Of a stretch of 64,000 nt of DNA, positions 1 through 64,000 are shown piece by piece. Position 1 is the stretch's first letter, and each line of letters starts with the position of its first letter. Under the pieces are notes generated by a model. The model worked only from the letters and a program-made list of their open reading frames with translations, was not told the origin of the DNA and searched no databases. The stretch is from Enterococcus pallens ATCC BAA-351 (GTDB lineage Bacteria > Bacillota > Bacilli > Lactobacillales > Enterococcaceae): assembly GCF_000407485.1 (NCBI RefSeq), contig NZ_ASWD01000001.1, positions 682,001 to 746,000 on the forward strand. The letters are read 5' to 3'. Made by a program: the position numbers and the translations under genes.

Positions 1-112
1 CAATAAATTCGTTTAAGTGTGATGCAGGAACTCTTAGTAGATACTAAAGCATTTTTTGTCGTTTTACTTTAATTATTAAAAGAACGATTGTTATGGATTT
101 ATCGAATTCACC

Positions 113-142
113 TTGACACACGGTCCTAGATGATGCTAGGAT
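113..142 (+). promoter_or_regulatory. sigma-70-type promoter of the 33-codon ORF
   Basis: A perfect -35 hexamer TTGACA (113-118) is followed after 18 bp by TAGGAT (137-142, 4 of 6 matches to TATAAT). The start codon of the small ORF lies about 30 bp downstream. With the terminator at 289-320 this makes a complete short transcription unit. Confidence 0.6.
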
Positions 143-174
143 GAAAAGGAATTCAAACGAAGGGAGAGAGCACA

Positions 175-276
175 ATGATTAAGACTAATAAAACCAACCA
201 AATCCAATTGATTGATCAGTTCGATTCGTTTTATGGCAGCAGTGGGTCTTTTTCGGCAGACTCTCTTTGTAAATAA
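175..276 (+). CDS. 33-residue peptide of unknown function
   Basis: ATG at 175 is preceded by a purine-rich ribosome binding site (GGGAGAGAG, 162-170). The peptide starts MIKTNKTNQIQ, has a Gly/Ser-rich middle (FYGSSGSFSADS) and ends LCK, with the only cysteine next to last. There is no clear signal peptide or membrane segment. The ORF has its own promoter and a strong terminator only 13 bp after the stop, so the transcript is about 170 nt and seems made for this product or for the RNA itself. I do not recognise the family. It could be a signalling peptide precursor, a leader, or a dual-function small RNA. Confidence 0.5.
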   Translation: MIKTNKTNQIQLIDQFDSFYGSSGSFSADSLCK

Positions 277-288
277 TCCGAATTTTTC

Positions 289-320
289 AAACTGTCAATC
301 ACTGGATTGACAGTTTTTTT
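289..320 (+). terminator. rho-independent terminator of the 33-codon unit
   Basis: A perfect 11-bp stem AAACTGTCAAT (289-299) / ATTGACAGTTT (306-316) is followed by a T run. It separates the small ORF from rtcB. Confidence 0.9.
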
Positions 321-407
321 GTGCCCTTTTTTCAAAAGAGGCTGCGCAAAAATCGTGATAATTAGATCGTCATTTTTAAATTTCAAAAACTAACGGAGGT
401 GTTTCCA

Positions 408-452
408 ATGAGTGGAAAAAGAAAAAATCAGAGAGTCAGACAAAACAACTAG
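408..452 (+). CDS. 14-residue basic leader-like ORF before rtcB
   Basis: ATG 408 sits 7 nt after a perfect GGAGGT Shine-Dalgarno (395-400) and encodes MSGKRKNQRVRQNN, five of whose 14 residues are Lys or Arg. It ends 36 nt before the rtcB start and has a better ribosome binding site than rtcB itself. It may be a translated leader that couples to rtcB expression, or chance. No homologue is known to me. Confidence 0.35.
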   Translation: MSGKRKNQRVRQNN

Positions 453-488
453 AGGAATCCCTTGATTCCTCATAAGAGAGGATTCAAT

Positions 489-1655
489 ATGTTAACAATT
501 AAAGGAAAATACAATACCGCAACCGTCTACACCGACATCGTGACTGACAGTACCGTTGGTCAAATCATGACACTATGTAATCAAAAATTTGCTCAGGATG
601 CGAAGATTCGAATCATGCCAGATACCCACAGCGGCTCCAGCTGCGTGATCGGTACCACCATGACCGTGAAGGATCAAGTAGTACCCAATCTTGTGGGTGT
701 CGACATCGGCTGCGGTCTTTATGTCACTAAAATCAAAAAAGGTGTAAAGCTAAACTTTGACAAGCTGGATCGCATCATCCGTAATCGAATTCCCAGTGGA
801 CATCATTCTCATAATAAACCGCAATACATGTTCCCTTTGGAGGAGGTGCAGGCACCGATTCATCGTGGCTGGGCTTTGCGTAGTTTGGGAACGTTAGGCG
901 GAGGCAATCACTTTATTGAAGTCAACGAAGGCAGCGACGGCGTGTACTTGGTAATTCATAGCGGCAGCCGGGTTTTAGGTAAAGAAATTGCTGAATACCA
1001 CCAAGAGATTGCCTATCAAAAACTATCTCAAAGAAGGCAGGAGTTAAAACAGCTGGCCAAGGCAGTCAGTGATCCGGCGGAAAAAGACGTACTCCTGCAA
1101 GAACGCGAAGAAATCAAAATTCCTTATGAGCTGTCCTACGTATCAGAAAAAGATTTGGTAAATTACCTATCCGATATGCAAATTGCCCAACAATATGCCG
1201 CCTTCAATCGTCAAAGTATGGCATTGACCATTTTGAAAGCTATGAAATGGGACAAGCAGGTGATTGAAAGCTTTGACAGCCCTCACAATTACATTGATCT
1301 GCAGCATATGATTTTACGTAAAGGGGCCGCTTCCGCCCGAAAAAACGAGAAAATGATTGTGCCGCTGAATATGAAGGACGGTTCGATTATAGGCGTGGGC
1401 AAAGGCAATGAGGAATGGAATCAATCGGGGCCTCATGGTGCTGGCCGCATGATGAGCCGCTCGCAGGCGCGGGCCTCCATCAGTTTGGAAAATTATCAGC
1501 ATATGATGCGTCACGTGTGGACGACTTCAGTTTCCAAGAAGACCTTGGATGAAGCACCAAAAGCTTATAAATCCAAGAAGCAGCTGCTGGAGCATTTGCC
1601 TGAGACCATGGAAGTAAAAGAAGTCATTCGGCCGTTGTATAATTTTAAGGGGTAG
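489..1655 (+). CDS. rtcB: RtcB-family RNA ligase
   Basis: This 388-residue protein is of the RtcB family, which joins RNA 3'-phosphate or 2',3'-cyclic phosphate ends to 5'-OH ends with GTP and Mn2+. Visible signatures are PDTHSG (44-49), VDIGCG with Asp72 and Cys75, GGGNHF (137-142), IHSGSR with His157, and the guanylylation motif HGAGR with His316. I chose ATG 489 because of GAGAGG at 477-482; an in-frame TTG at 462 would add nine residues but lacks a good site. It is about 20 residues shorter than E. coli RtcB. It stands alone apart from the tiny ORF upstream, and no rtcA or archease is nearby. The likely role is RNA repair, inferred from the family. Confidence 0.92.
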   Translation: MLTIKGKYNTATVYTDIVTDSTVGQIMTLCNQKFAQDAKIRIMPDTHSGSSCVIGTTMTVKDQVVPNLVGVDIGCGLYVTKIKKGVKLNFDKLDRIIRNRIPSGHHSHNKPQYMFPLEEVQAPIHRGWALRSLGTLGGGNHFIEVNEGSDGVYLVIHSGSRVLGKEIAEYHQEIAYQKLSQRRQELKQLAKAVSDPAEKDVLLQEREEIKIPYELSYVSEKDLVNYLSDMQIAQQYAAFNRQSMALTILKAMKWDKQVIESFDSPHNYIDLQHMILRKGAASARKNEKMIVPLNMKDGSIIGVGKGNEEWNQSGPHGAGRMMSRSQARASISLENYQHMMRHVWTTSVSKKTLDEAPKAYKSKKQLLEHLPETMEVKEVIRPLYNFKG

Positions 1656-1713
1656 TACTGCCTATATTGGAGAAGCGGTTTTTTAAACCAAGTTTTTATA
1701 AATAAAGCGTAAA

Positions 1714-1752
1714 AAAACTGGCTCAACAGTCTTACCTGTTAAGCCAGTTTTC
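1714..1752. terminator. bidirectional terminator between rtcB and the glycyl radical enzyme
   Basis: A near-perfect 16-bp stem AAAACTGGCTCAACAG / CTGTTAAGCCAGTTTT is flanked by A and T runs. It lies between convergent genes and can serve both. Confidence 0.9.
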
Positions 1753-1756
1753 ATTT

Positions 1757-4198
1757 TTAAATCGCATGCTCTGTCCGTTCGATAATGTCATCCTGCGTTG
1801 CCTTTGATAGAACATTGAAGAAAGCCGAGTAGCCAGCGACCCGAACAATCAAGTCTCGGTGTTTTTCTGGATGCTTCTGGGCATCAATTAAGGTTTCCCG
1901 CGAAACGACATTATATTGAATGTGGTAGCCATGTAGCTTATTAAAGAAAGTACGTAACAGCATAATCAGCTTCTGTTTGTCTTCTTCTTTTGCCAAAGTC
2001 TGCGGATTTACCTTTTGGTTCAGCAGAACGCCTCCGATAATTTCTTCGGTACGTAGTTTCGAAACAGATTTTAATACTGCAGTTGGTCCATTTTTATCCA
2101 TATTATGGGAAGGTGAACAGCCTTCTGCTAATGGTACCCAAGCATTACGGCCATCTGGTGTTGCCATGGTTCCTCGACCTTGACCGACATTGGCTGAAAT
2201 CGATGAGGTTCCTGAATAGCGGGTACCGCCGATTGGTCCGCGGCCAAAACGCGTACTTGGATATTTCTTAACTTCTTCGATGTAGCTATCGTAAGCTTCA
2301 CGTACCAGCATATCTGGATAATCGTCATCATTACCGTATTTCGGCACATCGTTTAAGATCATTTGTTGGATTTCTTTGCTGCGGTCGCTTGCGTAATCCG
2401 TCATCAAGGCTTCCCACAATTCTTCAGTGGTCACTTTCTTGTCTTCAAAGACCAGCTTCTTAATTGCTGCCAATGAGTCAGCCAAGTTGGCAATCCCTAC
2501 CTGCAAACCGGAAATGAAGTCGTACACTGCGCCACCTTCTTTTAAGGTTTTGCCGCGACCGATACAATCTTCGGTTAAAGCGGAGCACAACACATCCGGT
2601 ACTTCATTTTCCAAGCCGATATCAATCGCATTTTCTACGATTACACTCATGCGAGTCAACTCCCGTACCGTTTTGTCCCATGCTGCTTGCAATTCTTCAA
2701 AGCTCTTCATGTCCTTGAAGTGGCCGTTACCTTTCACAAAGCGTTTGCCGGAAACTGGGTCAATCCCGTCGTTCATGGCAGTCATCAAAATTTTAGGGAA
2801 ATTCATGTAGCTCATTCCGGTACAGCGGTAGCCCCATTTGCCGGGGACCGCTGTCTCGACACAGCCGATTGCGCTATAATCATAGGCATCTTCTTCTGTG
2901 ACCCCAATCTTTATAAAGGATGGAATGATAATTTCGTCATTGTTAAAGGCGGGCATCCCAAAACCAATCTTCATCACTTCAATTGCTTCATCCATAAAGC
3001 GTTTGTCTAAGCCTGAATGATAACGAACGGTTAAATTCGGCTGCGGCAGCTTGGTTTGCGCCACACTCTTCAATACTAGGTAAGACAATTCATTCACGGC
3101 GTCTTTTTTGTCGCGAGTTTGGCCACCGATTGTTACATTTTGGTAAAGTGGGCTGCCAGCACTGCTGAAGGTATGAGCCTGGCTGCGGACTTTATTGACA
3201 GTTAAGGTTTTAATCCATAGGTTAGTCAATAATTCCACTGCTTGATCTTCAGTAATAGTACCTTTCTCCAAATCAGCCTTCAAATATGGATACATGTATT
3301 GATCGAAACGACCGTAAGACAATGAGTGTCCATTGGATTCAATTTGTAAAATCAGTTGGATAAACCAGACTGACTGAATCGCTTCATGGAAGGTTTCGGC
3401 TGGCTCGTTAGGTACCTTGGCGCAAATGCGGCTGATTTCCAACAGCTCCGCTTTTCTTTCTGGCGCTGCCGTTTCTGCTTGCTCCTTTGCCAATTGTGAG
3501 AAACGCTCCGCAAAGGTTTTCACTGCATCCAGTACAATCAAAATCGCATTGTAAAATTGGTATTTCTTAATGCTTTCTGGTTGCGTTAAGTCTAAATTCG
3601 CTTTTTCTTTCAGGGTACGTTTCTTATAGCCTTGTAAACCGACTTCCAACACTTGGCGGTAATCAACCGCTAGATGGGCATCGCCGGAATTCATCTTGCC
3701 TTCCATGCCGAAGAAGCCGGTTTCCATAAAGACGGAAACTTCTTCCGGCAATAAGCAGCCTGCTTTTGCCCGTAGATTATTATTTTCCCAAAACGGGGCA
3801 ATCGAGCGTAAATCCTCCTTGGTTTGTTCAGTAATGTAAAAAACATCGCCGTCACGTTTTTCAAACAAATCTAATTCATTTAAAACAAATTCCATCGTGT
3901 ACTCAGGAAAAATCGGTGCATCCTTGTTGGAAGACGCTTGATTGCCGACAATTAAGGTTTCATCTTCAATGTAGATGGACATTTTTTCCAGAATGTTTTT
4001 CAGCATCAGCGCTCGCTTCATTACATTGGTCTGGTTCATATTTCCCTTGTAGGCTTCCGTAGCCAGCAGCGCTCTTTCTGCGCAGATATACGGTTTTTTA
4101 GTTAAAACAGACTCTCGGTAATTATTCATACGATTGGTTAAGGTTCCAAAATGTGGTTGGTTTTCAGCAGCGGTTTTTTCTTTGATTTGAGTACTCAT
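1757..4198 (-). CDS. glycyl radical enzyme, YbiW/PflD type
   Basis: This 813-residue glycyl radical enzyme carries the radical Gly789 in RVAGYSAFF and the active-site cysteine in GCVET (Cys446, Glu448). The Cys-x-Glu pair marks the eliminase/dehydratase branch rather than pyruvate formate-lyase. The stretches QIESNGHS, AFNNDE and GKWGYRCTGMS resemble those I remember from E. coli YbiW and PflD, and the length matches. From memory, those E. coli enzymes have been reported to open the rings of 1,5-anhydroglucitol-6-P and 1,5-anhydromannitol-6-P, giving 1-deoxyfructose-6-P. That substrate is an inference here, because no FsaA-type aldolase, GldA or dedicated PTS lies beside the gene. It has its own promoter with a putative DeoR operator. 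An annotation as formate C-acetyltransferase would be misleading. Confidence 0.88.
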   Translation of the reverse strand: MSTQIKEKTAAENQPHFGTLTNRMNNYRESVLTKKPYICAERALLATEAYKGNMNQTNVMKRALMLKNILEKMSIYIEDETLIVGNQASSNKDAPIFPEYTMEFVLNELDLFEKRDGDVFYITEQTKEDLRSIAPFWENNNLRAKAGCLLPEEVSVFMETGFFGMEGKMNSGDAHLAVDYRQVLEVGLQGYKKRTLKEKANLDLTQPESIKKYQFYNAILIVLDAVKTFAERFSQLAKEQAETAAPERKAELLEISRICAKVPNEPAETFHEAIQSVWFIQLILQIESNGHSLSYGRFDQYMYPYLKADLEKGTITEDQAVELLTNLWIKTLTVNKVRSQAHTFSSAGSPLYQNVTIGGQTRDKKDAVNELSYLVLKSVAQTKLPQPNLTVRYHSGLDKRFMDEAIEVMKIGFGMPAFNNDEIIIPSFIKIGVTEEDAYDYSAIGCVETAVPGKWGYRCTGMSYMNFPKILMTAMNDGIDPVSGKRFVKGNGHFKDMKSFEELQAAWDKTVRELTRMSVIVENAIDIGLENEVPDVLCSALTEDCIGRGKTLKEGGAVYDFISGLQVGIANLADSLAAIKKLVFEDKKVTTEELWEALMTDYASDRSKEIQQMILNDVPKYGNDDDYPDMLVREAYDSYIEEVKKYPSTRFGRGPIGGTRYSGTSSISANVGQGRGTMATPDGRNAWVPLAEGCSPSHNMDKNGPTAVLKSVSKLRTEEIIGGVLLNQKVNPQTLAKEEDKQKLIMLLRTFFNKLHGYHIQYNVVSRETLIDAQKHPEKHRDLIVRVAGYSAFFNVLSKATQDDIIERTEHAI

Positions 4199-4213
4199 TA
4201 CGCTTCCTCCTAA

Positions 4214-4226
4214 TTTTCGTTCGTAA
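4214..4226. promoter_or_regulatory. putative DeoR operator, copy 1
   Basis: TTTTCGTTCGTAA lies between the -10 box and the start of the glycyl radical enzyme gene. The same 13-mer with one change (TTTTCGTACGTAA) lies at 5136-5148 in front of the activase. The position downstream of the promoter fits repression. Confidence 0.45.
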
Positions 4227-4249
4227 ACATCATAGTTTCTTTAGTAACT

Positions 4250-4279
4250 ATAATAGCACGCGTAAAGAAGAGCAGTCAA
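4250..4279 (-). promoter_or_regulatory. promoter of the glycyl radical enzyme gene
   Basis: On the minus strand TTGACT (4279-4274) and TATTAT (4255-4250) are separated by 18 bp, about 50 bp before the start codon. Together with the terminator at 4303-4332 it makes this gene independent of the upstream regulator gene. Confidence 0.65.
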
Positions 4280-4302
4280 CCGGATTTTCCTTTTTAACAA
4301 AC

Positions 4303-4332
4303 AAAAAAAATATTGCACACATGTGCAATATT
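4303..4332 (-). terminator. terminator of the DeoR-type regulator gene
   Basis: The stem TATTGCACA/TGTGCAATA directly abuts the stop codon and runs into eight T on the minus strand. Confidence 0.85.
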
Positions 4333-5074
4333 AAACGGTGGTTACTTCTATTTTATGATCGGTTAAAAACGTCAATGTCTCCTCTGGAATCTTGGAATCG
4401 GTGAATACCTTGCTGATTTCACTGAAGCCAAATTCAGAAACAACCCCATTTTGAGTAAATTTGCTGGAATCGGTTAATACAATCGTTTGATTCGCAGCGG
4501 TCGCCAGGGTTCTTGTGGTGTCGCAACGAGTGATATCACTACCTGTAAATCCCCGTTTTTTGTCAAAGCCATCAATTCCGATAAACAGCTTATCAACAAA
4601 AAATTCACTGATCACCTGCTTAACCAAGGGGCCAACATTGACTTGAGAATCCTTCTGATATTCACCGCCAATTAAAATGACCTTGACTGACTCCGCCTTG
4701 CGAACATAAGAAGCAATGAAGCAAGAATTAGTAATAATAGTAATATCGTTTCGATTGAAAGCCAACTCTTCGGCTAGCAGCGCACAGGTAGATCCGGATT
4801 CAATCATTACCACATCGCCATCGTTAACGATGGTGCTGGCTTCTAAGGCAATTTTTCGCTTAAGATCGTAGTTTTGTGCTAAACGAAAGTTGATGTCATC
4901 TGTATTATTTAATAGAGCATAGCCATGCTGGCGATGCAGCAGCCCTCTGGATTCAAGCTTGTCTAAATCTTTTCGAATGGTTACTTTGGAAACCTTCAGC
5001 AGCTCTGAAAGCTCATTCACTTCGATTTTTTTCTTTTGGCTGACAATCGAAAGTATTTCTTCTTCTCTAGACAT
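4331..5074 (-). CDS. DeoR-family transcriptional regulator
   Basis: This 247-residue protein has an N-terminal DeoR helix-turn-helix (residues about 5-55, VSKVTIRKDLDKLESRGLL). It is followed by a DeoRC sugar-phosphate sensor domain with GSTCALLAEEL, ITNS, GG, GIDG and TDSSKF. GGAGGGG lies 5 nt before ATG 5074. The gene lies between the glycyl radical enzyme and its activase, transcribed with the first and divergent from the second, so it probably represses both when a sugar phosphate is absent. The shared TTTTCGTWCGTAA sequence in both promoter regions supports this. The effector is not known. Confidence 0.85.
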   Translation of the reverse strand: MSREEEILSIVSQKKKIEVNELSELLKVSKVTIRKDLDKLESRGLLHRQHGYALLNNTDDINFRLAQNYDLKRKIALEASTIVNDGDVVMIESGSTCALLAEELAFNRNDITIITNSCFIASYVRKAESVKVILIGGEYQKDSQVNVGPLVKQVISEFFVDKLFIGIDGFDKKRGFTGSDITRCDTTRTLATAANQTIVLTDSSKFTQNGVVSEFGFSEISKVFTDSKIPEETLTFLTDHKIEVTTV

Positions 5075-5135
5075 CCAACCCCTCCTATTCCTTACCAGAT
5101 TAACACATTTTCTATTTTACAACAATCATAAATTA

Positions 5136-5148
5136 TTTTCGTACGTAA
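5136..5148. promoter_or_regulatory. putative DeoR operator, copy 2
   Basis: TTTTCGTACGTAA, the partner of 4214-4226, lies upstream of the activase. A related TTTACGTAAAC follows at 5158-5168 and covers the proposed -35 box, a good arrangement for repression. Confidence 0.45.
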
Positions 5149-5157
5149 CTAAAACTA

Positions 5158-5186
5158 TTTACGTAAACATAAAAATTTGATAAGAT
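5158..5186 (+). promoter_or_regulatory. probable promoter of the activase gene
   Basis: TTTACG (5158-5163) and TAAGAT (5181-5186) are 17 bp apart. The -35 lies inside the TTTACGTAAAC operator-like sequence. Confidence 0.45.
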
Positions 5187-5214
5187 GAACGTGATTAAGA
5201 AAGGAGTCTTCATC

Positions 5215-5991
5215 ATGATTGACCAAGCATGTATTTTCAATATCCAAAAATTTAGTATCCACGATGGCCCAGGAATTCGGACCGTAGTTTTCTTCAAGGG
5301 CTGTCCGTTGCGCTGCTACTGGTGCTCCAATCCTGAGTCCCAGGCTAGCGAGCCGGAAAAGATGTGGGATACTCAAAAGAAAGACTATACCACTGTGGGA
5401 GAATACAAAACCATGGATGAGATTATTGATGAGGTCATGAAGGACGAACCTTTTTACGATGAATCAGATGGCGGTGTGACTCTTTCCGGCGGAGAAGTTC
5501 TTTATCAGGCGGAATTTGCCACCGAATTATTACGGCGATTAAAGGAAAAAGGGATCCATACAGCTAGCGAAACTACTGGCTTTGCTAAACAAGAGGTGTT
5601 CGAGAAATACATCGAACAGGTGGATCTCTTGTATTTTGATGTGAAGCATCATGATGAGCTGCAGCACAAAAAAGGCACCAAAGCCTCTTTGGCTCCGATT
5701 TTGAATAATTTGGCCTTTGCTTTAAAGCACCACAGCAATTTGATCGTTCGCATTCCCGTTATTCCCAATTTTAACGATGGCTCAGAAAATGCGGCAGCCT
5801 TTGCTGACTTGTTTAATCAAATGGGGATTCAGCAGGTTGAGCTTTTGCCCTTCCATCAATTCGGCGAGAAAAAATATGCCTTTTTGGATCGCGACTATCA
5901 AATGCAGGACATTCCGCAGCTCCATACTGAAGATTTGACTTATTTTAAGGATATTCTTGAGCAACATGCTATCATTTGTGACGTTCACTAA
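5215..5991 (+). CDS. glycyl radical enzyme activating enzyme (radical SAM)
   Basis: This 258-residue radical SAM protein has the cluster motif C30-x3-C34-x2-C37 (GCPLRCYWC) and the glycyl-activase hallmarks SIHDGPGIRT and TLSGGE. It should make the Gly789 radical in the neighbouring enzyme. ATG 5215 has AAGGAG at 5201-5206; an earlier ATG at 5185 lacks a site and would overlap the promoter. Activases of eliminase-type enzymes usually carry an inserted ferredoxin domain with extra cysteines. Here residues 38-75 have no cysteines, so that domain is absent, as in pyruvate formate-lyase activase. Regulation is probably shared with the lyase through the DeoR protein. Confidence 0.9.
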   Translation: MIDQACIFNIQKFSIHDGPGIRTVVFFKGCPLRCYWCSNPESQASEPEKMWDTQKKDYTTVGEYKTMDEIIDEVMKDEPFYDESDGGVTLSGGEVLYQAEFATELLRRLKEKGIHTASETTGFAKQEVFEKYIEQVDLLYFDVKHHDELQHKKGTKASLAPILNNLAFALKHHSNLIVRIPVIPNFNDGSENAAAFADLFNQMGIQQVELLPFHQFGEKKYAFLDRDYQMQDIPQLHTEDLTYFKDILEQHAIICDVH

Positions 5992-6000
5992 TAAGCGGGG

Positions 6001-6033
6001 GTGAAGCAGGTTTCACGACTTGCTTCACTTTTT
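6001..6033 (+). terminator. terminator of the activase gene
   Basis: The stem GTGAAGCA (6001-6008) / TGCTTCAC (6021-6028) is followed by TTTTT, a few bases after the stop codon. Confidence 0.8.
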
Positions 6034-6121
6034 GTTGCTTCTTAAAAGGAATTAGTTCGTTCATTGTTCTTGGAAAATGATGATGCTCAGCCCATCTCTC
6101 TTTCTTATATTTACTTCCGCT

Positions 6122-6898
6122 TTATTCAAGAAATCTGATTCGATCTTTGACGGTTGGAATCCCGTTTATTACCCTTTGCCATTTTCCATCCTGATATCGT
6201 TCGTATTGCTTAAAGGCACAAGGCAGTCCCTTGGCTTGGACAATATCGCTGCTGTCCATCAGCTGAAAATGCAAATGCGGGCCAAAGGAATTTCCTGAGT
6301 GTCCGACATGTCCGATCAGTTGGCCTTTTTTGACCTGTTGACCAGCCACGACCTTCACCGAATCGGTTTGTAAGTGGCACAAGGCGGCATAAATATTTTC
6401 GGTTTGTTTGATAATTACATAATTTCCAGCAACCGCTCGGGCATCATCAACCGCTGGATCAAAATGATGGGCATTTTTATACGCATTTAACAGATCCGTA
6501 CGCAAATTAGTGTGGGTGCGTTCAGGATAATGATCTTCTGCTAAAACAACTTCGCCACTAAAGGGGGCATAAATTTCCTGTCCCCAGCAATAATAATCGC
6601 TGATGGGCAATCCGGAAATTAAATACTTAGGCAAGCTGCTGCGATAGGCCGGCCAGCCGCAACGCTTCCAATCTACTTGAATAAAATCATAGGCATAGCG
6701 TGTTCCCAAGCGATCCGTTCCATGACTAGGTATCTTGGTGCCGGGTGTATTTGGCGACTGCCATTCGCCTCGCAAAGGAAATTCGACAATAATCGGTTCG
6801 GGCATTTCAGCATTCTGCACAGGAGGTCCTCCTATCCTGATTTGACTAAGTAATACAACTGCCAACACAATTCCAGCCAATGCAATCTTCTTATTCAT
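6122..6898 (-). CDS. M23-family metallopeptidase-like membrane protein
   Basis: This 258-residue protein has an N-terminal hydrophobic anchor (residues 3-20, IALAGIVLAVVLL) and a peptidase M23 (LytM-like) fold. The metal ligands appear as His and Asp in HGTDRLGTRYAYD and the C-terminal GPHLHFQL. M23 enzymes cut peptidoglycan peptides at the cell surface. The inserted region around residues 80-160 is larger than in minimal LytM domains. ATG 6898 overlaps the end of the tetR gene, which points to translational coupling; an upstream in-frame TTG (6907) is possible. A two-gene operon with a TetR regulator is unusual for a cell-wall hydrolase. It could instead be a catalytically weak M23 homologue. 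Confidence 0.75.
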   Translation of the reverse strand: MNKKIALAGIVLAVVLLSQIRIGGPPVQNAEMPEPIIVEFPLRGEWQSPNTPGTKIPSHGTDRLGTRYAYDFIQVDWKRCGWPAYRSSLPKYLISGLPISDYYCWGQEIYAPFSGEVVLAEDHYPERTHTNLRTDLLNAYKNAHHFDPAVDDARAVAGNYVIIKQTENIYAALCHLQTDSVKVVAGQQVKKGQLIGHVGHSGNSFGPHLHFQLMDSSDIVQAKGLPCAFKQYERYQDGKWQRVINGIPTVKDRIRFLE

Positions 6899-7520
6899 CG
6901 GCTGCAACGTAAAATAGTTTTCGCAATTCCTCTAAATAATCCTCTAACACAGCAAGAAGCCCTGCCTCGTCTATATCTGTACGATTGGAGGTTTTTATTT
7001 TCTCCACAATCTGATTCGTAAATCCCTCATTCGTCCACAAAATAAATTGCAGCGCCTTTTCAAGATCCAACTCCTTGCGAAAATTCGTAGTGTCTAAATT
7101 AGCAAACAGCTGCTGCCGACAAGCTGCCTGTTTTTTCCCAGCCGCTACTCGTTGGTTGATTGCCTCCGATTTAGTTTCCGCCGACAATTTGTTAAAGTCC
7201 AGAATCCACGGATACTGCTTAATCAATTTCAGCTGCAATAGATATGACTGCTGCAAGCGAACAAAAATATCCCCCTGTGAAAAATCAAGTTGACTAAAAT
7301 ATTCCCGGTCCAGCAACTCCATAAAATAATCATACATCGCCAGAAAAAGTTCCTGCTTGCTCGTGACATAATGAAACATTAATGGCTTGGACATCTTAGC
7401 ACTTTTAGCTATTCGGTTAGTCGAAGCCTGATCATAGCCCTTCGTCACGAACTCCTCCAAGGCAGCATTCAGCAGCATATCGCGCCGTTTTGCTTCCAAC
7501 TCTAATAATTTTGTATCCAT
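6891..7520 (-). CDS. TetR-family transcriptional regulator
   Basis: This 209-residue protein has an N-terminal TetR helix-turn-helix (residues about 10-55: DMLLNAALEEFVTKGYDQAS, then AKSAKMSKPLMFHYV) and an all-helical ligand domain. ATG 7520 is chosen because GGAGGGG lies 6 nt upstream; an in-frame ATG at 7535 would place that site inside the gene. The stop overlaps the start of the M23 gene. Two copies of the palindrome ACCTATCAGGT lie in its promoter, so it very likely represses itself and the peptidase. The ligand is unknown. Confidence 0.88.
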   Translation of the reverse strand: MDTKLLELEAKRRDMLLNAALEEFVTKGYDQASTNRIAKSAKMSKPLMFHYVTSKQELFLAMYDYFMELLDREYFSQLDFSQGDIFVRLQQSYLLQLKLIKQYPWILDFNKLSAETKSEAINQRVAAGKKQAACRQQLFANLDTTNFRKELDLEKALQFILWTNEGFTNQIVEKIKTSNRTDIDEAGLLAVLEDYLEELRKLFYVAADE

Positions 7521-7534
7521 AAGCAGCCCCTCCA

Positions 7535-7584
7535 TTTACCTATCAGGTCAACACAAACATACACTTATTTACCTATCAGGTCAA
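7535..7584 (-). promoter_or_regulatory. tetR promoter with two identical operators
   Basis: The 17-mer TTTACCTATCAGGTCAA occurs twice without mismatch, at 7535-7551 and 7568-7584, 33 bp apart (about three helical turns). Each holds the palindrome ACCT-ATC-AGGT. On the minus strand TTGACC (7584-7579) and TATGTT (7561-7556) form a promoter with a 17-bp spacer, so one operator covers the -35 and the other the start region. Confidence 0.75.
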
Positions 7585-7641
7585 TAGTTGATTGTATGAA
7601 CGATATATAATAGAAGAAACTTTTTCATTTAGACAGATCGA

Positions 7642-7669
7642 AAGCCCAGAACGGGAAAGTCCTGGGCTT
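7642..7669 (-). terminator. terminator of PTS module A
   Basis: The stem AAGCCCAG (7642-7649) / CTGGGCTT (7662-7669) lies just after the IIC stop on the minus strand. The T run is weak. Confidence 0.6.
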
Positions 7670-7682
7670 CTGTTCCATTCTA

Positions 7683-8945
7683 TTAAGACAATAAACTCAA
7701 CAAATAATAAACAATCCATGAATACCACTGGGTTCCCACAGCTAATGAAGTAATTTCGGTTGCTTCACCCGGAATTTGGTAACCAATATCAGCAGCTAAA
7801 CCAGTCATAATCGGTGCAGCGATACCTGAAATATACAAAGTAATCGTCGCAATAAAGATGCCGGTAATTACGCCGCGAAACAGATTGCCCTTTGAAGGTA
7901 AGATAGCGAAAATCATGTAAAATGGCAATGCTGTCAAATCAGCCAACGGCAGGGTTTTGTTTCCTGGAAGGATGAACGCCAATACCAAGGTGATAGGAAT
8001 CATCAATAAGCCTAGAGATAAAACAAAGGGGTGCCCAATACCTAATGCAGCGTCCAAACCAATGTAAATTTCTCGGCCCTCGAAGCGTTTTTCCATGAAT
8101 TCCTGAGCTGCTTCGGAAATGACAATCAAGCCATCCATCAACAATGAGACCATCCGCGGAATCAGGACTAATGATGCTGCAATGGAAACAGCCGTAGTCA
8201 GGATATCCGACAAAGGCATCCCAGCAACTGCTGCTAATAAGCCGCCGATCACCAAGCCCATCATCATTGGTTCGCCAAAAATTCCTAGTCTCTTCTGAAC
8301 ATTTTCAGTCGTCCAATTAATCTTGTTAATCCCAGGAATACGGTCTAACAGCCAATTCATTGGATACCCTAACACTGCCCAGCCCGTTGTCTGCAGTGCC
8401 GGCAGTGAAATTCCTTCCAAACCTAAAACATCCGACACATCCTTTTGGGTCATATCTGCTAATTTGAAGATAATGGCCATATTGATCACCGCACTTGCTA
8501 CGGCTAAAATCATACTTCCAGTCGTTAGATACAATGCACTAGCAATAAACAGCGGCTGCCAATAATTCCAGATATCGACATCCATTGTTTTGGTTAAATT
8601 AAACATTAACATCAATACATTGGTTACAATGATGGCGATAAAAACAAACGGAACCACTGGCGTTCCCCAAGCAATCGAAGACCCGATTCCCCAGCCGATA
8701 TCTGTCGCTGTCAAACTAAAGTTATACCGTTCAACCAACGCTTTGGTTACTGGTGTAATGGCATTCATCATGACACCCGCCATGACATTAATTCCGATGA
8801 ACCCGATTCCGACAGTCAACCCCGCTTTAAACGATACTGACAGCTTTCTGCCAAAGATGACACCCAAAATAGTAATAATAATGGGCATCATCACACTCAC
8901 ACCTAGATCAATGATGTATTTGAAAAAGTCAAAAACAACTGACAT
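7683..8945 (-). CDS. PTS galactitol-type IIC permease (module A)
   Basis: This 420-residue integral membrane protein belongs to the galactitol/SgcC IIC family. It starts with the typical VMMPIIITILGVIFGRK and contains about ten hydrophobic segments with PFV, DIWNYW and GLDAALGIGHPF stretches. It forms the membrane channel for the sugar or polyol taken up by module A and works with the IIB at 8964 and the IIA at 11444. It is the last gene of the operon, followed by a terminator. The family includes galactitol and pentitol carriers, so a polyol is likely given the dehydrogenase in the operon; the exact substrate is not readable. Confidence 0.88.
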   Translation of the reverse strand: MSVVFDFFKYIIDLGVSVMMPIIITILGVIFGRKLSVSFKAGLTVGIGFIGINVMAGVMMNAITPVTKALVERYNFSLTATDIGWGIGSSIAWGTPVVPFVFIAIIVTNVLMLMFNLTKTMDVDIWNYWQPLFIASALYLTTGSMILAVASAVINMAIIFKLADMTQKDVSDVLGLEGISLPALQTTGWAVLGYPMNWLLDRIPGINKINWTTENVQKRLGIFGEPMMMGLVIGGLLAAVAGMPLSDILTTAVSIAASLVLIPRMVSLLMDGLIVISEAAQEFMEKRFEGREIYIGLDAALGIGHPFVLSLGLLMIPITLVLAFILPGNKTLPLADLTALPFYMIFAILPSKGNLFRGVITGIFIATITLYISGIAAPIMTGLAADIGYQIPGEATEITSLAVGTQWYSWIVYYLLSLLS

Positions 8946-8963
8946 ATTTTCTCCTCCTATATC

Positions 8964-9257
8964 CTAAAACCCCAGAATCTCACGAATTTCCTGCTTCGTT
9001 TTATCTTTGCCAATTCCGGTTAAAAATGAACGGCCCAACACTACCGGCACATCGCCTAAATCACTTGAAATCGTCGTCGAGCTGATCACCACATCAGGCT
9101 TTTTGTTGGCTACCTTAGAAGGAATATCTGAGACAATGTATTGACTGATATCGTACTGAACATTGTTTTCATCTAAAAACTCCGACACCTTTTTCACGAT
9201 AACCGTCGATGTAGCAATTCCGGTACCGCAGCAGACATAAATTCTTTTTCGCTTCAT
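8964..9257 (-). CDS. PTS galactitol-type IIB (module A)
   Basis: This 97-residue cytoplasmic IIB protein has the phosphocysteine loop VCCGTGIATST near its N-terminus (Cys9/Cys10). It takes phosphate from the IIA and gives it to the substrate bound in IIC. The gene lies 18 bp before the IIC gene, and the length is normal for a free GatB-like IIB. Confidence 0.88.
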   Translation of the reverse strand: MKRKRIYVCCGTGIATSTVIVKKVSEFLDENNVQYDISQYIVSDIPSKVANKKPDVVISSTTISSDLGDVPVVLGRSFLTGIGKDKTKQEIREILGF

Positions 9258-9272
9258 TTTTATCTTCCTTTC

Positions 9273-10349
9273 CTACACCTCTTCAGGGAAAAACATAATT
9301 TTGCCAAAGTTATCTTCTGGCTTTTTATGAGTGACTGTATCAAAAATTTCTGGTCCCTCTGACAGCTTTAAGCGATGAGTAACCATCGATTTTAATTCCA
9401 ATTGACCATTTTCTAACAGCGACACAATCGTCTGCCATTCTTTACCTGGAAAAGGCGCCGACACACAGCTCCAAGCCCCCCAGACCTTCAGCTCGCTGCG
9501 AACAATTTTTTCAAAATAGAAGCGTTCAATATTGATATCGGCATATGGTATTCCCATAAAGACAACCCCGCCGCCTTTTTTGGCATAAGCAAACACTTGA
9601 GCTGAAGTAATCGGCGAGCCTGCTGACTCGACGACAATATCGGCCAGCAGTCCATCGGTATAAGCCGCAATTGTCTCCAACGTATCTTCCTTCAACGAGT
9701 TAATCGTGTGAGAAGCTCCCGCCGCTAGTGCCATTTTCAAGGCATCCTCAGCAATATCCACCGCAATAATTTTAGTGGCACCAAACAGCTTGGCAAATTT
9801 AATCGACAACAAACCGATATTGCCGCAGCCCACCACCACGACCGTATCTCCAGCCGTTAAATTTGTGTGATAATATCCGTGAACGACCACGGCAGAAGGT
9901 TCGATCATCGCCGCTGATTCATAGTCCACTGCATCAGGAATCGGCACGCAATTTTTTTCTGGCAGACGAATGTATTCAGCGTAGGCGCCGCCATGACGAG
10001 CACCGATCACCGTTAAGTTTTCACAGCGGGCAAACTCAGACTTTTTACAGTAGTAGCATTCTTCTTCAACATCCAAATCGGCACAGGTGAAGCAAGGGGC
10101 TCCAGCCACCCGGTCGCCTACCGCTAGATGCTTTACCTCTTCACCAATTTCCACAACCTCGCCAGAAAATTCATGTCCCCAAACCATGCCTGCAACATAT
10201 GGACCTAATTTTTTGTAACGTGATAAATCGGACCCACAGATTCCGACCGCTTTTACTTTGATCAGGACATCAGTTGGCTTTTCCAAGCGGGGTTTTTCCG
10301 CTTCTTCATACCGTAAATCTTGCTTTCCATACAGCTTTAATGCTCTCAT
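9273..10349 (-). CDS. zinc-dependent polyol-phosphate dehydrogenase
   Basis: This 358-residue medium-chain dehydrogenase has catalytic zinc ligands Cys38 (GICGSD), His59 and Glu60 (GHEF), a structural-zinc cysteine cluster (Cys86, 89, 98, 101, 109) and a Rossmann GCGNIG motif. It resembles galactitol-1-P 5-dehydrogenase (GatD) and the arabitol-phosphate dehydrogenase described in Enterococcus avium. In this operon it probably oxidises the polyol phosphate delivered by the PTS. If the substrate is a pentitol phosphate, the product would be ribulose- or xylulose-5-P and would feed the epimerase encoded next to it. This is inference from context. Confidence 0.82.
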   Translation of the reverse strand: MRALKLYGKQDLRYEEAEKPRLEKPTDVLIKVKAVGICGSDLSRYKKLGPYVAGMVWGHEFSGEVVEIGEEVKHLAVGDRVAGAPCFTCADLDVEEECYYCKKSEFARCENLTVIGARHGGAYAEYIRLPEKNCVPIPDAVDYESAAMIEPSAVVVHGYYHTNLTAGDTVVVVGCGNIGLLSIKFAKLFGATKIIAVDIAEDALKMALAAGASHTINSLKEDTLETIAAYTDGLLADIVVESAGSPITSAQVFAYAKKGGGVVFMGIPYADINIERFYFEKIVRSELKVWGAWSCVSAPFPGKEWQTIVSLLENGQLELKSMVTHRLKLSEGPEIFDTVTHKKPEDNFGKIMFFPEEV

Positions 10350-10361
10350 TGCTTTCTCTCC

Positions 10362-11012
10362 TTAACGTAACGCATTTTCCAAAAGTTGGAATTTTTTTGT
10401 TGAATCGCCTGAAAACAGGTAGGAGCCTACGACAAACCAGTTGGCCCCTGCTTGTTGGCAGGTTTTGATATTTTCTGCATTGACTCCGCCATCGACTTGG
10501 ATATTGATGGGCCGCTCACCAATCAATTTCTTCATTGCTTGAATCTTTTGATAAATCGGCGGATACAGCTGCTGTCCCCCTAAGCCGGGATTCACCGTCA
10601 TCAACAATACATAATCAATCTCATCCAAAACCAGCTTGATACTTTCGACTGGTGTACCAGGATTCAACACGACCCCAGCCTTGGCACCCAACTGTTTAAT
10701 CAATTGGATTCCCCGCAGCAAGTGCACCGTCGCTTCTTGATGAATACTGATATATTCGACACCAGCCTCCACCAATTGCGGAATAAATTTCTCCGGATTT
10801 TCAACCATCATGTGTACATCAAATTGAAACGGCAGCAGCTTTTTTAAGTCCGCCACTTGAGTAGGACCAAAAGCAATATTCGGCACAAAGCTGCCATCCA
10901 TCATATCTACATGCAGGATTTCGATCTCTAAATCCTTTAACGTCATCACATCACGTTGTAAATTTCCAATATCAGCCCCAAATAACGAAGGCATGATGCT
11001 ATTTTTAACCAA
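10362..11012 (-). CDS. ribulose-phosphate 3-epimerase family protein
   Basis: This 216-residue TIM-barrel protein has the family signatures HVDMMDGSFVPN, FDVHMMV, NPGLGGQ and QVDGGV. It should interconvert ribulose-5-P and xylulose-5-P (or a related ketose phosphate such as allulose-6-P). A second, more AlsE-like member is encoded in module C at 21727. The gene overlaps the 3' end of the upstream small membrane protein gene by 8 bp, so the two are probably translated together. Confidence 0.85.
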   Translation of the reverse strand: MVKNSIMPSLFGADIGNLQRDVMTLKDLEIEILHVDMMDGSFVPNIAFGPTQVADLKKLLPFQFDVHMMVENPEKFIPQLVEAGVEYISIHQEATVHLLRGIQLIKQLGAKAGVVLNPGTPVESIKLVLDEIDYVLLMTVNPGLGGQQLYPPIYQKIQAMKKLIGERPINIQVDGGVNAENIKTCQQAGANWFVVGSYLFSGDSTKKFQLLENALR

Positions 11013-11424
11013 GATGAAAATCTCCCTTCAGATTCTCGTACAATTGTTCAATCATTGCCTGCTCGCTGGCATAGCTGCTCCTGCGATTAAAATAGAGCAG
11101 CTGGTATTCCCCGTCCGACTGACTGGCTGGCTTAACCCACCGTTCATTTTTTGAAGGAACCAGAATGTACCAGGGCAGTTTTTCTTTTTCCTGCTTCCAG
11201 CGTTTGAATAGTTCATTTACTGGAAGGGTTGGATTCGTTACGATTATTTTTTTGATGCGGCCTGGAATGTAATACAGGTAAATGATTTTGGAGTACAGAA
11301 GCAGTGATCCGTAACAAGCGAATAATAAAAGGAACCATTGCTTGTGTTGGATTAAAAATGCTACGATGCCGCGTCCCACTTCTCCTAGCATCCGATCATT
11401 GATTTCTTCAAAAAGACTCTTCAT
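11005..11424 (-). CDS. small membrane protein of unknown function in module A
   Basis: This 139-residue protein has one clear hydrophobic segment (about residues 27-52, WFLLLFACYGSLLLYSKIIY) and a polar C-terminal part with several Trp and Tyr. I do not recognise a family. It lies between the IIA and epimerase genes, overlaps the latter and is separated from IIA by 19 bp, so it is a regular operon member. A role linked to the PTS permease or to sensing is possible but not shown. Confidence 0.7.
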   Translation of the reverse strand: MKSLFEEINDRMLGEVGRGIVAFLIQHKQWFLLLFACYGSLLLYSKIIYLYYIPGRIKKIIVTNPTLPVNELFKRWKQEKEKLPWYILVPSKNERWVKPASQSDGEYQLLYFNRRSSYASEQAMIEQLYENLKGDFHLG

Positions 11425-11443
11425 TCTCCTATACTCCTTTGCG

Positions 11444-11905
11444 TTAGTTTAATTGTTGAAGGACAGCTGCCTCATCTGCTACTTGAACAAGTGCCTGCAT
11501 TTTTCCTTCGTCTTCAATCAATGAAATCACTGCCTGCAAAGTTTCCAGCTGCTTCTCCGGCTCCTTAATCGCCAGCATGAACACAAGGCGAACAGGAACC
11601 TCCACTTCTTCGGCTCCCATCTCTTGAAAGCTGACTGGTGTTTTGACTATACCTAAGGCAATCGTTGCTTCATATACATGCTTGCTATCCGTGTGAGGAA
11701 TCGCAATACCATAGGTGGTGGTGTTTAAGCCTGTAGGAAAAACCGCTTCCCTTTCCTGAATGGCTTGAATATAGCTTTCCTTCACATAACCGTTTTGAAA
11801 CAGCCGACAGGCAAGCTTTTCCAGCAGCTGCTCCTTATCCAAGTTGACCGGTTCATCAAAAAAAACAATGTTCTTCTGATTAATCATCTTAACTAACTCA
11901 CTCAT
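11444..11905 (-). CDS. PTS galactitol/fructose-type IIA (module A)
   Basis: This 153-residue IIA domain protein of the Fru/Gat type has the phosphohistidine in GIAIPHTDS (His71). It accepts phosphate from HPr and passes it to the IIB at 8964. Length and fold are those of a stand-alone GatA. Confidence 0.88.
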   Translation of the reverse strand: MSELVKMINQKNIVFFDEPVNLDKEQLLEKLACRLFQNGYVKESYIQAIQEREAVFPTGLNTTTYGIAIPHTDSKHVYEATIALGIVKTPVSFQEMGAEEVEVPVRLVFMLAIKEPEKQLETLQAVISLIEDEGKMQALVQVADEAAVLQQLN

Positions 11906-11928
11906 TTACCATTACCTTCCATTTTTCA

Positions 11929-12531
11929 TTATTTGCCCAACAAACGATCTCCCACTGCACCACCTGGATGGTTGATGCCGAATTGTTCTTTTGTAAAATT
12001 GGTGTAAGTCATTAATGCAATACACACGGCATCAAAAACTGAAATAACGGCTAACGTGCTGGCGGTTGCCAGCATGTTGAAGATATCTGGCTCCTTATCC
12101 ACCGACACCTTAACGAATAAATCTGCCGCTTGTCCAATAGCAGAAGCTTCATTTTCACCTACGCCAACAATATATGGCTGCTGGGCCTTAATGGAGTCCA
12201 GTAAATTTGCCAGTTCTTTGGTATTGCCGCCTTTAGAGATTAGTATGACGATATCGTCTTCTGTAATAATTCCCATTGATCCATGCACCGCATCTGCTGG
12301 GTTCAAATAGACAGCTGGAATGCTGACGCAGGACAACGAATGCACAATTTTTTTGGCACCGACACCAGAGGTTCCGCAGCCGCTGACCACTACCTTACCT
12401 TTTTTCTCGCCAATTTTTTGTACCAAGGTAGTTAACACGTCTAAATCAGCGGTTTCACTTAACTTAGTAATCGTTGCCCCTTCAATTGCTAATGTATTCA
12501 ACATACTGTCTTTGATTTCCTGATTATTCAT
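11929..12531 (-). CDS. SIS-domain sugar-phosphate isomerase (KpsF/GutQ type without CBS)
   Basis: This 200-residue SIS domain has the nucleotide-sugar loops VVSGCGTSGVG and ISKGGNTKE and the family ending INHPGG.VGDRLL. KpsF/GutQ enzymes interconvert ribulose-5-P and arabinose-5-P. The CBS tail of those proteins is absent, which is common for short Gram-positive members. With the epimerase and the dehydrogenase it would let the operon channel several pentose phosphates into one pool. Alternatively it could be a hexulose-type isomerase. Confidence 0.8.
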   Translation of the reverse strand: MNNQEIKDSMLNTLAIEGATITKLSETADLDVLTTLVQKIGEKKGKVVVSGCGTSGVGAKKIVHSLSCVSIPAVYLNPADAVHGSMGIITEDDIVILISKGGNTKELANLLDSIKAQQPYIVGVGENEASAIGQAADLFVKVSVDKEPDIFNMLATASTLAVISVFDAVCIALMTYTNFTKEQFGINHPGGAVGDRLLGK

Positions 12532-12545
12532 AACTACGTCCTTTC

Positions 12546-14618
12546 CTAATTCACGATTTCTTTTAATAGAGTTAAAATGGCGTGCTTTTCTGTTGTATTC
12601 GTTAATTTCTCAATCATTTCTGGCGATTCAGCGATCGTTAAAATATCAATAATCGCCTGGTTGTGCTGCTTTTTGTCAATCGGCGCAATCATAAAAACAA
12701 TTTTCAGCGAATGGCTTTGTGAATATCGGAATCCTTGGCGAACAATCAACAGGCTGATCCCGATTTTATTAACCCCTTCACTTGGCAAGGCATGGGGAAT
12801 GGCCACCTCTTGTCCCAAAATAGTATAAGGATCTTCAAAGTCATGGCTGTCAATCACTGCCTGAATGTATTCCTCCGTAACAGCTCCCTCCGTTAAAAGC
12901 GGCTGTCCTGCTCTTTGCAGTGCCTCTTTATAATCGGCTACCTCATCAACAATCGTGATTCTATTTTCCGAAAGAAAATCATACAGTCCCATAATCTTAT
13001 TAGCTGTACGAATACGGGTCTCTTTTCTAAGCGGCAGTCGTTCCCCCAGAATTTCCAAAATACTGTTTTGAATTCTGGTTGTTTGGGCAGCAGGGATGTA
13101 CTCCCGAATTTCTCCCATGATACGTTCGACAATCGTGGTACGATCCGCTTCGCCAAAAACCTTTTTGAACACCTGCGCCCGCAGCTGCTGTTTTTCTTCT
13201 TCTGTCATAGCCGCCTGGACCACGAAGCAATTATCATAGGGGTGAAAGTGTCCGATTGAAAAAATAATATCTACCTTCAAATGACTTTTCTCAAAGGCTC
13301 GATGCGATACCGGTTCGTAAAAATAAACTTCTGGAAAAATCGCCATCAGCTGAGACAGCATCAATTGCGAATAGGTCACGCCTTTGGGACAGATAACAAT
13401 CGCCGTTTTCATTTTGGGATAGTCGGTTTTCCCCTGTGGCAAAATTTTTGAACCAAATATTAAGGAAATGTACATGATTTCGATATCAGGCAGAGGTACT
13501 TCCAATAAATCCTCCAAAGGCTTGAAACAATCCTTGATAATAGAATTAAGGAAATCGTATTGGGCAATGACGTTTTCCAAAAATTCCTTTTCATACAGAT
13601 CGTTCTTTTCGTTAATCAAATAGCGAATGCGGTAATAAGCTGGTGTCAAATGATACATTAAGCTATTTAACAGCTGCTCACGTTCCTTTAATTCAATCGA
13701 GGTTTTCACCTCAAAATTATCAACACATCTATTCAAGGCTTTTCTTAATCGTTTAGTAATCGTTTCATTGACAAACTCCGCGGAAATAATTTTTGAAGTC
13801 AAAATCTGCAAAGAAATATAAATGGTTTCTCGACGACCGTACTGCTCCAGCCCTAAGGTTTGTTCAATTAGCCGAACTTCTCTCAGCTGGTAAATATCCA
13901 GCTCTTCCTCTGAGGTTTTCTCGTTCACCCGCTGTCCATACGTAATACGATTAAATACAATCAATAAAAAATATGGCAGCTGACTAAACTGTTCATCCGT
14001 AAAACGAACCTCCAGCTGTTGTTCCAATATCTTTAATTTTTTCTCCATCGCCGAGCGTTCAGCTTGTGATAAGCCAGAAAATTTATGCAAAAGTTGAGTT
14101 CCGCTGGACATTTTGTTAATATATAAGAGAGTTTCCTTAATGAAATCTCTTATAAATAGCTCTTTACCAGAAAGTGAATAGCCTTGTGTGCGCGAATAAA
14201 CAACCTTAATTTTGTGGACAAATAATTTCTTTTTCAGCTTAGACAGGTCTCGTAAAATCGTATTTTTACTGACCTTCAGCTCGTAAGAAAAATACTCCAA
14301 TGATAAATCCAACGATTCGTTGAATAACAATAGGGCAAGTATTGTTATTCTTTCGTCTTCTGAATAGAAAAGGTTAGGGTCTTTTCTTGCTTCTTCATCG
14401 CTTTGGATGAAGGCAGCAACTGATTCGTCAATGATAAATCCACCGGTGCGTGTTCGTTGTACACTAGGCAATTCATTTTCTTTTAGTTCGCTGTTAATTT
14501 GACGCATCGCATACTTGATTTGATCCTTTGATAGCTGTAGTTTGCTCTCCAACCCCTTTCGCGTAATGCTGGGGTTAGCAATTAATTCCTTCAATATGGT
14601 TAAATACTTTGCTTCCAT
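12546..14618 (-). CDS. PRD-containing PTS regulator of module A
   Basis: This 690-residue multidomain activator or antiterminator has an N-terminal helix-turn-helix (about 1-60), a second one (about 90-150, LKVSKNTILRDLSKLKKK), two PTS regulation domains (about 190-395), a GatB-like IIB domain (AIVICPKGVTYSQ) and a C-terminal IIA domain (EVAIPHALPSEG). This is the MtlR/LicR type of architecture, in which phosphorylation by PTS proteins signals substrate and carbon state. It is the first gene of module A. The promoter carries a cre-like site, so CcpA repression is likely. Confidence 0.88.
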   Translation of the reverse strand: MEAKYLTILKELIANPSITRKGLESKLQLSKDQIKYAMRQINSELKENELPSVQRTRTGGFIIDESVAAFIQSDEEARKDPNLFYSEDERITILALLLFNESLDLSLEYFSYELKVSKNTILRDLSKLKKKLFVHKIKVVYSRTQGYSLSGKELFIRDFIKETLLYINKMSSGTQLLHKFSGLSQAERSAMEKKLKILEQQLEVRFTDEQFSQLPYFLLIVFNRITYGQRVNEKTSEEELDIYQLREVRLIEQTLGLEQYGRRETIYISLQILTSKIISAEFVNETITKRLRKALNRCVDNFEVKTSIELKEREQLLNSLMYHLTPAYYRIRYLINEKNDLYEKEFLENVIAQYDFLNSIIKDCFKPLEDLLEVPLPDIEIMYISLIFGSKILPQGKTDYPKMKTAIVICPKGVTYSQLMLSQLMAIFPEVYFYEPVSHRAFEKSHLKVDIIFSIGHFHPYDNCFVVQAAMTEEEKQQLRAQVFKKVFGEADRTTIVERIMGEIREYIPAAQTTRIQNSILEILGERLPLRKETRIRTANKIMGLYDFLSENRITIVDEVADYKEALQRAGQPLLTEGAVTEEYIQAVIDSHDFEDPYTILGQEVAIPHALPSEGVNKIGISLLIVRQGFRYSQSHSLKIVFMIAPIDKKQHNQAIIDILTIAESPEMIEKLTNTTEKHAILTLLKEIVN

Positions 14619-14687
14619 CTTTTACACTAACCCCCTTTTGATTTGGTACCTTCTTGCTGTAAAACCATGCATTTTCCTTATGTCCTT

Positions 14688-14726
14688 ATTATAGATTTTC
14701 ACTTTGAAAAAGTATAAGCGTTTTCA
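14688..14726 (-). promoter_or_regulatory. module A promoter region with cre-like site
   Basis: A minus-strand TATAAT (14693-14688) lies about 70 bp before the regulator start. Its -35 region is poor and overlaps a cre-like sequence TATAAGCGTTTTCA (14713-14726; minus strand TGAAAACGCTTATA, one mismatch to TGNAANCGNWWNCA). A weak -35 fits activation by the PRD protein, and the cre site fits repression by CcpA. The rest of 14727-14884 shows no gene. Confidence 0.55.
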
Positions 14727-14884
14727 TTCAAAAAATTCCCCAGCCGTGTGCCCCACTTGGTGATGTTATGGAATCTGGCGAAGCTTATCAATGAATACAG
14801 GGAATACCTTTACTCCTCCAAGTGAATTTAGTTATATTATTATACACAGTTGAAAGACAAAGACTGAAAAAGGGATGAAACCAC

Positions 14885-14915
14885 AAAAAAACGAGAAAAC
14901 TTTCGTCCTCTCGCT
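14885..14915 (-). terminator. terminator of PTS module B
   Basis: On the minus strand CGAGA...TCTCG is followed by seven T, about 40 bp after the aldolase stop. Confidence 0.75.
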
Positions 14916-14955
14916 TAATGATTGACTCCCCTATTTTAATGCTGCTACAGTTCGT

Positions 14956-15606
14956 CTATTCAACTAAATTGTAGGCAAATTCTTTTTTCGATTCCAGCTC
15001 GTGAATTCCCAGCCGATCGAAAATTAGTGCTTTGTAGGCCACATAGGCATTGTACTCTAGACGCTCCAGCATATCGTTGGCTTTATGAAGAGATTCTTCT
15101 AAAACCAAGACACCATGCTTGTTTAACAATGCAACTTTCGAAAGAACCTCGTCACCTAAGCTGGCTACATGTCGAGTCACGATCTCAGCTAATTCTGGTG
15201 AACAGGCTGGAGCAAAATCTAGACAAGGAATTGCGCCAAATTTTTGAGTCGCCTCCGTTAAGTTAGGCATATCCATTCCCTGACTAGCAAAGACCATGGA
15301 CTCTTTAGCATGCCCATGCAGTACACAACCGATTTTGCGGTGTTGGCGATAACAGGCCATGTGCATATTGATTTCTCTTGTCAGCTTCCCTTCTCCTTCA
15401 ATGATATTTTCCTTCATATCCACCACCAATATTTGATAGGGCGACAGATCGCACAAATGATTTTGCGACATCAACGTGGGGGTCATGATAATATGCTCAT
15501 CGTTCATTCGTACACTGATGTTCCCTCCAGCCGCATTGGTTCCATAGCGTTGATAAATATTTTTAGTAATTCGACATAAATCTTCTCTTGCTGCTTGGTA
15601 TAGCAT
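14956..15606 (-). CDS. class II (FucA/AraD-type) aldolase, module B
   Basis: This 216-residue zinc aldolase or epimerase-fold protein has Glu78 (TREINMH), His97 and His99 (LHGHA) and His164 (NKHGVL) in the positions of the FucA metal site, plus GTNAAGGNIS for phosphate binding. FucA-type enzymes cleave ketose-1-phosphates to DHAP and an aldehyde. ATG 15606 is chosen because GGAG lies 8 nt upstream and it gives the same start and length as the paralogue at 24999. It is the last gene of a fructose-type PTS operon, whose PTS would make a 1-phosphate. The two together could form a two-step ketose pathway. Confidence 0.82.
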   Translation of the reverse strand: MLYQAAREDLCRITKNIYQRYGTNAAGGNISVRMNDEHIIMTPTLMSQNHLCDLSPYQILVVDMKENIIEGEGKLTREINMHMACYRQHRKIGCVLHGHAKESMVFASQGMDMPNLTEATQKFGAIPCLDFAPACSPELAEIVTRHVASLGDEVLSKVALLNKHGVLVLEESLHKANDMLERLEYNAYVAYKALIFDRLGIHELESKKEFAYNLVE

Positions 15607-15632
15607 ATCCATCACTCCGATCAACTAGTTTG

Positions 15633-16763
15633 TTACGCATTTTGTTTGGCTCCTTCAGCGACTACTTTTTCCTCAACCTCCCGTTGTTTTTTCAAGTAAA
15701 CATGGTTTGCCCTAAAAATAGCGCCAAAGGCAATAATCAACACGCCCGATAGCAGCGAAATGATGAAGCCGACAAAATTGGTCACCAATGGATAGGTGAA
15801 GAAGCCAAAGGTCGAAATTGGAAAAATTTCACAGCCAAAGAGGAAACCCATCGCTCCCGAAACAGCAGAACCAATCATCGTAATCACAATGAAAAACGGA
15901 TCAGCTACTGCAAAAGGAATCGCTCCCTCTTGAATTCCCAACAAACCTAGTATCAACGAAGGCACTCCGTTGCTTTGCAGCTGTGGTGGAAATACCTTCT
16001 TCCCTACAACAAACCGGTCTAAAATAGTCGCCAGTCCCAGTCCGATTGGTGAGGCAATCCCCATCATACAAGCAATATAAGAATAATTCGTGTCAAAAAA
16101 CAACTGCTTGCCAATCGTTCCGGCTGCCTTGGAAACCGGGCCGCCATAGTCAAAGCCTCTTGCTGATGCTAATGCCCCAGATAATACCGCGCCACCGCTT
16201 TGACCAATCGTATTCACAAACCACGTACTTAGACTCATAAAACCAGTACCGATAGGACCAATAATCAGCTTGGAAGCAATTAGTACGAGCAAGCTGCCTA
16301 CGACTGGCAGAATAACCATTGTTTTTACTCCCATATATTTACGCGGCATTTTAATCGAAGTATTCAGGAATTTAACGGCAAATCCAGCGATAAATCCTGC
16401 TAGTAATGCCCCGATAAAACCAGCCCCCATTAGGTTGGCTACCATTCCACCTAAAAAACCAGGGGCTAGTCCCGGACGATCAACGATTGCAAAAGCAATG
16501 TAGCCGGCCAACACTGAAAACATCAACGCCATGAAATTTTTCCCTACTACCTGATTCGCCCAAGCAATGGTTTGAATGATTTTATCTGGACTTTCCAGCA
16601 GGGCTTCATCGTTTGCCGCAAATCCCATGATCTGTCCAATCAACGACGTAATTCCTAGGGTCATCCCGGCAATAACGGTGACCGGCAGCATATACGAAAT
16701 CCCGGTCATCATGTAAGACTGTGCCGTTAACAGCTTGTCCTTAAATGTATTCCCCTCAATCAT
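15633..16763 (-). CDS. PTS fructose-type IIC permease (module B)
   Basis: This 376-residue membrane permease of the fructose family has glycine-rich hydrophobic segments and the GxxDYGGPVSKAAG-like motif (ARGFDYGGPVSKAAG) conserved in Fru IIC proteins. The IIA, IIB and IIC are separate polypeptides here. GGGGG lies 7 nt before the ATG. It imports the module B substrate and works with IIB 16780 and IIA 17113. Confidence 0.87.
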   Translation of the reverse strand: MIEGNTFKDKLLTAQSYMMTGISYMLPVTVIAGMTLGITSLIGQIMGFAANDEALLESPDKIIQTIAWANQVVGKNFMALMFSVLAGYIAFAIVDRPGLAPGFLGGMVANLMGAGFIGALLAGFIAGFAVKFLNTSIKMPRKYMGVKTMVILPVVGSLLVLIASKLIIGPIGTGFMSLSTWFVNTIGQSGGAVLSGALASARGFDYGGPVSKAAGTIGKQLFFDTNYSYIACMMGIASPIGLGLATILDRFVVGKKVFPPQLQSNGVPSLILGLLGIQEGAIPFAVADPFFIVITMIGSAVSGAMGFLFGCEIFPISTFGFFTYPLVTNFVGFIISLLSGVLIIAFGAIFRANHVYLKKQREVEEKVVAEGAKQNA

Positions 16764-16779
16764 TTTTTATCCCCCTTAT

Positions 16780-17100
16780 TTACACTGTTTTCAAAAAATA
16801 ATCACCCATAATTTGATCAATTTTTTCAATGGTTTCATGCAAAGGTACTTTGATGGTTTTCTCTTCATAGCCTTGGAAACGATCAACGTCCCTGATGGCT
16901 ACTCCTACCGAAAAGACAATTAGGTCGGCCTGTTCAATTTCAGCCTCGGTCAGCCGATTTTCAATTCCAATGGATCCCTGAGTCTCAACCTTTACTTGAT
17001 GACCCAGCTTTTCTGCCGCATTTTCGATTGCTTCAGCAACCAAATACGTGTGGGCAATCCCTGCTGGACAAGCAGCAACCCCAATAATTTTTTTACTCAT
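16780..17100 (-). CDS. PTS fructose-type IIB (module B)
   Basis: This 106-residue IIB has the phosphocysteine in GVAACPAGIAHTYLV (Cys11) and the family stretch VETQGSIGIEN. It relays phosphate from the IIA encoded just upstream to the sugar in IIC. The gene has normal length and lies 16 bp from the IIC gene. Confidence 0.9.
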   Translation of the reverse strand: MSKKIIGVAACPAGIAHTYLVAEAIENAAEKLGHQVKVETQGSIGIENRLTEAEIEQADLIVFSVGVAIRDVDRFQGYEEKTIKVPLHETIEKIDQIMGDYFLKTV

Positions 17101-17112
17101 AGATACTTCCTC

Positions 17113-17568
17113 CTAATTTAAAATAATTTCCTTTTCCACGGATTCCAATACACAAAACATTTTTTCGATACTCTTACTAGTTAATAAACAATTTCTGAAC
17201 TCTTCATTCATTAAGTTGCGGCTGATTTGCGACAGGGTCTTTAGATGCAGGGTGCCTTTTTCTTTTTCAGGAACACCGATAATAAAAACGAGCTTCACTT
17301 CTTTTTGATCCTTTCCCCAGCCAATCATGTCTTTGGTGCGGCAAATTCCTACAAAGGGTCGCTTAACACTATCCGATTTTCCATGAGGAATAGCGACGTT
17401 ATAGCCAAAAGCTGTCGGAAATTCCTTTTCTCTTTCCATTACACTAGCCACAAATGCCTCTCGATCATTAAGATAGCCATTTTCATAGGCAGCATCGCTT
17501 AAAAAGTTGATGACAGCCTGCTCACTTTTCAACGACTGATCAATAAACACCAATTTTCTTTCTAACAT
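17113..17568 (-). CDS. PTS fructose-type IIA (module B)
   Basis: This 151-residue IIA has the phosphohistidine in NVAIPHGKS (His62). ATG 17568 is preceded by AAGGGAG and lies 13 bp after the regulator stop; a longer in-frame reading would run back into the regulator gene and has no site. Confidence 0.87.
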   Translation of the reverse strand: MLERKLVFIDQSLKSEQAVINFLSDAAYENGYLNDREAFVASVMEREKEFPTAFGYNVAIPHGKSDSVKRPFVGICRTKDMIGWGKDQKEVKLVFIIGVPEKEKGTLHLKTLSQISRNLMNEEFRNCLLTSKSIEKMFCVLESVEKEIILN

Positions 17569-17581
17569 GTGCGACTCCCTT

Positions 17582-19507
17582 CTAGTTAAAAATTCTGCTT
17601 GCTTCGTCAAAAATATATTTTTGAACATTCTCTTTTGTATTGACGATGTTATACAACTCACTTAACAATTTCCGAGCCAATTTTAGATCCTGCTCACTGA
17701 TACAAATCAGAAAAACAGCTTTTACATTTTGAGTGGTCCATCGAATGGGACGATTGTTAATAATTACAACTAGCTGTGTTTTCAAGACAAACGCAGGGTT
17801 GGCATGGGGAATGGCTACTCCTGAATTCAAATCAGTTCTCCCCAGCAGTTCTCTTTGAAGCAGGTTTTCGGAAAAGCCTTGCTTTACCAGCCCCTTTTCA
17901 TAGAGGCGATTAGCAATAAACGTCAAGACTTCTTCTTTGGTTGTGAAATTCTGATTGAAGAAGATCAGTTCCTCATCTAAATAATCCTGAAATTTTTCAA
18001 GGGTAATGGTTGAGGCCGTTTCCGAAAGTAAATGTTGGTAATAGCCGGTGACACTTTTGATGTCTGTTTCATTCATCAAAGGAGACACCTGAATAAATGG
18101 CAATGTCTCATCTGGCAGCGGAATGGTTGAAATCACCAAATCGTTCTCAGTTATTTCATTTTTTTGCAGTTTATCGATAGAGGTAACCTCCACGATATCC
18201 AGCAGCGGCAGGTATTTTTTTAGCCGTAGTGAAATTAGTTCAGCAGTACCAATGCCATTGGGACAAATGACAAAAACTTTTCGAACCCGGGTGTTCCGTT
18301 CGATGGCACATTGAAAATGAACCATGATGAAGCCAATTTCGTCATCGGTCAGATTTATCTGATACGTTTCTTCTATTTCATTCATGGCAATCACTGTTGT
18401 TCTGAAGGTAACAGCATATTCGTCACGAATGTCGTCAATCAATGAGTTTTGGATACTGATTTGATTGCTCATCCGAAATATGGCAGAGGGAATGTGTTCA
18501 ACCAACGCGTCTTTCAACAACTGATCCTGACAAAGATCCACTTGAACCAATTCACTCATTTTTTGAATGCTTCTATCAATTAAGGTTTCCAATGTTTGGG
18601 AAATATGTTTGCTGGTGGTTGCTTTTTGAATTTTGTTGGCTACCAGCAGCAGGCTGACATAAATTAATTCTTGTTCGTCAAAGGCACCATATTCGTCACT
18701 TAACTCCTCCAATAGCTCCTTCGCGACAAAATAGCTTTCCAAGCTCATGATTTTCTTGTAGGTCAACAAATGCTTATCCAAATCGATTTGTTTACCAATG
18801 CTTTTTCGGTACAGCAGAATCGACAGATACGTCAAAAAATTTCGTTTGTAATGGCTGTCCAATGTATATTCCAGTTCGATAAGCTTTTCTTGAATCAGGT
18901 TATTAACCCTTTGAATCAGCTTATGGGGAAAAAGTGCTGCCAAATAGGCTACGTAATGCTCATACATTTCTACTTGTTCATTAAGAGCAGTAAATCGATC
19001 CAAAACGAAGGCATAGATCGCTTTTTGAATGTCCGCTTCATCTCCTACAACAACTGTTCCGTGGTTCGTTTTAGAAAGCACTAAAGAAAATGGCGTGATA
19101 AACGTCCGTTCAATTAAATCCAAAGAACTCTTAATAGATGTCTTGCTGGTGAAGAAGCGCTCTGCTAAGGAATCAAACGTGACTATCTGGCTTTCTAAAA
19201 TCAGCCGCTTCATTATGGCAAAATTTCTTTCTGCCACCTCGGAATCATCGGAAGCAATGTCTCTTTCATTGTTTAAATAAGAAAGCTTTTCTTGCCAGTT
19301 TCCAGAAATTTTAATCCCGAAATGAGCTTTTTTCTTAATCTCCAGCTGATGGTTCTTCAGCTCCTGATTGATTTTTTCGATTTCCTTAAACAAGGTTCTG
19401 GTTGAGATATTTAAGCGATCGGCATAATACTTTGCTGGCTTATAATCGCTCTCATTAATCAAGTATTTTAATAAGTTGGTGCGCCGGCTGTTACTTATTT
19501 TCCTCAC
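17582..19507 (-). CDS. PRD-containing PTS regulator of module B
   Basis: This regulator of about 641 residues has a helix-turn-helix at the N-terminus (ADRLNISTRTLFKEIEKIN), a second one around 95-140, PRD domains in the middle, a IIB-like domain (VFVICPNGIGTAE) and a C-terminal IIA (GVAIPHANPAF). It probably activates module B. The start is odd: the only in-frame GTG (19507) overlaps the Shine-Dalgarno core GGAGG, while an ATA codon at 19498-19496 has ideal 8-nt spacing. No ATG is available near the N-terminus, so the true start is uncertain by three codons. Confidence 0.85.
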   Translation of the reverse strand: MRKISNSRRTNLLKYLINESDYKPAKYYADRLNISTRTLFKEIEKINQELKNHQLEIKKKAHFGIKISGNWQEKLSYLNNERDIASDDSEVAERNFAIMKRLILESQIVTFDSLAERFFTSKTSIKSSLDLIERTFITPFSLVLSKTNHGTVVVGDEADIQKAIYAFVLDRFTALNEQVEMYEHYVAYLAALFPHKLIQRVNNLIQEKLIELEYTLDSHYKRNFLTYLSILLYRKSIGKQIDLDKHLLTYKKIMSLESYFVAKELLEELSDEYGAFDEQELIYVSLLLVANKIQKATTSKHISQTLETLIDRSIQKMSELVQVDLCQDQLLKDALVEHIPSAIFRMSNQISIQNSLIDDIRDEYAVTFRTTVIAMNEIEETYQINLTDDEIGFIMVHFQCAIERNTRVRKVFVICPNGIGTAELISLRLKKYLPLLDIVEVTSIDKLQKNEITENDLVISTIPLPDETLPFIQVSPLMNETDIKSVTGYYQHLLSETASTITLEKFQDYLDEELIFFNQNFTTKEEVLTFIANRLYEKGLVKQGFSENLLQRELLGRTDLNSGVAIPHANPAFVLKTQLVVIINNRPIRWTTQNVKAVFLICISEQDLKLARKLLSELYNIVNTKENVQKYIFDEASRIFN

Positions 19508-19515
19508 CTCCGAAG

Positions 19516-19529
19516 AGAAAACGTTTTCT
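19516..19529. promoter_or_regulatory. cre-like palindrome before the module B regulator
   Basis: AGAAAACGTTTTCT is a perfect palindrome with the CcpA core AAAACGTTTT. It lies about 10 bp before the coding region and downstream of the proposed -10 TATAGT, where a bound repressor could block transcription. Confidence 0.5.
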
Positions 19530-19576
19530 ATGGCATTACTATACCATCTGTTTTTTTCTGTCTCTATGACTTCTTA

Positions 19577-19596
19577 GTTCCACAATATTGTGGAAC
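19577..19596. promoter_or_regulatory. perfect 20-bp palindrome, likely activator site of module B
   Basis: GTTCCACAATATTGTGGAAC is a perfect 20-bp inverted repeat upstream of a weak promoter (minus strand TATAGT, poor -35). Its half-site resembles the arms of the inverted repeat before module D (GTTCATCACAAT), which also precedes a PRD regulator gene. It is probably a binding site of the PRD regulator. Confidence 0.55.
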
Positions 19597-19633
19597 ATTG
19601 CTAATTAAGAAATTGATTTTATTATACCTTTTG

Positions 19634-19680
19634 TTAAAAAAACAAGAATAGCGAGAAAGCAGCTGCCTTCTCGCCATTCT
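19634..19680 (-). terminator. terminator of PTS module C
   Basis: A long stem spanning 19646-19679 (GAATGGCGAGAAGGCAGC on the minus strand and its complement) is followed by a T-rich run, just after the transketolase stop. Confidence 0.85.
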
Positions 19681-19689
19681 TATTTACTC

Positions 19690-21678
19690 TTACTTCAGTG
19701 CCTGCTTCACGGCCTCTACCGTAAAGCCATACTCTTTGATTATCGTATCGCCAGGTGCACTGGCTCCAAATTTGTCGATAGCTAAAATCGTTCCTTGATC
19801 ACCAACGTATCGTTCCCAGCCGAAGCTTGCGCCCATTTCAATGGAGACACGTGCGGTTATTTCTTTTGGCAGAACGGCGTTTTTGTAGTCTTCTGATTGT
19901 TGTTCGAATAAATCGAAGCTTGGTAAGGAAACGACTGAAACATCTTTGCCTTCTGTCGCTAATTCTTTTTGCGCTTCAATTGCCAAATTAACCTCAGAGC
20001 CGGTAGCAATCAGAATTGCATCCGGGCGTTGGCCTTTTTGCGGTGAAATAACATAGCCGCCTTTTGCTACATTTTCATCTGCTGATTCTTTGGTTCCTTC
20101 AATCACAAGCAAGTTTTGACGACTCAGCACTAAGATCGTTGGTTTATCCTTCGTTTGCATCGCCAGTTTCCAAGCAGCCCGAGTCTCATTGCCATCGGCT
20201 GGGCGAATCACTTGAACATTCGGCATGCAACGCAGGCTGGCTAATTGTTCGATAGGCTCATGAGTGGGACCGTCTTCCCCGACTGCCACTGAGTCGTGCG
20301 TCAGCACATAGACTACTGGTGCTTGTTGAATCGCCGACATCCGAATCGCCGGACGCAGGTAATCAACAAAGACGAAGAAGGTGCCGCCATATACTTTGGT
20401 TCCCCCGTGCAATTGAATGCCATTCATAGCAGCAGCCATGGCAAATTCCCGCACGCCAAACCAAATATTTCGTCCTTCATATTGACCAGGTTCAAAATCC
20501 TTTTCAGCAGCCACCATCGTATTGTTGGAGCCGGAAAGATCGGCTGAACCGCCCCAGAAATGCGGCACTGCCTTTGATAATTCCTGGATCATCTCCTTGC
20601 TGGAGACCCGGCTAGCCTGACTAGTTCCTAAATCATATTTTGGCAGGTCAGTATCCCAATCCGCAGGTAGCTCTCCTGCAAAGGCTTGCTTAAATTGCTT
20701 AGCTAACTTAGGATATTTCTTTTCGTAGTCAGCAAACAGGTCATTCCAGGCTGCTTCTGCTTTCTTTCCTTCTTCCATCATTGTTTCGGTAAAGCGTTCG
20801 GCCACTTCATCAGGCACTGTAAAGGCCGGATATTCCCAACCATAAATTGCTTTAGCCGCTGAAATCCCCTCGTCACCCAATGGAGCTCCATGAACCGCCG
20901 AAGTTCCTTGCTTTGGTGAACCATAACCGATAATTGTCTTGATCTCAATCAAGGTTGGCTTGTCAGTTTCTGCCTTGGCCTCTTCAATAGCTTGGGAAAC
21001 GGCTGCCAGATCGTTGCCATCTTTGACTAAAATATGCTGCCAGCCGTATGCTTCAAAGCGCTGACCAACATTTTCAGTAAAGGCCTTGTCAGTTGGGCCA
21101 TCCAAGGAAATATCATTGGAATCGTATAAAACTACTAATTTGCCTAGCTTCATGTGTCCAGCCATTGAGGCAGCTTCCTGAGAAACACCTTCCATCAAAT
21201 CCCCGTCCCCACATAAGGCATAGGTATAGTGATCTACAATCGGATAATTTTCTTTATTATAGGTTGCAGCTAAATGGGCTTCTGCCATCGCCATCCCTAC
21301 AGACATAGCAATTCCTTGGCCCAATGGTCCGGTGGTTGCTTCGACACCATCGGTATGATGGATCTCTGGATGCCCTGGCGTTTTGCTGCCCCATTGACGG
21401 AAATTTTTCAAATCCTCAACCGTAACAGCATAACCTGAACAATGCAGCAGGCTGTACAGCAACGCTGAACCATGTCCCGCTGATAAAACAAAGCGATCTC
21501 GGTCTACCCAATTGGTTGAGGTAGCCGGATTTACTTTTAAGTGTTTGGTCCATAAGGCATACGCCATTGGTGCCGCCCCCATTGGCAGACCCGGATGCCC
21601 TGAATTAGCCGCCTGAATTGCTTCAATACTTAAAGTTCGTAAGGTGTTTACACCCAATTCATCAATTTTATCAAACAT
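19690..21678 (-). CDS. tkt: transketolase
   Basis: This 662-residue transketolase moves two-carbon units between ketose and aldose phosphates with thiamine diphosphate. Visible motifs are [14 protein letters not shown], the ThDP motif [14 protein letters not shown], and [16 protein letters not shown] in the second domain. ATG 21678 follows GGAGGATC; the longer in-frame reading has no site. The length is that of a complete enzyme. As the last gene of PTS module C it is probably an inducible, pathway-specific copy, not necessarily the housekeeping one, and it implies that the substrate of this module enters as a pentose or ketose phosphate. Confidence 0.95.
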
Positions 21679-21726
21679 GTCTGATCCTCCAGAAAAAAAC
21701 GGGGATCGCTCCCCGCTCCTCATTTT

Positions 21727-22416
21727 TTATTGAATAACTTTGCCGGTCATGTCAGTATAATCCTTCGACATGATCTCCCAAGCTTTTGAAATATCTTCGT
21801 CTAGGCCGAACAATCCGCTGCGGCCGACGATGTAAATGTCTGGTCCTGCTGCATCAATCCGTTTGAAGGATTTGCGGTTGGAGGAGCCGTCCATTTCGAT
21901 GACATAGCTATAGCCTTTTTCTTCACGCAGCTCACGTAAAGCCACAATTTTATCCAAAGTACTTTCGATAAAACGCTGACCTGCAAAGCCGGGATCAATC
22001 GTCATAATCGTGATTTTGTCCAATAAATCGATATAAGGGAAAATCACTTCAATCGGTGTTTCTGGATTCAAGACGATGCCTGCCTTTAAGCCGGCATCAT
22101 GAATTTGGTCAATTAAACGAAAGGCCAAGCCATCTAGGACTTCTGCATGCATACAGATCCATTCACATTTCATATCGACTAATTGCTGCACCCACATACT
22201 AGGATTGGTAACCATCAAGTGAGCGGACATCGGCAAATCGGTAATCTTGCGCAGCTCCTCAATGAACCATGGAGATAATGTAATGTTCGGTACATAATGG
22301 CCGTCCATAATATCAATGTGGTAGGAATCCACCTTATCATTCAAAAAGGTAATTTGCTCTTTAAACTTGTCTAAATCCATCGTCATTAAAGATGGGGAAA
22401 ATTCTATTTTATTCAT
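21727..22416 (-). CDS. D-allulose-6-phosphate 3-epimerase-like protein
   Basis: This 229-residue ribulose-phosphate epimerase family protein resembles E. coli AlsE more than Rpe: FSPSLMTMDL, YHIDIMDGHYVPN, LSPWF, LNPETPIE, TIDPGFAGQ and EMDGSSN match the AlsE pattern. AlsE converts D-allulose-6-P to fructose-6-P and may also act on ribulose-5-P. ATG 22416 follows GGGAG. It lies between the module C IIC and transketolase, so the module may bring a ketose phosphate to fructose-6-P or to xylulose-5-P. Confidence 0.8.
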   Translation of the reverse strand: MNKIEFSPSLMTMDLDKFKEQITFLNDKVDSYHIDIMDGHYVPNITLSPWFIEELRKITDLPMSAHLMVTNPSMWVQQLVDMKCEWICMHAEVLDGLAFRLIDQIHDAGLKAGIVLNPETPIEVIFPYIDLLDKITIMTIDPGFAGQRFIESTLDKIVALRELREEKGYSYVIEMDGSSNRKSFKRIDAAGPDIYIVGRSGLFGLDEDISKAWEIMSKDYTDMTGKVIQ

Positions 22417-22445
22417 TACAGTCTCCCGTTCTTCCATTTATTTGC

Positions 22446-23546
22446 TTAGAAAATTTGAATATCGTCCAAGCTGATATCTTCTTCTTCTTTTTCCACTAAG
22501 CCTTCATCGACCTTTTGCGATACGTCTTTTTTGATAACTGCCAGCACTAAACCAGTCACAACAGCATTCACAACAATTGCAATTACACCTGCCATTGGTT
22601 TACTCATCGTTGGAATCATCAACACACCGCCAAATGGAACCGTTGCGTCAGCGCCTAAAATCATGGTTGTTGCGCCACCAACGAAGCCGCCGATTGCTGT
22701 TGCTACGACACCGCGAACAATATCGTTCATTACTAAAGGAATAACACCCTCAACAATGTTAATGACACCCATTGGAACTGCTGATTTCAAGGTTTCAACT
22801 TCAACTGGTGTGTAAATATTTTTTCTGAACAATTTAGCGATAAAGTAAGCCAAACCGAAGCCGATTGGTGTTGCCGTGTTTACCAGCTGTAATGCGGTAA
22901 TTGGGCCGTTCAAGCCTTCAGCCTGCATAGTTAATACAAAGGCGAACACAGTTTTATTAATAGGACCGCCGTAATCAACACCGCTGAGTAAACCAATCAC
23001 ACCACCGAATATTAATAATGAAGAGTTGCCCAGTCCATCTAAGAAGTTAGTCAATAATGTAGTTAATGCGGCAATCGGTGCGCCGATAATGTACACCATA
23101 ATCAACCCGCCGATGATTGAAGTTAAGAACGGAATAACTAAGGTAGGCATTAAACCCTTTGCCCAGTTTGGTAATTTTACATATTTTAAAATTGCTAATA
23201 CAAGATAACCTGCTAAGTAACCACCTAAAATTCCGCCAATAAAGCCTGCGCCAATCGCATTAGCAGTTAAACCAATAATGAAACCTGGTGCAATCCCTGG
23301 TTTTCCGCCAATCGAGAAAGAAATACCTGTTGCGATAACGACTGGCAGTAAGCCTAATGCGCTGCCACCCATTGTTGCCAAGGCATCCCAAATTGAGAAC
23401 TCGCCTTGAACCAGCTGGCCTTGGCTAGAGCCGCCGAATGCCATCCCAATGGCAATCAGAAACCCGGCGCCGCAGACAATGGGAATTAAATAAGAAATGG
23501 CTGTTAATAAGTGTCCCTTAAGATTCAACTCTTTAATTTTTTTCAT
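22446..23546 (-). CDS. PTS fructose-type IIC permease (module C)
   Basis: This 366-residue integral membrane permease of the fructose PTS family has the conserved LLSGVDYGGPINKT motif and a charged C-terminal tail (EKEEEDISLDD). The gene lies 4 bp after a IIB gene and before the AlsE-like epimerase. It imports the substrate of module C. Confidence 0.87.
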   Translation of the reverse strand: MKKIKELNLKGHLLTAISYLIPIVCGAGFLIAIGMAFGGSSQGQLVQGEFSIWDALATMGGSALGLLPVVIATGISFSIGGKPGIAPGFIIGLTANAIGAGFIGGILGGYLAGYLVLAILKYVKLPNWAKGLMPTLVIPFLTSIIGGLIMVYIIGAPIAALTTLLTNFLDGLGNSSLLIFGGVIGLLSGVDYGGPINKTVFAFVLTMQAEGLNGPITALQLVNTATPIGFGLAYFIAKLFRKNIYTPVEVETLKSAVPMGVINIVEGVIPLVMNDIVRGVVATAIGGFVGGATTMILGADATVPFGGVLMIPTMSKPMAGVIAIVVNAVVTGLVLAVIKKDVSQKVDEGLVEKEEEDISLDDIQIF

Positions 23547-23550
23547 CTTG

Positions 23551-23883
23551 CTACCCCTTTACTTGTGCTTTTTCTTGGTCAACAACTTCTTTAGCTTTTT
23601 CAATTAATTTGTTAGGTGATTTAACCGCAACTTCCGTTGGTACCTGAATCACCCGTTTACCGTCAAAGCGCTCACGGTTGGCAATTTTCACATCCACTGC
23701 CAAAATCACAATGTCGGCTTGATCAATTTCCGCTTGCGTTAATTCATTTTCAATCCCGATGGTTCCTTGGGTTTCAACCTTCATTTCAAAACCGGCTTTT
23801 TTCGCGGCATTTTCTAACTTTTCCTGTGCAATATAAGTATGGGCAATCCCCACGGTACAGGCTGCTACTCCGACTAATTTCAT
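23551..23883 (-). CDS. PTS fructose-type IIB, copy 2 (module C)
   Basis: This 110-residue IIB has the phosphocysteine in GVAACTVGIAHTYIA (Cys9). The usual Cys-Pro is Cys-Thr here. It is nearly identical in protein sequence to the IIB at 24369 (about three changes over the first hundred residues), although the DNA differs at many third codon positions. It carries a longer C-terminal tail (EKAQVKG). The two IIB genes flank the single IIA gene. Confidence 0.88.
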   Translation of the reverse strand: MKLVGVAACTVGIAHTYIAQEKLENAAKKAGFEMKVETQGTIGIENELTQAEIDQADIVILAVDVKIANRERFDGKRVIQVPTEVAVKSPNKLIEKAKEVVDQEKAQVKG

Positions 23884-23901
23884 GTGTAAGCTTCCTTTCC
23901 T

Positions 23902-24351
23902 TTAAGCAAATGCAGCTACAACATCCTCCGGCTTAGAAGCCTTCAGCAGATTATCCACCACTTCATCATTTCCTAGCTTTCTGGCAAATAAGGACAACAG
24001 CTTCAAATGGCTGGTTGCACCTTCATTGTCGTTGCCAACTGCAAAGAGAATGATTCCTTTTACGCCATTGCCGTCCAGCGACTCCCATGGGATTTCCTGT
24101 TCATTGATGCCAATGGCTACCCCGATTTTATTAACAAAGGCGCTTTTGCCATGAGGAATCGCGATGTAATTGCCAATCCCGGTTTGCCCTTCCGCTTCAC
24201 GAGCATAAATGTCTTTGATGAAACCGTCAATGTCTGAAATGTAGCCGTTTGCCAGTAATTCTTGGGCTAAGTCTTTTAAGGCTTCATCCTTAGTTGCTGC
24301 GTTCATATTGGTTTTAACCGTTTTCAAATCAACGATATCTGTTACTTCCAT
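23902..24351 (-). CDS. PTS fructose-type IIA (module C)
   Basis: This 149-residue IIA has the phosphohistidine in YIAIPHGKS (His67). It is the only IIA in module C and lies between two almost identical IIB genes, so it presumably phosphorylates both. Confidence 0.88.
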   Translation of the reverse strand: MEVTDIVDLKTVKTNMNAATKDEALKDLAQELLANGYISDIDGFIKDIYAREAEGQTGIGNYIAIPHGKSAFVNKIGVAIGINEQEIPWESLDGNGVKGIILFAVGNDNEGATSHLKLLSLFARKLGNDEVVDNLLKASKPEDVVAAFA

Positions 24352-24368
24352 TGTGCATTTCTCCTTTT

Positions 24369-24689
24369 TTATGCAGTTTGTTGTTCAATCACTTCTTTGG
24401 CTTTTTCGATTAATTTGTTAGGTGATTTTACAGCGATCTCGGTAGGCACTTGAATCACTCGTTTGCCATCGAAGCGTTCGCGATTGGCAATTTTCACATC
24501 AATCGCTAAAATCACGATGTCTGCTTGATCGATTTCTTCTTGGGTTAATTCATTTTCAATTCCGATGGTCCCTTGGGTTTCCACCTTCATTTCAAAGCCA
24601 GCCTTCTTTGCGGCATTTTCCAATTTTTCTTGAGCGATGTAAGTGTGGGCAATGCCGACTGTACATGCTGCTACTCCAACTAATTTCAT
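24369..24689 (-). CDS. PTS fructose-type IIB, copy 1 (module C)
   Basis: This 106-residue IIB is the first gene of module C, with AGGAGG upstream of ATG. It has Cys9 in ACTVGIAHTYIA and is a close paralogue of 23551. Silent divergence with protein conservation shows that both copies have been kept under selection. Copy 1 lies next to the promoter, so the operon may need extra IIB, or the two IIBs may serve different IIC partners. Confidence 0.88.
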   Translation of the reverse strand: MKLVGVAACTVGIAHTYIAQEKLENAAKKAGFEMKVETQGTIGIENELTQEEIDQADIVILAIDVKIANRERFDGKRVIQVPTEIAVKSPNKLIEKAKEVIEQQTA

Positions 24690-24956
24690 CTTGCGTTCCT
24701 CCTCATTATAAGTGAAAATCGTTCAGGCTTCTCATTTATTGGGAAGCATGTAACTGTTTTCTTTTGATAGCCTTATCATAATGGACATTCGGGAAAACGC
24801 TTCACTCAAAATTGACCGTTGCAACGGACAGTTTTGTAAATATGTACCCGCAATGGCCACTGAAAACCTTGTCCCTTATAGGAGGAATACGCAATGGCCA
24901 GTGGCTGCGGACAGATAAAAATTTTTCCCGCTTATTCGCAATTTAGGCTGAAAAAG
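24690..24956. promoter_or_regulatory. control region of module C: palindrome, direct repeats, cre-like core
   Basis: No convincing gene is seen here. The region holds a near-perfect 18-bp palindrome TGACCGTTGCAACGGACA (24813-24830), a 14-bp direct repeat CGCAATGGCCACTG / CGCAATGGCCAGTG (24849-24862 and 24890-24903, 41 bp apart) and a weak cre-like core GGAAAACGCTTCAC (24791-24804). Minus-strand -10 candidates are TATAAT and TATGAT. Module C has no regulator gene of its own, so these sites must be read by a protein encoded elsewhere or by a neighbouring PRD regulator. Confidence 0.45.
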
Positions 24957-24986
24957 CAAAAAAACGAGAAGCCGCAGCTCCTCGTT
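24957..24986 (-). terminator. terminator of PTS module D
   Basis: On the minus strand AACGAG...CTCGTT is followed by seven T just after the aldolase stop. It closely resembles the terminator after the paralogous aldolase of module B. Confidence 0.8.
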
Positions 24987-24998
24987 ACACACTATTTT

Positions 24999-25649
24999 CT
25001 ATTCCTCAATATTATACGCCAATTCTTTTTCATCCGTCAGGTTGTGAATTCCCAGCTTGTCATAAATCATCGCTTTGTAGGCGATATAGGCATTGTATTC
25101 CAAACGCTCCAGCATATCATTGGCCTTGTTCAAGGATTCCTCCAATACCAATACCCCATGTTTGTTCAACAGCATTACCTTCGATAAAACATCGTCTCCC
25201 AAGCTTTCCACATGCTTTGTCACAATTTCTGCCAATTCTGGTGAGCAGGCTGGCGCAAAAGGCAGACAAGGGATTTCACCAAATTTTTGGGTAGCCTCGG
25301 TTAAGTTGGGCATGTCTATCCCCATGCTGGCGAAGACCATTGACTCGCGGGCATGTCCATGCAGCACACAGCCGATTTTTCGATTAGTCCGGTAGCAGGC
25401 CATATGCATATTAATTTCCCGGGTTAAACGGCCGTCCCCTTCGACAATATTTTCATCCATATCTACCACTAATATTTGATAAGGCGATAAATCGCATAGA
25501 TGGTTCTGCGACATCAAGGTAGGGGTCATAATGACATGGTCATCGTTCAACCGCACGCTGATGTTTCCACCGGCTGCGTTGGTTCCATACCGTTCATAAA
25601 CGTTACGGGTAATTTTTGCTAAATGCTCTCTTTCCTGTTGGTATAGCAT
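24999..25649 (-). CDS. class II (FucA/AraD-type) aldolase, module D
   Basis: This 216-residue protein is roughly 80 percent identical by eye to the aldolase of module B (14956) and has the same length. Glu78, His97, His99 and His164 of the metal site are kept, as are GTNAAGGNIS and the run MTPTLMSQNHLCDLSPYQIL. It is the last gene of module D, after a PfkB-type kinase. It should cleave a sugar 1-phosphate or bisphosphate to a triose phosphate and an aldehyde. TAGGAGG precedes the ATG. Confidence 0.82.
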   Translation of the reverse strand: MLYQQEREHLAKITRNVYERYGTNAAGGNISVRLNDDHVIMTPTLMSQNHLCDLSPYQILVVDMDENIVEGDGRLTREINMHMACYRTNRKIGCVLHGHARESMVFASMGIDMPNLTEATQKFGEIPCLPFAPACSPELAEIVTKHVESLGDDVLSKVMLLNKHGVLVLEESLNKANDMLERLEYNAYIAYKAMIYDKLGIHNLTDEKELAYNIEE

Positions 25650-25659
25650 AAGTTTCCTC

Positions 25660-26580
25660 CTAATTTTGATGTTTGATACGAACCTTGGATTTTAATTCTT
25701 GGGCTTCAACTAAATTAAAATAGCAGCTGTCCTCATAACGGACCTTGCTGGCGGCACAGCCGCTGGCCAGCATGAGCGCTTGTTCAATTTCGCCGGTTTG
25801 GTAAAAAGTTGCCAGAAAGGAGCCGACAAAGCAATCGCCGGCGCCGGTATCATTGACCTCCTCAACGTGAGGAGCAATCACCTGATACTGTTTCCCTTCA
25901 AAATAGCAGATACTGCCTTGCTCTCCGCGAGAGGCAATCACCACGGCAACCTGAGCTGCAATTTCGGTTAGTTTTTCTTCAACTGTTTCTTCGCCAACCA
26001 ATAATTCCTGCAGCTCCAGCTCATTGGGCTTAATAAAATCTGCGCCAGAGGCAATTGCCAGCTTCAAGGCTTCACTGGATAAATCACAGGCCAAAAAACA
26101 ACCTTTTGTTTTAATCAGCAATAACAATTCGGTTAAATCAACCAAATCAAAGCCTGCCGGTGTGGAGCCTGCTACTAAAACAAGATCCTGAGGAGTCAAG
26201 TTGACCGCCAAATAATCAAACAATTTTTCTTTATCAGCTGCCGACACGGTGAAGCTGGGTTCAGTGATCATAGTAGAGCCTTGGTTTTCCGGATCAATCA
26301 GGATCACCGATTCTCTAGTCGATCCATCCGTTGCGATGAATTGATGATTGATTTCTTTATCCTCTAACACCTGCTGGAATTTCGCCAAATTCATTACGCC
26401 AGCAAAACCCAAGGCTAGATTTTCCACGCCTAATTTAGACATGGCATAAGAAGCATGAGTACCTTTGCCACCTACGTCGTATAAAACTTTATGGGCTCGG
26501 TTGTTTTTTCGTTTTTCCAGTTGTTCCTGCAAAAAAATCAAACGGTCGATCGCCGGATTCAATGTGATCGTATAAATCAT
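25660..26580 (-). CDS. PfkB-family sugar-phosphate kinase (FruK/LacC type)
   Basis: This 306-residue kinase has the PfkB signatures TLNPAIDR at the N-terminus, GGKGTHAS for sugar binding and the C-terminal DTGAGDCFVGSF with the catalytic Asp. The family includes 1-phosphofructokinase and tagatose-6-P kinase, which phosphorylate a ketose phosphate to a bisphosphate. In module D it lies between the galactitol-type IIC and the aldolase, a tagatose-like order (uptake, kinase, aldolase). The partner aldolase is of the FucA type rather than the LacD or GatY type, so the substrate may differ from tagatose. Confidence 0.85.
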   Translation of the reverse strand: MIYTITLNPAIDRLIFLQEQLEKRKNNRAHKVLYDVGGKGTHASYAMSKLGVENLALGFAGVMNLAKFQQVLEDKEINHQFIATDGSTRESVILIDPENQGSTMITEPSFTVSAADKEKLFDYLAVNLTPQDLVLVAGSTPAGFDLVDLTELLLLIKTKGCFLACDLSSEALKLAIASGADFIKPNELELQELLVGEETVEEKLTEIAAQVAVVIASRGEQGSICYFEGKQYQVIAPHVEEVNDTGAGDCFVGSFLATFYQTGEIEQALMLASGCAASKVRYEDSCYFNLVEAQELKSKVRIKHQN

Positions 26581-26595
26581 AATGCGCCTCTCTTT

Positions 26596-27978
26596 TTATG
26601 CAATTTCTTCGGTACCGGTGATTTCACTTTCACCTTTGTCAGCTTTAGCTTCCTTCATCAAGTCACGATAGTAGAATACGAAGCAGGTAACCCATACTAG
26701 TAAAATTACTGCCGGAATAAAATTACCTTCCAGGAACTTAAATACATGAGAGAAGGCATAGGTAAAGACTGGAGCATCAATCGAGCTATTGGAAATCATT
26801 TGACCTGCTGCCAGTTCTACTGCGCCAGTTTGATTAGCCAATTGGGTCATGAATGGGGCAAAAGCCGTTCCCACCCATAGGAAAATCGGGGAGCCAATGG
26901 TACAAAGAATAATCATTCGCAGCAGATTTCCGCCAGTAACCAAGTAAGCTGGTACTGCGATTGAAATATTTATAATTCCAGCAAATGGTAAAATTTCATT
27001 ACCTGGTAAAAACATGGAGAACAGCAGCGTTACAGGTACAGTAAAGATAATCGCCAACCAAATTTCGTTGGAGCCGCCCATAAACGGCCAGTCCAAGCCC
27101 ACCAGCAGTGTCCGGCCTTCGAACTTTTTGTTCATAAAATCGCTGACCGCTTCTGAGATTGGGGATAAAGCCTGCATGAAGTATTTAGTAATTACCGGGA
27201 ACAAGGTTAAAGCGGTTGCAGCTTGAATCGCTAAGGTTAAGGTTTCCGCCACACTATAGCGAGCCAGCACCCCAAAAACGATCCCCAGCAAGAAACCTAA
27301 AACGTGGTTTTCCGCAAAGACTCCAATTTTACTTTTCAGCGTTTCAGCGTCAAACTTACGATCCAAAGCTGGAATTTTTCGCAGCATTTTATCAATTGGA
27401 TAGAAGATCGCCGCCAGAAAAACCATTTTATGGGTACAGGTTACCCCTGGAATGCCTGATAATTTTTCGATGCGGTGTTGATGAGCATCGGCACTTTTTA
27501 ATTCGAACACAATTTGGACTGCCGCTACAGCAAACGCTAAGAAAATGTTGCCAGTGATTCCCACCACTGCCACGGCCGTAAAGATTTTGCCCCAAACATT
27601 CCAAATATCGGCATTAAAGGTATTGGTTTTGTTGATTATCAGCATCAGCACATTGATCCCAATCATCAAGGGAAACATCAAGAAGGCATAGGGCCAAGAC
27701 CAGGAAATCGTCGACATGGTCGTCCAGCCGCCGTCAAGAATCGGCAGCGAAATGCCCGTCGATTTCAGCATGGCCTCAGCTGCCGGAGTAATCGCTCCAG
27801 TCATAAAGCTGATTAACATGGTCATTCCGGTAAAGGCCACCCCTAAAGTAATGCCGGCACTAATGGCATCCTTGACCTTCATTTTTACCGCGATTCCGGC
27901 AATAATAATAATAATTGGAACGAAAATTGCTGCACCCAAACTTAGTAAATAATCGATAACAGTTTTTAAGATATCCAT
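26596..27978 (-). CDS. PTS galactitol-type IIC permease (module D)
   Basis: This 460-residue polytopic membrane protein of the galactitol IIC family is related to but longer than the module A permease (420). It shares GAAIFVPIIIIIAGIAVKMK and a GLDWPFMGGSNEIW segment in the place of GLDAALGIGHPF. The C-terminal cytoplasmic tail is rich in Lys and Glu. It works with IIB 27999 and IIA 28293. Confidence 0.87.
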   Translation of the reverse strand: MDILKTVIDYLLSLGAAIFVPIIIIIAGIAVKMKVKDAISAGITLGVAFTGMTMLISFMTGAITPAAEAMLKSTGISLPILDGGWTTMSTISWSWPYAFLMFPLMIGINVLMLIINKTNTFNADIWNVWGKIFTAVAVVGITGNIFLAFAVAAVQIVFELKSADAHQHRIEKLSGIPGVTCTHKMVFLAAIFYPIDKMLRKIPALDRKFDAETLKSKIGVFAENHVLGFLLGIVFGVLARYSVAETLTLAIQAATALTLFPVITKYFMQALSPISEAVSDFMNKKFEGRTLLVGLDWPFMGGSNEIWLAIIFTVPVTLLFSMFLPGNEILPFAGIINISIAVPAYLVTGGNLLRMIILCTIGSPIFLWVGTAFAPFMTQLANQTGAVELAAGQMISNSSIDAPVFTYAFSHVFKFLEGNFIPAVILLVWVTCFVFYYRDLMKEAKADKGESEITGTEEIA

Positions 27979-27998
27979 TTACTTGCTCCTTTTCGTTT

Positions 27999-28274
27999 TT
28001 ATTTGCAAACCTCAATCAGCTTTTGCAATTCAGCTTCCTGTCCCATTCCCGTTAAAAAGGCAATGCCGTTAATCACTGGAATCGGATATTCCTTCGTTGT
28101 TTTTGTGATAGTAATGTAAGCCACACTTGAATCCATGTAACGATCCACTGACTTCAAATCCACTGCCTCCACATAGGCATCCACTCCGCGATCCTTCAAT
28201 AAACGACTCACCTTGCTGGCTACCGTTTGTGATGTTGCAACTCCACTTCCACAGGCTACAATTACTCGTTTCAT
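27999..28274 (-). CDS. PTS galactitol-type IIB (module D)
   Basis: This 91-residue IIB has the phosphocysteine loop VACGSGVATSQ (Cys8). It lies 20 bp before the IIC gene and has normal length for a free galactitol-type IIB. Confidence 0.88.
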   Translation of the reverse strand: MKRVIVACGSGVATSQTVASKVSRLLKDRGVDAYVEAVDLKSVDRYMDSSVAYITITKTTKEYPIPVINGIAFLTGMGQEAELQKLIEVCK

Positions 28275-28292
28275 TTTCCATTCCTCCGCTTT

Positions 28293-28766
28293 CTATTCAA
28301 TTGGTCCAAAATTGGCCTTAATAATATTGATAATTTCCTTCTTTTCCTCCACACTCATCAACGCACTAACCGCTTCCGTATTGCACAGCAGTCCCATCAG
28401 ATTTTGCAGCGCCGTTACCTGCTGTCCATCTTTCAAGACCCCCAGCATAAAAATCAGCTCTGCCTCAATCGCCCCTTCAGCAATCCCCATCGGCTCAAAG
28501 GGAATACCGCTTTTGGGCCGGATCACTGCGATAAAAGGCTTCTTCAAATTCTCCGGATCGGTGTGGGGAATTGCGACTCCCACTGTGCTGGTCTGCAATC
28601 CGGTAGGGTATTCCTTTTCCCGCAACGTGATGTTGTCATAATAGCTTTCCTTTACATAGCCCGCCTCCTCCATATACGCCGCAAACCATTTAAACAAGTC
28701 TGCTTTGCAGGATATTTCCGGCTCCAAAAACACCAGATTTTCATCAAATAATTCCGTTCCCGCCAT
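28293..28766 (-). CDS. PTS galactitol-type IIA (module D)
   Basis: This 157-residue IIA of the Fru/Gat type has the phosphohistidine in GVAIPHTDPEN (His68) and FMLGVLKDGQQ in the C-terminal half. It lies 13 bp after the regulator gene. Confidence 0.88.
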   Translation of the reverse strand: MAGTELFDENLVFLEPEISCKADLFKWFAAYMEEAGYVKESYYDNITLREKEYPTGLQTSTVGVAIPHTDPENLKKPFIAVIRPKSGIPFEPMGIAEGAIEAELIFMLGVLKDGQQVTALQNLMGLLCNTEAVSALMSVEEKKEIINIIKANFGPIE

Positions 28767-28779
28767 ACCTTCACCTCAT

Positions 28780-30798
28780 CTATTGATTGATTAATTCAAA
28801 AGAAGATTTCAAGAGTTCATAAAAGTCCTCAATAGTCGAAATCTCTTCAATTTGACAAATGTTCTCCTCCTGAAGCAGTGCATGATTGATCTTCAGCAGC
28901 CACTCCACATGTTTATTTTCCTTTGATGGAGCCAGTGCCACCATAATCTTTAACTCACGATCATTAGCAAACTGCAGCCGATTTTTTACTAAAACCACCT
29001 GATAATCCGGCTTCGTGACATCATCCTCCGGCTTGGTATGCGGCAAATAGCAGTCCTTGGCAATCATCATGAAGGGATAATCCTTCTCAAACAGCTTCAA
29101 GGTTCGATTAACATACCGCTCATTGACACTTCCCCGCTCCAGCAGCTTGCCAAAAGCAAAGTGAAAAACCTCCTGCCAGGAATCGGCCTCAATCATGGAA
29201 AACTGCTGGATTCTTAATTGGAAAGGATCACACGCCTCTCCAGCGTTTCCCGTATCCTTTTGATAAAATTGCTCAATCCGTTTGATGGCGTTGGCCTTGT
29301 TCCCATCAGGAAAAAGATCATCCAGCAAGCCATAAAGCTCCTTGGTTTTCTTTTTAATGTCTTGATTAATTGCGATAGCTACTTGCTGCTGAATTTTCTG
29401 CTTAGCCTGTTTATCCAAAACCGATGGAATTACAAAAGTAGTAATCTCCGTATCAATCGGAATCGTAGTAAAAATGAAATCCGGTGATACCTCAGCCTTA
29501 GAAATTTCATCCACCGCATAGGAACCGACAAACGCAATATTAGGAAACAGCTCCTTCAAATTTTCCAGCAGCAGTTTGGAAATCGACATGCCGCTGCGGC
29601 ACAGCACCAATGCTGTAAAAGGTTTAAAGGATTGATCTTGCGCAATTTCCTTCATTGAGCTGATGACAATCATGGCAATAAACGCCTTCTCCTCATTAGA
29701 AAATTGACAGCCGACCTTCTTCTCAATGTGGAAAATCCCTTCACTAATCTTCAAATACAAGGCGCTGTATTCCTCCATAATCACCCTAGTCAACGGATTA
29801 CGAATGTTAACACTCAGCAGACTGCGGAAAATCGCCGGCTTCAAATGCAACGCCAGCTTTTCCTTCAAGGCGGCGGGATCTTTAAAATGCATCAAGCAGT
29901 CATTTTCCAGAAAATCAACGAACTCCTTGATCGCTGATTCCACCTCGCCGCTGCCGTAAATTTCATCGTTGATTTGTAAGAAGGTAGAGGATAAAATTTG
30001 AAGAATCATATACAGCTTGTCATTCTCATTCAGCTTTGGTATCCCTCGAAAAACATCTCGATAAATTGGATACTCCTTTGTATTAACCAGGTCATACTTT
30101 TCAAAAGAAAAATGCCATTTGATCCGCTGCTGTTGCGCCCGCTTGATTAAGGCACTCAACAAAATCGGCAGCTCTTCCAGACTTTCTTCGGTAAAAGTCA
30201 TCCTTACCTGCGGCTGAATTTTCAACAAGCGATTTTTCAGCAGCAAAAGCTCACTGCTGAGAATATAACCGGTCTCCAGAAGCAGATAACGGCTAAAGGA
30301 TTTCCGCAACAATCCCCGCAGCGCATTGACGATCTCGTTGCGAATCGAAAACTCTGAGCCTTCAATGGTGTAGCCGATTTTACGCGAATAATTAATTTGA
30401 ATCCCTTGATCAGCCAACTCCTCTCGCAGCCGTTTTACGTCAGTCAGGGCAGTATTTTTGCTCACTAAAAGCTGATCCGCCAGTTCCTGCAGGTTAAGAT
30501 CCAGCTCGCTTAAAGCCATGTGCAAGAACAACAGCTGCTGACGATTCTCAGCATCGTAATACGGCAAAATTTTGATGTTATGCTTTTTCAAATACTTGTA
30601 GCAGATGTTGCGATCCTGATCGGAAACATAGATTTTCCGTTCATCCAGCTTCAGCTTAGCCTGCAGGACTGTATTGATTTCCTCCACATCCTGCTGTAAG
30701 GTTCGCCGTGAAATAGCCTGGCGGCCTAACAAATCCTTGATTGAAATTTTAGACTGCTGAACGCATTCTTGAATAATCTGAATTTGTGAATTCTTCAT
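28780..30798 (-). CDS. PRD-containing PTS regulator of module D
   Basis: This 672-residue regulator is built like those of modules A and B: N-terminal helix-turn-helix (GRQAISRRTLQQDVEEIN), a second one (ADQLLVSKNTALTDVKRLRE), PRD domains around 190-390, a IIB-like domain (ALVLCRSGMSISK) and a C-terminal IIA-like domain (DCYLPHTKPED). It is first in the operon and probably controls it. AGAGGTG precedes the ATG. A spaced inverted repeat in the promoter region is its likely target. Confidence 0.86.
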   Translation of the reverse strand: MKNSQIQIIQECVQQSKISIKDLLGRQAISRRTLQQDVEEINTVLQAKLKLDERKIYVSDQDRNICYKYLKKHNIKILPYYDAENRQQLLFLHMALSELDLNLQELADQLLVSKNTALTDVKRLREELADQGIQINYSRKIGYTIEGSEFSIRNEIVNALRGLLRKSFSRYLLLETGYILSSELLLLKNRLLKIQPQVRMTFTEESLEELPILLSALIKRAQQQRIKWHFSFEKYDLVNTKEYPIYRDVFRGIPKLNENDKLYMILQILSSTFLQINDEIYGSGEVESAIKEFVDFLENDCLMHFKDPAALKEKLALHLKPAIFRSLLSVNIRNPLTRVIMEEYSALYLKISEGIFHIEKKVGCQFSNEEKAFIAMIVISSMKEIAQDQSFKPFTALVLCRSGMSISKLLLENLKELFPNIAFVGSYAVDEISKAEVSPDFIFTTIPIDTEITTFVIPSVLDKQAKQKIQQQVAIAINQDIKKKTKELYGLLDDLFPDGNKANAIKRIEQFYQKDTGNAGEACDPFQLRIQQFSMIEADSWQEVFHFAFGKLLERGSVNERYVNRTLKLFEKDYPFMMIAKDCYLPHTKPEDDVTKPDYQVVLVKNRLQFANDRELKIMVALAPSKENKHVEWLLKINHALLQEENICQIEEISTIEDFYELLKSSFELINQ

Positions 30799-30853
30799 TT
30801 TTTACACCTCTTACACTAATTATCTTAACGGAAAAAAAAGCCGATTTTTAAAA

Positions 30854-30900
30854 GTTCATCACAATATGAAAACGCTCTATTTTTTTAGATTGTGATGAAC
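30854..30900. promoter_or_regulatory. spaced inverted repeat and cre-like core before module D
   Basis: GTTCATCACAAT (30854-30865) and ATTGTGATGAAC (30889-30900) are perfect 12-bp arms 23 bp apart. Between them lies TGAAAACGCTCTAT (30867-30880), which carries the cre core. The arms resemble the half-site of the palindrome before module B. The rest of 30799-31042 shows no gene. Confidence 0.55.
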
Positions 30901-31042
30901 CCTTAGCTTTAAAATCAAAAAACTTGATAAAACCCACCTAAAAAACACCGCTATTATGGTAAACAACCTTTATCATATGATACGTAAAAAAGCAGGAAAA
31001 GATTTTTTTAATTTTTATTTCGTTCTTAAAATAAACAAGGTG

Positions 31043-31082
31043 CAAAAAAATCCCTGCTAAACATTGAGGGTTTAGCAGGGAT
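31043..31082 (-). terminator. second of two tandem terminators after the ABC importer operon
   Basis: A perfect 13-bp stem ATCCCTGCTAAAC (31050-31062) / GTTTAGCAGGGAT (31070-31082) runs into seven T on the minus strand. Confidence 0.9.
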
Positions 31083-31091
31083 AGTGACCAC

Positions 31092-31128
31092 AAAAAGACT
31101 TGATCGGTACTGGACCAATCAAGTCTTT
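31092..31128 (-). terminator. first terminator after the ABC importer operon
   Basis: An 11-bp stem AAAGACTTGAT (31094-31104) / ATCAAGTCTTT (31118-31128) with a T run on the minus strand lies 10 bp past the last permease gene. Confidence 0.88.
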
Positions 31129-31138
31129 GTTTCAATAA

Positions 31139-31963
31139 TTATTTTACCGATCCGCTGGTCATACCAGAGATAATATTCTTCTGGAAGATCAGGTACACAA
31201 TCAAAATTACAATAATTCCGATCACATAAGAAGCAAAGGACGGACCGTAGTCGCTAAAGTATTGTCCTTGATAATTGTACTGGAACAACGGCAATGTCCA
31301 GCTGGAGGAATCCTTGTTCAAAATCAGCAAGGGCAGCAGGAAGTCATTCCAAACCCACAAGGCATTGATGATTAAGGTTGTGGCATGCATCGGCTTCATT
31401 AATGGGAAGGCAATCTGAAAATACATTCTAAATTTTCCGCAGCCGTCAATTTCTGCTGCTTCGTCCAGCTCAACCGGAATTGCCGTTTTAATGTACCCTA
31501 CATACAGGAACAAGGTTTGAGGGACCGCATAGGCTAGATACAAAATAATCAAGCCAGCAATATTGGACAATCCCAATTTGGTCATCATAGAGGTAATCGG
31601 AATCATGATAACCTGAAAGGGAACAAAAATCCCTAAAATCAAAAAGGAATACATGAGAGCAAAGGCTTTTTTGCGGCTGATATTTCGAGCAATCGAGAAA
31701 GCCGCCATCGGAACAAACAAGGTGATTAAACAAATTGCTGCCACCGAAATCAGCGCAGAATTAAAGAAGTATTGGCTAATGCCATCTGTAATCAGCCGCT
31801 GGTAATTATCCAAAGTAAAGGGGTTGGGAAACCCGAAAAAGTTTCCGGTAATTTGATTGGTTTCTTTAAAAGAGCTTAACAGAGTCAGGAACAACGGAAC
31901 AAAGATTAGGATGAACCCAATCAATAGTACCGCATAATGACCAATGGAGCCTTTTTTTTTCAT
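31139..31963 (-). CDS. ABC sugar importer, inner membrane permease 2 (MsmG-like)
   Basis: This 274-residue permease of the MalG/MsmG type has six hydrophobic segments. The ATPase-coupling EAA loop reads ELDEAAEIDGCGKFRMYFQI. Together with the next permease and the binding protein it forms an oligosaccharide importer. No ATPase gene is in the operon, and the MsmK-like protein at 44083 probably serves it. It is the last gene, followed by two terminators. Confidence 0.9.
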   Translation of the reverse strand: MKKKGSIGHYAVLLIGFILIFVPLFLTLLSSFKETNQITGNFFGFPNPFTLDNYQRLITDGISQYFFNSALISVAAICLITLFVPMAAFSIARNISRKKAFALMYSFLILGIFVPFQVIMIPITSMMTKLGLSNIAGLIILYLAYAVPQTLFLYVGYIKTAIPVELDEAAEIDGCGKFRMYFQIAFPLMKPMHATTLIINALWVWNDFLLPLLILNKDSSSWTLPLFQYNYQGQYFSDYGPSFASYVIGIIVILIVYLIFQKNIISGMTSGSVK

Positions 31964-31975
31964 GGGATCTCCTCC

Positions 31976-32848
31976 TTAAATTTCGAACCGTTTAGACAAA
32001 CGAATTTGCAAGACTGAAATAATCGCAATTGCCACAAACAATACAATCGCAATCGCATTGGCATAGCCGTACTGATTATTTTTAAAGGCATAATTGTAAA
32101 CCAGCAGGCCCAAGGTAGTGGTTGAATCGCTAGGCCCACCGCCAGTCAGTGCGTAGATCAAATCGAATGCGGTCAAGCCGCCTTTAAGTGCCATAATGAA
32201 AACCATACTCAAGGAAGGCAGCAGATACGGCAGCTCAATATTCGTAAAAATCTGCCAATTGGTGGCCCCATCAATCGAAGCAGCTTCGATAATTTCTTCT
32301 GGGATACTTTGCAGACCAGCTAAGAAAATTACGATTGGCATCGCCACTCCCTGCCACAAAGCTACAAACAGCACACCCCAGAAAACCGTTTTTTCATTAG
32401 CAATTAGATTCTGCTGCAAAAACTCAATGCCCAACGCTTCCCCCAGCTGAGGAATCCCATAGTTGAACACCTGCTTGAAAATCAAGCCCAAGGTTACAGT
32501 GCTAAGAACCGCCGGGAAGAAGTAGGCGGTTCGGAAAAAGCCTACTCCCTTCATTTTACGGTTCAAAAATCGGGCAATCGCAATCCCTAAAACTACTTCT
32601 CCCACAATTAGACCAATGGTGAAGATAGCCGTAAAGCTGATGGATTTTATAAACTTCTCATCAGACAAGATCGCCTGGAAATTGGCAAAACCAACCAGAT
32701 TGTAATTGGAGGTTAAGCCGGTCCAATCGGTGAAGCTGTAGAAGAAGCCCTGCAGCATCGGAACATAAAAGAAGACTACTTGCAGCAGCACTGGAACAAT
32801 TACGAAAAGATAGGCCCAGCTTTTATTGAAAAATCCTTTTCTTTGCAT
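31976..32848 (-). CDS. ABC sugar importer, inner membrane permease 1 (MsmF-like)
   Basis: This 290-residue permease of the MalF/MsmF type has about six membrane segments and an EAA loop EIIEAASIDGATNWQIFTNI. The gene lies 12 bp before the second permease and 17 bp after the binding protein gene. It would import alpha-galactosides or similar oligosaccharides, judged from the alpha-galactosidase and LacI genes nearby. Confidence 0.9.
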   Translation of the reverse strand: MQRKGFFNKSWAYLFVIVPVLLQVVFFYVPMLQGFFYSFTDWTGLTSNYNLVGFANFQAILSDEKFIKSISFTAIFTIGLIVGEVVLGIAIARFLNRKMKGVGFFRTAYFFPAVLSTVTLGLIFKQVFNYGIPQLGEALGIEFLQQNLIANEKTVFWGVLFVALWQGVAMPIVIFLAGLQSIPEEIIEAASIDGATNWQIFTNIELPYLLPSLSMVFIMALKGGLTAFDLIYALTGGGPSDSTTTLGLLVYNYAFKNNQYGYANAIAIVLFVAIAIISVLQIRLSKRFEI

Positions 32849-32865
32849 GTTCGTTTCCTCCCTGA

Positions 32866-34116
32866 TTATTTCATCGTGTCGAAGAAATTATTTAGATTGG
32901 ATGCCAGCTTATCCTTGTCGCCGCTGTTTACATATTCAACAGTCATGTGATGGAAGGTTTCCTCTGAGGTCCATTCTTTTTGCAGCCAAACGATCTGCTG
33001 ATCGGTAAACACGTACTGATTGACTCCTTGCATTTCTGGGAATTTACCTTCCGTATCAACCGACATTACCGAAGTCGGCGCCCCATTTACATCATAGTAT
33101 TTTTGCATCGCTTCTTTAGAGGTCATGTATTCCACAAATTTTTCTGCGGCTTCCTTATTTTCGGAGCTTTCAGCAATCGACAAGGCTAAATCTGCTGCAC
33201 CAACGGTTAACTCCTCCCCTTCTTTTTGTCCAGGGTAAGCAAACATGCCGATTTCAAACTCAGGTTCTTGGTTCTGCACAGCCGGCAATGCCCAAATACC
33301 ATTCGGGAAGATTAATGCATCGCCTTTAGCGAAGGCAGCAACCGCATCGTCATAGGTAGCACCTGAAGCATTTTTTTGTCCATTGCCGCTTAAAAGATCC
33401 AGCTCCTTGGTAACATTTTTAAAATCAGCGTTGGAGGTTTTAATTGCTCCTTTAGGGCTCCGGACTAAAGCATCATTGGCTCCCTCAAAGCCGCCATTCG
33501 TTGTTGCCCAAGCTAATTGATGATAACCGTTTAAGGTCCAAGCATCTGATTGTGTTAGCGACAGGGCAAAAGGTGTTTCATTTTTATCCTTAATCTCGGT
33601 AACCAGCTGTTCAAATTCTGCCCAGGTTTTAGGAGTTTCTAAGCCTAGCTCCTCGAATTTATCTTTATTGTAAAAGAAGCCCCACGCATTGCTGGTTAAT
33701 GGTACTGAATAAATCTTATCGTTGATCGCATAGGTTTCAGCAGCCCCTTCTTTTAAATTATCCAAGTAATCGTTTTCAGTTAGATCTTTAAAAACACCAT
33801 CCTTGGCCCATTCTTGGAAGTCATTGTTTTGGGGATAAACATTGATAACATCCGGTGCATCATCACTGGAAATACGAGTCTTCAAAACAGTAGCGCCATC
33901 GGGTACATTGGTAAAGTTAACCTTGATATCGGGATTCTCTTTTTCAAAATCCTTGATAATTTCATCTAGGGTACTTTGCATTTCTTTTTTTTGATTATAA
34001 AACTCAATCTCTGTTTTCCCCTCAGAACTGGTTCCTCCGCCGTTTCCGCAAGCGCTTAACATTATGCCAGTACTAAGTAATGCTAACCCACTGACAACTA
34101 CTTTTCTCATATCCAT
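32866..34116 (-). CDS. ABC sugar importer, solute-binding lipoprotein (MsmE-like)
   Basis: This 416-residue extracellular binding protein has a lipoprotein signal peptide ending in the lipobox LSACG (lipidated Cys about residue 23) and the family-1 binding fold (EIEFYNQKKEM, NVYPQNNDFQEWA, FPNGIWALPA). It captures the sugar and hands it to the two permeases downstream. AAAGG lies 10 nt before ATG. The promoter at 34172-34200 carries a LacI-type operator shared with the aldo/keto reductase gene. Confidence 0.92.
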   Translation of the reverse strand: MDMRKVVVSGLALLSTGIMLSACGNGGGTSSEGKTEIEFYNQKKEMQSTLDEIIKDFEKENPDIKVNFTNVPDGATVLKTRISSDDAPDVINVYPQNNDFQEWAKDGVFKDLTENDYLDNLKEGAAETYAINDKIYSVPLTSNAWGFFYNKDKFEELGLETPKTWAEFEQLVTEIKDKNETPFALSLTQSDAWTLNGYHQLAWATTNGGFEGANDALVRSPKGAIKTSNADFKNVTKELDLLSGNGQKNASGATYDDAVAAFAKGDALIFPNGIWALPAVQNQEPEFEIGMFAYPGQKEGEELTVGAADLALSIAESSENKEAAEKFVEYMTSKEAMQKYYDVNGAPTSVMSVDTEGKFPEMQGVNQYVFTDQQIVWLQKEWTSEETFHHMTVEYVNSGDKDKLASNLNNFFDTMK

Positions 34117-34171
34117 TACTAAACAACCTTTCTATTCTGTTTTTGTTTTGTTAATTGTTTTCTTATGTTTT

Positions 34172-34200
34172 AGATTAACGTTTATCTGGTAAAATGTCAA
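34172..34200 (-). promoter_or_regulatory. promoter and LacI-type operator of the ABC importer operon
   Basis: Minus-strand TTGACA (34200-34195) and TAATCT (34177-34172) are 17 bp apart. The palindrome AGATTAACGTTTATCT (34172-34187) with a central CG overlaps the -10. A very similar block with the same spacing occurs in the promoter at 36626-36654. Confidence 0.75.
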
Positions 34201-34298
34201 TATTTTTTTAAGATGTTTCTGGAAATTATCTCAAAAGACTGATAAAACAGCATCCGAAGCTGGATGTTCTTCTGCAAAAAGGTCTGTAATCCCTTTTA

Positions 34299-34368
34299 GT
34301 AAACAAATAGAAAAAGCGGAATTATCGATATGTGTGATAAAAAGCAGAGTAAACAATGGTAAACACTA
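34299..34368. promoter_or_regulatory. GTAAAC half-sites between LacI gene 1 and the importer operon
   Basis: GTAAACAAA (34299-34307) and a direct pair GTAAACAAT-G-GTAAACACT (34349-34367) lie in the intergenic stretch. The same GTAAAC/GTTTAC element recurs before the alpha-galactosidase (41322-41365), the acetyltransferase (42874-42884) and the PucR-like gene (43071). They probably bind a LacI-family protein. Confidence 0.4.
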
Positions 34369-34373
34369 CGCAA

Positions 34374-34400
34374 TAAAAAAGCCTAGAGAAACTTCTCTAG
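34374..34400 (-). terminator. terminator of LacI gene 1
   Basis: The stem CTAGAGAA (34383-34390) / TTCTCTAG (34393-34400) is followed by seven T on the minus strand. Confidence 0.85.
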
Positions 34401-34409
34401 ACTGATCGT

Positions 34410-35438
34410 TTATTTTTTCTTGCAGGCTCGTTCACTTTCCCGCACAATAATCGTTCCTGGAACATTAATTCGAACTGGGACACAACGAATGCCCTGAATT
34501 TTTTCTGCCGCCATTCGGACACCAAGGGCACCAATTTCTTCGGTTTCAATATTGACGGTACTTAAAGACGGCGTCAAGAATTCCGCTACCTCAATATTGT
34601 CATAACTGACAATCGAAATGTCCTCAGGAATACGAATATTCTTTTCCTGTAAAGCCCGATAGACACCGACAGCCATCGGATCACTGCCCACCACAATCGC
34701 GGTGGGCAGCTGCTTGTCCTGATAGGCAGCCAGAAATGCTTTCCCTAAGCGCATACCTTCAAGCGTGGTCCAATCACCAATAAAGGCTGACGAATATTCC
34801 TCCAGCTGCTGCCGCTTCATCCAGTTCAGGTAGGCCATATGACGGACATCGTCATACTTGATGATCTCACTGCCGTTATTGCTGCGAATCCTTCTGAAGC
34901 CGCCGATAAAAACAATCCTGCGATGACCCATTTGATACAACCGATCCAGATGGGCATTGGTTGCCTCTTTTAGATCGGAATAAACCGTATCAAACTTCTT
35001 GGAAACCCTGGCATCGTCAATGATAACAACATTTCGGTTTTGACTGTAAATTTCCTCTAGCAGCTGCTCATCTACTTGACCAATCACCAGTACAGCACCT
35101 AATTTCCCGATTCCCTCCAGCTTAGGATTTTGCGGCAAGCGATAGACATTTTCAATTCGAAGATGGGCACGTTTGGCTTCCTTTTCCATGCCAATCCTAA
35201 TATTGCGGAAATATGGATCGTCCCACTCATTGATTTTGGTCACCGAGGTAACAATTCCAATCGTTGCCACTGTCCGCTTGGAACGTTCCTTTTTCTCATA
35301 CCCGAAAAATTCTACTGCGGCCATGATTTTTTGCCGCGTTTCTTTAGTAACTGTCAACGAGGCATCCTGGTTTAGTACCCGCGAAACCGTCCCAGGGGAT
35401 ACCCCGGCCTTTTTGGCAACCTCTCTAATCCCAACCAT
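34410..35438 (-). CDS. LacI-family regulator 1
   Basis: This 342-residue LacI/GalR protein has the N-terminal DNA-binding motif GIREVAKKAGVSPGTVSRVLN followed by a periplasmic-binding-like sensor domain (VIDDARVSKKFD, VGSDPMAVGVYRAL). It is transcribed after the aldo/keto reductase gene, 38 bp downstream, and next to the ABC importer operon. The shared operator in front of both transcription units suggests it represses the importer and its own operon. The likely inducer is an alpha-galactoside or its product. Confidence 0.9.
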   Translation of the reverse strand: MVGIREVAKKAGVSPGTVSRVLNQDASLTVTKETRQKIMAAVEFFGYEKKERSKRTVATIGIVTSVTKINEWDDPYFRNIRIGMEKEAKRAHLRIENVYRLPQNPKLEGIGKLGAVLVIGQVDEQLLEEIYSQNRNVVIIDDARVSKKFDTVYSDLKEATNAHLDRLYQMGHRRIVFIGGFRRIRSNNGSEIIKYDDVRHMAYLNWMKRQQLEEYSSAFIGDWTTLEGMRLGKAFLAAYQDKQLPTAIVVGSDPMAVGVYRALQEKNIRIPEDISIVSYDNIEVAEFLTPSLSTVNIETEEIGALGVRMAAEKIQGIRCVPVRINVPGTIIVRESERACKKK

Positions 35439-35476
35439 TTCTCTCCCCCTTTTCCGTGTCCCACCAGTTTTCTCGG

Positions 35477-36466
35477 CTATTCCTTTAGCAGCTGGTCAAT
35501 CGCTTGTAGCTCCTGATCAGTAAAGGCGACGTTTTCCAAGCATTTCACATTGTCCTCCAGCTGCTTCAAGCTGCTGGCCCCCACAATAACACTGGCCACA
35601 GACTTCAAACGAAGATTCCAAGCTAAGGCCATTTCTGCCAATGTTTGGCCCCGAGCTGCAGCCAATTCATTCAGCTTAGACACCGAGGTCAAGGTTTTCT
35701 CAACCTTTTCCTCATTTAGAAATGGACTGTCCGAACGGCTGGCCCGCGAATGTTCTGGAATCCCATGTAAGTACTTGTTGGTCAACAACCCTTGAGCAAG
35801 GGGACTGTAAACAATCGCACCAATCCCTTCAGCCTCTAACACCTCCACCAGTTCCTCCTCAATCCAACGATCGAACATATTATAGTTGGGCTGATGAATA
35901 ATAAAAGGAGTCCCCAACTGTTTGAAAAGCTGCGAAATCTCCAACGTACGCTGAGCATCATAATTGGATACCCCAATGTAAAGAGCTTTGCCTTGCTGAA
36001 CCAGCAGATCCAACGCCCGCGCCGTTTCTTCCAAAGGCGTTTCGTAATCAGGCCGATGGTGATAAAAGATGTCAAAATACTCCACGCCTACCCGCTTCAA
36101 GCTTTGATCACAGCTGGCGATTATACTTTTCTTTGACCCCCATTCACCATAGGGACCTTCCCACATGTAATAGCCCGCTTTAGACGAAATAATCAATTCA
36201 TCACGATAAGCACCCAGTTCCTCCCTGAGCATTCGACCAAAGTTGCTTTCAGCTGAACCGGCAGGCGGTCCATAATTATTAGCCAAGTCGAAATGAGTAA
36301 TACCTAAATCAAAGGCCCCCAAAATAATCTCCTTTTGGTTTTGAAAATAATCGGTGTCGCCGAAATTATGCCACAGTCCTAACGACAGTGCCGGTAATTT
36401 AAGACCCGATTTTCCCACACGATTATATTGCATTTGTTCATATCTTTTGGTATTTGCTTGATACAT
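35477..36466 (-). CDS. aldo/keto reductase (YghZ/Gpr-like)
   Basis: This 329-residue NADPH-dependent reductase of the Kv-beta/YghZ group starts YNRVGKSGLKLPALSLGLWHNF, has the catalytic Asp-Tyr pair in DLANNYGPPAG, Lys in SSKAGYYMW and His in YHHRPD. E. coli YghZ reduces L-glyceraldehyde-3-P and methylglyoxal; the substrate here is not evident. ATG 36466 is chosen because GGAGTGG lies 5 nt upstream. It forms an operon with LacI regulator 1. Confidence 0.87.
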   Translation of the reverse strand: MYQANTKRYEQMQYNRVGKSGLKLPALSLGLWHNFGDTDYFQNQKEIILGAFDLGITHFDLANNYGPPAGSAESNFGRMLREELGAYRDELIISSKAGYYMWEGPYGEWGSKKSIIASCDQSLKRVGVEYFDIFYHHRPDYETPLEETARALDLLVQQGKALYIGVSNYDAQRTLEISQLFKQLGTPFIIHQPNYNMFDRWIEEELVEVLEAEGIGAIVYSPLAQGLLTNKYLHGIPEHSRASRSDSPFLNEEKVEKTLTSVSKLNELAAARGQTLAEMALAWNLRLKSVASVIVGASSLKQLEDNVKCLENVAFTDQELQAIDQLLKE

Positions 36467-36625
36467 TCGATCCACTCCATTATCTTTTTCAATTCCAACC
36501 AGAAAAGCCTCCAACCAAGTAATCGGTTTCAATTCGGAAATAACCCCGAGCTGATGATAAATTTCCCGACTAAAAAACAATTTAAATCTTTACTCAAATG
36601 TTTAGCTATATGTTTTCTGATTTTA

Positions 36626-36654
36626 AGGTTATCGTTTATTAAGTAAAAAGTCAA
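36626..36654 (-). promoter_or_regulatory. promoter and LacI-type operator of the aldo/keto reductase operon
   Basis: Minus-strand TTGACT (36654-36649) and TAACCT (36631-36626) are 17 bp apart, with AGGTTATCGTTTATT over the -10 and spacer. The layout matches the importer promoter (TTGAC, TTTTAC, ATAAACG, TAA), pointing to one repressor. The rest of 36467-36734 shows nothing else. Confidence 0.65.
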
Positions 36655-36734
36655 TTCTTTTTTAAACGTTTTCTTAATCATCCCTATTCTTATCAACAAA
36701 ACAGGCGTTCTCAACTCAACATTCACACCACGTC

Positions 36735-36764
36735 AAAAAACGGCTAGGTAGCTAAACCTAGCCG
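36735..36764 (-). terminator. terminator of LacI gene 2
   Basis: A perfect stem CGGCTAGG (36741-36748) / CCTAGCCG (36757-36764) runs into six T on the minus strand. Confidence 0.88.
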
Positions 36765-36778
36765 ATTGTGTTTACTGT

Positions 36779-37801
36779 TTAATCAGGCACAAAGCTCTCA
36801 CGAATAATCAATTTTGCCGGGAAGGACAGCGTGACATTAACTTCCCGTTCCTTTTGAATTTTTTCATTTGCCAAACGAACAGCTGCCTTACCTAATTCCT
36901 TGGCATTAACTTTAACCGTCGTTAAATTCGGCGTCAAAAACTCGGCAATTTCAATATCATCATAACTGGAGACAACCACATCCTGACCAATGACCTTCCC
37001 AGCCGATTGCAGAGAACGATACACTCCCACTGACAGGGGATCACTTCCCACTAACAGCGCCGTCGGGAAATTAGCGGCTCTTTCTGACAACAGCTCATCA
37101 GCCATCCGTTTCCCCTCCAAGGGTTCCCATTCACCTAATTTATAGGAAATTTTATCCGCCAACCCTTGTTCGGTCATAAATTCTTTATAGGCCTTCAAGC
37201 GTTTTTCGTTTTCGTTGGCTACCTCATTTCCCTGCTCATCGATATCAATGTTATAGCCGCCGATATAAGCAATTTCCTGATGTCCGGCTGCCACAAATAA
37301 GGACAAGACTTTCTTGGTTACTTTAGAAAAATCAGTGTACACTAAATCCACAGCCAAATCGATGTCTGGATTGTCCAATAAAATAATTGTGTCGTTATAA
37401 ACAAGCAGCTTCTCAATTGACCGTTGCTCAATTGTCCCCAATATCACTAGAGCATCTAAATTGCTGATCATTTTAGTTTTTTTGAAAATGTCTGTCAACG
37501 TATATTGCTCCAAATTGAACTGCCGCTTTTGACATTCCTCTTCCATACTTAAGCGCAGCTCGCTAAAGTACGGGTCATCAATTTCTCGTTGGCGCGTGAT
37601 TGTAGAAACCAAGCCGATTGTCGTCGTTTTCGCCCGGTTGTATTTTCTTTTTTTAATGTCGTAATTCAGCTCTCGGGCTGCCTGATAGATTCTTTCTTTT
37701 GTAGAATCCGTGACCGAAAGGGTTTCATCAGCATTTAGCACTCTCGATACGGTTCCAGGACTTACCTGAGCTCTTCGTGCAACGTCGCGAATACCTACCA
37801 T
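36779..37801 (-). CDS. LacI-family regulator 2
   Basis: This 340-residue LacI/GalR protein starts VGIRDVARRAQVSPGTVSRVLN and has a sensor domain with VGSDPLSVGVYRSL. It is a paralogue of regulator 1 with a similar layout. The gene follows the alpha-galactosidase and MFS genes but has its own promoter (minus-strand TTGACT 37860-37855, TATTGT 37837-37832, spacer 17). It probably controls the alpha-galactosidase operon through the GTAAAC-type operators. Confidence 0.9.
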   Translation of the reverse strand: MVGIRDVARRAQVSPGTVSRVLNADETLSVTDSTKERIYQAARELNYDIKKRKYNRAKTTTIGLVSTITRQREIDDPYFSELRLSMEEECQKRQFNLEQYTLTDIFKKTKMISNLDALVILGTIEQRSIEKLLVYNDTIILLDNPDIDLAVDLVYTDFSKVTKKVLSLFVAAGHQEIAYIGGYNIDIDEQGNEVANENEKRLKAYKEFMTEQGLADKISYKLGEWEPLEGKRMADELLSERAANFPTALLVGSDPLSVGVYRSLQSAGKVIGQDVVVSSYDDIEIAEFLTPNLTTVKVNAKELGKAAVRLANEKIQKEREVNVTLSFPAKLIIRESFVPD

Positions 37802-37831
37802 ATTATCAATACCTCATGAATTTTTACTTTA

Positions 37832-37860
37832 ACAATAATACATGATTCCTGATAAGTCAA
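37832..37860 (-). promoter_or_regulatory. promoter of LacI gene 2
   Basis: Minus-strand TTGACT and TATTGT with a 17-bp spacer lie about 30 bp before the start codon. Confidence 0.55.
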
Positions 37861-37881
37861 AGTTTCGCCACGTTTAGCATT

Positions 37882-39090
37882 CTATTTTGAGTTCAAGGCC
37901 TTGCTGCCGACCATGCGTTTTTGAAAATGGTCGGTGTTGTTTAGCCATAGCACCACCAGCACTAGTAAAACTAGACCAAATAAAATTTTAAAAGGCGCAA
38001 ACAGGCTGGATGAACCGGAAATCATTTGCAAAATTCTTAAACCAAAAGGTGCCACGAAATTTCCTAAATTACAGCCGATTAATATAATCGAGGTGGCATA
38101 ATTCATTTTGCTGGAAGGAGCATATTTGTTTAACGAGTTATAAATGAAAGGAAAAATCAGACTGCCAGGAATCCCGCTAATAAAGTACCCTACCAGCAGC
38201 AATCGAAAATTCCCCTCAGAATTGCCGATTAATATAGTAGACAACGCTAGCAAGCCTAAGCCGATATACAAACATTTCTCACCAAACAAACGATTGACCT
38301 GCCCAAAGGTCGCTCCAGTTAAAATACCAATAATCGGCATAACCGCCAAGAAATTCGAGGCGTTGTAGCTGTCTCCTTTCATAGAGGCTACCATCGCTGG
38401 AAAGCGTACACCAATTGCCACGAAGATCATCACCAAAAATAGGGCAAACAAGGAAAGCAAATACACCTGCGGCAAGACCTGAGGAACCTCCTCGGTATCC
38501 AAAGGTGAAATTTCCTCTTCCGTATCCTGGTCACTGATTTCTGGTACAAACAAACTAAACATGACTAAAATCGGAAAGGCCAACAGATACACACCAAAGG
38601 ACAGCTTCCAGCCAAAGGCCAGCAGCAAGCCTGCCAAAAGTGTCATGGCAGCACTGCCGATATTTTCGGCTGACCCGCGAAAACCTAACAAGGTAGCCCG
38701 TTTGTTCGGTTCCTTTTTGTACAGCAGGTTAATGATCGAAACCGCCAAGGAATTAAACAAGCCGAAGCCGGCACCTAGCACAAAGCGGCTGGCAATAATC
38801 AGCGGGTAGTTGGTTAAGAAGATCGGAACTGCCCCACCAATTCCTACTAATAGCAACCCCAGCTGTACAGTCTTTTTTACTCCAATCTTCTGAGCAATGA
38901 AGCTGGAAAGGACGACAAAAATTACTACGGCCAGCGCTGGGACCGTCGCCACCAGCTCTCCTTGTGTCGTGGACATCCCCAGACTGTTTTTCATCTGAGG
39001 AAGGGCACCATTGATTGCTGTAGCACTGGTTAACAGCATAGAAATTGCTAAGATTGAAAGCTGTGTGATAACCGAATTCTTCTTATCCAT
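37882..39090 (-). CDS. MFS transporter
   Basis: This 402-residue protein has about twelve hydrophobic segments and a charged loop in the middle (SDQDTEEEISPLDTEE, about residues 190-210), the typical plan of the major facilitator superfamily. Motif A-like IAQKIGVKKTVQLG is visible. It lies 9 bp after the alpha-galactosidase gene, so it probably moves a sugar or exports a product of that pathway. Substrate and direction are not readable. Confidence 0.85.
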   Translation of the reverse strand: MDKKNSVITQLSILAISMLLTSATAINGALPQMKNSLGMSTTQGELVATVPALAVVIFVVLSSFIAQKIGVKKTVQLGLLLVGIGGAVPIFLTNYPLIIASRFVLGAGFGLFNSLAVSIINLLYKKEPNKRATLLGFRGSAENIGSAAMTLLAGLLLAFGWKLSFGVYLLAFPILVMFSLFVPEISDQDTEEEISPLDTEEVPQVLPQVYLLSLFALFLVMIFVAIGVRFPAMVASMKGDSYNASNFLAVMPIIGILTGATFGQVNRLFGEKCLYIGLGLLALSTILIGNSEGNFRLLLVGYFISGIPGSLIFPFIYNSLNKYAPSSKMNYATSIILIGCNLGNFVAPFGLRILQMISGSSSLFAPFKILFGLVLLVLVVLWLNNTDHFQKRMVGSKALNSK

Positions 39091-39099
39091 TTTTTTACC

Positions 39100-41304
39100 C
39101 TACTTTCTTTTTAAATGAATCAGCTGTGTTTGGAAATCGCCATAAAAATCTGGATAATACAAGCCGATATTCATCAGCTCTGATCCTGAATAAACGGCAC
39201 CTGATTCAGTATCTTCATACAAGCTGTTTTCAGCTAAACCAGCCAAACGAACTTCATTAAAGACCGGCTGCGCATTTGCCAACACGCGACCAATGAACAA
39301 CAACGCCTCATCCTGTTCTTCAGATACAAACATCCAGGAAGCCAAATTGCCTTCAAACGGACTTTGCAGTCGAATAAAGTCCCCAAACTGTACTAATTTC
39401 CTAATCTCCTGATAATAAGCCACCTGTTGTTTCACCTGCAGCTTTTCCTCTGCACTCATTAACGTCAAATCCAATTCATAGCCAAACACCCCGCACATCG
39501 CCACATCGGAACGCGTTTTTAATGAAGTAATCCGACCAGTTTGATGATTTGGCACGGCCGACACATGCGCCGTAATCGCCGAAGTGGGATAAGCTAAGCT
39601 AGTACCGTATTGAATTTTCAATCGTTCCACCGCATCGGTGTTATCGCTGGCCCATGATTGTGGCATGTAATATAAGAATCCCGCGTCGAACCGTCCACCG
39701 CCGCCAGAGCAGCCTTCCCACAAAATGCTGGGATATTTTTTAGTCAAATTCTCCAGCAGTTCATAGACACCTAAGATGTAGCGATGAGCTGTTTCTCCTT
39801 GGTTTCCTGCTGACAGGGCTAAAGAGTAAGCATCCGACATACTGCGATTCATGTCCCACTTAATATAGTCAATTGCTACTTTATCCAAAAGTTGTTCCAT
39901 TTGAGCCTGAATGTTCTCCCGCACTTCCTTGCGCCCCATATCCAATAAATGCTGATCGCGGGAAGACGACGGAGCTCTTCCGGGTTCAGTCATCAAGAAA
40001 TCCGGATGCTCCCGATAAAGCTCGGAGTCCATAGAAATCATTTCCGGCTCGAACCACAAGCCAAATTTCAGCCCTTTTCGATGGACATAGTCAGCGACCC
40101 CCTTCAGACCATTTTCCAGCTTGCCCTCAAACTCAAACCAATCCCCTAAAGAAGAATTGTCTGAGCTGCGCTTGCCGAACCAGCCATCATCCAACACAAA
40201 CATTTCAATTCCTAAATCAGCCGCTTCATCAACAATTTCTTCAACCTTTTTACTAGTAAAATCAAAATAAGTCGCTTCCCAATTGTTCACCAGAATCGGC
40301 CGTTCCTGAAATTGATGTTGCCCCCGAGCTACTCGTTCCCGTAACAAATGATGATACGTATCACTCATTTTGTTCAAGCCTTTATCGGAATACACCAGTA
40401 AAACCTCAGGCGTTTGAAATTCTTCAGCCGGCTTTAATTCCCAGGAAAAATTATAGGCATTGATTCCAGCCACAATCCGCAGCTGATCAATTTGATCCTT
40501 TTCCAATTCAAAGGCATGATTACCGGAATACACCAAGTTAAAGCCAATCGCTTCGCCGGTAAATTCATTGGTATCTTTACCTACAATTGCAACAAAACTG
40601 TTCATGTGATGGCTTGATGCCCCACGGCGACTTTCGAAGGCCTGAATTCCCGTCGAAATTTCTTGACGAGCGATTTGGCGTTCTCGCACATGCGCTCCTG
40701 GCAGCGAAATCACCTCTTGATAAATCCCGCTGTTGGTCAGATCTAACTGCATCGAGGCAATCTTTTCGATATTGATCGTTGCCGTCAACTCGTTTCTAAC
40801 CTTGGTTGAGCGAGCAATCACTGCCCGATCACGATAAATCGTAAACAACAGATCTAAATAAATTTCTTGATCTCGATCCTTTAAGGTAATGGTCAACGTA
40901 CTTGCTTCAGCTGCATCGTTCACATAAGCTGCGGGCAGTCCTGTTAAAGCTGGTTTGCCCTCATCAATCCGATAATCAAAATAGCGGAAATCATGCAGGT
41001 TTGATCCATTTTCGCGACGAATAATTGACGCTGGGATGCGATAATCCATCGAACCATGGCTGGAAAACTCCTGCGGCAGCGTGTCTTTGGAATACGCTCG
41101 GTCAGGATGCCCCGGCACATTGCCAGAAAAACCCCGATCACGATGCGGATAGTTTTTATGATCCCCGTAGCTTGCGACTTTTTTGCCAAAATAGATATGA
41201 CTCAATACATTGTCGGCTTCAATTTTCATAATGTATGAGATTTCACCATTGGATAAATGGAAAACCCGCTGCTCTTCATTAAAAGTAATTAGTGCCTTTG
41301 ACAT
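39100..41304 (-). CDS. aga: GH36 alpha-galactosidase
   Basis: This 734-residue glycoside hydrolase family 36 enzyme has the nucleophile Asp484 in YIKWDMNR and the acid/base Asp554 in WASDNTD. The substrate-binding stretches LDDGWFGKR, GLWFEPEM and EGCSGGGGRFD are all present. It removes terminal alpha-galactose from melibiose, raffinose and related sugars. There is no signal peptide, so it acts in the cytoplasm on imported sugar. It is the first gene of an operon with the MFS transporter, under a promoter with GTAAAC operators. Confidence 0.95.
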   Translation of the reverse strand: MSKALITFNEEQRVFHLSNGEISYIMKIEADNVLSHIYFGKKVASYGDHKNYPHRDRGFSGNVPGHPDRAYSKDTLPQEFSSHGSMDYRIPASIIRRENGSNLHDFRYFDYRIDEGKPALTGLPAAYVNDAAEASTLTITLKDRDQEIYLDLLFTIYRDRAVIARSTKVRNELTATINIEKIASMQLDLTNSGIYQEVISLPGAHVRERQIARQEISTGIQAFESRRGASSHHMNSFVAIVGKDTNEFTGEAIGFNLVYSGNHAFELEKDQIDQLRIVAGINAYNFSWELKPAEEFQTPEVLLVYSDKGLNKMSDTYHHLLRERVARGQHQFQERPILVNNWEATYFDFTSKKVEEIVDEAADLGIEMFVLDDGWFGKRSSDNSSLGDWFEFEGKLENGLKGVADYVHRKGLKFGLWFEPEMISMDSELYREHPDFLMTEPGRAPSSSRDQHLLDMGRKEVRENIQAQMEQLLDKVAIDYIKWDMNRSMSDAYSLALSAGNQGETAHRYILGVYELLENLTKKYPSILWEGCSGGGGRFDAGFLYYMPQSWASDNTDAVERLKIQYGTSLAYPTSAITAHVSAVPNHQTGRITSLKTRSDVAMCGVFGYELDLTLMSAEEKLQVKQQVAYYQEIRKLVQFGDFIRLQSPFEGNLASWMFVSEEQDEALLFIGRVLANAQPVFNEVRLAGLAENSLYEDTESGAVYSGSELMNIGLYYPDFYGDFQTQLIHLKRK

Positions 41305-41321
41305 ACATTTTCCTCCGTTCA

Positions 41322-41381
41322 GTAAACAAATAGTTTTATCTTCTTTTGTTTACTTTAATGTTTACCTAACTGTTTTGTCAA
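41322..41381 (-). promoter_or_regulatory. alpha-galactosidase promoter with GTAAAC operators
   Basis: Minus-strand TTGACA (41381-41376) and TAAAGT (41357-41352) are separated by 18 bp. GTTTAC (41360-41365) lies in the spacer, TTTGTTTAC (41345-41353) overlaps the -10, and GTAAACAAA (41322-41330) lies downstream as an inverted partner of the second. The arrangement fits LacI-type repression. Confidence 0.65.
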
Positions 41382-41586
41382 CGATTTTTTTCGTTTTTTC
41401 GCATCTTTTTTACAATCTAATCAATTATTGGCCTTTGAATGCTATTCAAAAAATCAAAACCACCCGTGGTAACGGGTGGTTTGCTCTTCGGCTGAAAGCC
41501 TCTTTTACCGGCCTTGGCCTAAAAGGCCTTCTGAAGGGGCTTCCTCCCGCACCACTATTACCCACTGATTCTAAAAGAATCTCGGA

Positions 41587-42060
41587 TTATTTCTTTTTGT
41601 TTTTTTCTCCTGTAAACGGATCATATTCTTCAAATAATGTTAACTGATCTGCTGCATAATCATCTTGTAATTGATTACGAATATATTCTGCTATCTTCTC
41701 CTTGTTTCGTCCGACTGTATCCACGTAATAGCCACGACACCAAAATTTTCGATTCCCATAACGATATTTTAGATTGGAATGACGATCGAATATCATCAAA
41801 CTACTTTTTCCTTTCAAGTAACCCATGAATTGAGAAATACTTATTTTGGGCGGGACGCTAACAAGTAGGTGAATGTGGTCTTTACAGGCATTTGCTTCGA
41901 GAATTTCTACTCCTTTTCGTTCGCATAATTCTCGAATAATCTCGTCGATGCTTTGTTTGTATTTTCCATAGATAATCTGCCTTCTATACTTTGGGGCAAA
42001 TACAACGTGGTACTTACATCTCCAACTGGTATGTGATAAACTTTCTTTGTCCTTTTTCAT
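41587..42060 (-). CDS. tnpA: IS200-family transposase TnpA
   Basis: This 157-residue Y1 HUH transposase has the metal-binding motif HIHLLVSVPP and the catalytic Tyr in the helix KIAEYIRNQLQ. It cuts and joins single-stranded DNA ends. Length and motifs are intact, so it is probably active. TAGGAGG lies upstream of ATG 42060 but can be hidden by an upstream anti-Shine-Dalgarno. There is no tnpB partner. Confidence 0.93.
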   Translation of the reverse strand: MKKDKESLSHTSWRCKYHVVFAPKYRRQIIYGKYKQSIDEIIRELCERKGVEILEANACKDHIHLLVSVPPKISISQFMGYLKGKSSLMIFDRHSNLKYRYGNRKFWCRGYYVDTVGRNKEKIAEYIRNQLQDDYAADQLTLFEEYDPFTGEKNKKK

Positions 42061-42063
42061 AAG

Positions 42064-42127
42064 GGTACCTCCTAATTTGTTTGCGATGCGGTCGGGAAAC
42101 CAGCATCAGTTTAACATTCTAGGAGGT
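42064..42127 (-). promoter_or_regulatory. tnpA leader that can hide its ribosome binding site
   Basis: In the minus-strand transcript ACCTCCTA (complement of 42119-42126) lies upstream of, and is complementary to, TAGGAGGT (complement of 42065-42072), the tnpA ribosome binding site. A GATGC/GCATC helix lies between. IS200 elements are known to limit translation with such a hairpin. Confidence 0.65.
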
Positions 42128-42199
42128 TTTTTCACTACCACGCTGGAAGCTCTCCGGAACCACCTGCATAGCAGGTGGTTTTCAAAGCATACAACCAAT

Positions 42200-42231
42200 A
42201 AAAAAAGCAGTCCAGCAATTGCTGAACTACT
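42200..42231 (-). terminator. terminator of the acetyltransferase gene
   Basis: On the minus strand the stem AGTAGTTCAGC / GCTGGACTGCT (with G-U pairs) is followed by seven T. The IS200 right end lies about 15 bp further on. Confidence 0.8.
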
Positions 42232-42246
42232 TAACGATTGTTCTCT

Positions 42247-42810
42247 TCATTCAATTTTTTTGATCACCTGACAGGGTGAACCAAAAGCCACCACATTGGC
42301 GGGCACATCTTTGGTGACTAAGCTTCCTGCACCAATAACCGTATTTTCACCAATCGTTACCCCTGGAAAAATGATTGAACCAGCTCCAATCCAGACATTT
42401 CGTTTAATTACTACTGGCAAATTGTATTGGGCATTTTTTGCTCTTAGTTGAGGATCCAGCGGATGAGTCCCCGTAATAATGGTGACATTTGGTCCAATCA
42501 TGGTATCCTCATGAATCTCGATCCGCGTATCATCCACCAAGGTCAGATTGAAATTGGCGTAGACATTTTTCCCAAGGTAGGTATTTTTTCCCCAATTTGC
42601 ATGCAAGGGCTGCTCGATATACACACCCTCCCCCTTAGCGCCTAATAATTTTTCCAGCTGCTGGGCTTTTTCCTCCACCTGATCTGGCGGAATCTGGTTG
42701 AACTCATGCAGCAGTCGATTATAGTGCAGCTTCTCTGCAAAAATCTCGCTATTTTCGTAATAGATTTCACCGGCGTTCATTTTTCGTTTAATCTCTTGAG
42801 TCGTGTCCAT
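42247..42810 (-). CDS. maltose/galactoside-type sugar O-acetyltransferase
   Basis: This 187-residue left-handed beta-helix acetyltransferase of the LacA/Maa group has hexapeptide repeats (IGPNVTI, IGAGSIIFPGVTIGENTVIGAGS) and the active-site His in ITGTHPLDP. It transfers acetyl from acetyl-CoA to a sugar hydroxyl, probably to detoxify non-metabolised sugars. ATG 42810 is chosen because GAGGTG lies 6 nt upstream. A GTTTACTAAAC palindrome (42874-42884) in its promoter region links it to the alpha-galactoside genes. Confidence 0.9.
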   Translation of the reverse strand: MDTTQEIKRKMNAGEIYYENSEIFAEKLHYNRLLHEFNQIPPDQVEEKAQQLEKLLGAKGEGVYIEQPLHANWGKNTYLGKNVYANFNLTLVDDTRIEIHEDTMIGPNVTIITGTHPLDPQLRAKNAQYNLPVVIKRNVWIGAGSIIFPGVTIGENTVIGAGSLVTKDVPANVVAFGSPCQVIKKIE

Positions 42811-42873
42811 CTGCTTCACCTCGAATTTTTTAGCTGTCAAAAACTCTTTATTTTGACATACTCGTTGCGATAA

Positions 42874-42884
42874 GTTTACTAAAC
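42874..42884. promoter_or_regulatory. GTTTACTAAAC operator-like palindrome
   Basis: This short palindrome lies between the divergent acetyltransferase and PucR-like genes and shares the GTTTAC element with the alpha-galactosidase promoter. A single GTAAAC (43071-43076) lies just before the PucR-like start codon. Confidence 0.4.
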
Positions 42885-43091
42885 AATTTTGAAAAAATCA
42901 AACTTTTTTCTAGTAATAATTCTCTTGCAAAATAGCTTTCCATCAACGGAAACGATCCTAAATCTTATGATGCCAGCATTTATTATCAAAGTGATTCTCA
43001 AAAAAAATTAGAAAACACTCTTCCAAAACAGTGAGTTTTCTAGTAGAATCGCCTTTAAGTAATTAAATCAGTAAACAGCAGGGGGTGCCTC

Positions 43092-43955
43092 ATGAACGAT
43101 TATCCTAAAATAAAAGCGCTTTTCCCAACCGCTATTTTAAGCGATTCTCCTCACCAAACAGATGACTTCGCTTATTTGAAGCATAACGATCACTATATCG
43201 GTATTCCCAAGTCTGATTTAACTGCCCGTGAAGAACAGCTGTTGGGACTTTCATTAACCTCTCCGCCATTACCAGCTGCTAATCAGCTATGGTACCAAAT
43301 CCTTTTCCAGCATAGGATGATTAAAGAAGACGGACGCTATCGTTTCATTCAAGTAAACTTCCAGCAGGCCGATTCCGCTATGCTGAAAGCTTGGCAAAGT
43401 GAACTCAAGCACACTTTACCAACGGTGGTAGACATGCTTGTGCTGAATTCACAGCAGGCTATTTTAGTTGAAGCTTTCGAAGGTGAGCCTTTTTCAGCAG
43501 CCGAGCTAGAGGGCATTTTCTTGGCTCTCGATGCAGATTTTGCTTTCTCCACTAGGTTGTTTATCGGTCCCTTTCACCATTCTGCCCATGATTTCACAAA
43601 TCTGCTTCAGGAGGAACAGAAATTATTTACTTTCAGCAACAGTTCCTTTCGCAAAGAAAAATGCGTAACTTTGTCACAGCTAAGTGTCCCTTATTTTTCG
43701 ATTCATAATGTCAAAGACAGCTATCTGCTGGCCTCTTTGTACAAGGACTGGTTTGCCAGCGGGGAACTGCTGGAAATTATTCCGGTTTTATGGAGCAATC
43801 ACGGCAATCTCAGCTCGACAGCCAAGGAGCTGTTTTTGCATCGCAATACTCTTTTGTACAAGCTGGATAAATTCCAACAGGACACGCTAATAGACCTAAA
43901 GACCATTGATCAGCTGTTTTTATGCTATTTGATTTTGCTTAATTACCATTATTAA
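43092..43955 (+). CDS. PucR/CdaR-type helix-turn-helix regulator
   Basis: This 287-residue protein has the PucR-type C-terminal helix-turn-helix in residues about 235-280 (NLSSTAKELFLHRNTLLYKL). The N-terminal part (1-220) has no fold I can name. GGGGG lies upstream of the ATG. It precedes the MsmK ATPase gene by about 130 bp on the same strand and probably regulates it or other sugar genes. Ligand unknown. Confidence 0.75.
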   Translation: MNDYPKIKALFPTAILSDSPHQTDDFAYLKHNDHYIGIPKSDLTAREEQLLGLSLTSPPLPAANQLWYQILFQHRMIKEDGRYRFIQVNFQQADSAMLKAWQSELKHTLPTVVDMLVLNSQQAILVEAFEGEPFSAAELEGIFLALDADFAFSTRLFIGPFHHSAHDFTNLLQEEQKLFTFSNSSFRKEKCVTLSQLSVPYFSIHNVKDSYLLASLYKDWFASGELLEIIPVLWSNHGNLSSTAKELFLHRNTLLYKLDKFQQDTLIDLKTIDQLFLCYLILLNYHY

Positions 43956-44082
43956 TTAAGCCACTTGAACAACCTGTCCATATTTCTTTGGGAATTCTTG
44001 TGCAGGTTGACATTGTCCGCAAACTTGCTTTCCCAGTATAGTGTGGTTAATCAAGCAAGCTAATCAGAAAGAAGGAACCCAC

Positions 44083-45192
44083 ATGGTAGAAATGAAACTG
44101 CAAAATGTATACAAACGTTATGAGAATAATCCCAATAATTCCGTAACCGATTTTAATTTGGCTATCGCGGATAAAGAATTCATCGTGTTCGTCGGCCCCT
44201 CTGGCTGCGGAAAATCAACTACCCTGCGCATGATCGCCGGTTTAGAGGATATTACTGAAGGCGAGCTTTCAATTGATGGTAAAGTTATGAACGAGGTGGC
44301 CCCTAAAGATCGAGATATCGCTATGGTTTTTCAAAATTATGCTCTCTATCCTCATATGACCGTTTTTGACAATATGGCCTTTGGTTTAAAACTGCGAAAA
44401 TACAGTAAAGAAAAAATAAAGGATCGGGTGGAAAACGCAGCAGCAATTCTTGGATTAACCGATTACCTTTCCCGCAAGCCTGCCGCTCTTTCTGGCGGTC
44501 AACGACAACGGGTAGCACTGGGGCGGGCGATCGTCCGAGATGCCAAGGTCTTCCTGATGGATGAACCCCTTTCTAACCTGGATGCTAAGCTGCGGGTGGC
44601 CATGCGAGCAGAGATTGCCAAACTGCACCGAAGATTAGAGACGACGACCATTTATGTCACCCATGACCAGACCGAAGCGATGACCATGGCCGACCGGATT
44701 GTAATTATGAAGGATGGGTTCGTTCAGCAAATTGGCTCACCTAAAGAGGTTTACAATAAGCCCAAAAATGTCTTCGTGGCCGGCTTTATCGGCTCACCAG
44801 CGATGAATTTTTTCAAGGTTTCTTTAAATCAAGGGATTATCACTGATGGCTATGGCTTACAACTGCGTATTCCTGAAGGGAAAAATAAAGTGTTGGTTGA
44901 AAAAGGCTACGAAGGTAAAGAGTTAATCTTCGGCGTGCGGCCAGAAGATATTCACAGTGAGCAGATTGCTTTGGATGCTGCGCTTGATTCCACTGTTACT
45001 GCCGAGGTTGTAGTTTCTGAATTGTTAGGCGCAGAAACGATGCTCTACACCAAGCTTGGTGAGACCGAGTTTATTTCTAAAGTAGATGCCCGCGACTTTC
45101 ATAATCCCGGGGAAATGGTCGATTTGGCTTTTGATATCAACAAAGCTCATTTCTTTGACAAAGAAAGTGAAGAAGTTATTACTTTGCCTTAA
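44083..45192 (+). CDS. msmK: ABC sugar importer ATPase (MsmK/UgpC type)
   Basis: This 369-residue ATPase has Walker [10 protein letters not shown] (38-46), the signature LSGGQRQR, Walker B VFLMDEP, the switch His in THDQTEA, and a C-terminal OB-like regulatory domain (IFGVRPEDI). MsmK-type ATPases commonly energise several sugar importers in Gram-positive bacteria, and the importer at 31-34 kb has no ATPase of its own. ATG 44083 follows AGAAGGA. Confidence 0.93.
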
Positions 45193-45200
45193 GCACAAAT

Positions 45201-45243
45201 AAAACTAGCCGAATCAACTCAAAGGGTTGACTCGGCTGGTTTT
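45201..45243 (+). terminator. terminator of the msmK gene
   Basis: A long stem AAAACTAGCCGAATCAAC / GGTTGACTCGGCTGGTTTT with one or two mismatches ends in a T run, about 8 bp after the stop. Confidence 0.9.
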
Positions 45244-45333
45244 GTTTTCACCAGAAATCGGCTTTTTTGAGAATTGAAGAAAATCTTATACTTTTCATTT
45301 AGTAAATAAACAATTGTAAAAATAAAGGCGCAG

Positions 45334-45417
45334 CAAGCGTTTCTCAGGCTCTTTTTTAAAACCTAATTAGAATATGTTTAAATAACGCTTGTGTTTTTTC
45401 TCATTGTATATTAATAT
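45334..45417 (+). promoter_or_regulatory. promoter of the rhodanese-like gene with an inverted repeat
   Basis: TTGTGT (45389-45394) and TAATAT (45412-45417) are 17 bp apart. A perfect 8-bp inverted repeat CAAGCGTT (45334-45341) / AACGCTTG (45384-45391) ends on the -35 box and may be an operator. Confidence 0.45.
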
Positions 45418-45454
45418 TTGGTCGTAACAAATCTAAAGAGAAGGACTTATTACA

Positions 45455-45886
45455 ATGAATTATTCAATGACTACCCAAGAATTTGTCGCTCTTGCCTTGG
45501 CGCAGCCTTTGCATGTACTGGATCTTAGAGACCCAGACTTTTTTGATACTGAAGAAGTTCAGACTCCTTCTTCCGTTACCCATATTCCGTTGACTCAGCT
45601 GCCTAATCGATACCAGGAATTAGATAAGTCAGAAACTTACTATCTATTCAGCCAGTCAGGAAAACGCGCGAAAACTATGGCCCGCTTTTTAACGGAAAAA
45701 GGTTACCAGGCAGTCGATGTAATCGGAGGCACCACAGCAGTATTGACCTATTTGGAAATCTTCCATTCAACACAATTGAGCCTGGCGAAGCAGTCAGCCA
45801 ACGATCGTCTTTCACAGAGCTTGATCGTTATCAAAATGCTGCGTACTAAAGAAGAAATGGCTAAACGTTCTGTTGAATTCGTTTAG
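45455..45886 (+). CDS. rhodanese-like domain protein without the catalytic cysteine
   Basis: This 143-residue protein has a single rhodanese fold (LHVLDLRDPDFF, HIPLTQLPNRY, YYLFSQSGKRAKTMARFL, VIGGTTA) followed by a C-terminal extension. In active rhodaneses the loop reads C-x-S-G-x-R; here it is SQSGKR, so the persulfide cysteine is replaced by Ser. It cannot work as a normal sulfurtransferase and may be a binding or regulatory domain. It stands alone with its own promoter, upstream of a structured untranslated element. Confidence 0.8.
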   Translation: MNYSMTTQEFVALALAQPLHVLDLRDPDFFDTEEVQTPSSVTHIPLTQLPNRYQELDKSETYYLFSQSGKRAKTMARFLTEKGYQAVDVIGGTTAVLTYLEIFHSTQLSLAKQSANDRLSQSLIVIKMLRTKEEMAKRSVEFV

Positions 45887-45912
45887 TACGATCATACGTA
45901 CACCTTTTCATC

Positions 45913-46036
45913 GTGAGAATTTTTGGTTCCTGTTATCAGATGGTACTCTCTGCAGGAGAACAGTCTCCTTCGCGGACAGTCCATCCACCTCAACAACCTC
46001 CACCTAGTTACCTTCATCCGACCAAAAGATTCTCAC
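45913..46036 (+). ncRNA. strongly structured untranslated element of unknown class
   Basis: The 124-nt segment is closed by GTGAGAATTTTTGGT (45913-45927) and ACCAAAAGATTCTCAC (46021-46036), complementary apart from one extra base. Inside, GATGG/CCATC (45939-45943/45981-45985), ACT/AGT, CTGC/GCGG and AGGAGA/TCTCCT (45954-45959/45964-45969) stack into one long hairpin with loop ACAG. A pyrimidine-rich stretch with ACCTCC follows (45986-46020). One U-G pair favours the plus strand. Downstream AATTCTCA (46044-46051) could compete for the 5' arm. No known RNA class is recognised. It could be a small RNA or the 3' end of the rhodanese-like mRNA. Confidence 0.45.
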
Positions 46037-46109
46037 AGCTTTCAATTCTCAAAAATCGATTCCAGCTGAGAACTCTTATATATTAAAACAGCTAAAACTT
46101 TTCCCTTTT

Positions 46110-47243
46110 TTAAGACTGCCAAACCTGCTTAGCCACTTCCTGCAGCAAGTGAATTTTCTCCCATTGCTCTTTCGTAGTTAATTTGTTTCCTTCCTGTGTA
46201 GAGGCAAACCCGCATTGCGGACTTATTGCCAAATTTTCCAACGGTACATATTCTGTCGCTTCTTTAATCCGTTCAATTAGCAAAGCTGGATCTTCAAGCT
46301 CAGGATACTTAGAGGTTACTAAACCTAAAACCACCTTACTGTCTGGCTTTGACCAATAACGCAAGGGCGCAAAATCCCCTGCCCGCTCGGAATCATATTC
46401 TAAGAAGAAGCCGTCATAATCGGTGGAGAATAATTCCTTGGCAATCGGTTCATAGCCGCCGGAAAACAGCCAAGAAGATGCATGATTCCCTCGACAAATG
46501 TGAGTAGTAATAGTCAGATCAGCTGGTTTATCCTTTAATGCATCGTTAATAATCGCCGCACATACTTGAGCAATCTCAGTCGGATCAATGCCCTTTTCAG
46601 TCAATTCCGCCCGCTTGTCAACATCCGCCAAAAAGGCCCAGTTGGTATCATCAAACTGTAAATAGCGGCATCCTGCTTGATAAAAGGCCTGGATTGCTTC
46701 CCGATACGTCTGGGACAAATCAGAATAGAACTCTGTTAACTCAGGATAAAGCTCCGCGATTTTTGACGAACCATCATTGGCTAACAGCTCCTGACGCAAA
46801 ATCATAGTCGGGCTGGGAATCGTGGCTTTGGCATAATACCCTGGCTCGGTTTCTACTAACTCCTTTAGGAAAACAAAATCTGCTAAGAAGGGATGTGCCG
46901 GATTAAAAGAAATTTTATCCGTTACCCGAATATTATAGGAAGGTGCCGCTTTGCCATGAAATTGTTGGTTGTAGCCCTGCTCTGGCACATAACCTTCCAC
47001 CCCATTTAAATGCTCCAAGAAATCAATGTGCCAAAAGCCGCGGCGGAACTCGCCGTCGGTAATCCCTTTAATACCGGCAGCTTTTTGTTCCGCTACCAGC
47101 TTGGTAATTTCCTGATTCTCCAATTGCCGCAGTTCAGCCGACGACAAATTTCCTGCCGCTGCCTCCTGACGTGCTTGTTTAATGCTTTCTGGTCGTAAAA
47201 AACTTCCAACATGGTCGACTGTAAATGGAATAGTTTGGGTCAT
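46110..47243 (-). CDS. MetE-like methionine synthase C-terminal family protein (YxjG/YxjH type)
   Basis: This 377-residue cobalamin-independent methionine synthase homologue corresponds to the C-terminal catalytic half of MetE. The zinc ligands are visible as His and Cys in THICRGNH and Cys in SPQCGFAST. It starts FTVDHVGSFLRPESIKQAR. Family members transfer a methyl group to homocysteine, often from donors other than folate. A methionine T-box riboswitch lies directly upstream, so expression rises when uncharged methionyl-tRNA accumulates. AAAGGATG precedes the ATG. Confidence 0.9.
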   Translation of the reverse strand: MTQTIPFTVDHVGSFLRPESIKQARQEAAAGNLSSAELRQLENQEITKLVAEQKAAGIKGITDGEFRRGFWHIDFLEHLNGVEGYVPEQGYNQQFHGKAAPSYNIRVTDKISFNPAHPFLADFVFLKELVETEPGYYAKATIPSPTMILRQELLANDGSSKIAELYPELTEFYSDLSQTYREAIQAFYQAGCRYLQFDDTNWAFLADVDKRAELTEKGIDPTEIAQVCAAIINDALKDKPADLTITTHICRGNHASSWLFSGGYEPIAKELFSTDYDGFFLEYDSERAGDFAPLRYWSKPDSKVVLGLVTSKYPELEDPALLIERIKEATEYVPLENLAISPQCGFASTQEGNKLTTKEQWEKIHLLQEVAKQVWQS

Positions 47244-47302
47244 AATTATACATCCTTTGCTAGTTTATTTAATAAAATTTTTCGATTTGATCAGTATTGT
47301 GA

Positions 47303-47570
47303 GAAACAAAAAAAGCCCTTCTGCCAGCATTGCTAGCAAAAGGACGAATAATCGTGTTACCACCTTAAGTTCAGAAGGTTTCCCTTCCCTCAGCCCGACT
47401 TCACACTCGTGAAATCGGAGGTCCTTGTATCGGTGGACATTCCGCTTCCAACTACCTATCGCCAAAAGTTTCTCAAAAGCCATCTTCAGCTCTTCACTTC
47501 TAACTCCTTTCACCAACCAGAGTCTCTCTAAAACCGTTCCGAGCTTACTTTCTTTCTCATCGAAAAAAAT
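47303..47570 (-). promoter_or_regulatory. T-box riboswitch, probably methionine-specific
   Basis: The minus-strand leader contains stem I features (AGAGAGACTC, GGTTGGTG), a candidate Met specifier ATG (complement of 47481-47483, in GAAGATGGC), the T-box sequence GGTGGTAACACG (complement of 47353-47364) and a terminator stem CCTTTTGCTAGC / GCTGGCAGAAGG followed by seven T (47308-47343). Uncharged tRNA should stabilise the antiterminator and allow the MetE-like gene to be transcribed. Confidence 0.9.
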
Positions 47571-47585
47571 ATTTTATTAATGAAT

Positions 47586-47613
47586 AGACTATCACTAAAT
47601 TCTCATTTGTCAA
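47586..47613 (-). promoter_or_regulatory. promoter of the T-box leader
   Basis: Minus-strand TTGACA (47613-47608) and TAGTCT (47591-47586) are 16 bp apart, placing the transcript start just before stem I. Confidence 0.6.
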
Positions 47614-47656
47614 ATGTTTTTTTAATTTTTGTTTTGCTTACTTGTATTGTGTGAGC

Positions 47657-48226
47657 TTACAAAGCCTGACTCATCTTCGCTAGCTTACGTAAATATTTCT
47701 CACGCTTTTCTGCCGTTGAGCCCCTCAAATAAGCAATCTCCGTCAGTTTCACCGGCTTAATGCCACACATGCCCAACACTTGACGCTTCAATACCCGGCC
47801 ATAATCTTGTTGGAAAAAGCGGGCATAAGGTTTTGGAGTGTCGTGACTAGTAATAATCCAAGCTTTACGTCCCTTTAACAAACCGACTGGCAGCAAGCCT
47901 TTATACTCATAAGCAAAGCCCTTGGCAAACACACGGTCAATAAAACCCTTTAGGATCGCTGGCATACCACTCCACCAAATGGGAAAAATAAACACCAATT
48001 GCTCTGACCATGCTAAAAGTTCCCGATACTTTTTAGTTTCTTCACTGGCAGCTAACTCCCGACGTCGCAGCTGTTCATTAAATACTAATGCAGGATCAAA
48101 GTTTTCTTGATACAAATCCAGCACGTTCACCTGATGCTGACTACTCAAATTCTCTCGAACCGTTTGTAAAACACCCGCTGAGAAACCCGTATGATTGGGG
48201 TGAGCATAAATAATCAAAATATTCAT
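47657..48226 (-). CDS. NAD(P)H quinone reductase-like flavoprotein
   Basis: This 189-residue flavodoxin-fold protein of the NQO1/KefF/MdaB group has the FMN/FAD-binding start MNILIIYAHPNHTGFSAGV and the conserved FIFPIWWSGMPAILKGFIDRV. These enzymes reduce quinones or other electrophiles by two electrons with NAD(P)H. It stands alone on the minus strand after two small gaps. Physiological substrate unknown. Confidence 0.87.
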   Translation of the reverse strand: MNILIIYAHPNHTGFSAGVLQTVRENLSSQHQVNVLDLYQENFDPALVFNEQLRRRELAASEETKKYRELLAWSEQLVFIFPIWWSGMPAILKGFIDRVFAKGFAYEYKGLLPVGLLKGRKAWIITSHDTPKPYARFFQQDYGRVLKRQVLGMCGIKPVKLTEIAYLRGSTAEKREKYLRKLAKMSQAL

Positions 48227-48400
48227 TAACTGTTCCCTTCAAAAATAGTTACTGATTAGTATAGACTCTTCCAACTTTAGTGTACAGGCTAATTTTGAAA
48301 GTTGTTTTTCTCTTTCGATTTAGCCATACCTTCTCTCACTGGGTAACTTAGGTTTTTTGAGAAAAAAACTCAGCTTATCACAATGCTGCCGTGGAAACAA

Positions 48401-48829
48401 TTAAGCTTGCCAAGTCATTTGATATTCTAATTCATTCGTATCCGGATCAACTTGACTCCCGCTGCACACAAATCCTTGCTTTTGATAAAACTACAGGGAT
48501 TTTTCATTTTTTACGTACACAGATAATGTTAACCTTGCCTGCTGTTTTTTGGCCTCAGCCAGCAAGGCTTTGCCGATTCCCTGATGCTGATAGCTCGCTT
48601 GGACAAAGATTCCGGCAATATTTTGTTCCATCAAGCCTAAAAAGCCGACAATTTTATCCTCCTGATAGTAAGCAAACAAGCGAGCTTGCGGCAACATTTC
48701 CTTAACAGCTGAATAATTTCTTTGCCAATACTCAGCTGGAATAAAGGCATGTGCCGAAAGGTTGCTGGCCAACCAAATTTGGGCAATTTCTTCGATTGCG
48801 GCTCCGTCTGTTGCTAATTCTCTGATCAT
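48401..48829 (-). pseudogene. GNAT acetyltransferase interrupted by an in-frame amber codon
   Basis: The gene reads as a GNAT N-acetyltransferase from ATG 48829 to a TAG at 48493-48491 (112 codons, ending YVKNEKSL). The same frame then continues FYQKQGFVCSGSQVDPDTNE and ends YQMTWQA with TAA at 48403-48401. The continuation is exactly the usual GNAT C-terminus (FYxKxGF), so a single-codon change such as CAG to TAG has cut a 142-codon gene. The acetyl-CoA site QHQGIGKALL is kept, but the last strand is lost. The start overlaps the stop of the upstream GNAT gene by 4 bp (ATGA). Confidence 0.8.
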
Positions 48830-49374
48830 TTCCGCTTCGGTCCTTCCTCTGGTTTGACTGAATAAAAGCCAAAAGAAAAGTATTTCAATACCTTCTGATA
48901 CGCTTCAAATGAGAAGCTCGGGTCATTCGTCAGCACGTCATAGATGACACCGAATTCCTTCACACGGTACCCGGTATCCTGCAGATGATTGTTAAAATAA
49001 AATTTTTGTCTTCGCTTTCGCTGTGCAAAATCCTCATAAGCTGGATCGACAGTTTCAATCGTAAGAACCAATCCCCGTTGAGCATACTCTTGTTGAAGCC
49101 AGCTTAGTATCTGGGAACCATAACCTTCAGATCGCTTATCAGGGTCAGTCGCCAAATAGAAAATAAAGGTTAATCCCTCATGATAAACCAAATAAGCAAA
49201 ACCACAAAAATTCTCCTGATCATAAAAGGCTAAAAAATCAATTTGTTTTCGGCGGGCAAATAAACGCATCAGCCAAAAAGGCATTTGTTCCTCAACTGGA
49301 AAGGAACGCTGATAGATTTCTACAATCCGTCTGTAAGCGGACAGCTGTTTCGTAACAGGCTTGACTGTAAGCAT
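48826..49374 (-). CDS. GNAT-family acetyltransferase
   Basis: This 182-residue GNAT protein has the acetyl-CoA loop DKRSEGYGSQIL and the preceding TFIFYLATDP strand. The C-terminal third is longer than in small GNATs (KRRQKFYFNNHLQDTGYR). ATG 49374 is chosen because AAGGAG lies 6 nt upstream. Its stop overlaps the next GNAT start (ATGA), so the two were translated together. Substrate unknown. Confidence 0.85.
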   Translation of the reverse strand: MLTVKPVTKQLSAYRRIVEIYQRSFPVEEQMPFWLMRLFARRKQIDFLAFYDQENFCGFAYLVYHEGLTFIFYLATDPDKRSEGYGSQILSWLQQEYAQRGLVLTIETVDPAYEDFAQRKRRQKFYFNNHLQDTGYRVKEFGVIYDVLTNDPSFSFEAYQKVLKYFSFGFYSVKPEEGPKRK

Positions 49375-49399
49375 GAAATTCTCCTTTTCCAAACTAGAC

Positions 49400-49420
49400 G
49401 AAAAAAGACTCCTTCGAGCC
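49400..49420 (-). terminator. terminator of the 38-codon membrane peptide gene
   Basis: On the minus strand GGCTC-GAAG-GAGTC is followed by six T directly after the stop codon at 49421. Confidence 0.75.
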
Positions 49421-49537
49421 TTATTTTCTTTTTGCTTCGTTTATAGTTGAAACAATTGTGATGCCGGTAATCATTCCGCAAGCAGCGGTGGCTATCAGCG
49501 AAATCGCCATAATACTAACCCAATTTGACCTCTTCAT
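49421..49537 (-). CDS. 38-residue single-span membrane peptide
   Basis: ATG 49537 encodes a basic start (MKRSNW), one hydrophobic helix (VSIMAISLIATAACGMITGI) and a basic end (NEAKRK). GGGGTGA lies upstream. The unit has its own promoter (49569-49597) and a terminator just after the stop, so it looks like a real small gene. I do not recognise the family. A small membrane regulator or toxin-like peptide are both possible. Confidence 0.6.
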   Translation of the reverse strand: MKRSNWVSIMAISLIATAACGMITGITIVSTINEAKRK

Positions 49538-49568
49538 TCTATTCACCCCATCTTTTTCTCCTAAAATA

Positions 49569-49597
49569 AGTATAGCAAGCCAGCGTTCCCGCAGCAA
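49569..49597 (-). promoter_or_regulatory. promoter of the 38-codon gene
   Basis: Minus-strand TTGCTG (49597-49592) and TATACT (49574-49569) have a 17-bp spacer, about 30 bp before the start codon. Confidence 0.6.
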
Positions 49598-49685
49598 ATT
49601 TCGAAATCAGTCAAACAAAGTCTTTGCGAATATACTCAGCCTCACAGCATTATGGCTACGTTTTGATCAAGCTAATCTACGGTAC

Positions 49686-49711
49686 AATAAAAAAAGCGCT
49701 GAATCAGCGCA
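49686..49711 (-). terminator. terminator overlapping the stop codon of the AbrB-type gene
   Basis: GCGCTGA-T-TCAGCGC followed by seven T: the 5' arm of the stem contains the last codon and the TGA stop of the upstream gene. Confidence 0.85.
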
Positions 49712-50768
49712 GAAAGGATTGTTCAACAACTAAGCGAACCAATATCGGCAAAACAATAATTGTATAAAGTGTTCGACAAATTTGAATACCAGCAATTTTC
49801 GGCATGTCGCCCCCAAGCTCTCCAGCAATTAACGAAATATCCGTGGCCCCGGCTGGTGATGACGCAAATAGAGCTGAACGTAAGTCCAAGATGCCTCTTT
49901 TATAAACAATAAAACCAAACAAGACATTAATTAATAAGTAGCTGAGCAGCAATAGACAAGCAGGGATAAACAGCTGACTGATCTGTTCAAGACTCTCTCT
50001 CGTAAACGTACTGCCAATAATTGATCCAGCTAAAATTTGAGCCAACTGACGAATTTTATTGTTTAAAGGTGCTGTATTCTTCAACAGCTTTAACCCGCAG
50101 GAAAAAATCAACGAGAAAATCAGCGCCCCTACTGGTACTTGCAAATAAGTCCCTAGCAAGCCTCCTCCCCCAGCAACGAGGAGAATTAACAAATTATTGG
50201 TCAATTCACGATTGGTTCCGAAAGGTAAAGGTTTACTGACTGCTGTCTCAACTGTCTCAGGTTTTTCGTCCTTGCCTAAACGTTTTAAGATAAACGCAAT
50301 CCAATAAGGCAGAATCAGGAGCATTCCCACCAAGCGAGCCAGCTGCATAGTAGCTACAATTTCAGCCTGAGCTCCCATGTCGATACTGATTAAGGACACA
50401 TCCATAATTCCTCCCGGCAAACAACTTAGCAGGGCTGTGATTAAGTCAATCGAAAAAAAGCGGGCAAACAAAAAGCCCATAACAAACGTATTAATCGTAA
50501 AAAAAGTCATCAGCAAAACAATCGATTTTGCCAGCTTAGGAAAGTTCAGCAAATCCCGCTTTGACACCTGCTGCCCGATGTAGGCACCGCTGACAATTTG
50601 GGCGATAACCTTCAAACTGCCAGGCATAAACATCGCATTCGATAAAATGGAAAAGACCGCTACGGCCAGCATGCTACCGGTCATAAATGCAGCCGGCATT
50701 TTCAACCGTTTGGCTATTGCGCCGCCTAAAAAGCCGACAATTAATGTTCCTGCAATTTTTAATAGCAA
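49704..50768 (-). CDS. AbrB-family membrane protein (duplicated Gate-like domain)
   Basis: This 354-residue polytopic protein is made of two similar halves with the repeated pattern GxxxG-P-A-x-xxG (GGAIAKRLKMPAAFMTGSM and GGLLGTYLQVPVGALIFSL). Each half has a motif of the type LPGGIMDVSLIS / SPAGATDISLIA. This is the AbrB (putative ammonia monooxygenase-like) membrane family, not the DNA-binding AbrB. Transport is likely but no substrate is established. Confidence 0.85.
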   Translation of the reverse strand: MLLKIAGTLIVGFLGGAIAKRLKMPAAFMTGSMLAVAVFSILSNAMFMPGSLKVIAQIVSGAYIGQQVSKRDLLNFPKLAKSIVLLMTFFTINTFVMGFLFARFFSIDLITALLSCLPGGIMDVSLISIDMGAQAEIVATMQLARLVGMLLILPYWIAFILKRLGKDEKPETVETAVSKPLPFGTNRELTNNLLILLVAGGGGLLGTYLQVPVGALIFSLIFSCGLKLLKNTAPLNNKIRQLAQILAGSIIGSTFTRESLEQISQLFIPACLLLLSYLLINVLFGFIVYKRGILDLRSALFASSPAGATDISLIAGELGGDMPKIAGIQICRTLYTIIVLPILVRLVVEQSFLR

Positions 50769-50882
50769 CTGATAACTCTCCTTATAAAAAGAATTGAATT
50801 CAACAGCTTCATTTTATCAGTTGATTACTACTTGAGACTGTTTTTTAATTGTTCTTTTTCAATAGCAAAACTCTGAGTTCCT

Positions 50883-51365
50883 TTATTCTCCACGAATATC
50901 TGAAATTTTCTGCTCAATTCGTTTCGTAGTTAGACGATGTCTAACACTACCAATACTAAGGATAATCAACACGAAAATGGTCGTGAAAAAAACCAATGGC
51001 GACTTTGGCAACCCAAATTTTCCAAACAATTCATAGGTCACGTAAATACTGTTTAACAGACCCGCTAACGCTACGTAGAACCAAGCAGTTGCTTTATCAA
51101 AATACAGCAGCAACTTTTTGAGATCATTCGTTTCTAAATTCATGCCACGAATAATTATTAATGCGCGTTCCTTTTCCTTGTGAATTTTCAAGGGAGGAAA
51201 TAACCAATAGATGGGAGAAACCTTCTCAATTGCTTGTGATTTATCAGAAGCAATTTTGGAAAAAGTGACCGCCTGATCGAGTAACTCTAAAAAAGCTTGA
51301 TACATAGGGAAAGTAAACAGCAACCAAGCACCAACAAAACCACACAGATTAATAAAAAGCTCCAT
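50883..51365 (-). CDS. membrane protein of unknown function
   Basis: This 160-residue protein has three likely membrane segments: about residues 3-25, 93-112 and 124-142. A long cytoplasmic loop between the first two carries basic and acidic residues. I do not recognise the family. It stands alone between the AbrB-type and lipoprotein genes. A possible transcription link to either is not evident. Confidence 0.7.
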   Translation of the reverse strand: MELFINLCGFVGAWLLFTFPMYQAFLELLDQAVTFSKIASDKSQAIEKVSPIYWLFPPLKIHKEKERALIIIRGMNLETNDLKKLLLYFDKATAWFYVALAGLLNSIYVTYELFGKFGLPKSPLVFFTTIFVLIILSIGSVRHRLTTKRIEQKISDIRGE

Positions 51366-51446
51366 GTCTGCACCTCATTTCATTAAGAAAAATAGATTAT
51401 TGTCCAATCATACCTTTACTGAGATCATCCCTCAAGGTTTCATAAA

Positions 51447-51532
51447 AAAAGAAGACAGAATCCTGTAGCTCCTTCAAAAAGTTAGACCAAAAAGCTAACT
51501 TCTTGAAATCAATACATTCACTGTCTTCTTTT
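51447..51532 (-). terminator. large nested hairpin after the lipoprotein gene
   Basis: AAAAGAAGACAG (51447-51458) and CTGTCTTCTTTT (51521-51532) are perfect 12-bp arms enclosing a second hairpin (AAGTTAG/CTAACTT, 51479-51501). On the minus strand the outer 3' arm ends in a run of T, so it can act as a terminator of the lipoprotein gene. Confidence 0.7.
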
Positions 51533-51540
51533 AAGCTTTA

Positions 51541-52359
51541 TTACTGTGCTCGCTGAGCATCCATCTCATTTTCCGTTTGAACTAGTTCTTCGTAAGTCAA
51601 GATACCATCACTGTTAATATCTGCTTGCGAAGTTTGTTCGCTGATTACTCGTTCGCCGTTTGGCAATACACGTAACACAGTTACTTGTTCACCCCATGGC
51701 GTGGTCAACACTTGACCAACCTGCGCGTTCTGCTGGGCATTTTTAGCATCCATTTCATTTTCCGTTTGAACCAATTCTTCATAGGTTAAAACGCCATCGT
51801 TATTAATATCTGCCTGCGAAGTTTGTTCACTGATTACTCGTTCGCCGTTTGGCAATACACGCAAAACGGTTACTTGCTCACCCCAAGGCGTCGTCAGTAC
51901 TTGGCCGACTTGACTTGCTTGTTGGGTATCGCTGGAAGGTGTCGTTTGCTGTGTGCTGCTGCTTGAAGTGGCAGCACTATTTTTTTCTTCAATAAAGTCA
52001 GCGGATGGTACAATTTTCACCTTTTGCTCTTTTTTCAGTTTATCTAAAGAAGCAGTCAACGTAATCGTCTTCTCTTTCGCCTCTTCCAATTTGTAATCGT
52101 AAGTAAATTTGCCTTTATTATCTGCCGTTACCGTATCATCTTCAATTTTAATCTTTGCTTCAGGATCAGTAGTCCCTTCAATTGTCGCTTTTCCAGTATC
52201 GTCTGTTGTTACTTCCTTGGCAACCGTAAGCTTTAAGCTTTTCACCTCGGAAGTAGATGGTGTGGTGCTAGAGTTGGTGGTATCGTTGTTGCCTGAACTA
52301 CAGCCAACCAAAGCAACGGAACAACCTACCAATAAAGTTAACCCAATGATCTTTTTCAT
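51541..52359 (-). CDS. lipoprotein with two EF-hand repeats
   Basis: This 272-residue protein starts with a lipoprotein signal peptide and lipobox (VALVGCSS, Cys20). A Ser/Thr-rich linker, an Ig-like beta domain (about 40-118) and a second Ser/Gln linker follow. Then come two almost identical units of about 60 residues (150-212 and 213-272). Each unit ends with a canonical EF-hand loop, DINNDGVLTYEE and DINSDGILTYEE (D at 1, N at 3, D at 5, G at 6, E at 12). It is probably anchored on the outer membrane face and binds calcium. The function of the QVLTTPWGEQVTVLRVLPNG part is unknown. Confidence 0.82.
   Translation of the reverse strand: MKKIIGLTLLVGCSVALVGCSSGNNDTTNSSTTPSTSEVKSLKLTVAKEVTTDDTGKATIEGTTDPEAKIKIEDDTVTADNKGKFTYDYKLEEAKEKTITLTASLDKLKKEQKVKIVPSADFIEEKNSAATSSSSTQQTTPSSDTQQASQVGQVLTTPWGEQVTVLRVLPNGERVISEQTSQADINNDGVLTYEELVQTENEMDAKNAQQNAQVGQVLTTPWGEQVTVLRVLPNGERVISEQTSQADINSDGILTYEELVQTENEMDAQRAQ
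51544..51912 (-). repeat. tandem repeat inside the lipoprotein gene
   Basis: Two in-frame units (51724-51912 and 51544-51723) encode the duplicated EF-hand modules. Protein identity is nearly complete, while the DNA differs at several silent sites, so the duplication is not very recent. Confidence 0.85.
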
Positions 52360-53205
52360 TGTTCTTACCTCTTTTCTTCTCTGTAATACAATTGTAACAA
52401 ATGAAACAATTTTGTAAACACCTTTCTACTAAAAACCTGAAATCTTTGCTCATTCTTATTTATCTGCTGAATTAAAATTGGTAAAGAGCTATCCAATTAT
52501 CCGTTACTGAGGTAACTATTAAAAAAACAGCGATTCAACAAAAGAGGATTCCTTTTCTTTAGTTTAACATAAAATCAAATGAGTCCAAAACCTGCCATAA
52601 AATTCATATCCAGTATTTTTCAACTTTCAATTTCACAAATGACTGGTTCGTTCTAATTTCAAATTCATATGTTTTTTTATCCCCTACTAAATCTTAGCTC
52701 TCCTTAAATGAGTGATGAGTATTTTTATTAATTGTTGCGAGATATTGTTCTTGATCTTGCTTCTAGAACACTAACAATTTTCAACTATTTCAGATAACAA
52801 TAATTTAGGATTAAAGATATTCTATCATTCTAAACGAAAAATCTAGAATTTCAAGAAGAATCTGATTAAAATGTATCTTTAATAATTTAAGCGACTCAAT
52901 TAATTAAGTGATAAGAGCCCAATCTACTGCCTAAAGTCAATGTTTTCATTTGATTAAACTCCAATAGTTCACAATGAACTTGTTTCATGCAAAACGAACT
53001 AGAATTACTGTTTTTTTAAATAAAAGAGTTAAATATTTTCCATCCAAATTTTCAAATAACGAATTACTCATTTTTTAAAAAACAAATCTATCAAAAAAAC
53101 TGTTTGCGGAAAAGGAAATAATATGAACTACGTTAAATAAAAAACATCTAATTTGTTTTCCAAATTAAATGCAAAAAAATTATGAGAATTTTTCTTAATT
53201 TGTTC
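52360..53205. other. gene-free AT-rich gap
   Basis: About 0.85 kb without a convincing ORF, RNA gene or repeat family. It is richer in A and T than its surroundings. I see only scattered promoter-like hexamers. It may be a degraded gene, a regulatory spacer or the scar of a lost element. Confidence 0.6.
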
Positions 53206-53234
53206 TTGAATTCGTTAACATCTTAGATTAGAAT
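53206..53234 (+). promoter_or_regulatory. promoter of the basic-tail protein gene
   Basis: TTGAAT (53206-53211) and TAGAAT (53229-53234) are 17 bp apart, about 40 bp before the start codon. Confidence 0.55.
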
Positions 53235-53274
53235 AATGTCATCAAACGAGTAAATGGAACGAGGAGATGTGGAC

Positions 53275-54324
53275 ATGGAGACAACTGTATTCGGTCAAGC
53301 AACACTATTTAGATCAGGAAGAATGAACCTTGAGAAAAAATTTATAAAGGCGGCAAAAGAAACGCAAGACACTGTTTTTCTAACTCAGTGTGCAATTGCT
53401 ATCATGATCCGTAACGGGCTTTCTGTCGAAGACTTTTCTTACTTCTGTAAAGATATTATTCGTGAGTGGTTTCTGACCGATGATAGCTTAAAGGAAATTC
53501 CCATGTCCTGTATTTATTTTCGTGCCTATTTTTCTGACGAGGAGTGGGCGATTGTAACCAAGCGGATGTTCGGCAGTGAAAAAGCCTTTTTGACCTGCAC
53601 CGAATATGAACGTATCCATATTGATAAGCTAGGCAACCTTTTAATTTCTGGCAGCCACGAAGTTCCGCAAAGATCTAAATTAGTCTCTTTTTTCAAAGAT
53701 GAGAACGGCAAACGACACGGCTGGAATCTTAGCAATGTCAACCCTCAGCTGACTAATCAACAATACTACGACTTGTTAACCATTCTCACTAAACTGGATA
53801 TTTTCGAAAAAGACGGTGTTCGACGTTTTGCGGAAGTAGTCAAAGCCGATACTCTGACGGAAAAACCTCGTTTTAATAATACAAAGGAAGAGCAAACCTT
53901 AAAAGCAGCTCCATTAAGATCGATTGTCACCAAACCGACTGAGTTGTCAAAAGTCACACAAACGCCGCAAAACCGCCCTTCTGCACTAATAGAAGCAGTA
54001 ATCAATAGGGCTGCCGAAAGTCGTAAACAGACTCCTCAAGAACTGGAAATCTTTTTGTTAGGCGGTTTTGATTACAGCTCGGTGCCGGATGAAAATGAAT
54101 TGCTGACACTGGTGAACCAGGCTTTAGCTGAAAATAAACCAGTGACTGTGATCCAAAAGGAACAAAAACAGATAGGCAAAGCAAACAAAAGCAATAAGAA
54201 AACACGCAAGGATCGAGAGAAGTCCAAGAAAAATAGACCTCAGCTCACTAAAGAACAACGTGCCTTCCAAAACAGAGTCAATAAAGCGCTTGGAAAAAAG
54301 AATAGATCCAAAAAAAGGCGGTAG
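53275..54324 (+). CDS. unrecognised protein with a highly basic C-terminal tail
   Basis: This 349-residue protein is not recognised. Residues 1-200 look like a folded, mixed alpha/beta domain (FIKAAKETQDTVFLTQCAIA, EIPMSCIYFRAYFSDEEWA). Residues 200-290 are linker-like, and the last 50 or so are packed with Lys and Arg (KANKSNKKTRKDREKSKKNR, ALGKKNRSKKRR), as in RNA- or DNA-binding tails. ATG 53275 is chosen because GAGGAG lies 8 nt upstream. It lies alone after the gene-free gap, with no clear terminator. A nucleic-acid role is inferred only from charge. Confidence 0.7.
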   Translation: METTVFGQATLFRSGRMNLEKKFIKAAKETQDTVFLTQCAIAIMIRNGLSVEDFSYFCKDIIREWFLTDDSLKEIPMSCIYFRAYFSDEEWAIVTKRMFGSEKAFLTCTEYERIHIDKLGNLLISGSHEVPQRSKLVSFFKDENGKRHGWNLSNVNPQLTNQQYYDLLTILTKLDIFEKDGVRRFAEVVKADTLTEKPRFNNTKEEQTLKAAPLRSIVTKPTELSKVTQTPQNRPSALIEAVINRAAESRKQTPQELEIFLLGGFDYSSVPDENELLTLVNQALAENKPVTVIQKEQKQIGKANKSNKKTRKDREKSKKNRPQLTKEQRAFQNRVNKALGKKNRSKKRR

Positions 54325-54619
54325 CGTGTCTGAAGGCTGCGGTTTAACTCCAGTGTGCCATAAAACGGTTAAGAGTTATTATCCAAATAATCAGACAAAT
54401 ACGATCGTCTATCTTTTCGGGAAAAAAACAAGAAACTTTTTAGGGCAATGGACTTAACTAATAAAGAGTCCACGGAGCATCTTAGGATTAAAAATGATCA
54501 AACGGTTTAACAAATAGTACTTCTTAAAGCACAAAGTGTATTTTCTGAACGCTAACTTGTTGCTTCAACAAGAGCATTACTACGACTAATTTTCTTTGTT
54601 TCCTAAAAAATATACACAA
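54325..54619. other. intergenic stretch without a recognised feature
   Basis: No ORF or RNA gene can be supported here. There is a short hairpin TGGACT...AGTCCA without a T run, and no clear terminator for the upstream gene. Confidence 0.5.
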
Positions 54620-54659
54620 CAAAAAACTTTCTTCCTGAAAAACCTGCTAGGAAGAAAGT
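54620..54659 (-). terminator. terminator of the mannose-type PTS operon
   Basis: A perfect 11-bp stem ACTTTCTTCCT (54626-54636) / AGGAAGAAAGT (54649-54659) is followed by a T run on the minus strand. Confidence 0.9.
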
Positions 54660-54667
54660 CTGTTTAA

Positions 54668-55606
54668 CTACTCTAAATACTCAACTATCAACTCTGTTGC
54701 CCGCTGAACGGTATTCATTTCCGCTTCTTGCGAACGCGAGGCAATATGAGCGGTTGGTGTAAAGTTAGGCAATTGGAAAAGGTCCTTGCGCCATCCTTCC
54801 AGTATTGGAGGTTCTTCCAAAAAAACGTCGGATGCAGCAGCAGTAATGCTATTTACTTTTAAAGCCTGGTACAGAGCCTGTTCATCTACAATTCCGCCGC
54901 GCGAGGTATTCACTAATATACAGCTGTCTTTCATTTTGTCGAAAGCGGCCTTATCGATTAATTGAGCGGTTGTTTCCGTATATGGTACATGAATCGTAAT
55001 AAAATCACTGGTTTTCAGCAAGGTATTCAAATCCTCTTGCTGAACTTGGTACTGATCCAGATCAGTCTTTGGAATCTGATATAGATCGTAAACACTTGCC
55101 TGCATACCTAAACCGACAGCTCGCTGAGCGACAGCCTTGCCAATTGCACCAAAACCAATGATTCCCAGCTTTTTCCCGTACAGCTCGACACCAGTTGGCT
55201 TCGCCCAACTGCCTTCTTTTACAGCTTGAGCGTTCGTTGCAATCTGGCGTGCACTGCTAAACAGCAAACCGATCGTGAACTCAGCCACAGCATTGGTATT
55301 GGTTCCTATGCAGCGTCCCACCTGGATTTTCCGCTCCTCACAAACATTCAGATCAATATTATCAGTGCCAACACCAAACTTGACTACAGCTTCTAAATGG
55401 GAACATTTTTCTAAAAAAGCAGCATCCATTTGATCAACACCCACAATAATTCCCGCAGCATCTCGGCTGTGTTTAGCGAAGACTTCCGGTGTGAACGGTT
55501 TGCCAGTGTCATTTAGTACTACCTGAAACCCTTGTTTTTCCAAATATTCTTTTTGCTTTTGTCCGTAAGCTGCAAAACCACGAGGAGTAATCACTATTTT
55601 TTTCAT
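54668..55606 (-). CDS. D-2-hydroxyacid dehydrogenase (PGDH-like)
   Basis: This 312-residue NAD-dependent dehydrogenase has the Rossmann motif GIIGFGAIGKAVAQR and the catalytic triad Arg in VNTSRGG, Glu in LEEPP and His in TAHIASRS. The family reduces 2-oxo acids to D-2-hydroxy acids or the reverse. ATG 55606 is spaced best from TAGGATG; an ATG at 55615 is also possible. It is the last gene of the PTS operon, 10 bp after the aldolase. It may act on a 2-keto acid made in the pathway or on pyruvate from the aldolase. Confidence 0.85.
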   Translation of the reverse strand: MKKIVITPRGFAAYGQKQKEYLEKQGFQVVLNDTGKPFTPEVFAKHSRDAAGIIVGVDQMDAAFLEKCSHLEAVVKFGVGTDNIDLNVCEERKIQVGRCIGTNTNAVAEFTIGLLFSSARQIATNAQAVKEGSWAKPTGVELYGKKLGIIGFGAIGKAVAQRAVGLGMQASVYDLYQIPKTDLDQYQVQQEDLNTLLKTSDFITIHVPYTETTAQLIDKAAFDKMKDSCILVNTSRGGIVDEQALYQALKVNSITAAASDVFLEEPPILEGWRKDLFQLPNFTPTAHIASRSQEAEMNTVQRATELIVEYLE

Positions 55607-55616
55607 GCTGCTCATC

Positions 55617-56243
55617 CTATCTACTGGCTTGTGCGATTGCACAAAGCTGCCTAGCATTTTCAGTAATTTCTTCACTAGTTCCTTTAGTTAATAAACCACC
55701 TATCCCTACACAATCCACGCCGTTTTTATACCATTGATCCAAGTTGTCTATGGTAACACCACCTGAAGCTAAAATCGCTACTTGCGGACAAGGAACCTTG
55801 ATGACCTTTGCCAGCTCTGGTCCATAGAAATTAGAGATTGGGAACGCTTTAATGAAGGCAGCCCCTTGTTTTAAGGCTTCCAGCATTTCAGTATATGAAG
55901 TACAACCAGGTGCGTAGGGAATTTGATAAAGATTGCACATCTGCTGTACTTCAGAATTAAAGGTTGGCGCTATAATGAAATCTGCTCCGCTCAAAATAGC
56001 TAGTCGTGCGGTTACACCTTCTAAAACGGTGCCCGCACCAATCAGCAGCTGCGTACCATATTTTTTCTTCAAAGCTTGGATGACCTCTCCAGCATTGGCA
56101 TTGGTATAACTAATTTCCAATACGTTTACGCCACCCTCCAGACAGCCCTGAGCAATTTCGATTCCCCGTTCAATTGTTTCTACCCGTACTACAGCCATTA
56201 TGCCTGTTTTTTTAATTGCTGTAATGATTTTTTCTTTTTCCAT
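55617..56243 (-). CDS. KDPG/KHG-type aldolase (Eda family)
   Basis: This 208-residue class I aldolase has the Eda motifs VVRVETIERGIEIAQ, the active-site Glu in LEISYTN, GAGTVL, and the Schiff-base Lys in AAFIKAFP. These enzymes split 2-keto-3-deoxy-6-phosphogluconate or 2-keto-4-hydroxyglutarate, releasing pyruvate. In this operon it implies that the sugar is turned into a 2-keto-3-deoxy acid phosphate, although no dehydratase or ammonia-lyase is encoded in the operon. Confidence 0.9.
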   Translation of the reverse strand: MEKEKIITAIKKTGIMAVVRVETIERGIEIAQGCLEGGVNVLEISYTNANAGEVIQALKKKYGTQLLIGAGTVLEGVTARLAILSGADFIIAPTFNSEVQQMCNLYQIPYAPGCTSYTEMLEALKQGAAFIKAFPISNFYGPELAKVIKVPCPQVAILASGGVTIDNLDQWYKNGVDCVGIGGLLTKGTSEEITENARQLCAIAQASR

Positions 56244-56248
56244 CGTAT

Positions 56249-57013
56249 TTATCTCCTCATTTCTATCTCTTTTGTTGTAATTAATTCCTGTTGCTCCAGC
56301 AAAAGTCCTTGTAGGTCAGCTTCTAAATGAGTCCCCCCAGTAAAATTATCAATCAAATAATCCCCAATCAGTACAGGATGACAATAGATTTCAGCGACAG
56401 TCTTCTCCTCCAAACTGTCAGCATTCTTACGGTACGTAGCAATACTGCTAGTATAAGGAACAGTCTGAAGCTGCGTCTGATTGAACCGATGCTGCCAACG
56501 TCGGATATAAACATTTCGCAATAAATTGCCAGTATTGAAGCTGGCTCCCAATCCCCGCATCGTTTTAAACCCATACTTTTCCAGCAAGGGTAGTAAGGCC
56601 TGCAATACTGAAAAATCGTAAAACGCACAATGATGAGAATCAATATTGTACAAAGTGAAGCCAGCCGCTCTATATTTTCTAATCTGGGCCTCCAGCTCCT
56701 CTGTTAACTCCTCTTGAAAAAGGCGAAACCATGCAGTCCACAAAGGAGGTTGATAACGAAAGGAATCGTAGTAGCAGTAATGCTTTAACTTTTTGATTTT
56801 GGCAGATAAAGGGGTACCCTCAAAAAGATTAATGTGCAAGCCCACCTTATCCATAAAACCGTCTTCTTTAGCAATGGCCACTGCCTCATCAAAATAATTT
56901 GAGTTGGTCACTACCGAAGTTTGGGTACAAATCCCTTTTTCCATCGCCAAACGAATCCCTAAGTTGGCCTCATGACTCAACCCAAAGTCATCGGCATTTA
57001 CGATTATTCTCAT
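56249..57013 (-). CDS. ChbG/YdjC-family carbohydrate deacetylase
   Basis: This 254-residue protein has the family's metal motifs IVNADDFGLS at the N-terminus (Asp pair) and HINLFEGTPL and NIDSHHCAFYDF further on. ChbG removes an acetyl group from N-acetylated sugars such as phosphorylated chito-oligosaccharides. ATG 57013 is chosen because GAGGG lies 6 nt upstream. It is coded between the PTS IID and the Eda-type aldolase, suggesting an N-acetylated substrate. Confidence 0.85.
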   Translation of the reverse strand: MRIIVNADDFGLSHEANLGIRLAMEKGICTQTSVVTNSNYFDEAVAIAKEDGFMDKVGLHINLFEGTPLSAKIKKLKHYCYYDSFRYQPPLWTAWFRLFQEELTEELEAQIRKYRAAGFTLYNIDSHHCAFYDFSVLQALLPLLEKYGFKTMRGLGASFNTGNLLRNVYIRRWQHRFNQTQLQTVPYTSSIATYRKNADSLEEKTVAEIYCHPVLIGDYLIDNFTGGTHLEADLQGLLLEQQELITTKEIEMRR

Positions 57014-57026
57014 CTTCATCCCTCAT

Positions 57027-57851
57027 TTAAAAGAAACCGATCAAGGTGCCAATTGCTCCAATCAAAATCAACACCAGCAAGATGATATTCACATTCATTT
57101 TCTTCTTTAATAAGAAAATCGTCAGCAAGGTAATCGACAACGGCAGCAGACCTTTAAAAATACTGTCCAAAATATCGGTTTGGACATTCAAAACTCCAGT
57201 ACTCATCTCAACTTCCAAACTAGATGACAGCGTGACATAAGAGGCGGTTAATCCCCCCAGTACCGTCGCTCCAACAACTGTCGCTTTTTCTGTGACTTTA
57301 TCCAAAAGACCGCTGCTGATAATTTTACCGATTCCTTCTCGACCTAAATAGTAGCCTTTGGTATAGGAAAGATAGCCTAGCCCAAAAAGCACAATTGCAA
57401 TGGTCAGCAGGTAAAAAATCGGTCCTAGGAAATTTCCTTCCTTAGCCATGCCGAGAAAAATTCCCAGAGCAATCGGTGAAAGTGTGCCCTGCCAAATGGT
57501 GTCGCCGATTCCGGCTAACGGCCCCATCAAACCAGTTTTAATATTCGAAATCATTTCTGGATCAATTTCTTCACCTTTAGCCCGTTGTTCTTCTAAAGCC
57601 AAAACAATCCCTAAAATACTGCCACCAACATTAGGCTCGGTATTGAAAAATTCCATGTGTCGCTTCAAGGCTTCCTTTAGGCGCTCCGAGTCCTTGCCAT
57701 ACATTTTTTCCAAACTAGGGGCTAGCGCATGGACGACCCCAGATGCCTGCATCCGTTCATAGTTATAGGTCGAGTGACTGAAAAAAGTCCAGATCAAGTA
57801 AGATTTAATAATATCTTTTTTATTGAGTAAACGTACTGCTTCTTGTTCCAT
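57027..57851 (-). CDS. PTS mannose-type IID
   Basis: This 274-residue IID component has the typical MQASGVVHALAPSLEKMY and FFNTEPNVGG segments and the central GLMGPLAGIGDTIWQGTL, with membrane helices at the C-terminus. With IIC it forms the membrane complex of a mannose-family PTS. The order IIA-IIB-IIC-IID is complete in this operon. Confidence 0.93.
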   Translation of the reverse strand: MEQEAVRLLNKKDIIKSYLIWTFFSHSTYNYERMQASGVVHALAPSLEKMYGKDSERLKEALKRHMEFFNTEPNVGGSILGIVLALEEQRAKGEEIDPEMISNIKTGLMGPLAGIGDTIWQGTLSPIALGIFLGMAKEGNFLGPIFYLLTIAIVLFGLGYLSYTKGYYLGREGIGKIISSGLLDKVTEKATVVGATVLGGLTASYVTLSSSLEVEMSTGVLNVQTDILDSIFKGLLPLSITLLTIFLLKKKMNVNIILLVLILIGAIGTLIGFF

Positions 57852-57862
57852 TTTTTCTCCCC

Positions 57863-58627
57863 CTAATTCATCGCCATGCGATCATTTTTTTGTAAAAAGG
57901 CAATAATCACTGCAATCATTCCGATGACTAATAATGGCAGTTCTAAATACATTACTAAAATAAAGCCTAGCAACAAGTAAAGATAAGCCATTGATCCTGC
58001 ATTTGATAAAATAGCTTTAAAGTTCATAGCAATCCCTAGTGCTGGCAGGATAGTTCCTACTGTGCTTAAAATGTTGATGATTGGTGTCCCCTCCAAGCTG
58101 TTTAACATGTTCGTAATGACTGAGGCACCACTGAAGACAGCAATTGCTACAGGTATGGTATAAATAATTCCTTTAAACAGTTGAGATGGAATAATATTGT
58201 AGAGCATGATTTTCTTAATATCTCCCGTTTCCACCACGCTATCCATCCGGTGAATAATAAAAATATCGCCAGTCATATAAAGCATCCACAAAAAGTTCCC
58301 TAAAAGTGAAATCGGTACAGCCAATGTTACAGCAACCTCGGGCGTTGTGTTGGAAAGGATAGCCAGCGCAGTACCCACAGTTCCAGCCAACCCTTCATCC
58401 ATCGTTTGTGCACCGCCAGCAGTAATTTGCGCCAAGTAAGTCGCATTAATCGCTGCTCCGACAATACACCCTTTAACAGGATCGCCTAAAATAAGTCCCA
58501 CCATAATCCCCGAAATCAGAGGGCGTTTTAACGCCCAGCTCATATTGACTGTCAACCATGGCGTCCCATTAGCACCCAGATAATACACTAACCCAATTAA
58601 GACCGCTTGTAGAATTGAAATTTCCAT
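57863..58627 (-). CDS. PTS mannose-type IIC
   Basis: This 254-residue integral membrane protein of the mannose/sorbose IIC family has eight or so hydrophobic segments and the conserved NATYLAQITAGGAQTMDEGL stretch. It lies 1 bp after the IIB gene and 11 bp before IID. Confidence 0.92.
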   Translation of the reverse strand: MEISILQAVLIGLVYYLGANGTPWLTVNMSWALKRPLISGIMVGLILGDPVKGCIVGAAINATYLAQITAGGAQTMDEGLAGTVGTALAILSNTTPEVAVTLAVPISLLGNFLWMLYMTGDIFIIHRMDSVVETGDIKKIMLYNIIPSQLFKGIIYTIPVAIAVFSGASVITNMLNSLEGTPIINILSTVGTILPALGIAMNFKAILSNAGSMAYLYLLLGFILVMYLELPLLVIGMIAVIIAFLQKNDRMAMN

Positions 58628-58628
58628 T

Positions 58629-59108
58629 TTATCCCTCTCCTTTAATTATTTTTCCTAGGCTAACCTTTTCCGTATTTGGAACAACTTGGATAAACACCTC
58701 CACCTGTTCGATCAGCTTACGGAAAATTCCGCGTTCTTCCTCGCTACAGGAAATATTTTTATAGAGTTGAGAGCGATCCTGATTAGAGCCCATCCCCCCT
58801 AAGTTAATGGCTGGAATCGCTACTCCTGCTTCCAGCAGCTGCTGATAAACCGCTGGTCCTTTAGCTAAAATAATGATTTTCTTTTCATCACCATTGTTTA
58901 AATAAGTGGTCGCATCAGCAACAGTTAAAACAGTTGCCTGCATTTTAGGCGGAACAGCACCGGTAATCACCATTTTAAGAAAGTCATCCTTGGCTACCGC
59001 ATCATCCACAATCACAATTTCGTTGGCTCCAGTGTGCTGAACCCAGGCAGTCATCACCTGACCATGAATCAGGCGGTCATCAATTCTCGCTAATACAATT
59101 GTTTGCAT
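58629..59108 (-). CDS. PTS mannose-type IIB
   Basis: This 159-residue IIB has the phosphohistidine in RIDDRLIHGQVMTAW (His15). It is the cytoplasmic phosphate carrier between IIA and the IIC/IID complex. The length is that of a free sorbose-type IIB. Confidence 0.93.
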   Translation of the reverse strand: MQTIVLARIDDRLIHGQVMTAWVQHTGANEIVIVDDAVAKDDFLKMVITGAVPPKMQATVLTVADATTYLNNGDEKKIIILAKGPAVYQQLLEAGVAIPAINLGGMGSNQDRSQLYKNISCSEEERGIFRKLIEQVEVFIQVVPNTEKVSLGKIIKGEG

Positions 59109-59123
59109 CGTTTCTCCTCTTTT

Positions 59124-59510
59124 CTATTGAAACATCAAAGTTGTAATTCCATCTTTTCCGATATTTACTAAGTAATCGGTTAATTCCTTAAGCGTCAGTT
59201 TTTCTCGTTTAAAGAGTGCTTCAATTACCAGCGGCAGGTTCACTCCTGTAATGCAGGTAATGTCCTTATCCCGATTTTCGCTAATTGTCTGTGCTACTGC
59301 ATTGTAAGGACTTGCTCCTAATAAATCAGTAAAATAAAGTACATTTCCTTCTATAGAATGTTTTGCTACGTTTTGTTGAAATTCATCGAAGCTGTCACCA
59401 GCTTTCAAGCAGACACTGTATAGATTTGTCTGTGGTCCAACGATTAGTTCTACTGCATCTAAAAAACCCTCTGCTAATTGGCCATGTGTTGTCACAACCA
59501 GTGTAATCAT
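59124..59510 (-). CDS. PTS mannose-type IIA
   Basis: This 128-residue IIA has the phosphohistidine in VVTTHGQLAEG (His9) and the motif FTDLLGASPYN. It is the first gene of the seven-gene operon. The promoter upstream is of the sigma-70 type with a cre-like site, not the -24/-12 type that usually goes with LevR activators. Confidence 0.92.
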   Translation of the reverse strand: MITLVVTTHGQLAEGFLDAVELIVGPQTNLYSVCLKAGDSFDEFQQNVAKHSIEGNVLYFTDLLGASPYNAVAQTISENRDKDITCITGVNLPLVIEALFKREKLTLKELTDYLVNIGKDGITTLMFQ

Positions 59511-59529
59511 TTTCCAACCTCCATTATTT

Positions 59530-59577
59530 GATAAGCGCTTCCAACATCATCATATATGCTGTCAAAGATTTTAGCAA
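59530..59577 (-). promoter_or_regulatory. promoter and cre-like site of the mannose-type PTS operon
   Basis: Minus-strand TTGCTA (59577-59572) and TATGAT (59554-59549) are 17 bp apart. GATAAGCGCTTCCA (59530-59543; minus TGGAAGCGCTTATC, 2 mismatches to the cre consensus) lies just downstream, where CcpA would block transcription. Confidence 0.6.
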
Positions 59578-59584
59578 AACCATC

Positions 59585-59693
59585 AATGTTACACCTAGCT
59601 TTAAATGTGTCACACAAATAAATATGGTTAAACAAAGGACAAACTCGGTGATAGGACCCTTTCTGTGTTATCTATTTTATAATGTGTAACATT
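59585..59693. promoter_or_regulatory. candidate operators between the PTS operon and the LevR-like gene
   Basis: AATGTTACAC (59585-59594) and GTGTAACATT (59684-59693) are perfect inverted copies 89 bp apart, each next to one of the two divergent promoters. The palindrome TGTGTCACACA (59606-59616) lies between them. They are the best candidates for binding by the divergently encoded regulator. Confidence 0.5.
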
Positions 59694-59719
59694 AACTGGT
59701 GTCTGATTTTTAATACGTG

Positions 59720-59725
59720 TATAAT
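59720..59725 (+). promoter_or_regulatory. -10 box of the LevR-like regulator gene
   Basis: A perfect TATAAT lies 55 bp before the start codon. No good -35 is seen at the proper distance, so an activator or a weak promoter is likely. Confidence 0.45.
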
Positions 59726-59779
59726 AAAATTTGAAAGAAGCACGTAAAAAATTTGAATTTTTGACGTTAGGAGATCGTG

Positions 59780-62056
59780 ATGACCAATAAACAAAAAATT
59801 CTACAGTTGCTGGAAAAAGAATGCCAACGTTATATTGATTTAACTGCTTTTACCTTCGCCAATTGTCATGCCAGCTATCTCGCAAATGAACTGTTTCTCG
59901 ATCGATCCAATGTCTCACGTATCTTAAATGATCTGCATCGCGAGAAACAATTGATTAAGCTAAAAGGCAAACCAGCTTATTATTTTTCTCGCAAAGTGTT
60001 AGAGGCCGCATTTCCTTTTGCAACATTTCCTGAAGCGTTTTCTTCCAGGGAGGAAATGCAAACCTTGCTGCAGTTTTCCTCTACCTCAAGAGAAAACACT
60101 TTACTGAAAAACTTCCATTTAATCGGTAGTGAAAAAGGCGGCTCCCTGCATCCCTTGGTCCATCAAATACTACCCTTGTTCTATCTGCCAAAACAAACCC
60201 TTCAGGTAATTGTTCTGCAAGGAAATTTTGGTACTGGTAAAAAGCTTTTTCTACGGCGGTTGATTGATTTAGGACGGCTGCTGCACTATTTCCCTGAGAA
60301 TCCTGAAGTATTCTACGTAGATGGTCAATTGCTGCAAGAACATCTTTTTGATTATCTGGAGAAATTTCACCAGCAAAAAAACCAAATTTTAGTGGTAGCT
60401 ACCAATGATGCACCGCAAAAAAGCTTAGCTTTAATCAATAATCTTCATTATCACTATTTAAATCAGCAGGAGGAGCTCTTACTGGTGATCTTGGCGAATG
60501 AACAAGTCGACACTGCTGCCTGGAAAGATATTACTCCTTTTGTGCTGCAATTTACCGATATTCGTAATCGTTCCACCAAAGAAGTACTGCAGATTGCACA
60601 AGTCATTTTGCTCAATGAGGCTCAGCGTTTAAAACGAACCCTGCGGATACCTAAAACAGTGCTGCAAGTGATTCTCGCTCAAGCTCAAAACCTGCATCAG
60701 CTAGAATTGCTGCTGCAACATGCTGTCGCCAATAGCCTGATGTCCGTTCGCAACCATGAGGGTGCCTTTCTTTATCTGGAACAGCCTGCTTTTACTAGTA
60801 GTCAGTTGCCACATTTAGAAGAAGTTCCTGAAATAATGACTATTAGACCTGAGGATACGATGGACTCACTGGCTGATTGTTTTGTCGCCAAAAAAGAAGA
60901 TCAGCAAACTCATTCTGCTTTGCTAGCTTATCTGCTTTTCCAGTATAGTCAAAGAACCGATCAGCATGCCTATCTGACCAAAGAATTTTTAACAGAGAAA
61001 TTACTCTCCTCAGTGCACACGATTTTAACCCGCAGCCTGTTTTCACAGGACCCAATTTTGGTGGACAATCTGCAAGAACTGATTTTACAAATTTTTATGA
61101 GGGAAATTACTGAACCAGCAGACAAGGCGGCGGAAAATTATCCAGACAGCCGCTTGCTGCCGTTGCAAAATAAACTGGAACAGCAGGCTCGCCTATTGCC
61201 GTATTCCTTAACAACGGTTCAACAAGCATTGCTCAGACAAACCTTGGCAGATGCTTATCAACTGGTTGCATCGATTGATATCCCAATCGTTGTTGTTTCT
61301 CAATATCATTTATTAGCTCAGCTTTATGTAAATACCTTTAATCAAGCCGAACACAATCGGCGCTGCTTCTATTTTCCTGTCAGCCAAAGTCGGCCTACCG
61401 AGAACAGTGCCAAGAAAAATCATCGTTTGTATCAGTTTGCCTATGAAATAAATCGGGGCCAGGGCGTTTTACTTTTAACCGATCAAACCAGCTACAAAGC
61501 TGTGATGGAGCATTTCTTCTTAAAAACCAAAGTAATTACTTATTGTTTAACGCTAGACTCCTTTGCTCTGCTGGATGATTGTATACATGCTCTGAAAAGC
61601 AGCAGTTCCAGTCTAATTCCGCTGATTCCCAATCTATTAGAATTAGCAAAAACAACTGAACAAGAAATTCAAGAATCAGACCTGACTAAACGCGATCGTG
61701 TGACCAAGCTATTCACGAAAATGAGTACCCTTTTCCCCCAGGTGGACGTGTATGAAACCAACGATGCCCTTTATCGCTGGCTGTTGGAAGTAAATAAGGA
61801 ACTTAATTTGGAAATCACACCTTCTTTCATACTAGAATTCCGTTTCGTGGGCAATGCACTTTTTCAAAGCAAAAAGAACAAACAGCCATTGTTCATCCTG
61901 ACTGATGAAGAAAAAAACACGTTGCAGTCGTTGATGCTTGCCTTAGAAAAAGCCGCAAGCTATTTACCAAAGACACTGCCCGCGTTTTCCACTGACGAGC
62001 TGGCTCCTTTTGCTCAATGCCTGCAAAAGCACCAGGATTTTCAAAAACTCCGTTAA
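59780..62056 (+). CDS. LevR-related PTS regulator with degenerate AAA+ domain
   Basis: This 758-residue protein has the N-terminal helix-turn-helix of the LevR/DgaR group (LANELFLDRSNVSRILNDLH, then KLKGKPAYYF). Next comes a region like their AAA+ ATPase with a Walker A-like GNFGTGKK (148-155). No convincing Walker B (QILVVATND instead of a DE pair) and no GAFTGA loop for sigma-54 contact can be seen. PRD-like segments follow (about 400-460 and 650-740) around a IIA-like domain whose phosphohistidine loop is changed (VVVSQYHLLAQ). ATG 59780 is 6 nt after GGAG. It probably controls the divergent PTS operon, but by a sigma-54-independent mechanism. Confidence 0.72.
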   Translation: MTNKQKILQLLEKECQRYIDLTAFTFANCHASYLANELFLDRSNVSRILNDLHREKQLIKLKGKPAYYFSRKVLEAAFPFATFPEAFSSREEMQTLLQFSSTSRENTLLKNFHLIGSEKGGSLHPLVHQILPLFYLPKQTLQVIVLQGNFGTGKKLFLRRLIDLGRLLHYFPENPEVFYVDGQLLQEHLFDYLEKFHQQKNQILVVATNDAPQKSLALINNLHYHYLNQQEELLLVILANEQVDTAAWKDITPFVLQFTDIRNRSTKEVLQIAQVILLNEAQRLKRTLRIPKTVLQVILAQAQNLHQLELLLQHAVANSLMSVRNHEGAFLYLEQPAFTSSQLPHLEEVPEIMTIRPEDTMDSLADCFVAKKEDQQTHSALLAYLLFQYSQRTDQHAYLTKEFLTEKLLSSVHTILTRSLFSQDPILVDNLQELILQIFMREITEPADKAAENYPDSRLLPLQNKLEQQARLLPYSLTTVQQALLRQTLADAYQLVASIDIPIVVVSQYHLLAQLYVNTFNQAEHNRRCFYFPVSQSRPTENSAKKNHRLYQFAYEINRGQGVLLLTDQTSYKAVMEHFFLKTKVITYCLTLDSFALLDDCIHALKSSSSSLIPLIPNLLELAKTTEQEIQESDLTKRDRVTKLFTKMSTLFPQVDVYETNDALYRWLLEVNKELNLEITPSFILEFRFVGNALFQSKKNKQPLFILTDEEKNTLQSLMLALEKAASYLPKTLPAFSTDELAPFAQCLQKHQDFQKLR

Positions 62057-62087
62057 AAAAGGTATCCCCATCAATCTGGGGATACCT
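62055..62087. terminator. terminator between the LevR-like and GNAT genes
   Basis: A perfect 10-bp stem AGGTATCCCC (62060-62069) / GGGGATACCT (62078-62087) lies between convergent genes. The run of six T on the minus strand favours the GNAT gene, and it may also stop the regulator transcript. Confidence 0.88.
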
Positions 62088-62100
62088 CTTCCGCTTTCTT

Positions 62101-62634
62101 CTACCAATTCTCTGGTTTGTCCATTACCTTTGAAACGTGAACCTGTCCGGCATAGTCAGCCAAACGAATATCGCTGATGGCTTGAACCATCCACGCATCC
62201 TCTAACCCTTGTTTAGTAGGATACGGTGGGATAAAACCTTGCGGCAACGCTGGAGCAAATCCATGACGAGGATAATAGTCAATATGCCCTAAGACAAAAA
62301 CCAGATCAACCTCTTGCTGCTTCAACAATTCCAAACCAGCCCGAATCAATTGGCCGCCAATTCCCTGCTTTTGATGACTGGGAATAACGGCTAAAGGAGC
62401 TAAGATTGAAACTGACAACTCTTCAAAGCCTTCCAGCCATCCATTAGTGAACAAAATATGCCCTACTGCCTGCTCACCATCGAAAGCTAATAATGATATT
62501 AGCGGATGCGCTGTGGGATCTTCTAATAATTCATCAGCTAACACTGGCACCTCTGGATCATCAAAGGCTAAATCTTCTACTTGAAAAATAATCTTACGGT
62601 CCTCTTCAGTTGTTTTACGAATGTCCATGTTCAT
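62101..62634 (-). CDS. GNAT-family acetyltransferase (YhbS-like)
   Basis: This 177-residue GNAT protein has the acetyl-CoA loop HQKQGIGGQLIRAGL and the YhbS-type C-terminal motif VLGHIDYYPRHGFAPA. ATG 62634 is chosen because AAGGAG lies about 12 nt upstream; an in-frame GTG (62643) lies too close to the site. It stands alone. Substrate unknown. Confidence 0.88.
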   Translation of the reverse strand: MNMDIRKTTEEDRKIIFQVEDLAFDDPEVPVLADELLEDPTAHPLISLLAFDGEQAVGHILFTNGWLEGFEELSVSILAPLAVIPSHQKQGIGGQLIRAGLELLKQQEVDLVFVLGHIDYYPRHGFAPALPQGFIPPYPTKQGLEDAWMVQAISDIRLADYAGQVHVSKVMDKPENW

Positions 62635-62767
62635 TTTTGCCACTCTCCTTATTTTTTATCTATGAGAAGAGCGTATTACCAGTAGTAAACATAAGTTTGT
62701 CAAACAAAGGCCTCCTTTTATTGATTACTAAAAGTATAAAGGAGAATAACTGCTGCGGCAATCAAGC

Positions 62768-63445
62768 TTAGTGCCCGCCTGCAAGTAGTACAAAGAAAAA
62801 AATCAAGTAATCATAAACAGTATGGGCGATAATTCCGCCACGAAGACTATCCGTTTTCTTCCATGCATAATTAAATGGAATCCGAGTCAGTCCGATGACT
62901 ACTAAACTTTGATACCAGTTCCAGGAATAGGTGGTTAAATGTAGCGAGCCGAAAAACAATGCACTTAAAATAGAACTGAAAAGAAAGGCTTGTTTTCCAC
63001 CAATCTGCTTAACTAAATAATGATACAAAGGAAAGGCTACTGCGGCAGTTGTCAATTCCTCACCAGCTAATGAAATCCAGGTAGTCAGAAAGAAATAGAT
63101 ATTTTGCAGCAAGGTATTACTATGGAGCGATTGGGCGATGGGATTTTCTACCGCGTGATTATTAAGCAATACATTACCTAGCCTTGCAGCAATAGTTGAA
63201 ACAACAAAGCTCAGCACCACAAATAGTAAGATGTATCTCAGCTTGCCTTTTCCCAGTGGCTTGAGAAATAGTTTATAGGCATCCGAACCAAATTGAGTAA
63301 GCAGTGCCAGTGAAGAAAAAAGCAGCAGCCAAATCCAGCTAAGCGGCCAGTCACTGGTTCGGCCAATAAACCCAAATGCCAATAAAAATGGTGTGGCTAT
63401 TAACCCCCAACGGTTGAGCCTCGTTTGTTCTATTTTATCCAGCAT
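62768..63445 (-). CDS. CPBP-family intramembrane protease-like protein
   Basis: This 225-residue polytopic protein of the CPBP (Abi) family has motif 1 as GEELTTAA, motif 2 as FGSLHL and motif 3 as HTVYDY. The paired Glu and the two His needed for the metal site are present, but the usual Arg after the Glu pair (EExxxR) is not seen. About six membrane segments are visible. Members process prenylated proteins or protect against self-made bacteriocins. No bacteriocin gene is near. Confidence 0.82.
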   Translation of the reverse strand: MLDKIEQTRLNRWGLIATPFLLAFGFIGRTSDWPLSWIWLLLFSSLALLTQFGSDAYKLFLKPLGKGKLRYILLFVVLSFVVSTIAARLGNVLLNNHAVENPIAQSLHSNTLLQNIYFFLTTWISLAGEELTTAAVAFPLYHYLVKQIGGKQAFLFSSILSALFFGSLHLTTYSWNWYQSLVVIGLTRIPFNYAWKKTDSLRGGIIAHTVYDYLIFFFVLLAGGH

Positions 63446-63499
63446 AATTGCATCGCTCCTTTTTTCAAACAGTATATAGGAAGTTGTCTAAAAAGCGAC

Positions 63500-63532
63500 A
63501 AAAAAAGACTGCCAACCCATCGTCAGCAGTCT
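63500..63532 (-). terminator. terminator of the APC permease gene
   Basis: The stem AGACTGC (63506-63512) / GCAGTCT (63526-63532) is followed by seven T on the minus strand, just after the stop. Confidence 0.85.
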
Positions 63533-63541
63533 CAGTCAAGC

Positions 63542-64000
63542 CTATTCTGTTTCTAATTCTCTGGCTGTTCGCTCTTTGATAGATTTATCAATCAGCCATT
63601 CACCTACCCCTACTGCCAAGCCGACACCCGCAACTAAGAATAAAACATAGGATACCGGATTTTCTCCTTCAGGCGGCAGAAAGAAGAAGATCGTACTGAA
63701 GGCAAAGAAGATAAATTGAACAGCTGCCACTAGCTTACCAACACCGTCACCCCCGGGAATCCGGAATGGTCGTTCAATAGTTGGGTCTTTCTTGCGCAAA
63801 GTAATGAAGGCGAAAGAAAGAATAATATACGGCAGGAAGAAAATAATCGACGTAAAGGACAGCAGTGTCCAAAACAAATTCGCGTTACTTGAAGAGATTA
63901 GTCCATAAAACACCAGCAAAGCAGTTGAAGACAAGCCTAGTAAAATGGCCGAACCAATCGGTGCATGGACCTTATTGGTTTTGGCAAAAATCTTCGGCAG
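63542..64000 (-). CDS. APC-family amino acid permease, C-terminal part (cut by window end)
   Basis: The frame is open to the end of the window (the codons before 63934 read LPKIFAKTNKVHAPIGSAIL), so only the last 152 residues are visible. They contain three or four membrane helices and the typical loop TIERPFRIPGG of glutamate/GABA- or polyamine-type APC transporters. The polar C-terminal tail ends ARELETE. Substrate cannot be decided from this part. Confidence 0.82.
   Translation of the reverse strand: MPKIFAKTNKVHAPIGSAILLGLSSTALLVFYGLISSSNANLFWTLLSFTSIIFFLPYIILSFAFITLRKKDPTIERPFRIPGGDGVGKLVAAVQFIFFAFSTIFFFLPPEGENPVSYVLFLVAGVGLAVGVGEWLIDKSIKERTARELETE

Follow-up and report, generated by a model that had tools for sequence, protein, structure and literature searches.

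A candidate PTS-fed operon for an acetylated sugar acid, with ChbG-type deacetylase and Eda-type aldolase genes, shared by Enterococcus pallens and distant Bacillota

The window, a 64,000 nt stretch of the Enterococcus pallens ATCC BAA-351 genome, carries seven ORFs that all lie on the minus strand (nt 54668–59510) and are tightly packed, with intergenic gaps of 1–15 nt. They specify the IIA-IIB-IIC-IID components of a mannose-family PTS, a ChbG/YdjC deacetylase, a KDPG/KHG-type (Eda-type) aldolase and a D-2-hydroxyacid dehydrogenase (DH), with matches well over the Pfam cut-offs (Table 1), so that the seven-gene operon of the first-pass annotation stands. The DH gene probably starts at ATG 55606 (312 aa), the point at which its homologues begin, rather than at GTG 55675, and with this start it does not overlap the aldolase gene.

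Table 1. Features of the operon and its upstream region (positions in the window).
Feature	Position (nt)	Strand	Basis
Terminator-like 11-bp stem, then T-rich tail	54626–54659	-	Sequence inspection
D-2-hydroxyacid dehydrogenase, 312 aa	54668–55606	-	PF02826 (2-Hacid_dh_C), 184 bits; start set by homologues
Eda-type KDPG/KHG aldolase	55617–56243	-	PF01081, 110 bits; NF005119, 223.5 of 238 bits
ChbG/YdjC-family carbohydrate deacetylase (predicted)	56249–57019	-	PF04794 (YdjC), 120 bits; Foldseek; conserved residues
PTS EIID	57027–57851	-	PF03613 (EIID-AGA), 314 bits; 72–81% identity with three other carriers
PTS EIIC	57863–58627	-	PF03609 (EII-Sor), 198 bits; 72–81% identity with three other carriers
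PTS EIIB, sorbose/mannose family	58629–59108	-	PF03830 (PTSIIB_sorb), 154 bits
PTS EIIA, mannose family	59124–59510	-	PF03610 (EIIA-man), 81 bits
Putative cre-like site	59530–59543	+	12 of 14 to consensus
Third TACAC box, opposite strand to other two	59590–59594	+	Motif by eye
Two TACAC boxes, candidate operator, 33 bp apart	59717–59721 and 59684–59688 (59684–59721)	-	Motif by eye
Divergent regulator upstream of operon, 759 aa, predicted LevR/DagR offshoot	59777–62056	+	NF047795, 37.5 bits, residues 3–160

Residues R20, E43 and K132 of the aldolase, which we take to be the catalytic residues of its family, were invariant in an alignment of 11 rows, as were R238, E267 and H289 of the DH (8 rows), presumably catalytic in that family, and D10, D11, H62, H129, H130 and H214 of ChbG (4 rows), which we likewise assume to be catalytic. 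The PF04794 match and the conserved metal/catalytic residues predict that the ChbG protein is a deacetylase, in line with the first-pass annotation. Its best Foldseek matches were EF3048 and ChbG, and its score against the NCBIfam chitin disaccharide deacetylase model (94 of 227 bits) is under the cut-off. A plasmid search with ChbG returned 23 records, all below 60% identity, and one of their neighbourhoods was read. Five more distant ChbG matches in Lachnospiraceae sit among other genes, and the stretches read around them contain no PTS gene like that of the window.

The N-terminal HTH region of the divergent regulator belongs with the LevR/DagR family, but the whole-protein cut-off (1400 bits) is not reached, and the hallmarks of a sigma-54 activator were not found. 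A canonical Walker A motif (GxxxxGK[ST]) or GAFTGA loop was present in none of seven offshoot regulators, four of which keep GxxGTGKK; in five controls that we chose ourselves, Walker A was present in all and GAFTGA or GSFTGA in four. A sigma-54 promoter for the operon was rejected, as the best −24/−12 candidates before the PTS genes matched only 7–8 of 11 positions in six offshoot operons, compared with 10–11 of 11 in all five author-chosen control operons. A Pfam scan of the regulator gave no match (PRD and EIIA included) and no His was invariant among the five regulators aligned, while a second offshoot regulator (L069) showed weak PRD and EIIA-man matches. Foldseek searches with the regulator model (pTM 0.43) gave only weak AAA+ matches, and the domain layout is a sketch. 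A role in defence was rejected, there being no PADLOC match. By its motifs, the protein is predicted to be an offshoot of LevR/DagR and not a working LevR-type sigma-54 activator. It would probably act through the TACAC boxes, without sigma-54. The boxes of the operon are spaced at multiples of 11 bp, but the motif was picked by eye before the shuffle test, so the shuffle figures overstate its significance. No TACAC pair at 11, 22 or 33 bp occurs in the related locus L113, and none was visible in L075 or L072.

A search of other genomes for the same gene set, as had been proposed, found the seven genes and the regulator in identical order in Anaerostipes hominis, Ca. Anaerostipes excrementavium and Catenisphaera adipataccumulans. 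These complete sets, with nothing added (L138, L143 and L144), represent 3 of the 80 loci examined, all from other genomes, and since they share eight genes in one order, the co-occurrence exceeds chance. The carriers were confirmed by an alignment search with the DH; single-sequence ChbG patterns searched against genome contigs confirmed nothing. Because the whole set recurs in three other species, it looks complete and not fragmentary; no description of such a pathway was found in the literature searched. No dehydratase or ammonia-lyase gene is present in the window operon, in those of the three other carriers or in that of L113, in agreement with the earlier remark that the ammonia-lyase is missing.

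Parts of the cassette are more widespread. The aldolase and DH genes are also adjacent in L137 and L139–L142, beside other PTS genes, and in L168, where the contig ends before any transporter. L137 and L141 also hold a gene read by eye as glycerate kinase. Rows with this adjacency group with the window in both the DH tree (10 rows, support 99/94) and the Eda tree (11 rows, support 98/97), and in neither do the ChbG-bearing operons form a single clade. The Eda clade is also found with ascorbate-type PTS, SIS and DapA genes, so the substrate cannot be read from the aldolase by itself.

Among the relatives, the operons L106–L112 (E. florum, E. phoeniculicola and others) share the Eda-DH pair (Eda 53–62%, DH 46–49% identical) and a mannose-type PTS, but that PTS is of another branch (IIC 31–32%) and is accompanied by a DapA-type aldolase, a SIS isomerase and a PucR-type HTH protein, with no ChbG (the extra proteins were profile-scanned in L106 only). 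L113, from the same genus (G017), has IIB-IIC-IID-IIA-Eda-2HADH, and its divergent regulator matches that of the window in type (23% across the full length), but it lacks ChbG, places IIA elsewhere in the order, and its DH is 30–34% identical and falls outside the window DH clade. ChbG adjoins a PTS in chb/cel-type operons as well, although the operon described here has a mannose-type PTS and no glycosidase; in E. raffinosus (H2), the neighbours of a 30%-identical relative include a PTS EIIC and an annotated phospho-glucosidase gene.

The sequences show which genes are present and in what order, that the set recurs, and that active-site residues are conserved; the biochemical steps are inferred. 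The reading we prefer, with a probability of about 0.4, is that this is a complete operon for the PTS-fed breakdown of an acetylated sugar acid, common to distant Bacillota; an N-acetylated sugar acid is a possible substrate. The PTS would import and phosphorylate the sugar acid, ChbG would remove the acetyl group, the DH would oxidise the hydroxyl at C2, leaving a 2-keto group, and the aldolase would cut between C3 and C4, giving pyruvate or hydroxypyruvate and triose-phosphate. Neither a dehydratase nor an ammonia-lyase is needed if it is the DH that sets the 2-keto group. The window aldolase has a 64%-identical counterpart in L114, which sits with a D-amino-acid transaminase (TIGR01121, 309 bits against 277) and an alanine racemase (311 bits against 168). 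The partner of the aldolase is thus a D-2-hydroxyacid oxidoreductase in one place and a D-amino-acid transaminase in another, both of which can set a 2-keto group. Against the route, an acetyl group carried on a C2 amine would block the DH at C2, and a deamination step would then be missing; the DH may serve another role, since L106–L112 pair it with a DapA-type aldolase and a SIS isomerase; and L113 manages without ChbG, with a DH placed outside the window clade by the tree. The scatter of the ChbG-bearing operons in both trees and the long branch of the window DH also speak against it.

The operon resembles the D-glucosaminate system of Salmonella (dgaABCDEF/DgaR) in its mannose-family PTS, aldolase and LevR/DagR-related regulator, and it differs in lacking DgaE and a sigma-54 promoter and in carrying ChbG and the DH. 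The window aldolase belongs to PF01081 and not to the DgaF family (PF07071/NF047796), both models of which match the positive control L133. An N-acetylglucosaminate route, in which ChbG yields glucosaminate-6-phosphate, a DgaE encoded elsewhere converts this to the 2-keto-3-deoxy acid for cleavage by Eda, would suit the activity of ChbG on N-acetyl sugars, and the window genome does hold two DgaE-family genes in other clusters (578 and 566 bits; TIGR01437 cut-off 385). However, one of these (cluster C6) adjoins a DgaF gene of its own and falls below the narrower DgaE cut-off (NF047797, 366 of 600 bits), the other (C3) has a DgaF-like neighbour (by eye), and the DH would be left without a role. 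None of the three other carrier genomes (completeness not stated) has a DgaE-family gene over the cut-off (best 25.6–27.6 bits). Glucosaminate via DgaE was therefore rejected as a general route, and we regard the N-acetylglucosaminate version as very unlikely. The glucosaminate-pathway logic of the first-pass annotation did not survive the differences in aldolase, DgaE and regulator.

A 2-ketogluconate-like route, with the PTS delivering 2-keto-6-phosphogluconate, the DH reducing it to 6-phosphogluconate and Eda serving an Entner-Doudoroff branch, is equally improbable. The DH family fits, KguD of Pseudomonas performing this reduction, and ketogluconate use by enterococci is known from old literature, but ChbG is unexplained and Edd was not found in the window genome. 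Its only ILVD_EDD gene sits in an apparent ilv cluster, and an Entner-Doudoroff route via Edd was rejected for that genome.

The branch of the window DH is long (0.93 compared with a median of 0.19 in the DH tree), and its specificity may therefore have drifted. Its top model scores were for phosphoglycerate dehydrogenase and glyoxylate/hydroxypyruvate reductase, all far under the cut-offs, in line with a route in which Eda cuts a 2-keto acid retaining its C3 hydroxyl to hydroxypyruvate and triose-phosphate, and the DH makes D-glycerate. The apparent glycerate kinase genes of L137 and L141 would also suit this, but family similarity does not fix specificity, the operon lacks a glycerate kinase, and we know of no documented case of a KDPG-type aldolase making such a cut; we consider this route unlikely. 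The VanH and D-lactate dehydrogenase models also match the DH, as expected if it merely turned pyruvate into D-lactate while ChbG acted on a separate acetylated sugar, but their scores fall far short of the cut-offs (at best 102 of 540 bits). The same aldolase occurs without a DH in the stretches shown of L124–L126, so pyruvate disposal does not demand one, and this redox role is the least probable of the alternatives.

A more specific form of the preferred sugar-acid route is quite unlikely as a whole: that Bacillota degrade PTS-fed sugar acids without dehydratase or ammonia-lyase, by deacetylation, oxidation at C2 by the DH and a direct Eda cut of a 2-keto acid that has not passed through a 3-deoxy form, under LevR-derived, sigma-54-free control by a regulator binding the TACAC boxes on one face of the DNA.

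The carriers, two Anaerostipes species, one erysipelotrich and one Enterococcus, probably take up the same substrate, because their IIC and IID proteins are 72–81% identical. The co-occurrence of the cassette in such distantly related bacteria points to a complete food-breakdown route, of which the literature searched held no description. The regulator would be a naturally evolved example of a sigma-54 activator turned into something else, and naming the substrate would bring to light a further degradation route and a role for ChbG outside the chitin sugars.

The seven genes encoding a mannose-family PTS (IIA-IIB-IIC-IID), a ChbG/YdjC deacetylase, an Eda aldolase (KDPG/KHG type) and a D-2-hydroxyacid dehydrogenase (DH) are a real, conserved operon. 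Between them lie gaps of only 1–15 nt, and the last gene is followed by a stem that resembles a terminator. The homologues place the probable start of the 312 aa DH at ATG 55606; a longer GTG start from the ORF finder, which overlaps the aldolase, is not backed by them. A divergent gene for a 759 aa regulator starts 266 bp upstream of EIIA. The source genome (5.44 Mb, 13 contigs) has 49 EIIA-man matches, many of them within regulator-sized frames: a large mannose-PTS repertoire, with the matches in regulators included.

Named genomes were scanned with a DH alignment; 113 relatives were confirmed and the best 80 retained as loci, some of them shortened by contig ends and four (L173, L188, L196, L216) with none of the eight proteins matched by ORF scan. 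The whole set, in identical order, was found in three of these best 80 of 113 (full operons in the Table). The unit recognised in the first-pass annotation is thus confirmed both by its packed genes and by its recurrence in three named species. Identities of the three to the window were 72–81% for each of IIC and IID, 59–63% for IIB, 44–48% for IIA, 62–73% for Eda, 50–55% for ChbG, 52–54% for DH and 25–31% for the regulator.

Table. The operon of the window and the divergent offshoot regulators.
Locus	Feature	Position	Strand	Remark
Window	seven operon genes	54668-59510	minus	each far above its Pfam family cut-off
Window	offshoot regulator, divergent	59777-62056	plus	
L138	offshoot regulator, divergent	2492-4837		full operon, Ca. 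Anaerostipes excrementavium
L143	offshoot regulator, divergent	2474-4813		full operon, Anaerostipes hominis
L144	offshoot regulator, divergent	2508-4808		full operon, Catenisphaera adipataccumulans
L113	offshoot regulator, divergent	10200-12539		
L069	offshoot regulator, divergent	12819-15218		

Few genomes hold a ChbG of the window type. When the window protein served as query, the source genome was the only match among 105 family genomes (E 1e-20) and again among 398 phylum genomes (1e-25). At order level, 38 of 295 genomes matched at 1e-15, the source genome counted; beyond it the best value was 2.5e-19, and identities among the matches listed were 27–37%. A four-row ChbG profile matched 6/397 Lachnospiraceae genomes at 1e-40, namely A. 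hominis and five weaker matches with no adjoining PTS like that of the window. Eda matches occur in 83/103 family genomes (1e-25), DH matches in only 12/103 (1e-40). In the open-access literature, judged by title and abstract start, neither the papers on the gene set, nor those on N-acetylglucosaminate, nor the 20 of 198 listed on 2-ketogluconate with a PTS in Enterococcus dealt with such an operon, in agreement with the earlier statement that no pathway with this gene set is known to have been described.

Eda and DH are adjacent inside large clusters in L137 and L139–L142 (that of L141 includes, by Pfam, an iron-type alcohol dehydrogenase, a class II aldolase and a HAD hydrolase). In the DH tree, these, the window and the three full operons form a group of 10 rows (99/94), the window DH on a long branch; the equivalent group in the Eda tree has 11 rows (98/97), as it includes L113. 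This same-genus operon (IIB-IIC-IID-IIA-Eda-2HADH, IIB assigned by eye) lacks ChbG, its DH falls outside the window's DH group, and its regulator aligns with the window regulator along the entire length. ChbG-bearing operons form no clade of their own in either tree. The stable core is thus the Eda–DH pair, with which transporter and ChbG are combined.

Seven Enterococcaceae operons (L106–L112) have Eda and DH (46–49%) as in the window, but a different mannose-type PTS, and add a DapA-type aldolase, a PucR-type HTH protein and a KdsD/GutQ-like SIS isomerase (extras scanned in L106, by eye in the other six; the SIS gene of L108 is at another place). With two pyruvate-type aldolases, they could represent a further orphan pathway for a sugar acid, conceivably one of eight carbons. 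A second operon type, with DH, a mannose PTS and an offshoot regulator, is seen in L069 (7715-15218, on contig C3 of the source genome) and L119; its Eda is distant (31% and 30%), and genes resembling fructose-6-phosphate aldolase and triose-phosphate isomerase were noted by eye.

Judged by its sequence, the regulator is no functional LevR-type sigma-54 activator. The window protein has a DagR match confined to its N-terminal part and no Pfam match; its predicted structure, of modest confidence (mean pLDDT 72, pTM 0.43), gives weak AAA+ matches. Unlike the LevR/DagR sigma-54 activators, none of the seven offshoot regulators checked has a canonical Walker A or GAFTGA, although GxxGTGKK is kept in four; among five hand-chosen LevR controls, Walker A was present in all and GAFTGA or GSFTGA in four. 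The best −24/−12 matches upstream of six offshoot operons reach only 7–8 of 11 positions, against 10–11 in 5/5 controls. The offshoots are thus LevR/DagR-derived regulators that stand divergently to operons without sigma-54 promoters. Their candidate operator is a TACAC box, of which the four full operons hold 12 (shuffle mean 2.3; 0/500 shuffles reach 12). Same-strand pairs spaced by 11, 22 or 33 bp occur in 4/4 full operons, L069 and L119, but not in L113; shuffling was applied to five of the six regions with pairs, and 0–11 of 2000 shuffles held such a pair. The motif was picked after inspection of the sequences and before the shuffle statistics, and is for this reason only a lead.

The likeness to the glucosaminate pathway drawn in the first-pass annotation fails: the aldolase belongs to PF01081, not PF07071, and no DgaE-family gene exceeds the cut-off in the three other carriers (best 27.6 bits; genome completeness not stated). 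The ammonia-lyase is, as had been noted, missing from the operon; the two DgaE-family genes of the source genome (578 and 566 bits; TIGR01437 cut-off 385) lie in L132 on contig C3, with a DgaF-like neighbour by eye, and in L133 on C6, beside a DgaF gene above the NF047796 cut-off and in PF07071. The L133 gene is under the narrower DgaE cut-off (366 vs 600 bits). In one of these clusters a full LevR regulator accompanies a mannose PTS; the other has different transport-like genes. The sole ILVD_EDD gene of the source genome lies in an apparent ilv cluster (gene names by eye), so no Edd was found in this genome. Neither of the two known ways to a 2-keto-3-deoxy acid is therefore supplied by the operon itself, and the ammonia-lyase way was not found in the three other carriers either. 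According to a review, dgaABCDEF is activated by DgaR, a LevR-like sigma-54 activator (PMC4987338), MptR of E. faecalis is likewise described as one (PMC8262876), and the ammonia-lyase is described (PMC9529869).

In the alignments of ChbG, Eda and DH, the putative catalytic residues of these families are invariant. In DH, an Asp follows the GxGxxG motif, a feature that suggests NAD as the cofactor. L114 (3284-11004 of contig G006:C24, from a same-genus genome) is a mannose-type PTS operon with an aldolase of the window's Eda clade (64%). Its further genes include a D-amino-acid transaminase and an alanine racemase, which exceed their NCBIfam cut-offs, as well as an alcohol dehydrogenase and, by eye, a class II aldolase; the set suggests a pathway for a D-amino sugar acid. 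D-specific 2-hydroxyacid dehydrogenases and D-specific transaminases each yield, from D-configured acids, the 2-keto acids that the aldolase needs. DH might instead be a mere pyruvate sink, but L124–L126 hold an aldolase of the window's type with no DH within the stretch shown. Mainly because the partner of Eda is a D-2-hydroxyacid dehydrogenase here and a D-transaminase in L114, we infer that DH would act upstream of Eda, supplying its 2-keto acid. Judged from sequence, the best guess for the substrate of the operon is an acetylated sugar acid.
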